From the IMG/VR virus record IMGVR_UViG_3300042731_005626, positions 1 through 21,658 of that record: a DNA stretch of 21,658 nt; one strand, 5' to 3'. The notes beneath the pieces are model-generated. The model did not search any database. It was given only the letters and a program-made list of their open reading frames with translations, and was not told where the DNA came from. The DNA comes from a virus. Made by a program: the position numbers and the translations under genes. Shown in pieces: positions 1 through 21,658 of this stretch (position 1 is the first letter of the stretch; each line of letters begins with the position of its first letter).

Positions 1-23
1 TATATAAGAAAATTAAGGTTTTA

Positions 24-722
24 TTATTTAGGAATAAATATAACATCTACTCCATATACTTCTATTTTCATATCATTAAATAATTCTACATTTTTATATA
101 TTTCATTATCTTTATCCAAACTTGCAAAAAAACCATTATCATCTGTAGACATTACTGTACCATAGTCACCATTTAATAATTTGATATCATATACACCTGG
201 TAATATATCTTTATCTTTACCTACAAAATAATTACCATCATCTTTTAATTCTACTTCTATTCTAGTATCTTTAGTTTTAACAGGTTCTTTAGTTTCTATT
301 GGTTTTTGTGTTAGTTCTACAGTTTTATTATTTTTTACTTCTTCAACTAATTTATTAAAGTCTTCTTTTGTTCCTGCTGTATATGTTATATCTTGATATT
401 CCCCTGTACCAGTTAATATATTAGTTGTAATTGTGTTATCTTTTATTATCCATTCTGCTTTTGTTAATCCTTCTATATTATCTAATAACTTATTACCTTT
501 TATTTCATATGTTCCTACCCATTGTATTCGTCCTAAATCTTCCGACCAATTAGATAATACTAATTCATTTGTTTTATGATTTAATTCAATACATTTTACT
601 GTATCTTCATCTAATCTATAATAAAATTCCTGCAATTCTGGTGTACCCTGGTAACAAAACAGTATCATACCCACAATGATTAATATACCTACAATGGACA
701 TTATTATTATATTCTTTTTCAT
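24..722 (-). CDS. Membrane-anchored extracytoplasmic protein of unknown role
   Basis: This 232-residue protein starts with a short basic N-terminus and a hydrophobic segment (about residues 5-23) ending in Phe-Cys. That could be a membrane anchor or a poor lipobox, since Phe before the Cys is not canonical. Residues 30-130 look beta-rich, and residues 130-155 form a Lys/Thr/Glu/Pro linker. The C-terminal region (about 155-232, with GNYFVGKDKDILPGVYDI) resembles the small beta-sandwich repeat common in surface proteins of Gram-positive bacteria and their phages, whose signature is YxVGxDIxxGxY. The start follows GGAGGT at good spacing. The stop of the upstream antirepressor lies just before the ATG, so the two genes are probably translationally coupled. 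As the last gene of a regulatory operon it could act at the host envelope, for example in superinfection exclusion; that is inference. Confidence 0.8.
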   Translation of the reverse strand: MKKNIIIMSIVGILIIVGMILFCYQGTPELQEFYYRLDEDTVKCIELNHKTNELVLSNWSEDLGRIQWVGTYEIKGNKLLDNIEGLTKAEWIIKDNTITTNILTGTGEYQDITYTAGTKEDFNKLVEEVKNNKTVELTQKPIETKEPVKTKDTRIEVELKDDGNYFVGKDKDILPGVYDIKLLNGDYGTVMSTDDNGFFASLDKDNEIYKNVELFNDMKIEVYGVDVIFIPK

Positions 723-723
723 T

Positions 724-1416
724 TTAATTACCTCCTTCCAATAATAAATTATCTTTTAATTTTACATTTTTAAAACCCCTAAATTTTTTATCATATTTAT
801 TTGCTTTACAATTTTCAGTATAATATGTAAGATTGGATTCCTTCATAGCAGTTAGAAAATAATTTCGTCCTAAAGTATGGTATTTATTTTTGTCACAATA
901 TATTATATAATATCTATATAATACTACTGACTTTATATCACTACTAGATTGTGTAAGACAATCTGTAATGAACGATTGGACTCCATTATCTTCTAATAAT
1001 AGAAGTTTTGGGGTTCTTTTGGTTCCTTTGACTCTTTTGACTCTTTTAGCTTTAAATATTTCTTTCACTCTTTCATCTACTATTTTATTAATGTCTTCAT
1101 ATGTAAGTTTTAATTTCTTTTCACATTCAATAAAATATCGTCTTGCTTGTCTTCCTTTTTCATTTCTTTGTAACATGGAAATTTCTTTTGCCATGTCTAA
1201 AGTTAATTGATGCTCAACACGCTCGAAAGTCCCTAAAATTGGTTCCCCATTTTTGGGGTGGCGGAAAACAGTGAAGTCCAACCCTTTTTCAAAGCCATAA
1301 TCAATCATTCTTTTCATCCAAGTAGAATAATCTGCTCCAATTTCTAAAAAATTATATAAATCTCTACCTAAAACAGTATTTCTTTTTTCATAATTTACTT
1401 TTATCAATTCATTCAT
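724..1416 (-). CDS. AntA/AntB-family antirepressor with a D5-like winged-helix C-terminus
   Basis: This 230-residue protein has an N-terminal AntA/AntB antirepressor domain (about residues 5-100). Its family features are LGRDLYNFLEIGADYSTWMK, then HQLTLDMAKEISMLQRN and GRQARRYFIECEKKL. Members of this family relieve phage repression by inhibiting a repressor. A basic linker (residues 105-140, KRVKRVKGTKR) leads to a second domain (about 145-223). Its pattern, FITDCL, LYRYYIIYC, FLTAMKE and FRGFKNVKL, resembles the winged helix at the C-terminus of P4/D5-type primase-helicases, which suggests DNA binding. The start has AGGAGG at good spacing, two bases after the stop of the ribbon-helix-helix gene. 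The first domain is recognised with confidence; the second is a pattern-based call. Confidence 0.85.
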   Translation of the reverse strand: MNELIKVNYEKRNTVLGRDLYNFLEIGADYSTWMKRMIDYGFEKGLDFTVFRHPKNGEPILGTFERVEHQLTLDMAKEISMLQRNEKGRQARRYFIECEKKLKLTYEDINKIVDERVKEIFKAKRVKRVKGTKRTPKLLLLEDNGVQSFITDCLTQSSSDIKSVVLYRYYIIYCDKNKYHTLGRNYFLTAMKESNLTYYTENCKANKYDKKFRGFKNVKLKDNLLLEGGN

Positions 1417-1419
1417 TTT

Positions 1420-1593
1420 CTAATCCTCCTGGTGTTCTAATAATTTTCTAATTACTTCACTATAAGATTTTAAATCATAAGTAGTTTTTAATTTACTTAA
1501 TATTGCTCTATGCTTTGAATATAAAGATATTGTCATGTCTTCCTTTTTCTCTTTTTTTGGCTTATTTACTACTTTTAATTTTAATTTTTTCAT
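1420..1593 (-). CDS. Small ribbon-helix-helix DNA-binding protein
   Basis: This is a 57-residue basic protein: a Lys-rich N-terminus, a short beta segment (DMTISLYSKH, about residues 19-28), then two predicted helices ending in SYSEVIRKLLEH. That is the usual layout of an Arc/CopG-type ribbon-helix-helix repressor. The frame is open further upstream to 1644, but I start at 1593. GGAGGT lies 7 bases before that ATG, and the longer start would sit inside the -35 of the operon promoter, upstream of the expected transcript start. It is the first gene of a three-gene leftward operon with the antirepressor. It may bind the ACGTGT repeats just upstream (autoregulation), which is inference. Confidence 0.75.
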   Translation of the reverse strand: MKKLKLKVVNKPKKEKKEDMTISLYSKHRAILSKLKTTYDLKSYSEVIRKLLEHQED

Positions 1594-1615
1594 ATAAACA
1601 ACCTCCTTTTTCATT

Positions 1616-1644
1616 ATCTTAGCATCAAAATTTACTCTTGTCAA
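1616..1644 (-). promoter_or_regulatory. Promoter of the leftward regulatory operon
   Basis: Read on the minus strand this is TTGACA (1639-1644), a 17-base spacer and TAAGAT (1616-1621), with TG one base before the -10 (extended -10). It lies about 25 bases upstream of the ribbon-helix-helix start codon. Confidence 0.75.
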
Positions 1645-1656
1645 ATATAGTAAAAA

Positions 1657-1704
1657 ACGTGTAAAACGTGTATAACACGCTTTTTTAGGAAAAAAAGCGT
1701 GTTA
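1657..1704. promoter_or_regulatory. ACGTGT repeats and a 14-bp dyad, probable operator
   Basis: Two direct ACGTGT copies (1657-1662 and 1666-1671) run into a perfect dyad, TAACACGC plus six T (1673-1686) and its complement (1691-1704), with a 4-base spacer. The block lies directly upstream of the 1616-1644 promoter. The 13-mer GTGTAAAACGTGT (1659-1671) recurs exactly at 11230-11242. The dyad could also form a terminator-like hairpin, but no gene ends into it. The rest of the 1594-1963 gap is AT-rich, with one further dyad around 1755-1790 (TGAATCCA / TGGATTCA) and the promoter at 1906. Confidence 0.6.
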
Positions 1705-1905
1705 ATAAATTACAAGGGTAAACTTAGCAACTAAAAAAATCATAGCAAACAAATGAATCCACAGCAATTTTTAATTACTATGGATTCATAAGGTTTACTA
1801 AAAAATCTACAATTTAATTATAGTAAGGACACAAAGAATTCTATATACATAATATAATCTATTTGTATTTTTATCAACAAAAAAATTATATAATCCCAAA
1901 GAAAG

Positions 1906-1934
1906 TACATTATTTTTATGTTAACTGGTATAAT
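1906..1934 (+). promoter_or_regulatory. Promoter for the 1964-3733 virion genes
   Basis: An exact TATAAT (1929-1934) is preceded by TGG, giving an extended -10. The -35 at 17 bases (TACATT, 1906-1911) is weak. It sits 30 bases upstream of the first start codon of the rightward block. Confidence 0.6.
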
Positions 1935-1963
1935 AAAAGAAAAAAAGAGAGGATTGATAATAT

Positions 1964-2401
1964 ATGGCAAGTACTTTTTATACATATGGTCTTCTAGCAA
2001 GTAAGTTATTAGCAGGTGATATTGATTTTACTAATGATACTATTAAAATCATGATGACAACTAGTAGCTACTCTCCTGACCAGGATACACATGAATTTAA
2101 GGACGATGTAACCAATGAAGTCTCAGGGACAGGATATTCAGCGGGCGGAGAAACATTAAGCAACAAAAGTGTCGGTTATACAGCGGGAACTAATGTTACT
2201 AAAGTTGATGCTGATGATGTAACATGGTCATCAAGTACAATAGCCAATGCAAGAATAGCAGTAATATACAAAGACACGGGAGTCGCTGGAACTAGTCCAT
2301 TGATTGGTTATACTGATTTTGGAGCAGACAAAAGCACTGAAAGCGGGGATTTCATAATACAATTTGATGCTGATGGTATATTTACACTCACAACAGGGTA
2401 G
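1964..2401 (+). CDS. Phage virion-associated protein (beta-rich, conserved type)
   Basis: This 145-residue protein has the pattern I associate with a conserved phage structural family: an N-terminal FYTYGLLASKLLAGDIDF-type segment, DTIKIMM, then HEFKDDVTNEVSGTGYSAGG, ADDVTWSSSTIANARIAVIY, and a C-terminal GDFIIQFDADGIFTLT. It has no membrane segment or signal peptide. It is Ser/Thr/Gly-rich and acidic, as expected for a beta-structured capsid or tail accessory protein. GAGAGG precedes the ATG. The next gene starts 9 bases after its stop, so this is the first gene of a three-gene unit. The exact position in the particle cannot be told from sequence. Confidence 0.75.
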   Translation: MASTFYTYGLLASKLLAGDIDFTNDTIKIMMTTSSYSPDQDTHEFKDDVTNEVSGTGYSAGGETLSNKSVGYTAGTNVTKVDADDVTWSSSTIANARIAVIYKDTGVAGTSPLIGYTDFGADKSTESGDFIIQFDADGIFTLTTG

Positions 2402-2410
2402 GTGATTTAA

Positions 2411-3421
2411 ATGTCAGAAGCTACCTTACAACCAGATAATACAACGGGTCAAGATTCCTATATTAATTCTAGTTCGCCAGATACTAATTATGGTAGTAGT
2501 TCTATCATGTATATACAAAATACAGATAATCAACCAAGTTTTATTAAATTTAGTGACCTTACCGACTATATAGGAAAAGGATATACAATAAATAGTGCTA
2601 TATTAACCATATATAGTATAACGGGTTCAGGTACTATAAATTTATACAGACTTACCAGTGATTGGGACGAATCAACAATAACATATAATAATCAGCCTTC
2701 TGTAGATGGAACACTTATTACAAGTGCCGCCAGAGCTGGATCAGGTTATAACAATTTTACGATTACTGATTTAGTACAAAATTGGTGTAACGAAACATAT
2801 TCTAACTATGGAGTTGTATTAAAAAGTTCTAATACTGGATTTGCTAGAACCAGCGAATATATTACAGATTCAGCATTGAGACCAAAATTGTATATTAATT
2901 ATACAAGTGAAATTATTATCGAAACAACTAAAACAAATATAGATATTAATACAACATCTATAACTGTTACCAGAAGTTCAACAGGTATAACTACAAAATC
3001 AGATGTAACTATTAGTACTAGTAATATTAGTCTTTCATTAAATAGTATTTTTCAATTGACTAAATCAAATATATTAATAAATACACAAGATATAATACTA
3101 AGTCTAGGCTTTAGTACTACCACAACTAAATCAAATATATTAATAAATACAACATCTATAACTGTTACCAGAAGTTCAACAGGTGTAACTACAAAATCAA
3201 ATGTAACTATTAATACCAGTGATATTAATCTTTCATTAGGTATAACTAAAGTAACTACAAAATCAAATATAACTATTGATACTATAGATATTGTTGTCAA
3301 TATAAATATTCGAAATATATTATATTCTTTTTATGCACAATCTTATCAAAAAACATATTATGTAAATAATATCAACAGGACTTTTAATTTAAGACAATTA
3401 GATAGAATTTTCTACGTCTAA
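2411..3421 (+). CDS. DNRLRE-domain protein with six 22-residue repeats, likely virion surface or fibre protein
   Basis: This is a 336-residue protein. Residues 1-168 form a DNRLRE-type beta-sandwich: DSYINSSSPDTNYGSSS near the start, SFIKFSDL, INSAILTIYS, LTSDWDESTITYNNQPS, and RPKLYINYTS at the end. Residues 173-304 are exactly six tandem 22-residue repeats, each beginning TK[ST][ND] and followed by alternating hydrophobic positions of the INTxxIxLSL type. These probably stack as a beta-solenoid or fibre shaft. Residues 305-336 are a Tyr/Asn-rich tail. AGGTGA precedes the ATG. DNRLRE domains are common in cell-surface and phage adhesion proteins. Its place between two small virion-type genes supports a structural role. 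Attachment to a host glycan is inference. Confidence 0.75.
   Translation: MSEATLQPDNTTGQDSYINSSSPDTNYGSSSIMYIQNTDNQPSFIKFSDLTDYIGKGYTINSAILTIYSITGSGTINLYRLTSDWDESTITYNNQPSVDGTLITSAARAGSGYNNFTITDLVQNWCNETYSNYGVVLKSSNTGFARTSEYITDSALRPKLYINYTSEIIIETTKTNIDINTTSITVTRSSTGITTKSDVTISTSNISLSLNSIFQLTKSNILINTQDIILSLGFSTTTTKSNILINTTSITVTRSSTGVTTKSNVTINTSDINLSLGITKVTTKSNITIDTIDIVVNINIRNILYSFYAQSYQKTYYVNNINRTFNLRQLDRIFYV
2948..3212 (+). repeat. Near-identical 67-bp direct repeats inside the DNRLRE gene
   Basis: Copies at 2948-3014 and 3146-3212 differ at only two positions. Their 198-base offset is exactly three of the 22-codon units, which points to recent duplication of a three-unit block and allows length variation by recombination. 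Confidence 0.85.
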
Positions 3422-3439
3422 TAAATAGGTGGTGATAAA

Positions 3440-3733
3440 ATGGATAAATTTGTAAAACAAGAGAATGAAAAATTCACTATACAAATTAATTTTACAAATA
3501 TTCTAACAGAAGACGAATCTATATCAAGTTATACGTTATCAGCCATTAATAACAGTACCTTAGCAGATGTTGAGTCTACTATAATAGATTCCTCAAGTTT
3601 AAGCAATGACATAGTATATATTAAAGTAAAAGGTGGTACAAATGGAACTACTTATAAATTAACTATTTTAGGTACTAGTTCAATAGATAATGTATATGAA
3701 AAAGATTTATTAATGGAAATAGTAAATTTATAA
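3440..3733 (+). CDS. Small phage virion-associated protein
   Basis: This 97-residue protein has the pattern of a conserved phage family often found beside structural genes: KFTIQINFTNILTEDESISS, a Ser/Thr-rich stretch, VYIKVKGGTNGTTYKLTI, VYEKDLLMEIV. It reads like a single Ig-like or beta-sandwich domain, with no signal or membrane segment. AGGTGG lies 7 bases before the ATG. It is the last gene of the 1964-3733 unit. Downstream (3734-3827) I see only two orphan start-like sites followed by 6-8 codons, possibly remnants. The function is not known to me beyond a likely particle component. Confidence 0.7.
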   Translation: MDKFVKQENEKFTIQINFTNILTEDESISSYTLSAINNSTLADVESTIIDSSSLSNDIVYIKVKGGTNGTTYKLTILGTSSIDNVYEKDLLMEIVNL

Positions 3734-3827
3734 TATAAAAACAACAAGTGAATTGAATATTTATGGAAAAGGTGTTTTAATGGAAATTAAAAATATATAG
3801 AAAGGATTTTTAGTGAACAAAAAAAAA

Positions 3828-3850
3828 AAGGCCATCTAATAGATGGCCTT
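3828..3850 (-). terminator. Terminator of the long leftward operon
   Basis: Read on the minus strand, a perfect 10-bp stem (AAGGCCATCT / AGATGGCCTT) with a 3-base loop is followed by a run of ten or more T. On the plus strand no T-run follows, so it acts leftward. The stop codon of the 35-residue ORF at 3849 lies inside the stem. Confidence 0.9.
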
Positions 3851-3956
3851 AACAGTCTAAAAAAAATTCAAACAGTTGACAAATTTTCCAGATTACTATT
3901 ATAAACAATGTAACTGGAAAAAATATAATCGCTAATAAAATTAATATCGCTTTCAT
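3849..3956 (-). CDS. 35-residue single-pass membrane microprotein
   Basis: This small reading frame begins MKAILILLAIIFFPVTLF and continues hydrophobic to about residue 22 (FIIVI), then WKICQ and an aromatic, acidic end. It is essentially one membrane helix with a short tail. Its ATG overlaps the TAA of the preceding gene (TAATG), and AGGAG lies 11 bases upstream within that gene, which suggests coupled translation. The stop is inside the operon terminator. It is short, so it could be spurious, but the start signal and membrane pattern are good. A second 35-residue membrane ORF occurs in the same operon at 6169-6276. Confidence 0.6.
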   Translation of the reverse strand: MKAILILLAIIFFPVTLFIIVIWKICQLFEFFLDC

Positions 3957-4468
3957 TATAATATTTTCTCCTTCACTTCTGCTATTTTAGCAAATATACT
4001 AGTTTTCCCTGTAAGTCTCATTAATTCTTTATAAAATGAATCCAGTTTATCATCATTAAAACCCATCGGGTTCCTTACCTGGAAACTTTCTTCTGATTTA
4101 TTCTCTAGTTTATTTGTGAGTGAGTATTTCTCACAAATCTTAAAATCCTTTATGTAAATTACCTCATTGTGTTTTAATGGTTTCTTTTTTTCAAATGGTG
4201 CATCATAATCTAAATTATCTACCATTTCAGTCCAGGAAAATTCTATTTCCTGTCCTTCCAAAAGATATATATAATTATAAATATCATGTATTATATATTC
4301 TTTCATTTTTTGACTATCATATTCATATGATAGCCAATCATATAATAAAGTCCTTATTTCCCTTGATGTCATTGATTTAATTTCTAAGTCATCCTTACCT
4401 TTTATAAACTTATTTAATTCTTGTGCACAAGTAACTAGAGTATCTTTAGATATCTTGTTTAATAACAT
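3956..4468 (-). CDS. Unrecognised protein of the leftward operon (170 aa)
   Basis: I do not recognise this 170-residue protein. It is mixed helical and charged, with no signal peptide or membrane segment. The middle holds a Tyr/Ile-rich stretch (about residues 57-72, EYIIHDIYNYIYLLEG), followed by FSWTEMVDNLDYD and a basic KKKPLKHNEVIYIKDFKIC. The C-terminus (DDKLDSFYKELMRLTGKTSIFAKIAEVKEKIL) looks helical. GGGGAAATAACAA precedes the ATG. It is the penultimate gene of the operon and is followed by the overlapping microprotein. One copy of the 55-bp hairpin repeat lies directly upstream. Confidence 0.75.
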   Translation of the reverse strand: MLLNKISKDTLVTCAQELNKFIKGKDDLEIKSMTSREIRTLLYDWLSYEYDSQKMKEYIIHDIYNYIYLLEGQEIEFSWTEMVDNLDYDAPFEKKKPLKHNEVIYIKDFKICEKYSLTNKLENKSEESFQVRNPMGFNDDKLDSFYKELMRLTGKTSIFAKIAEVKEKIL

Positions 4469-4498
4469 TTGTTATTTCCCCTTTTTATTTTTATTTTT

Positions 4499-4553
4499 CT
4501 ATTAATATAGAAATGCTTATAAGGCGATTTTCACGCCAAATAAACTAATATTT
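4499..4553 (-). repeat. 55-bp intergenic hairpin repeat, copy 1
   Basis: The hairpin is at 4515-4545: outer 6-bp and inner 4-bp stems separated by a small symmetrical internal loop, and a 7-base loop (TGAAAAT on the coding strand). It differs from copy 2 (4842-4896) at three positions, all in the stems and all keeping pairing: one G-C to A-T compensatory pair, and one G-U to G-C change. Confidence 0.85.
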
Positions 4554-4809
4554 AATCATGCTTTAATTCTTTAATACCTACTAAACCCCATGTATAATAA
4601 CTATCGTTATATTCAAAATTATCTCCTATCAATTCAGTTTGAAACTCTTCTTCTTCTTCTTCATTATCACTCTCAATTTGATTAATTTTTTTCATGAAAA
4701 TTAATCTTGCCTCTTTTTCAGATTTAGTAATTTTAATTATAATTGGTTCTAAATCATTACTTCTGGGTTTGTCCTTATCAAATTCTACCTTATAAACCAT
4801 ATATAACAT
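4552..4809 (-). CDS. Small acidic unrecognised protein (85 aa)
   Basis: This short protein has a beta-type N-terminus (MLYMVYKVEFDKD), a central segment PIIIKITKSEKEARLIFMKK, a run of Glu (NEEEEEEFQTE) and an aromatic C-terminus (NDSYYTWGLVGIKEL). I do not recognise the family. I place the start at 4809 because GGAG then lies 11 bases upstream, close to the spacing used throughout this operon. An in-frame ATG at 4818 would leave only 2 bases. Its stop codon sits at the end of the first 55-bp hairpin repeat, and the second copy lies directly upstream, so the gene is bracketed by the two copies. Confidence 0.7.
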   Translation of the reverse strand: MLYMVYKVEFDKDKPRSNDLEPIIIKITKSEKEARLIFMKKINQIESDNEEEEEEFQTELIGDNFEYNDSYYTWGLVGIKELKHD

Positions 4810-4841
4810 CTTTTTCATTTCTCCTTTTAATTTTTATTTTC

Positions 4842-4896
4842 CTATTAATATAGAAATGCTTATAAGGCAATTTTCATGCCAAATAAGCTAATATTT
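4842..4896 (-). repeat. 55-bp intergenic hairpin repeat, copy 2
   Basis: The hairpin is at 4858-4888 (GCTTAT / ATAAGC outer stem, GGCA / TGCC inner stem). It has the same position relative to the neighbouring genes as copy 1: it begins at the stop of the upstream gene and ends before the ribosome binding site of the next. Confidence 0.85.
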
Positions 4897-5324
4897 TATT
4901 TGTCTAGCACCATATCACATAAATCATTATATGCCTGTATATAATAATGATTTTTGCCTACATCTTTATATTCGTTTAAATCTTTCTTATAGTCTATTAT
5001 CTTAAAACAAATTTCTTCAAATTCTATTTGGTCGATTTCAACATTAACAGTCAGATAATAATTTCTTAAATTCTTTACTATTGAAGTATCAAAAAGATTT
5101 AAAGTATAGTTATGTGCTAGATTAAACATAGACAATTTAGTATCCTCTTGTTGCTTTTTATCACCTGTCAATACTAGTTTCATATCTTCTGTTACTTCAA
5201 ATAGTTTCTTATGTTTATAATAACTATGAAGTTTATCATAATAATGCTTGTAATTAGATTCCAAAATTGCACACTCATTATAAATTTTGAAGTAATTTTC
5301 TCCTGTTAATTTTATTTTACCCAT
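4896..5324 (-). CDS. Unrecognised helical protein (142 aa)
   Basis: This 142-residue protein is rich in Tyr, Lys, Asn and Leu, with no signal or membrane segment. The N-terminal half is probably helical and aromatic (ENYFKIYNECAILES, then YYDKLHSYYKHKKLFEV). The C-terminal half has alternating hydrophobic and acidic residues (EIDQIEFEEICFKIIDYKK) and ends in a helix-like YNDLCDMVLDK. I cannot assign a family. The start follows GGAGAATAAAAAATA, the standard leader of this operon. It is a small soluble early protein by context; the role is unknown. Confidence 0.75.
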   Translation of the reverse strand: MGKIKLTGENYFKIYNECAILESNYKHYYDKLHSYYKHKKLFEVTEDMKLVLTGDKKQQEDTKLSMFNLAHNYTLNLFDTSIVKNLRNYYLTVNVEIDQIEFEEICFKIIDYKKDLNEYKDVGKNHYYIQAYNDLCDMVLDK

Positions 5325-5353
5325 TATTTTTTATTCTCCTTTTTGTTTAATCT

Positions 5354-5400
5354 ATGGATAATTATCCATGAAATAACCTAGTAGGCTTTAACACCTACTA
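5354..5400 (-). promoter_or_regulatory. Intergenic hairpin cassette A
   Basis: The large stem (5379-5400) pairs TAGTAGG with CCTACTA, plus a G-U pair, around GTTAAA (coding strand), and it includes the TAG stop at 5398-5400. A perfect 16-bp palindrome, ATGGATAATTATCCAT (5354-5369), takes the place of the AGTCC dyad of other cassettes. Confidence 0.8.
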
Positions 5401-5733
5401 AGCTAATAAATTAAACTGTTTGTCAAAATCTTTATCAACTAAATTAATTAATTTAAATTCCAGTTTCTTTAATTGCCTTAAATCATATGGTTTACTAGTT
5501 TCAATTTTAAAGCTAAAATTAAGTCTATTTAACAAATTATTAATTGATTCTAGTATTTTATAGTATTGATATATTTCTTTTAATTCTACGCTTAATTTTA
5601 CCCTTGATTCATAAATTAAAGCTAATAAAGAGTTTGACTTAAAATTAATAATAGAACTATTTAAAACCATTTGTATATTAGTTTTATCAAGTTCTATTAT
5701 GGTTAGAATTTCTAATATTATTTCTAATCTCAT
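5398..5733 (-). CDS. Unrecognised helical protein (111 aa)
   Basis: This 111-residue protein is strongly hydrophobic-helical in heptad style, rich in Leu, Ile and Asn. Examples are LEIILEILTIIELDKTNIQM, LLALIYESRVKLSVELKEIY and YYKILESINNLLNRL. It has charged residues throughout and no clear membrane segment. It looks like an all-alpha, possibly coiled-coil protein. The ATG follows AAGAAGGTGTTTTATA, a different ribosome-binding leader from the hairpin-preceded genes. It lies only 14 bases after the gene at 5748, with no hairpin between. Function unknown. Confidence 0.7.
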   Translation of the reverse strand: MRLEIILEILTIIELDKTNIQMVLNSSIINFKSNSLLALIYESRVKLSVELKEIYQYYKILESINNLLNRLNFSFKIETSKPYDLRQLKKLEFKLINLVDKDFDKQFNLLA

Positions 5734-5747
5734 TATAAAACACCTTC

Positions 5748-5963
5748 TTATATTTTATAATTTAAATCCATTGTACATTTAGCATGTAAATGATTTATAT
5801 CACTATCTAATAGGATAAAATTAGTAAACCTTAAATCATAGTTTACTATTAAATCATTATCATTATTTCTTAATGATAAGATATGTTTAGATAATGAAAA
5901 TCTTATATTAGGATAATTATTCTCAAAATATTCTAATATGTCTTTATAGCTATTGAATAACAT
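5748..5963 (-). CDS. Small unrecognised protein (71 aa)
   Basis: This 71-residue protein has an N-terminal aromatic/acidic helix (FNSYKDILEYFENNYP), then short beta-like segments (IRFSLSKHILSLRN, DLIVNYDLRFTNFILLDSD) and a final HLHAKCTMDLNYK. I do not recognise a family. GGAGTATAAATC precedes the ATG. It sits 3 bases after the stop of the 65-residue membrane gene and 14 bases before the next start, inside a compact four-gene block (5398-6276) that has hairpin cassettes only at its two ends. Confidence 0.65.
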   Translation of the reverse strand: MLFNSYKDILEYFENNYPNIRFSLSKHILSLRNNDNDLIVNYDLRFTNFILLDSDINHLHAKCTMDLNYKI

Positions 5964-5966
5964 GAT

Positions 5967-6164
5967 TTATACTCCTTTCAATATAATTATTACTAATAAT
6001 ATTGGTATACCTATGATATTTAATAGTGCATACACATTGATAATATCAAATACAACTAATAAAATTTTATTATTTATATCATTTTTTAAATATTTTAAAA
6101 TTTTATAAATTAATAAATATATTATGAAAGTTATTATTGATTTAAAAAATAATTCATTATCCAT
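5967..6164 (-). CDS. Small two-helix membrane protein (65 aa)
   Basis: This 65-residue protein is very hydrophobic: a first segment around residues 7-25 (FKSIITFIIYLLIYKILKYL), a short polar turn (KNDINNK), then a second long segment (residues 32-62, ILLVVFDIINVYALLNIIGI and on). It is probably an integral membrane protein with two or three passes. GGAGACTTTAAAATA precedes the ATG. Directly upstream lies another tiny membrane ORF (6169-6276). The pair may act together in the envelope, for example as a holin-like or exclusion pair; that is only a possibility, and nothing in the context points to lysis. Confidence 0.7.
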   Translation of the reverse strand: MDNELFFKSIITFIIYLLIYKILKYLKNDINNKILLVVFDIINVYALLNIIGIPILLVIIILKGV

Positions 6165-6168
6165 TATT

Positions 6169-6276
6169 TTAAAGTCTCCTTTTCATTTTATTTATTAATA
6201 TGATAAATGTAGGTACTGTAATACATACAAATATCATGAAACATATGTTTCTAAATAATTCTACTTCATTTTTCAT
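6169..6276 (-). CDS. 35-residue single-pass membrane microprotein
   Basis: This short reading frame starts MKNEVELFRN, continues as one hydrophobic helix (about residues 11-28, ICFMIFVCITVPTFIILI) and ends NKMKRRL, a positively charged cap suggesting a cytoplasmic C-terminus. The ATG has the operon's standard GGAGAATAAAAAA leader, and hairpin cassette B lies upstream. Its last codons overlap the ribosome binding site of the next gene (start 6164), so translation is probably coupled. It has Cys residues in the membrane segment and the same length as the microprotein at 3849, without clear sequence similarity. Confidence 0.65.
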   Translation of the reverse strand: MKNEVELFRNICFMIFVCITVPTFIILINKMKRRL

Positions 6277-6308
6277 TTTTTTATTCTCCTTTTCTTTTGT
6301 ACTTAAAA

Positions 6309-6338
6309 ATCCTTGTAAACTTTGATATTCACAAGGAT
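6309..6338 (-). promoter_or_regulatory. Intergenic hairpin cassette B
   Basis: A 12-bp stem, ATCCTTGTGAAT / GTTTACAAGGAT on the coding strand with two wobble pairs, closes the loop ATCAAA. The stem is nearly the same as in cassette I. There is no AGTCC dyad here. Confidence 0.8.
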
Positions 6339-6344
6339 AAAATT

Positions 6345-6656
6345 TTAAAAATCTTTATTATAATTATCTAAAATATGACTTATTTTAAATGTATAATTTA
6401 CTGCTATGTATATTATATATTTAACATGATTAAAGTCTTCTTTATACTCATCCCTGAAATAGTGATGTTTATGATGATGTTCTCTTACTATTAGAACATT
6501 ATCACTTTGATACATGAGTCTATTGTCAATAAACTCACACTCACCAAATTCTTGTAAATTTAGTTGTGGCATATCTTCTTTACTTTCTACAATCACAATA
6601 TTATCTATTGTGATATCTTCTAATGATTTTAATATTTCTTTTAATTTAATTTTCAT
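6345..6656 (-). CDS. Unrecognised protein with a histidine cluster (103 aa)
   Basis: This 103-residue protein begins MKIKLKEILKSLEDITI and then reads as beta segments (NIVIVESKED, DNVLIVRE). At about residues 59-65 it has a striking EHHHKHHYFRDEY cluster that could bind metal. The C-terminal region (HVKYIIYIAVNYTFKISHI) alternates aromatic and hydrophobic residues. I see no signal peptide and do not recognise the family. The standard GGAGAATAAAAAATA leader precedes the ATG. It is flanked by hairpin cassettes C upstream and B downstream. Confidence 0.7.
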   Translation of the reverse strand: MKIKLKEILKSLEDITIDNIVIVESKEDMPQLNLQEFGECEFIDNRLMYQSDNVLIVREHHHKHHYFRDEYKEDFNHVKYIIYIAVNYTFKISHILDNYNKDF

Positions 6657-6680
6657 TATTTTTTATTCTCCTTTTTTTTA

Positions 6681-6731
6681 AGTCCTTTTAAGGACTGATA
6701 AAAGATTACTGCAATGTGACTTACAGTAACC
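6681..6731 (-). promoter_or_regulatory. Intergenic hairpin cassette C
   Basis: The large stem is at 6704-6731: 11 pairs including two wobbles, loop GTCACA on the coding strand, followed by TTTT. The second dyad AGTCCTTTTAAGGACT (6681-6696) lies just upstream of the ribosome binding site. Confidence 0.9.
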
Positions 6732-6740
6732 TTAGTTACA

Positions 6741-7535
6741 TTAGTATTTTAATGCTAATATTTCATCTCGAAAATAAATACTAAAATTCTTTCTACCATG
6801 TCTAATTACTTTTGTATGGTTGTATTGCATAGTTGACAATACATTCATTAAACTATTGGTGCTTTGTTTTAAGTCAGTTCTACCTATCTTTACAAACTTT
6901 TTATTGCTCAAGAATTGTAATGATAACAAGTATTCTTGTATCATTTCATAATAATTATCTTTATGATCTTGCATAAAAGACAAAACTTCTAAAATATACT
7001 TAATATTAAACCAGTCACTATCATGTAAAAAGTGATTGTTTACTATTTTTAAGTTTTCTAACTCAAAGCTAAAATGAGTTTTCAACTCATTATAATTTTG
7101 ATAACAATTAATCTTATTATCAAATATGTTCTCAAAATCATATTCAAACTTTGACATTAATGAGTTCTTATATGCTACAAAAATGTCATTGAATAACATG
7201 TCATATTCGTTTTTTATTTCAAAATTATAATTATTAATATCAATTTTATATTTAGACAATATCCATTCAAATCTATTGATGAATACTTTTAATGTACTAT
7301 CAGTTAAAAGCGGTTTGTCTAAAGACTTATTTAAGTCTTCTCTTAGATCACTAACTATATAATCTCTTATAAGCTCTTTAAGACTAAGTCTATCAGGTTT
7401 TGACTCAACATAAAACTTAGTTAAATCAATATCTAAATAATCAACCATTATACAGTCACTTAATCGTCGTCCTAAATGTCTACCATTTTTTAGACCTATA
7501 GTTACATTGTTTGTTAGTTTTAATTCATTACTCAT
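6741..7535 (-). CDS. Largest unrecognised protein of the leftward operon (264 aa)
   Basis: This 264-residue protein has no signal or membrane segment. The N-terminus (KLTNNVTIGLKNGRHLGRRL) is basic and beta-like. The centre (about residues 50-200) is rich in Asn, Phe, Tyr and Leu and looks helical (LSLKELIRDYIVSDLRED, FINRFEWILSKYKIDINNYN). The C-terminus is basic (HTKVIRHGRKNFSIYFRDEI). The alternation of aromatic and charged residues suggests a globular all-alpha fold with a possible nucleic-acid-binding end. I recognise no catalytic motif. GGGAGAATAAAAATT precedes the ATG, and cassettes D and C flank the gene. Confidence 0.75.
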   Translation of the reverse strand: MSNELKLTNNVTIGLKNGRHLGRRLSDCIMVDYLDIDLTKFYVESKPDRLSLKELIRDYIVSDLREDLNKSLDKPLLTDSTLKVFINRFEWILSKYKIDINNYNFEIKNEYDMLFNDIFVAYKNSLMSKFEYDFENIFDNKINCYQNYNELKTHFSFELENLKIVNNHFLHDSDWFNIKYILEVLSFMQDHKDNYYEMIQEYLLSLQFLSNKKFVKIGRTDLKQSTNSLMNVLSTMQYNHTKVIRHGRKNFSIYFRDEILALKY

Positions 7536-7582
7536 AATTTTTATTCTCCCTTTTTATTTTTATTTTTTTTTAATACAATCCA

Positions 7583-7606
7583 GTACCACAAAATGACTTG
7601 TGATAC
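7583..7606 (-). promoter_or_regulatory. Intergenic hairpin cassette D
   Basis: A 9-bp stem, GTATCACAA / TTGTGGTAC on the coding strand with one wobble, closes the loop GTCATT, the most divergent loop of the set. No AGTCC dyad is present. Confidence 0.75.
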
Positions 7607-7615
7607 CAGGAAAAC

Positions 7616-8005
7616 TTAATGATATTTCATTATATATTCACAACGATTTTTAAGATAATTAGCTAAATAATATTCAAGTTCACAAAATGTTAAATCATAA
7701 TTTTTAAATGTTTTTAAAAATTCATATGGAATATATATCCATGATTTAACATATAATTTCTTGCCATTTATAGAATTTTTGTATTCTATTGCATACATTG
7801 CCTTTAAATATTTACTAGTATTATTAGTAGTATCATATTCTAGTTGATTCGTAGGGATTACTTGAGTATGATGTAAATGGTTTTTGTATGCTTTATACCC
7901 ATTAGATATAAAAGTATCTTTGTACCGTTTTATGTTATTACCATCTGACATGTCAAATAATAATATTGTTTTCTTTGTTCTTAAATTATCTATTGTTTTT
8001 TTCAT
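7616..8005 (-). CDS. Unrecognised protein (129 aa)
   Basis: This 129-residue protein has a basic N-terminus with a beta segment and small loop (TKKTILLFDMSDGNNIKRYK), then KAYKNHLHHTQVIP, a Thr/Asn-rich turn, and alternating beta strands (KYLKAMYAIEYKNS, KKLYVKSWIYIPYEFL). The C-terminal helix is Tyr/Cys-containing (FCELEYYLANYLKNRC). It looks like a soluble mixed alpha/beta protein. I do not recognise a family or catalytic motif. The leader is GGAGAATAAAAAAC before the ATG. Cassettes E (upstream) and D (downstream) flank it. Confidence 0.75.
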   Translation of the reverse strand: MKKTIDNLRTKKTILLFDMSDGNNIKRYKDTFISNGYKAYKNHLHHTQVIPTNQLEYDTTNNTSKYLKAMYAIEYKNSINGKKLYVKSWIYIPYEFLKTFKNYDLTFCELEYYLANYLKNRCEYIMKYH

Positions 8006-8030
8006 GTTTTTTATTCTCCTTTTTGTTTTA

Positions 8031-8080
8031 AGTCCTATGGACTATTAGTAAAAAGTAATCACGCTTTGACACGTGATTAC
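8031..8080 (-). promoter_or_regulatory. Intergenic hairpin cassette E
   Basis: A perfect 9-bp stem, GTAATCACG / CGTGATTAC (8055-8080), encloses TGTCAAAG and is followed by TTTTT on the coding strand. The second dyad AGTCC-ATA-GGACT lies at 8031-8043. Confidence 0.9.
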
Positions 8081-8102
8081 CTAAGTTTTTTATGAATTTT
8101 TA

Positions 8103-8429
8103 TTAATCAGTTTCGATTAATAAAAACCCTTCATCATTTAGAAAATATTTTAAACATTGTAGACCTTTGTCTTCTATCTGTTTGCCGTTTTTATAGTGAC
8201 CTAAAAATACAAAATCTTCTTTCAATCCATTGACTAATCGATATCTCATAATACCTATTGTATTTATCTGGTACATATATTTTGTATCATTAATAATATG
8301 ATATTTATCAAATAAGCAATTAATATAATCATATATATTACTTTCTAATGTACTATTATCCATGTATTCAGAAAATACCTTCGATAACTTTATAATTCTT
8401 TTGTTTGTTAAACTATCAATTTTATTCAT
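8103..8429 (-). CDS. Unrecognised protein (108 aa)
   Basis: This 108-residue protein has an N-terminal helical half (LTNKRIIKLSKVFSEYMDN, then LESNIYDYINCLFDKYHIIN) and a C-terminal half of short beta strands: INTIGIMRYRLVNGLKEDFV, FLGHYKNGKQIEDKGLQCL, and YFLNDEGFLLIETD at the end. It has no membrane segment and no family I recognise. It uses the standard GGAGAATAAAAAAC leader. Cassette F lies upstream (8481-8504) and cassette E directly downstream of its stop. Confidence 0.75.
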   Translation of the reverse strand: MNKIDSLTNKRIIKLSKVFSEYMDNSTLESNIYDYINCLFDKYHIINDTKYMYQINTIGIMRYRLVNGLKEDFVFLGHYKNGKQIEDKGLQCLKYFLNDEGFLLIETD

Positions 8430-8480
8430 GTTTTTTATTCTCCTTAAAATTTTATTTTTTTCCCTTTATTTAGGAATACC

Positions 8481-8504
8481 CTAGTAAACTTTGAAATTTA
8501 CTAG
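8481..8504 (-). promoter_or_regulatory. Intergenic hairpin cassette F
   Basis: An 8-bp stem, CTAGTAAA / TTTACTAG, extended by one wobble pair, closes the loop TTCAAA on the coding strand. No AGTCC dyad is present. Confidence 0.8.
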
Positions 8505-8515
8505 AGTTAAATTAA

Positions 8516-8689
8516 TTACATGTTTGTTATGAAAATATCTTCATTGTCGATATTTTCGTAAATATCCTTTAAATACCAATCTGAATAATTCTCATTATCC
8601 AGTTCGATCAATTGGTCACCTGAAAAAAATACCAGGTATTTATATTCTTTCATAGTAAATATTTGTTTTTGCATTTTGTTTAATCTCAT
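8516..8689 (-). CDS. Small acidic unrecognised protein (57 aa)
   Basis: This 57-residue reading frame is supported by the operon's standard start signal (GGAGAATAAAAAAC before ATG) and by hairpin cassettes on both sides (G upstream, F downstream). The sequence starts MRLNKMQKQIFTMKEYKYLV, then FFSGDQLIELDNE, and ends with an acidic, aromatic part (WYLKDIYENIDNEDIFITNM). It has one beta-type segment and a strongly negative C-terminal half. There is no membrane segment or known domain. An acidic small early phage protein could mimic nucleic acid or bind a host protein; that is speculation. Confidence 0.7.
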   Translation of the reverse strand: MRLNKMQKQIFTMKEYKYLVFFSGDQLIELDNENYSDWYLKDIYENIDNEDIFITNM

Positions 8690-8711
8690 GTTTTTTATTC
8701 TCCTTTTTTTA

Positions 8712-8763
8712 AGTCCTAGTAAGGACTGATTAAAAGGTAATCACAATGTGACTTGTGACTACC
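8712..8763 (-). promoter_or_regulatory. Intergenic hairpin cassette G
   Basis: An 11-bp stem with one wobble (8736-8763, TCACAA / TTGTGA core) closes the loop GTCACA and is followed by TTTT on the coding strand. The second dyad AGTCCT-TACT-AGGACT lies at 8712-8727. Confidence 0.9.
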
Positions 8764-8772
8764 ATAATTAAA

Positions 8773-9087
8773 TTATCTTTCTTCTTCATCCCTGTCTAAT
8801 TGATATATTCCATCATCATCTAATATATTTAATTCAATCTCTAAAGTACTTAATAAAGGTCTTAAAGCGTGTGTTATTGTACATGCTTCATGTAGTTTAT
8901 TTTCGTAATACTCTTTCAATATAAACCTTTTACCTTCATGGTCTTTAATTTCTTTTAAACACTTTTTAATTTCAAAAAAAGCCTTCCTATAAGTTTCGAA
9001 ACTTTCTTTATAAGACTTCAATAGTCTTAAATATCCTTTGTTGTCTATTGTTTTCTCTTCTTTTTTAATTGTTTTTGGTATTCTCAT
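8773..9087 (-). CDS. Unrecognised charged helical protein (104 aa)
   Basis: This 104-residue protein is dominated by charged residues. The N-terminus is basic (MRIPKTIKKEEKTIDNKGYL). A long helical stretch follows at about residues 20-80 (LLKSYKESFETYRKAFFEIK, CLKEIKDHEGKRFILKEYYE), with heptad-like spacing suggesting a coiled coil. The C-terminus is acidic (ILDDDGIYQLDRDEEER). No membrane segment or known motif. The standard GGAGAATAAAAATT leader precedes the ATG. Cassettes H (upstream) and G (downstream) flank it. Confidence 0.75.
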   Translation of the reverse strand: MRIPKTIKKEEKTIDNKGYLRLLKSYKESFETYRKAFFEIKKCLKEIKDHEGKRFILKEYYENKLHEACTITHALRPLLSTLEIELNILDDDGIYQLDRDEEER

Positions 9088-9108
9088 AATTTTTATTCTC
9101 CTTTTTTA

Positions 9109-9160
9109 AGTCCTAGTAAGGACTGATTAAAAGGTAATATAAATTTGACTTTATATTACC
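9109..9160 (-). promoter_or_regulatory. Intergenic hairpin cassette H
   Basis: The clearest copy: a perfect 11-bp stem, GGTAATATAAA / TTTATATTACC (9133-9160), loop GTCAAA on the coding strand, followed by TTTT. The second dyad AGTCCT-TACT-AGGACT lies at 9109-9124. Confidence 0.92.
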
Positions 9161-9168
9161 CTAGTTTC

Positions 9169-9651
9169 CTAAACTGCTAATTTCTTTTTACTATCAGCTT
9201 TATTATTGATTTTTTGACTTCCATAAGTTGACCTTATTTGTTCCATTGACCACTCTTTTCTATTTCTAGAATAGCACCACTCAGGCCTATAATACCATTG
9301 TTTCTTTTTTGAAGCCCATTTGAAATTTAATGATTTCAATAAATCTTTAATTGGTTTAGTATTTCCTGATATCCATAGATACCAATTACATACTTCGATT
9401 TCAATGTCGTCAAATTTTATCAGTTTAACTATGATATCTTTGAATAACTCAGCTTCATATACTTGACTATCTGCTTTTTTAGTTGATTTAGTATCTTTTA
9501 AGTCCTTAATAGCCATGTCATATTGACTATTAATTTCTTTGATAATACTATCATCAACATTTTTATTGATATCTGGATGATATTGTTTTACCAATTTCCT
9601 ATAAATGTTTTTTACTTCGTCAATGTTTGTACAATCTTTAAAATAATTCAT
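9169..9651 (-). CDS. J-domain (DnaJ-like) protein
   Basis: This 160-residue protein has an N-terminal J-domain of about 50 residues with the diagnostic HPD at residues 25-27 in YRKLVKQYHPDIN, preceded by a helix (IDEVKNIYRKL) and followed by IKEINSQYDMAIKDL. J-domains stimulate the ATPase of Hsp70 (DnaK). The C-terminal part (about residues 70-145) contains IVKLIKFDDIEIEV, WYLWISGNT, and LLKSLNFKWASKKKQWYYRP, a tryptophan-rich module I associate with J-proteins of Firmicutes and their phages. The frame is open to 9717, but the ATG at 9651 has the exact GGAGAATAAAAATT leader, and the longer frame would run through hairpin cassette I. It may redirect host DnaK during replication or assembly (inference). 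Confidence 0.85.
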   Translation of the reverse strand: MNYFKDCTNIDEVKNIYRKLVKQYHPDINKNVDDSIIKEINSQYDMAIKDLKDTKSTKKADSQVYEAELFKDIIVKLIKFDDIEIEVCNWYLWISGNTKPIKDLLKSLNFKWASKKKQWYYRPEWCYSRNRKEWSMEQIRSTYGSQKINNKADSKKKLAV

Positions 9652-9674
9652 AATTTTTATTCTCCTTTTTTTTA

Positions 9675-9723
9675 AGTCACTTGGACTAATAATATCCTCG
9701 TAAACTTTAACATTCACAAGGAT
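9675..9723 (-). promoter_or_regulatory. Intergenic hairpin cassette I
   Basis: A 12-bp stem including wobbles (9694-9723, ATCCTTGTGAAT / GTTTACGAGGAT on the coding strand) closes the loop GTTAAA. A weaker second dyad, AGTCCAAGTGACT, lies at 9675-9687. Confidence 0.85.
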
Positions 9724-9729
9724 AAAAAT

Positions 9730-10029
9730 TTACTGTAATTTTAATTCAATCTCATTATCTAATTGAATCATATCATCTAAAAATTGAGCACTATACTTTC
9801 TTTCTAGTGTTGATAAGTATTCATAAATACCTATCAATATTTTTTTATTCCAATTGGGATTCAAATACATATGTAAATCCCTTATTTGAGTTATATCTCT
9901 AGTTTTCTTAGTTGCTATTTTTTCAATAGTAACTAAAATTTCTTCTAATTCTTTGTCATCCCCATAAAAATTAGAATGAATGCTTTCAATAGCATAATAT
10001 AAATTTTTATTAATATCTTTTTTTGTCAT
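9730..10029 (-). CDS. Unrecognised helical protein (99 aa)
   Basis: This 99-residue protein is predicted mostly helical: NKNLYYAIESIHSNFYGDD, ELEEILVTIEKIATKKTRD, LYPxW-like turn (HMYLNPNWNKK), then ILIGIYEYLSTLERKYSAQF and an acidic/hydrophobic end (LDDMIQLDNEIELKLQ). It has no signal, membrane segment or known motif. The standard GGAGAATAAAAATC leader precedes the ATG. It lies immediately upstream of the J-domain gene and downstream of cassette J. A partner role with the J-protein is possible from position alone. Confidence 0.75.
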   Translation of the reverse strand: MTKKDINKNLYYAIESIHSNFYGDDKELEEILVTIEKIATKKTRDITQIRDLHMYLNPNWNKKILIGIYEYLSTLERKYSAQFLDDMIQLDNEIELKLQ

Positions 10030-10052
10030 GATTTTTATTCTCCTTTGTTTTA

Positions 10053-10103
10053 AGTCACTTGGACTATTAGTAAATAAGTATTCACAATTTGACTTGTGAA
10101 TAC
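10053..10103 (-). promoter_or_regulatory. Intergenic hairpin cassette J
   Basis: A perfect 10-bp stem, GTATTCACAA / TTGTGAATAC (10078-10103), closes the loop GTCAAA on the coding strand. The second dyad AGTCCAAGTGACT lies at 10053-10065, as in cassette I. Confidence 0.9.
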
Positions 10104-10109
10104 CTGAAA

Positions 10110-10334
10110 TTATACTATTATTAATTTTGGCTTTTTACCTGTTAATTTATTTGTATGCTCTATTGATTCTAATACAGCATTATAATACATAGATTCATGG
10201 AAACTTAGGTATTTATTATTTCTGCCGTAAATTACCTTTATTGTATTTTTGCCAAATATCATCAATACAGGTATTTTTTTAATTCTATATCTTAATATAA
10301 TCGCTTTTTGTATCATTCTTTTAAATTTAATCAT
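10110..10334 (-). CDS. Small basic unrecognised protein, first gene of the leftward operon (74 aa)
   Basis: This 74-residue protein is strongly basic. The N-terminal segment (MIKFKRMIQKAIILRYRIKK) could bind nucleic acid or membrane. Next come short beta strands (IPVLMIFGKNTIKVIYGRNN) and a helix (SMYYNAVLESIEHTNKLTG), and the end is KKPKLIIV. I do not recognise a family. The start signal GGAGATTAAAAACT almost matches that of the first rightward gene at 11991 (GGAGATTAAAAATT), so both operons begin with the same kind of leader. It lies about 435 bases downstream of the leftward promoter, behind a long structured leader. Confidence 0.75.
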   Translation of the reverse strand: MIKFKRMIQKAIILRYRIKKIPVLMIFGKNTIKVIYGRNNKYLSFHESMYYNAVLESIEHTNKLTGKKPKLIIV

Positions 10335-10355
10335 AGTTTTTAATCTCCTTTTTTA

Positions 10356-10402
10356 AGTCCGTAGACTATTATTTAATAGGTATAAAGGAATCGAACCTTT
10401 AT
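10356..10402 (-). promoter_or_regulatory. Leader hairpin cassette K with a T-arm-like loop
   Basis: On the coding strand a stem ATAAAGG / CCTTTAT (10382-10402) closes the 7-base loop TTCGATT, which looks like a tRNA T-arm. The AGTC / GACT dyad lies at 10356-10367 before the first ribosome binding site. It is in the cassette position but has a different loop. Confidence 0.65.
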
Positions 10403-10517
10403 TAAAAACACCAGTTACCACGATTTTTTTACATCCTTATGTCTTTTGAGAGTTATCAAAAACCAAAAAAACCCGTTTACCCTCGATTTTAATGTATTTT
10501 AGGAGAAAAATAAAAAT

Positions 10518-10706
10518 TTGCTTCTACTAAATAAGTTTGATAGACATTGCCTGAAATGGCTTGAATTTGCCTTGTCATCCATAGACTATGATGACTTGAG
10601 TTTATTTAGTACTTACGATTTATATGTTTACTGTATTTTGCTAGATATTCACCAGGTACATGACCTGTCTTGTGGTTTACGCCCCTCAGTCGCAGCCTAC
10701 AAGTAA
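10518..10706 (+). CDS. Doubtful small ORF (62 aa, TTG start)
   Basis: This frame starts with TTG, 12 bases after AGGAG, in a leader that resembles those of real genes here (AGGAGAAAAATAAAAAT). The product would be 62 residues, LLNKFDRHCLKWLEFALSSI at the start and DLSCGLRPSVAAYK at the end, with no recognised domain. Against it: there is no good rightward promoter, it lies antisense to the expected leader of the leftward operon, and the same bases fold into several strong stems (see 10525-10703). The segment is richer in G+C than its surroundings. It could be a structured RNA or leader rather than a gene. Confidence 0.3.
   Translation: MLLLNKFDRHCLKWLEFALSSIDYDDLSLFSTYDLYVYCILLDIHQVHDLSCGLRPSVAAYK
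10525..10703. ncRNA. Structured GC-richer island, possible leader RNA
   Basis: A perfect 10-bp long-range stem (TACTAAATAA at 10525-10534 with TTATTTAGTA at 10602-10611) encloses a GTCATC / GATGAC hairpin (10574-10595) and a GCC / GGC hairpin (10549-10560). Further on are CAGGT / ACCTG (10653-10667) and CTTGTGGTT with AGCC-T-ACAAG (10669-10703). One pair in the last stem is U-G only if read on the plus strand and mismatched on the minus. The strand is therefore unresolved: the leftward promoter would transcribe it as minus. Confidence 0.45.
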
Positions 10707-10777
10707 AGAGTAGATTTATTATGACTCAATATTTAATTTTCAATGTTCATTTTGTAAGTATCATGTTGACAATTATT

Positions 10778-10806
10778 ATTATATTATACTTTTTACAGAA
10801 TGTCAA
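10778..10806 (-). promoter_or_regulatory. Leftward early promoter PL (consensus)
   Basis: On the minus strand this is TTGACA (10801-10806), a 17-base spacer, and TATAAT (10778-10783): a full consensus. It would start a transcript near 10771 with a leader of about 435 bases before the first leftward gene. Confidence 0.85.
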
Positions 10807-10836
10807 CACTTTTTTTGAAAAAATGTAAAAAGTATA
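10785..10836. promoter_or_regulatory. Operator dyad over PL
   Basis: Perfect 13-bp arms, TATACTTTTTACA (10785-10797) and TGTAAAAAGTATA (10824-10836), are 26 bases apart. One arm lies between -35 and -10, the other upstream of -35. The PR module has the same geometry. Confidence 0.8.
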
Positions 10837-11540
10837 ACAAATTAGTATTAATCTATGTTTTGAGGTTTATTTTTTCCAATTTTCTAAATTTATTTTTATT
10901 TTTTTTAAGATTTTTTTTGAAAATAAAAAAATAAAACGGATAACCCTTGATATAACAGACTCATAAGGTTTATTTACATTATTTTTTTCTTTTTAGAATT
11001 TTTTAAAAACGTGTTTTGTGTGTAAAATATACGCTTTTTACACTACTTTGAAAAACCTGGAATCCATTGGTATCAGAAGCTTAGAATGTATTCTAACACT
11101 ATTTACACTCTTTTTATCCCATATAGAAAAATAAAAATAAAAATAAAAATAAAATATATAAAAATATTAAATAAGATAATTATTATTATTATTATTTTAA
11201 ATCTGGTGGCGGTATGTAGAAAAAAAAAAGTGTAAAACGTGTGAAAATACTTTCCAGACTCCTGATACTAAGGAATTCCAGGTTTTTTAAAAAAGTGTAC
11301 AAAACACGGTTTTAAAATTTCAAACACGTTTTTTTTTAACGATATAAAAATAAAAAAAAGGTAATAAACACATTAAATCTAGTAATACCAACGTTTGTCA
11401 GGTTTATTTTTTTTATTTTTTGTTTTTTTCGAAAAAAATAAGAAAAAGATAAAAAATAATTTACAGTTATTTGCAAATTTTCCAATTGAACAATTTATAA
11501 TTTTTTCTTTCATTATATAGATAGGAAAAAAAATTAAAAT

Positions 11541-11624
11541 CTCAGGAACTTTTTTTGACCTCAGGAACTTTTTTTGACCTCAGGAACTTTAGAAATTTAA
11601 AAACTTCAGAAACTTCAGAAACTT
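11541..11624. repeat. Iteron-like tandem repeats
   Basis: Two exact 19-bp copies of CTCAGGAACTTTTTTTGAC (11541-11559, 11560-11578) and a partial third (11579-11590) are followed by a shorter related 10-bp repeat, ACTTCAGAAA, in about two and a half copies up to 11624. Confidence 0.85.
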
Positions 11625-11733
11625 AAATATTCTGTAGAATTTTAGAATTTAATGAAATTATCCCCCGCGACTCGTTTTTACTGTTTGTCAAGGTATTTCC
11701 CAAGATTTCTGGAATTTTCTTTAGTTTTAATCG

Positions 11734-11750
11734 AGCAACATATTGTTGCT
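11734..11750. promoter_or_regulatory. Short dyad AGCAACA / TGTTGCT
   Basis: Perfect 7-bp arms with a 3-base spacer (TAT). The size and symmetry suit a dimeric regulator; no partner is identified. Confidence 0.5.
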
Positions 11751-11763
11751 TATATTTTTAAAA

Positions 11764-11798
11764 TGACATTTATCATAAATAATTCAAGATAAATGTCA
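11764..11798. promoter_or_regulatory. 11-bp dyad TGACATTTATC / GATAAATGTCA
   Basis: Perfect arms (11764-11774, 11788-11798) separated by 13 bases, so the half-sites are 24 bases centre to centre. It lies about 120 bases upstream of PR. Probable operator or initiator site. Confidence 0.6.
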
Positions 11799-11853
11799 AT
11801 ACTCTAAAAAAAGCAGGTGACCATTATTAAAATCCCAAAATATTTCTTAGCTT

Positions 11854-11868
11854 CCTGGGTTTCCCAGG
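11854..11868. promoter_or_regulatory. Short GC-rich stem CCTGGG / CCCAGG
   Basis: A perfect 6-bp stem with a TTT loop and no T-run after it, so it is not a standard terminator. It lies upstream of PR. Confidence 0.5.
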
Positions 11869-11887
11869 TATTTCCAGATATTAGATT

Positions 11888-11937
11888 ATATTTTTTACAT
11901 TATTTCAAAAAAAGTATTGACATAGTGTAAAAAATAT
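11888..11937. promoter_or_regulatory. Operator dyad over PR
   Basis: Perfect 12-bp arms, ATATTTTTTACA (11888-11899) and TGTAAAAAATAT (11926-11937), 26 bases apart: the same arm sequence, spacing and promoter placement as at PL. Confidence 0.8.
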
Positions 11938-11945
11938 TATAGAAT
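11917..11945 (+). promoter_or_regulatory. Rightward early promoter PR
   Basis: TTGACA (11917-11922), a 17-base spacer and TAGAAT (11940-11945). The 59-base module around it matches the PL module at all but about 8-9 positions, in mirror orientation. Confidence 0.85.
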
Positions 11946-11990
11946 AGTATTAGAAAGTAAATAAATTAAAATTAAAGGAGATTAAAAATT

Positions 11991-12359
11991 ATGAAAAAAT
12001 CAGTATTAGCAATAATCATTAGTGTAGTAGTATTAGTAGGGGCTGTATATACAGCCGTATATATAGGCGGTTTTGATATAGCCCATAAGGTAGACGATAC
12101 TGTTTACCATGACAGCGATTTTAATAACATTGAGGACGATTTGTACTTACATACTTTAATGTTCCATGACTTTAAAGTAATGATACCTAGCACAGATACA
12201 TGGTGTATTATACGCGAATGTAGTACACCTACAGAGGAAGTAGTACATGTGTATAGTATCAATGTCTTAGCTTCCTATGTTATACCAATAGGCTTTATAC
12301 TCTTAGGTATACTAGGGTTACTTAGGAAGTACCTGGATTACAAGGAAGCTAAGAAATAA
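11991..12359 (+). CDS. Two-pass membrane protein, first gene of the rightward early operon (122 aa)
   Basis: This 122-residue protein starts with a membrane segment (residues 4-25, VLAIIISVVVLVGAVYTAVY). An extracytoplasmic acidic domain follows (about 27-85) with an HDSDFNNIEDDLYLH stretch and three Cys-containing positions (TWCIIREC). A second membrane segment (about 90-110, ASYVIPIGFILLGILGLL) leads to a basic tail (RKYLDYKEAKK). The topology is therefore probably both ends inside. GGAGATTAAAAATT precedes the ATG, and PR lies about 45 bases upstream. I do not recognise a family. An early phage membrane protein with an external loop could act in exclusion or membrane remodelling (inference). 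Confidence 0.8.
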   Translation: MKKSVLAIIISVVVLVGAVYTAVYIGGFDIAHKVDDTVYHDSDFNNIEDDLYLHTLMFHDFKVMIPSTDTWCIIRECSTPTEEVVHVYSINVLASYVIPIGFILLGILGLLRKYLDYKEAKK

Positions 12360-12412
12360 AAATAAAAATAAAATAAAATAATTTTGTAACACAGATGTAA
12401 TATTTTGATATG

Positions 12413-12545
12413 TATGTATGTTTTGGAAAACTTTGGAATCGTAAAAATTCTGGAGTTTTCCAAAAGCCTGGGGATGCCTCCCTGCAAAAAATCTACGCAG
12501 TATTTTTTAAATAAGTAGCTTCCAAAGTTTTCCAGGACATACATA
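12413..12545 (+). other. 26-bp long-range RNA stem with a competing inner partner
   Basis: The arms 12413-12438 and 12520-12545 pair over 26 positions (24 Watson-Crick plus two that are U-G when read as plus-strand RNA). Within the 81-base interior, AGTTTTCCAAAA (12454-12465) is the exact complement of TTTTGGAAAACT in the left arm (12421-12432), offering an alternative 12-bp hairpin. A weak CTGC / GCAG hairpin followed by TATTTTTT (12483-12508) also lies inside. It could be an attenuator-like switch or a small inverted-repeat element with TA at each end. The surrounding 12360-12643 holds no other gene. Confidence 0.65.
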
Positions 12546-12564
12546 AGAACCCTGAGAATCTTAG

Positions 12565-12626
12565 GAACCAAAAGTATTCAGTGGGTAAAAAGAACCAAAA
12601 GTATTCAGTAGGTAAAAAGAACCAAA
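12565..12626 (+). repeat. 27-bp tandem repeat upstream of the gene at 12644
   Basis: Two copies (12565-12591, 12592-12618; GAACCAAAAGTATTCAGT followed by a short A-rich end) differ at one position. A partial third (12619-12626) runs into the GGAGG ribosome binding site. Confidence 0.85.
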
Positions 12627-12643
12627 GGAGGTGTGAAAAAAAG

Positions 12644-12859
12644 ATGTTAATATTTTTATTAATGAGTATTATATTGATACAATGCAGTGTAGTTGCATTT
12701 TTAGTATATTACATAAAAATAATACAAGACAAATTGGATGAGCAAAGACTTATAAATGAATTAAAAATAATAAATGGTAATCGTGAAGAAGAGTTCACAA
12801 GTTTTCAAGAGTATTCAAAATCATTTGAGGAAGGGGATAAAACAGATGGGATTTTATAA
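12644..12859 (+). CDS. Small membrane-anchored coiled-coil protein (71 aa)
   Basis: This 71-residue protein has one N-terminal membrane helix (residues 1-24, MLIFLLMSIILIQCSVVAFL onward). A probable coiled coil follows (IKIIQDKLDEQRLINELKII), then an acidic tail (NREEEFTSFQEYSKSFEEGD). I start at 12644 because GGAGG (12627-12631) precedes that ATG. The frame extends to a GTG at 12581, but that would put the 27-bp repeats in the coding region and has no ribosome binding site. The 3' end overlaps the next gene by 14 bases. Its layout resembles small phage membrane proteins of the Rz-like or exclusion type, but no specific function can be assigned. Confidence 0.65.
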   Translation: MLIFLLMSIILIQCSVVAFLVYYIKIIQDKLDEQRLINELKIINGNREEEFTSFQEYSKSFEEGDKTDGIL

Positions 12860-13406
12860 ATTTTATTTTATAGTATGTGATGGAGGTCATGAATATCAAA
12901 GGATATTAGACAAATATAAGTTAATGAATGATGATTGTAAATATGTAAACACAAGTATTAGTAAGAAATATTTATATAATAGGTATAAGAATTTAAGACA
13001 CACAAAGTATCAAGTAACATATAAGAAAGGGATACAGATAATACCAGATTTTTGGTTCTGGTGTAATGAATATGAAATTGAGAAAAACTATATTAAAGAA
13101 AAAAAGAAAACAAACGAATTATTTGATGAAATAAGATGGAAACAATATAATACTAGGTTACATAAAATAGTAGGTACTTATTATAAAGATAATCTGATGT
13201 TTAAATATGAAATGGCAAAAACATTCAAATTATTCAGGGAATTAAAGGTTATTTATGATGTAGGAAATACATTTAGGCTTATAGAGTTTTTATTATCTGA
13301 AAGAGATAATGGAAGGGAATATAATGTATATGAAGCAATTAAAGAATACAATAAAATATTATCTAAAATTATTCCAAAAAAGGAAGAAGAAAAAATAGCA
13401 ACATGA
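12846..13406 (+). CDS. Unrecognised basic protein (186 aa)
   Basis: This 186-residue protein starts MGFYKFYFIVCDGGHEYQRI. It is rich in Lys, Tyr, Asn and aromatic residues, and contains IIPDFWFWCNEYEIEKNYIK (about residues 67-85), a charged helical stretch with EIRWKQYNTRLHKI, and a basic end (KIIPKKEEEKIAT). No membrane segment or known motif. The frame opens at 12774, but AGGAAGGGG lies about 10 bases before the ATG at 12846, and that start leaves a typical 14-base overlap with the upstream gene. It belongs to the rightward early operon; the role is unknown. Confidence 0.7.
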   Translation: MGFYKFYFIVCDGGHEYQRILDKYKLMNDDCKYVNTSISKKYLYNRYKNLRHTKYQVTYKKGIQIIPDFWFWCNEYEIEKNYIKEKKKTNELFDEIRWKQYNTRLHKIVGTYYKDNLMFKYEMAKTFKLFRELKVIYDVGNTFRLIEFLLSERDNGREYNVYEAIKEYNKILSKIIPKKEEEKIAT

Positions 13407-13422
13407 GAGGAAGGTAATGAAA

Positions 13423-13590
13423 ATGAGAGAGAAAAAATATTCATTAAATATATGTCCAGTATGCAATAAAGATTGTTATGAAATAGAAGAAGGTAATGAT
13501 TATGCTTGTGTTGACCCTAATTGCGAATTTGCAATAGGATTCAAAGCATACATGGATAAATTAATTAATGAAGAAGATTGTGATATATAA
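13423..13590 (+). CDS. Small zinc-ribbon protein (55 aa)
   Basis: This 55-residue reading frame starts MREKKYSLNICPVCNKDCYE and continues with YACVDPNCEF, giving a CPVC knuckle and a second CVDPNC pair about 15 residues later. This is a likely four-Cys zinc ribbon, with a short helical tail (YMDKLINEEDCDI). AGGAAGG lies 8 bases before the ATG at 13423. An in-frame ATG two codons upstream (13417) is too close to that site. It is the last gene of the rightward early operon, 16 bases after the previous stop and directly before a terminator. Small zinc ribbons in phages often bind nucleic acid or RNA polymerase; the target here is unknown. Confidence 0.75.
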   Translation: MREKKYSLNICPVCNKDCYEIEEGNDYACVDPNCEFAIGFKAYMDKLINEEDCDI

Positions 13591-13595
13591 AAAGA

Positions 13596-13626
13596 AAATC
13601 CTCTTGAAATATTAGAGGATTTTTTA
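13596..13626 (+). terminator. Terminator of the rightward early operon
   Basis: A 9-bp stem, AAATCCTCT / AGAGGATTT, with a 9-base loop, followed by a run of T, begins 6 bases after the zinc-ribbon stop. Confidence 0.9.
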
Positions 13627-13673
13627 ATTGAATTGGACTGTTCAAATTTAAAAATGTTTATATCAATTATATG

Positions 13674-13698
13674 TTACATTAATATTATAATAATGTAA
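13674..13698. promoter_or_regulatory. Dyad TTACATTA / TAATGTAA upstream of a promoter
   Basis: Perfect 8-bp arms (13674-13681, 13691-13698) lie directly upstream of the extended -10 at 13705. Possible operator or activator site. Confidence 0.5.
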
Positions 13699-13713
13699 AT
13701 ACCATGATATAAT
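13685..13713 (+). promoter_or_regulatory. Extended -10 promoter for 13753-14407
   Basis: TATAAT (13708-13713) with TGA just before it (TGnTATAAT). No good -35 at 17 bases (TTATAA), as expected for an extended -10 promoter. Confidence 0.6.
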
Positions 13714-13752
13714 AAAATCAGATATTAAAAAAAGGTTTGGAGGTCATATGAT

Positions 13753-14076
13753 ATGGGTATGAGAGGTATGAAGAGGATAATAGATATAAACGAATTATAT
13801 GAACAAACCTGGTTAAAATATAAAATGTATTCAAGTACAAATTATAGATTATATTGTCCTAATGGTATGTATATTATATTGAATGAGAAAGAAAATTATC
13901 TTGATGGTAAGTTAAATTACATATTACAAATTTATATTGAACCAGGTTTTAAGATAAAGCAATATACTAATGTAGATATAGATAAAAAGAGATTAAAGTA
14001 TATCAGTATAGAAGAATACATAGACAATATGTTCAAAAAAGGAGAGGATATATATGGACTTAAGCGTGCTAAGTGA
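13753..14076 (+). CDS. Unrecognised protein (107 aa)
   Basis: This 107-residue protein starts with a basic segment (MGMRGMKRIIDINELYEQTW). Alternating short beta strands follow (YRLYCPNGMYIILNEKEN, KLNYILQIYIEPGFKIKQ, then NVDIDKKRLKYISIEEYI) and a final basic helix (NMFKKGEDIYGLKRAK). It looks like a small globular beta-rich protein without membrane segment. GGAGG lies about 9 bases before the ATG. The 3' end overlaps the next gene by 23 bases. With its partner at 14054 it forms a two-gene unit between an upstream promoter and a terminator, just before the packaging genes. Function unknown. Confidence 0.75.
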   Translation: MGMRGMKRIIDINELYEQTWLKYKMYSSTNYRLYCPNGMYIILNEKENYLDGKLNYILQIYIEPGFKIKQYTNVDIDKKRLKYISIEEYIDNMFKKGEDIYGLKRAK

Positions 14077-14407
14077 TGTTACAGTTAGCAATTGGATTTA
14101 TGATATAAATACCTATAAATTGAAAAGACTGACATATTGGATTCATAAGATACAGATATCTAATAATTGGCATCTAACTAATTTTAATTATAATTTGACC
14201 AACATTGACCTTAAAACAACAGATATTGAAATAGCTGAAAAAAGGTCAATGGTTATAATGAATAGCAAGATTAATATCATTTCAAATGCGATAACTAAAT
14301 TAAATATATTTTCAAGAAGGTTATCAAATAAATCTATAGAATTAACACCTGAATTAAGTAAAACTGTTATAGATTTTACATCTAAATTAAGTAATTATAA
14401 TATTTAA
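14054..14407 (+). CDS. Unrecognised protein (117 aa)
   Basis: This 117-residue protein is rich in Asn, Ile, Thr and Ser: VSNWIYDINTYKLKRLTYWI, NWHLTNFNYNLTNIDLKTTD, and a helical second half with amphipathic stretches (KINIISNAITKLNIFSRRL, ELTPELSKTVIDFTSKLSN). GGAGAGG precedes the ATG inside the end of the upstream gene, so translation is probably coupled. No known motif, membrane segment or signal. It sits directly before a terminator and the packaging module, where some phages carry an HNH nuclease or a head-packaging accessory gene; I see no nuclease motif here. Confidence 0.7.
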   Translation: MDLSVLSDVTVSNWIYDINTYKLKRLTYWIHKIQISNNWHLTNFNYNLTNIDLKTTDIEIAEKRSMVIMNSKINIISNAITKLNIFSRRLSNKSIELTPELSKTVIDFTSKLSNYNI

Positions 14408-14431
14408 TACAATAAAATAAGATAATTTATT

Positions 14432-14473
14432 AAAAAAGACTAAATTTTCTATAATATTTAAGTCTTTTTTTTG
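14432..14473 (+). terminator. Terminator after 14407
   Basis: A stem AAAAAAGACT / AGTCTTTTTT (with a further AAAT / ATTT inside) is followed by a run of T on the plus strand. The A/T arms make it usable in both directions. Confidence 0.85.
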
Positions 14474-14492
14474 TTTTTTTACGTTTTTTATG

Positions 14493-14521
14493 TAACATAG
14501 TGAATTAATTTAAGATATAAT
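14493..14521 (+). promoter_or_regulatory. Probable promoter of the packaging module
   Basis: TATAAT (14516-14521) with a weak -35 at 17 bases (TAACAT). It lies between the terminator and the small terminase gene, 41 bases before its start. Confidence 0.5.
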
Positions 14522-14561
14522 GAAATAAAAGCATTGTATAAAGCTATAAGGAGGTAATTTT

Positions 14562-15287
14562 ATGTCAAATGTATTTTCAGATAAATTTGATGATAATTTC
14601 ACTAAATTTGTTAAGAATTCTGGTTATTACAAGTCTCATTTGCATTCTAGGGATTGTAGGATTTGTAAATTACCTAAGAAGATAAGAGAAAAAGTAGACA
14701 CTATGCTTTTAGAGAAAGCAGATTACTTACAGATACAATTATATTTAACAGAACAATTCCCTAAGATATTTAAAACTACAAGTCATTTAAAAGAACTTAT
14801 AGAATCACATAAATCTTATTTACCTTATATGTTAGAAGATGTCGCGATTAAGACAATTTTCAAGAGGGCAAAATATTTATTAGATAATAAGAATATACAT
14901 GATTTATCTGCCAAAGAGAAAGCCAAATTAATAACTGATATAGAATCAGAATTAATAAAAGAATATGGAGATATGGAGAATGAAAGAATTTCATTAGTTA
15001 ATGTTTTGTTTAAAGAGACAATGCCAATGATTTTAACTAGGTTACATGCTTCAATTATAGAGGGTTCTGCTAAAGATATAAAACTTTTGACAGAAGCAAG
15101 TAATATGGTGTTCAAGATGTCTACGGCAATGGCCGCTTATAATGTGTCGACTGATATAAAAGAAGACGAAAAACCAGAGGAAATGGACTTTTCAAAGTTG
15201 GATGAAGAACAAGAAAATAGTAATTACAAAAAAAATGTATTATCATTAACTGATAGAATAAATAAAGCAACTAAAGGAATAGTATGA
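14562..15287 (+). CDS. terS: Probable terminase small subunit
   Basis: This 241-residue protein lies directly before the large terminase and overlaps it by four bases (ATGA), so it is probably the DNA-recognition subunit. The N-terminal region has HSRDCRICKLPKKIREKVD (Cys32, Cys35), followed by helices and His at about 75 and 83 in SHLKELIESHKSYL. This pattern of a CxxC, a helix-turn-helix and a late His is common in phage DNA-binding proteins of the small-terminase type. The middle (95-190) is helical and probably an oligomerisation region, and the C-terminal part (about 200-241) is charged. GGAGG precedes the ATG. The call rests mainly on position and the N-terminal pattern. Confidence 0.75.
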   Translation: MSNVFSDKFDDNFTKFVKNSGYYKSHLHSRDCRICKLPKKIREKVDTMLLEKADYLQIQLYLTEQFPKIFKTTSHLKELIESHKSYLPYMLEDVAIKTIFKRAKYLLDNKNIHDLSAKEKAKLITDIESELIKEYGDMENERISLVNVLFKETMPMILTRLHASIIEGSAKDIKLLTEASNMVFKMSTAMAAYNVSTDIKEDEKPEEMDFSKLDEEQENSNYKKNVLSLTDRINKATKGIV

Positions 15288-16831
15288 TGAGTAATACAAG
15301 TAAACCTATAAATGTTGTACATGAATACCCATTTCCAACAGATTATAATGATAGGTGGGAGCAAGAGACAATTGTAGTAAGAGATTGTTTTTGGAAAGCA
15401 TCCTTACAAGAAAGGCGTAAGTATTCTAAATTGAATCCATGTATATTTGGGGAACAATATATCAAACCATATATCAGGCGATGGAACACTCATACTGCTA
15501 AACATCAGTATTATATGATGTATGAATCTTTAAAACATGAATCAATAGTAATCCATATACCTGTAGAACATGCTAAATCTACGTGGTTTAGTTTAGTATT
15601 GCCTTTATGGTTCTTAATAAATGATAGAAATACTCATGGTGCTATTTTATCTAATACTTCTACGCAAGCATGTAGTTTTTTATCTGCTATAAAATGGAAC
15701 ATTGAAAATAATGATAGACTAAAAAATGATTTTCCTGAACTACTACCAGACTATGATAGAAAATGGACAGAAAAAGAGATAATGGTTGTAAGGGATAAAG
15801 ATATGCAGAGTAAAGACCCGTCAATAATAGCAAGAGGAACAGGTAATGCAATACTAGGTACAAGACTTGAATGGGTAATCGCAGATGATGTTTGCGATTT
15901 AGATAATACAGCAAATGAAATTCAAAGACAGAAGACTCTTAATTGGTGGAATGAAATAGTAGATTCCAGGGTTGTAGAAAATGGTAGAAAGATTGTTATT
16001 GGTACACTACAACATAATAATGATTTACTATGTACATTATCTGATAATAAGTATTATAAGTATATTTGCTTGAAAGCATTATCAGATAATAATATCCCAT
16101 TATGGAGTAAATATTGGTCATATAGTAGATTAATGAAAAAGAAGGATACTATTGGTTCTCTGGCATTTGCTAAGGTTATGCAGAATGATAGAATGACTAG
16201 TAGTAATAAATCATTGAAGGCAGATTGGCTACAATTTTATGGTGTGGGTGAAAAATATAATTTTGATATAAAAGATGATGATGTTGATATTTACATTGCC
16301 ATTGACCCAGCAATCGCAGATGATAAGACTACAGCAGAAAAAAGAAGATTGGATAAATTTGCATTAGCTGTCATAGGACTTGATAAAATAACTAAACATA
16401 TGTTTTTATGGGATTATGATACAAACTATTATACATTTCCAGAGCAAATAAAGGTAATTGATAAATATTATAAGAAATATTCAAATATAAATACTGTTAA
16501 AAAGATTGGTATAGAGCAAGCAGCATTTCAGAAAGCATTGAAACAACAGGCTTTCTTGTTAAAATCTTTACCACCAGTAATAGGAGTAAACACAGGTACA
16601 CAAAGTAAAGCTACTAAAATTGAGTCTTTTGGTGTATATTGTGAGACAAAGAGATTTTTCGTTAAGAAAACACATAATGAATTCATAGATGAATTCATAG
16701 AATTCGAGCCAGGTGGAAGGTCACCTAATGTTCTTGATGCTTGTACTGTAGCAGTCGCAATGATAAAAGGTGTAGCTACTGTTTCAGATATAAGGATATA
16801 TCAAAAGAAAAAATTTAATTATAATTGGTAA
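15284..16831 (+). CDS. terL: Terminase large subunit (packaging ATPase-nuclease)
   Basis: This 515-residue protein is the DNA-packaging motor: an ATPase that translocates DNA into the capsid and a nuclease that cuts it. ATPase features: a variant Walker A at residues 92-100 (IPVEHAKST, with the usual Gly-rich part replaced by Val-Glu-His), Walker B WVIADD at 197-202, and a coupling motif IGTLQHNND at about 239-247. RNase H-like nuclease features: IAIDPA with Asp341, IGIEQ with Glu411, and NVLDAC with Asp485. The length is usual for the family. Start ATG 15284 overlaps the upstream TGA; a second ATG follows at once. The next gene is followed by the portal gene, the normal order of packaging genes. 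Confidence 0.93.
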   Translation: MMSNTSKPINVVHEYPFPTDYNDRWEQETIVVRDCFWKASLQERRKYSKLNPCIFGEQYIKPYIRRWNTHTAKHQYYMMYESLKHESIVIHIPVEHAKSTWFSLVLPLWFLINDRNTHGAILSNTSTQACSFLSAIKWNIENNDRLKNDFPELLPDYDRKWTEKEIMVVRDKDMQSKDPSIIARGTGNAILGTRLEWVIADDVCDLDNTANEIQRQKTLNWWNEIVDSRVVENGRKIVIGTLQHNNDLLCTLSDNKYYKYICLKALSDNNIPLWSKYWSYSRLMKKKDTIGSLAFAKVMQNDRMTSSNKSLKADWLQFYGVGEKYNFDIKDDDVDIYIAIDPAIADDKTTAEKRRLDKFALAVIGLDKITKHMFLWDYDTNYYTFPEQIKVIDKYYKKYSNINTVKKIGIEQAAFQKALKQQAFLLKSLPPVIGVNTGTQSKATKIESFGVYCETKRFFVKKTHNEFIDEFIEFEPGGRSPNVLDACTVAVAMIKGVATVSDIRIYQKKKFNYNW

Positions 16832-16848
16832 AAAGGGGAGATTTATTA

Positions 16849-17361
16849 ATGGATAAAGATAGATTAAGTGAAATAAATGAAATTTTGGACTTAGGTAAAA
16901 AAATTCTTGATATAGAAGAAATAATAAAATCTACAAAATATATGAAACAATATCAACAAATAATAAGCGTAATGAAGGGTATAAAGAATGATTTAGCGGA
17001 AGAAATAGCTAGTCATTATAAAGAACCTACATATTCAGTAGATAATTCTACTATTACAAAAGAAAATTCAAAAACAGAAGAGACTATATCAAAACCAATT
17101 TTAGGAGTAACACCAGAAATAGGTGTTAAATATACTACAGAAGAACCTTTGAAAAAACCAGTAACAGATAAAAATAAATATGAATCAAATATAAATAAAA
17201 AAATTAAAGAATCATTGAATAATAAAGAAAAACCTATAATAACAGATACAAATGATAAGATAGAAGAACCTATAATAAAAGAACCAGAACCAATAATACA
17301 ACCAAAGAGAACTAAGCCAAATGCTTATACTAAAAAAAAGAAAACTACTACTAAAAAGTAA
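16849..17361 (+). CDS. Unrecognised Lys/Pro/Thr-rich protein between terminase and portal (170 aa)
   Basis: This 170-residue protein has an N-terminal helical coiled-coil part (residues 1-60, LSEINEILDLGKKILDIEEI onward). A long low-complexity tail follows, rich in Lys, Glu, Pro and Thr (EEPLKKPVTDKNKYESNINK and IEEPIIKEPEPIIQPKRTK), ending in KKKKTTTKK. The tail looks disordered. GGGGAG lies 8 bases before the ATG at 16849; the frame extends 8 codons further, but that would overlap the terminase stop without a ribosome binding site. Its position suggests a packaging or head-assembly accessory, possibly an inner-head or scaffold-like protein, but I do not recognise a family. Confidence 0.7.
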   Translation: MDKDRLSEINEILDLGKKILDIEEIIKSTKYMKQYQQIISVMKGIKNDLAEEIASHYKEPTYSVDNSTITKENSKTEETISKPILGVTPEIGVKYTTEEPLKKPVTDKNKYESNINKKIKESLNNKEKPIITDTNDKIEEPIIKEPEPIIQPKRTKPNAYTKKKKTTTKK

Positions 17362-17394
17362 CCATATAGATTTAATCTATAGAAAGGAGGAATT

Positions 17395-19167
17395 ATGCCT
17401 AGTATATATGATTCAAAAGGAAATACATTAGTAAAAACTAGAAAAAAACCACCTATCAGAGAAATAGGAGGGACAGGAAGGTCATCCTCTATATATAAAC
17501 AAATAACACTTGATACTGATGAATATTTATCTGCATTAAGATTCCCTCATGATGTTAGTATTTATGAAAAAATGGGTAGGTCAGATGCACAGGTGAAGGC
17601 AATTCTTTTAATGTTATCATTACCTATTCGTTCGACACAATGGTTTATTAGGCCAAAGGATGAATCAAGTAAAGCTAAAAAAATAGCATCTTTCGTAGAA
17701 GAATGTTTGTTCGGTGATTATGGTATAGGATTGCAATTAGGTTTTGATGATTTCATAAGAAATGTAACAACCATGTTTCAATTCGGGCATTCAATTTTTG
17801 AAAAAGTATTCGAAGTAAAAAAAGGTCAATATAAATGGAAAAAGTTTGCTGTTAGACCTCAATCTACTATATATGATATATATTATGATGATGTAGGAGA
17901 TTTAAAATCAATAGACCAATATATGGTTCATAATAATTGGCAAACAATTAATATACCTGTTTCTAAACTTTTGTTTTTTTCACATGACATGACACAAGGT
18001 AATGTAAGGGGAACAAGTGTTTTAAGGGCAGCCTATAAACATTGGAAAATAAAAGATTATCTTTATAAAATTGTTAACATAGGAATTGAGAGGAACTTTG
18101 TAGGTACTCCTGTTTTGACATTACCAGAAAATTATACAACAGAAGACAAGGAATTAGCAGATGAAATTGTAACAACATTAAGAAGCTCAGAGTATGGGGG
18201 TGTTAGATTACCTGATGGATTTATATTAGAAATGTTTGAGGGTAAAAGGACACTAGCAGATGTACAACCATATATTGACCACCAGGATTTAGCTATTACA
18301 AAATCAATTGTAGCACAATTCATGAATTTAGGTTCAGGCAATTCAACTAGTGGGTCTTTTGCATTGTCTAGTGACCAATCGGAAATGTTCTTGATGATGT
18401 TGGATTCTGCAGCAAAAAATATCTGTAATATAGTAAATTGTCATGCTATACCTGAATTAGTAAGATATAATTTTGCTTCTAATTTATTCCCAATATTGTC
18501 ATTTAAGCCTATGAATTCAACTAAACTTATAAATGGCTTGAAAACTTTGGTTGATGGTAAAATATTATTACCAGATGATGATTTAGAAGTTTATATAAGG
18601 GACATGTTAGATTTACCAGAACAAAACCCAGCACAATCTAGGGAAGAAGCAATTGAACAATTTAAATCAAATCAATTAAGTTTGCAGCAAGGAAAACAAG
18701 AATTAGGTAATAAACCACCAGAAACTAATAAATCTAAAAATCCTATAGAAAACAATAGTAAGCAGGCACAATATAAAGATAAAATAAAAAATGATAATAT
18801 AAATAAAAAAATGAAAGATTTTTCCAATACAATTAAGTTTTCTGAAATATCTAAAGAATCAATAGATATATTAGAAAATATTATTAAAAAACAACTTATT
18901 AAATTAAATGAAAAAGCAGAAACTATGGAAATTAATAGTCTTTCATCTATAAAAGTGCAATATAAAGGAGAATTGACTAAGTTAATTAATGATATATTAA
19001 AAGATGAATTAAAACTTAGTGAAACAAATATTAAATTTACTGCAAAATCTAATATAATTAGTAATTCTATATCAGAAAAAGTAAAATCAATGTTTTTAAA
19101 TGAATTCATTGATAAACCTAGTATTGAAATAGATAATCTTACACAAGATATCATAAATGATTTATAA
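17395..19167 (+). CDS. Phage portal protein (Mu gp29-like / DUF935 type) with long C-terminal extension
   Basis: This 590-residue protein is the portal ring subunit at the DNA-entry vertex. Family features: DVSIYEKMGRSDAQVKAIL (residues 53-71), LPIRSTQWFIRP, MFQFGHSIFEKVFE, VRGTSVLRAAYKHWKIKDYL, and IERNFVGTPVLTLPENY. These match the DUF935 pattern, which ends near residue 430 (DMLDLPEQNPAQ). Residues 430-590 are an extra Lys/Asn-rich, largely helical region (KDFSNTIKFSEISKESIDIL and similar) not expected in the basic portal fold. It could be a fused assembly segment or an internal virion extension. AAAGGAGG precedes the ATG by 5 bases. Confidence 0.9.
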   Translation: MPSIYDSKGNTLVKTRKKPPIREIGGTGRSSSIYKQITLDTDEYLSALRFPHDVSIYEKMGRSDAQVKAILLMLSLPIRSTQWFIRPKDESSKAKKIASFVEECLFGDYGIGLQLGFDDFIRNVTTMFQFGHSIFEKVFEVKKGQYKWKKFAVRPQSTIYDIYYDDVGDLKSIDQYMVHNNWQTINIPVSKLLFFSHDMTQGNVRGTSVLRAAYKHWKIKDYLYKIVNIGIERNFVGTPVLTLPENYTTEDKELADEIVTTLRSSEYGGVRLPDGFILEMFEGKRTLADVQPYIDHQDLAITKSIVAQFMNLGSGNSTSGSFALSSDQSEMFLMMLDSAAKNICNIVNCHAIPELVRYNFASNLFPILSFKPMNSTKLINGLKTLVDGKILLPDDDLEVYIRDMLDLPEQNPAQSREEAIEQFKSNQLSLQQGKQELGNKPPETNKSKNPIENNSKQAQYKDKIKNDNINKKMKDFSNTIKFSEISKESIDILENIIKKQLIKLNEKAETMEINSLSSIKVQYKGELTKLINDILKDELKLSETNIKFTAKSNIISNSISEKVKSMFLNEFIDKPSIEIDNLTQDIINDL

Positions 19168-19180
19168 AATTGAAAAATAT

Positions 19181-19210
19181 TTGACGAAAAATAAACTACT
19201 ATGGTACAAT
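19181..19210 (+). promoter_or_regulatory. Promoter of the 19410 gene
   Basis: TTGACG (19181-19186), an 18-base spacer and TACAAT (19205-19210) with TGG before it (extended -10). Transcription would start near 19217, leaving a leader of about 190 bases. Confidence 0.75.
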
Positions 19211-19216
19211 ATAGTC

Positions 19217-19409
19217 ACTAAAGCATCTTATGTAAACAATTAAATCAACAAGTTTCGTCATTAAGTCGATTCGATTAAAAGTTTATGTAGATATTTAGCA
19301 TTTCAGGCAATTTAATGAATCTTTTCATTGGAAGAAAAGAAGACAAATTGTATTAATAGTTTATTTTCGTGTTTAATTTTTCATTTTAAATAAATAAAGA
19401 GGTGGTTTA
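19217..19409 (+). promoter_or_regulatory. Long 5' leader of the 19410 gene
   Basis: This segment has no ORF and is less AT-simple than other gaps. It can form ATCT / AGAT with TAAAC / GTTTA across about 60 bases (19228-19295) and a TCTTTTC / GAAAAGA hairpin (about 19319-19340). AGGTGG precedes the start codon. It may be a structured leader that affects translation or stability of an abundant virion mRNA; no known riboswitch is recognised. Confidence 0.4.
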
Positions 19410-19925
19410 ATGACAACTATAAGGCGTGTTGATGGTATTTATATTAAATCACAAGCAGGTAGTAGTTCTGTAGTAATTGAAAGACCTGCAGATACTACAG
19501 CATATACGGCAGGTGATGTAGTAGGTACAAGTCCAGCGACTAATTTAGAATTTACTAATATTTCACCAGAAGCAGCACAACATTTTTATATAACGGATGC
19601 AAAAATAGAAATTGAAAAATCAAGTGTTCCTGCAGGTATGAGTTCATTTACATTACACTTATATAATGCAGCACCGACAGCAATCGCAGATAATTCAGCA
19701 TGGACATTATTGTTGGCTGATGGTGGAAAATATTTAGGAAGTATTCAATTTAGTACTCCTGTAGACTTAGGTACTACTTTAGTTTATTGGAAGAATAATA
19801 TCAATATTAAAAGAAAATTAGCTACATCAAGTACAAGTATTTACGGTAACCTTGTTACTGATACAGGTTGGACGCCTGCAAGTGGAGATATAATAAATAT
19901 AGGTTTAGAGACAGTAGGTGCATAA
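19410..19925 (+). CDS. Virion-type beta-rich protein (possible capsid decoration protein)
   Basis: This 171-residue protein has the pattern of a conserved phage protein I associate with structural gene clusters: SSVVIERPADTTAYTAGDVV near the start, AQHFYITDAKIEIEKSSV, FTLHLYNAAPTAIADNSAWT, KYLGSIQFSTPVDLGTTLVY, STSIYGNLVTDTGWTPASGD. It is beta-rich, Ser/Thr/Gly-rich, and has no signal peptide or membrane segment. AGGTGG lies 6 bases before the ATG. A dedicated promoter and long leader suggest high expression. It directly precedes the BspA-repeat gene (1-base gap). Decoration or head-fibre function is inference. Confidence 0.75.
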   Translation: MTTIRRVDGIYIKSQAGSSSVVIERPADTTAYTAGDVVGTSPATNLEFTNISPEAAQHFYITDAKIEIEKSSVPAGMSSFTLHLYNAAPTAIADNSAWTLLLADGGKYLGSIQFSTPVDLGTTLVYWKNNINIKRKLATSSTSIYGNLVTDTGWTPASGDIINIGLETVGA

Positions 19926-19926
19926 A

Positions 19927-21453
19927 ATGTATAGTTCAAAAAGAATAAGATTGATGGGAAACCCAGGATATTCTATGCAAACCTGGAAAACAGATAATTT
20001 ATCTGCAGGTTCTAGTAATAATAATCAAATTAAATTACCTTTAATTGCAACAGGTAGTTATTTATTTGTTGTTGACTGGGGTGATGGTTCAAGTGATTAT
20101 ATAGATACTTGGAATCAAGCAGAAACAACACATACATATGCATCTATAGGAACTTATGATATTACGATTGATGGAAAATGTTATGGGTGGAAGTTTAATA
20201 ATTCAGGAGATAAACTTAAATTATTAAGTGTAGACAGATGGGGTAATGATTTTAAATTAGATGTGAATGGCAGTCAATTTTATGGGTGTTCAAATTTAAT
20301 AATTAATGCTGATGATGAATTAGATATAGGTATTTCTACAGATTTAAGTCAATGCTTTAGAGCATGTACAGGTTTAACTAATAATCCTATTAAATTTAAA
20401 GATACTAGTAATGTTACTACTTTATGGGCTTGTTTTTATGGTTGTAATAATTTTAATGGTAATTTAAATACATTAACGACAGAAAGTGTTCAATATTTGA
20501 GTGATATGTTCGGTGAATGCCATGTGTTTAATCAACCAGTTAATCACTTTGATACTAGTAATGTAACGAGTATGTACGCAATGTTTTATGCATGTGCAAA
20601 ATTTAATCAACCTGTTAATAACTGGAATACAAGCAATTTAACTAATATGGTTTCTTTATTTAATGGATGTGCGGTTTTTAACCAATCGGTTAGTAATTTT
20701 GATACTTCTGGTTGTTCTGATATGTACGCTATTTTCAATGGCTGTGCAGAATTTAATCAAAGTGTAAGCAATTTTGATACTAGTAGTGTTACAAATATGA
20801 CTTACATGTTCAGAGATTGCGTAAAATTTAATCAAAGTATAAGCAATTTTGATACTTCTAGTGTTACGGTTATGGTTGGTACTTTTTATGGTTGTAAAGT
20901 GTTTAATCAGTCAGTTAGTAATTTTGATACTAGTAGTGTTACTGATATGTATGCAATGTTTTATAATTGCTTTGATTTCAATCAATCAATTAGTAATTTT
21001 AATACGGCAAATGTAACTAATATGGCTTTATTATTTTATGGTTGCCATAGTTTTAATCAAAGTGTAAGTAATTTTAATACATCAAATGTTACTATTATGA
21101 ATGGAATGTTTCAATATTGTACTGTGTTTAATCAATCATTAAGTACATTTGATACAAGTAAGGTTACTACTATGAATAGCATGTTCGCGTATTCGCCAAA
21201 CTTTAATCAAGATATATCTAATTTTAATTTAGAAGCATGTACCAGCATTAGATATATGTTTTATGCTTCTACAGGTTGGTCAACTGCCAATTATGATGCT
21301 TTCTTAATAGAGATTGCAACAAATCAAAATGTTGTCGATTCATTAATATTTGATTGTGCCAGTCGTTATACATTAGGAGGAGCGGCGGCAGCAGCAAGGG
21401 CTGACTTAATAGCAACTGATTTGTGGACAATTAATGATTTAGGAGGTGTGTAG
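19927..21453 (+). CDS. PKD-like domain plus BspA (DUF285) repeat protein, likely phage adhesin
   Basis: This 508-residue protein has, after a short N-terminus, a PKD-like domain (about residues 35-85) with FVVDWGDGSS, THTYASIGTYDITI. A transition region follows (to about 150), then 11 consecutive 25-residue DUF285/BspA repeats (residues 176-450) of the form FNQSVSNFDTSSVTNM followed by an MF-type turn and a Cys in most units; a degenerate unit precedes them. The C-terminus (residues 451-508, NYDAFLIEIATNQNVVD, AAARADLIATDLWTINDLGG) matches the usual end of such phage proteins. I start at ATG 19927; a GTG at 19918 is in frame but would overlap the previous stop. BspA repeats are used in bacterial surface and host-binding proteins; receptor binding here is inference. 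Confidence 0.82.
   Translation: MYSSKRIRLMGNPGYSMQTWKTDNLSAGSSNNNQIKLPLIATGSYLFVVDWGDGSSDYIDTWNQAETTHTYASIGTYDITIDGKCYGWKFNNSGDKLKLLSVDRWGNDFKLDVNGSQFYGCSNLIINADDELDIGISTDLSQCFRACTGLTNNPIKFKDTSNVTTLWACFYGCNNFNGNLNTLTTESVQYLSDMFGECHVFNQPVNHFDTSNVTSMYAMFYACAKFNQPVNNWNTSNLTNMVSLFNGCAVFNQSVSNFDTSGCSDMYAIFNGCAEFNQSVSNFDTSSVTNMTYMFRDCVKFNQSISNFDTSSVTVMVGTFYGCKVFNQSVSNFDTSSVTDMYAMFYNCFDFNQSISNFNTANVTNMALLFYGCHSFNQSVSNFNTSNVTIMNGMFQYCTVFNQSLSTFDTSKVTTMNSMFAYSPNFNQDISNFNLEACTSIRYMFYASTGWSTANYDAFLIEIATNQNVVDSLIFDCASRYTLGGAAAAARADLIATDLWTINDLGGV
20452..21276 (+). repeat. Eleven 75-bp coding repeats (DUF285/BspA units)
   Basis: Eleven in-frame 75-base units each encode 25 residues. The central units (about 20750-21100) are the most alike, suggesting recent expansion by unequal recombination. 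Nine consecutive units carry Cys at the same position; the last two have Ser there. Confidence 0.9.
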
Positions 21454-21658
21454 ATGCCATATAATAAAGCACCAGATAGAATTAAGGGTTTACCTTCCCA
21501 TGCAAAGGATATATGGGTTGCTGCCTTCAATAGTGCATATAAGCAATATAAAGGTGATGAAGAAAAAAGTAATGCTACAGCATGGGCAGCAGTAAAAAAA
21601 GCAGGTTATAAAAAGACTGAAAAAGGATGGGTAAAAGCATCAGAAAATTTTTATTATA
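21454..21658 (+). CDS. ChaB-family protein, N-terminal part (runs off the window)
   Basis: The first 68 codons are present. The sequence reads MPYNKAPDRIKGLPSHAKDI, then WVAAFNSAYKQYKGDEEKSN, TAWAAVKKAGYKKTEKGWVK. These are the hallmarks of ChaB: a P-P-x-hydrophobic start, LPxHAxxIWxxAFNxA, AxxxAWxAVKxxY. In tailed phages ChaB-like segments occur either alone or as the N-terminus of a head-maturation protease. The end of the window prevents telling these apart. AGGAGG lies 7 bases before the ATG, one base after the TAG of the BspA gene. Its position after portal and virion genes fits a head-maturation module. Confidence 0.85.
   Translation, partial: MPYNKAPDRIKGLPSHAKDIWVAAFNSAYKQYKGDEEKSNATAWAAVKKAGYKKTEKGWVKASENFYY

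Follow-up and report, generated by a model that had tools for sequence, protein, structure and literature searches.

Ten RNA hairpins, each closing a six-base loop, form a confirmed family at ten boundaries of one leftward operon in a phage contig (IMG/VR record IMGVR_UViG_3300042731_005626, positions 1 to 21,658; this whole stretch of 21,658 nucleotides is called the window here), and the family is so far known from this single phage. The differences among the copies give good support to the view that selection acts on structure in the coding-strand RNA. The repeated stem-loops described near the starts of phage genes have mostly been recognized by their conserved sequence, which does not tell whether they act as DNA or as RNA; here the divergence of the ten copies settles the matter from sequence, with compensatory and G-U changes pointing to RNA. 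Stem-loops at early-gene boundaries are a known phage theme for which the RNA-level evidence is unusually clear in this operon, and the ten natural variants offer a test series for how a phage splits one transcript into separately expressed units. In two related phages, the arrangement has outlasted its own sequence.

The hairpins and the probable limits of the operon that contains them lie as follows.

3956-10334, minus strand: leftward operon of ~16 small genes, most of which have no known relatives
10778-10806, minus strand: consensus promoter TTGACA-17-TATAAT (12 of 12 matches), the probable start of the operon
3828-3850, minus strand: intrinsic terminator with a run of T, the probable end of the operon
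5374-5405, minus strand: hairpin A, loop GUUAAA, overlapping the stop codon of gene 5398-5733
6308-6339, minus strand: hairpin B, loop AUCAAA
6702-6733, minus strand: hairpin C, loop GUCACA
7579-7610, minus strand: hairpin D, loop GUCAUU
8052-8083, minus strand: hairpin E, loop GUCAAA
8477-8508, minus strand: hairpin F, loop UUCAAA
8734-8765, minus strand: hairpin G, loop GUCACA
9131-9162, minus strand: hairpin H, loop GUCAAA
9693-9724, minus strand: hairpin I, loop GUUAAA, U-G closing pair
10075-10106, minus strand: hairpin J, loop GUCAAA, A-U closing pair

All ten hairpins, with their loops, were found where a first-pass annotation of the DNA had described them between genes; its further description of stems that differ in sequence and nevertheless stay paired was borne out, and its stem length of 7 to 12 bp gave way to one of 11 to 13 bp. 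The copies were aligned without gaps on the minus strand in a 32-nt register consisting of a 12-bp stem and a 6-nt loop. In this fixed register, 119 of the 120 stem cells hold standard pairs; the figure falls to 60% when columns are shuffled and to 38 to 43% with slid partners. Each of the 12 stem pairs has changed in both of its members, and 46 cells are doubly changed; since the copies are of common ancestry, these counts of pairs are not counts of independent events. RNAalifold, unaided, returned the same structure. G-U pairs occur 20 times and A-C mismatches not at all (15 vs 0 without the loop-closing pair). On the opposite strand each G-U pair would appear as an A-C mismatch, and pairing is therefore maintained on the mRNA-sense strand. 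The annotation's claim of selection on coding-strand RNA structure stands on these observations and on compensatory double changes at an orthologous junction in two related phages (described below).

The junctions were not picked for their pairing, since a hairpin stands in every normally sized gap from gene 4896 to gene 10334; as had been noted, the hairpins are absent from the compact four-gene block at 5398-6276, where the gaps measure 3 to 14 nt. The nine fully intergenic hairpins exceeded nearly all dinucleotide shuffles (p 0.005 to 0.01; 200 shuffles), and hairpin A, the stem of which runs into the stop codon, gave p 0.03 in a truncated shuffle test. A minus-strand scan for hexaloop hairpins in which 11 or all 12 stem positions pair returned 25 sites, compared with a mean of 7.5 and a maximum of 14 in shuffles. 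The loop N-T-Y-A-N-N was present in all ten junction hairpins and in none of the other 15 sites (shuffle mean 0.7, maximum 3), a split that would arise once in 3.3 million if sites were independent and that serves only as a guide because the copies are paralogs.

All ten loops have U2 and A4, with C or U between them, and nine of the ten have A at position 6; we take the U-Y-A element to conform to the U-N-R rule of U-turn loops. J, H, G, C, and D close the loop with A-U and I, B, F, A, and E with U-G, and a model trained on either of these halves recovered only one member of the opposite half (R2 recovered J, and R3 recovered E); the ten copies are two linked subsets and not one tight family. 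It is mainly paired changes that separate the closest copies. Between J and E, there are three double changes and no single change around an identical loop, and G differs from H by three double and two single stem changes while the linker and second hairpin are identical. A pseudoknot or switch in which the loop pairs with the hairpin 2 region or the leader was considered and rejected, as each loop was no more complementary to its own leader than to the other leaders.

Each hairpin belongs to a larger cassette, which in mRNA order comprises the stop codon, hairpin 1, an AU-rich linker, in some copies a small hairpin 2, the leader AAGGAGAATAAAAA, and the ATG. The gap from the stop codon to hairpin 1 is mostly 4 to 9 nt (20 nt in E; overlap in A), and the distance from hairpin 1 to the ATG is 41 to 48 nt in eight copies, 32 in B, and 54 in A. 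Six cassettes (J, I, H, G, E, and C) have a hairpin 2 of the AGTC..GACT type; B and D have none, and that of A and F is different.

10053-10065, minus strand: small hairpin 2 of cassette J (AGTC..GACT), immediately before the ribosome-binding site (sequence, alignment)
9675-9687, minus strand: second small hairpin of cassette I, the same in sequence as that of J (sequence, alignment, repeat family D5)
9109-9124, minus strand: second hairpin of cassette H, AGTCCTTACTAGGACT (alignment)
8712-8727, minus strand: second hairpin of cassette G, identical to that of H (alignment)
8031-8043, minus strand: second hairpin of cassette E, AGTCCATAGGACT (sequence, alignment)
6681-6696, minus strand: second hairpin of cassette C, AGTCCTTAAAAGGACT (alignment)
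10030-10052, minus strand: conserved leader with Shine-Dalgarno sequence, AAGGAGAATAAAAA, before the start codon in cassette J (invariant alignment columns, repeat family D3)

The same leader precedes genes 9169, 8773, 8516, 8103, 7616, 6741, 6345, ~6168, and 4896, and its part GGAGAATAAAA is invariant in cassettes A to J. The cassettes are mosaic: the stem of I is 96% identical to that of B, and its hairpin 2 is that of J, with a 19-nt run in common, while the stems of I and J are only 25% identical.

Promoter-like sites in the region were no more numerous than expected (78 found, 72.4 expected from shuffles), and the sole minus-strand site with at least 10 of 12 matches between 3956 and 10334 lies inside a gene end (10145-10117). 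No real U-tract follows any of the ten hairpins, their tails reading, for example, ATTTACTA or TTAATCAG, compared with TTTTTTTTTTG at the terminator at 3850-3828. The hairpins are thus neither promoter cassettes nor ordinary terminators. With a single promoter and a single strong terminator at the ends of the operon and no excess of promoter-like sites between them, a long transcript has to run through every one of the ten hairpins; a single transcript of ~7 kb through all of the genes is the simplest reading. The place of the operon opposite the structural genes suggests that it is early. The DnaJ-like gene of the operon (phrog_15863) lies at 9169-9651, and the gene at 6741-7535 probably has orthologs in two related phages.

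Related terminases were found in twelve IMG/VR contigs, one of which, IMGVR_UViG_3300037297_000083, is identical over window positions 7604-21658 and is the same phage. The same leftward operon is present in two of the twelve, IMGVR_UViG_3300028840_002373 (G012) and IMGVR_UViG_3300031379_000001 (G008); it was recognized there through the DnaJ-like gene (30 to 32% identity) and probably also through a counterpart of gene 6741 (27% identity). In both phages, hairpins of ~9 to 18 bp follow many stop codons, mostly within 4 to 20 nt; these clearly exceed shuffles at most such junctions and are mostly followed by A-rich sequence, and each phage has a conserved leader of its own. Their stems and loops are unrelated to the window family, and the loop is not conserved. 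At an orthologous junction, TATGCTTTACTA..TAGTAAAGCATG in G012 corresponds to TATGGTTAACTA..TAGTTAACCATG in G008, with two compensatory double changes and the following 12 bases the same. Unlike the window, both operons also have promoter-like TATTGACAT..ATGTTAATA dyads. The hairpin-after-stop arrangement is therefore conserved while its sequence turns over, and the architecture extends beyond the sequence family.

Intergenic matches in other phages, which the first-pass annotation had named as support for its reading, did not materialize. Scans of IMG/VR and genome contigs with leader and hairpin DNA patterns returned multiple copies only in the same phage, in two overlapping contigs. The top covariance-model scores were 19.5 bits among the relatives and 27.5 bits (E 0.009) in half a megabase of other viral contigs, neither of them convincing beside the 31 to 40 bits of the ten copies, and 200 genomes of one bacterial class gave no match; in Rfam 15, nothing reached the gathering threshold, and the hairpins were unmatched even at E 10. 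An 18-base core pattern returned one extra site, in L173, where a GTCAAA loop on a perfectly paired 14-bp stem precedes an ATG. This hairpin scores 36.9 bits; as a single copy retrieved with its own core, it may be a chance match and is not independent evidence. A tRNA-like origin was also considered and set aside: no tRNA was found, and a T-arm-like hairpin before the first gene scores only 4.4 bits on the family model. Enterococcus phage Efs 1-1-1 carries the DnaJ-like gene (37%), but its surroundings there lack these hairpins. The closest terminase relatives among named phages are those of Bacillus and Weizmannia phages (37 to 38% identity); a terminase search for the host in bacterial genomes found none, and a host in the Bacillota is only a guess.

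A posttranscriptional role in cis is indicated by the position between stop and start codons, the fold, the pairing on the sense strand, and the absence of features of terminators or promoters. We tentatively propose, as a reading that is quite possible while still short of probable, that the hairpins are cis-acting RNA punctuation of a polycistronic mRNA, serving as stability or processing barriers. Each hairpin would end one translation unit, either a single gene or the compact four-gene block, before the next begins, and as a physical barrier it might let each unit behave like an independent mRNA. An endonuclease might cut in the AU-rich linker between hairpins 1 and 2; hairpin 1 would then stop 3'-to-5' exonucleases on the upstream message, and hairpin 2, together with the strong A-rich Shine-Dalgarno leader, would shield and open the downstream message. 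The near-constant N-U-Y-A loop could form a compact, U-turn-like turn that stabilizes or tags the hairpin. This proposal is ranked first because it explains the position after every unit, the skipped compact block, the free stem sequence, and the persistence in relatives. It draws support from the spacing relative to stop codons and ATGs, the presence of hairpins only where genes are spaced, the covariation of all 12 pairs, the excess of G-U over A-C, the paired changes between the closest copies, the single promoter and terminator, the lack of a T-run, and the hairpins after stop codons in two relatives. Two observations count against it: cassettes B and D lack hairpin 2 and A and F have a different one, so that the two-hairpin unit is not universal, and a pure barrier needs no conserved loop, nor is the loop conserved in the relatives.

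The loop is what keeps a second explanation in contention, namely, that an RNA-binding factor of the phage or its host recognizes the N-U-Y-A loop of the hairpins and jointly controls translation of all the downstream genes, in the manner of the T4 gp43 operator. This is ranked second, as the only model that explains the constant loop: loop identity is 0.76, compared with 0.42 to 0.44 in the stem arms, U2 and A4 never vary among the ten copies, and this loop type is confined to the junction hairpins. We nevertheless regard it as unlikely, given that a search for a candidate protein gave none, that two related operons lack loop conservation, and that common ancestry of the copies accounts for part of the loop identity. 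Its more specific form, in which a phage-encoded factor would recognize a U-turn hexaloop N-U-Y-A-N-N at ten boundaries and create a posttranscriptional regulon within one operon, with the stems drifting while fold and loop are kept, is likewise unlikely.

The mosaic cassettes (I with the stem of B and hairpin 2 of J; G and H with a common linker and hairpin 2 and different stems) would suit a module kept mainly because homologous recombination from one cassette to another reshuffles genes, a role suggested for the stem-loop cassettes of T4-type phages; we consider this improbable, because the stems are the most divergent part, contrary to what a homology-driven module needs, because the paired changes and G-U pairs require selection on RNA structure, and because the scans found no second phage with the same cassettes to show exchange. 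There is similarly little likelihood that the hairpins are weak terminators or pause sites grading expression along the operon: 4 of the 10 fit a loosely defined minus-strand terminator pattern and a short T-rich stretch lies behind several stems, yet the tails lack the real U-tract of a true terminator, what follows the hairpins in the related phages is mostly A-rich, and no internal promoters would rescue the downstream genes. Action of the palindromes as DNA, either as operators or as single-stranded hairpins for recombination or replication, is hardly credible; the sequences are inverted repeats and single-stranded DNA also tolerates a G-T pair, but a double-stranded site would not prefer G-U over A-C (20 vs 0) or need compensatory changes with free stem sequence, and hairpin position tracks stops and starts.

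T4-type PeSL cassettes join an early promoter and a terminator-like stem-loop between early genes. The first-pass annotation had drawn this parallel, and it was of the right kind, in that an intergenic stem-loop with mosaic exchange was found here as well; the promoter part of the comparison failed, as no promoter excess was detected, and unlike PeSL the window has one promoter for the operon, none per cassette, and no U-tract. In T7 and Bacillus phage SP82, RNase III hairpins between early genes cut the early transcript into units; those sites are defined by cleavage, whereas the window hairpins are known from sequence, as 12 bp with a constant hexaloop. Intrinsic terminators have a GC-rich stem and a direct U-tract, a combination not found in the window hairpins. 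The T4 gp43 operator is a hairpin that precedes the start codon by ~40 nt, has the conserved loop UAAC, and adjoins a ribosome-binding site (PMC3014915). It resembles the window hairpins in distance to the start codon, conserved loop, and neighboring ribosome-binding site; it differs in serving one gene and a known binding protein, where the window has hairpins at ten genes and the search for a binding protein gave no candidate.

Nearest in layout are the SAS and ESAS repeats of cluster K mycobacteriophages. SAS is a 13-bp sequence, GGGATAGGAGCCC, at gene starts, and an inverted repeat lies directly upstream of about half of its copies; the ESAS repeats have conserved sequence and contain SigA-like promoters, and RNA pairing is unsupported according to the authors (PMC3203893, PMC11373665). 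Like these, the window cassettes carry a short Shine-Dalgarno-containing repeat at many nonstructural gene starts, with almost every copy pointing the same way, and are limited to one phage group (PMC3203893, PMC11373665). Unlike SAS, the window leaders read AAGGAGAATAAAAA, and unlike ESAS, the stems vary (identity 0.42 to 0.44), covary, pair at 119 of 120 cells, keep G-U pairs, and have no promoter. The closest known systems are SAS/ESAS and the T4 stem-loop cassettes, with defining features of each absent from the window. The leader part GGAGAATAAAA also fits, letter for letter in all ten cassettes, the consensus GGAGRAYARAA of T4 RegB cleavage sites (GG*AGRAYARAA; PMC3014915), which we treat as a lead only. 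The RegB profile PF10715 had no match in four phage records, where the controls were equally silent and the window contig is incomplete, and simpler explanations than a RegB site exist for an A-rich spacer after a Shine-Dalgarno sequence.

Ahead of the two last genes stands a second hairpin type, GGC[G/A]TGAAAAT[C/T]GCC, with one compensatory double change; these hairpins sit in 89-nt repeats that are 90% identical (repeat family D8).

Ahead of and at the end of the leftward operon of small minus-strand genes, the window holds the following elements:

10335-11990, a stretch of about 1.6 kb that separates the divergent operons and contains no convincing genes
10380-10402 (-), a T-arm-like hairpin, AAAGG-TTCGATT-CCTTT, upstream of the leftward operon's first gene
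4468-4556 and 4811-4899, two intergenic repeats of 89 nt each, ahead of the operon's last two genes

The region between the divergent operons, which carries consensus promoters on both strands and numerous repeats, is probably a regulatory and origin region. The T-arm-like hairpin occupies the position of hairpin 1, the family hairpin found at gene boundaries. It matches the tRNA T-arm consensus GTTCRANNC perfectly, with an extended stem, and no full tRNA was found around it; it may be what is left of a tRNA, the core of an attachment site, a mimic of a tRNA, or a chance match. The 89-nt repeats, which are 90% identical, hold another hairpin type, with loop TGAAAAT, plus a second hairpin of their own, and one hairpin pair changes from G-C to A-T between the two copies.

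In the leftward early operons of two related phages, L024 (G012) and L021 (G008), promoter-like sites recur upstream of several early genes. A dyad, TATTGACAT..ATGTTAATA, overlaps these repeated sites, which look like a repressor regulon.

Hairpins were also present in other viral sequences:

Enterococcus phage Efs 1-1-1 (L157), 13907-14016 and 21088-21183, very long intergenic hairpins with stems of 22 and 26 bp
L173, a viral contig out of an isolate genome, 8659-8690 (+), a single hairpin with a 14-bp stem and loop GTCAAA

The L173 hairpin, found by searching with an 18-nt core that it shares with hairpin J, has an ATG about 20 nt downstream.

A further feature lies within the phage structural region of the window:

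19918-21453 (+), encoding a protein with many DUF285 repeats (Mycoplasma-type)
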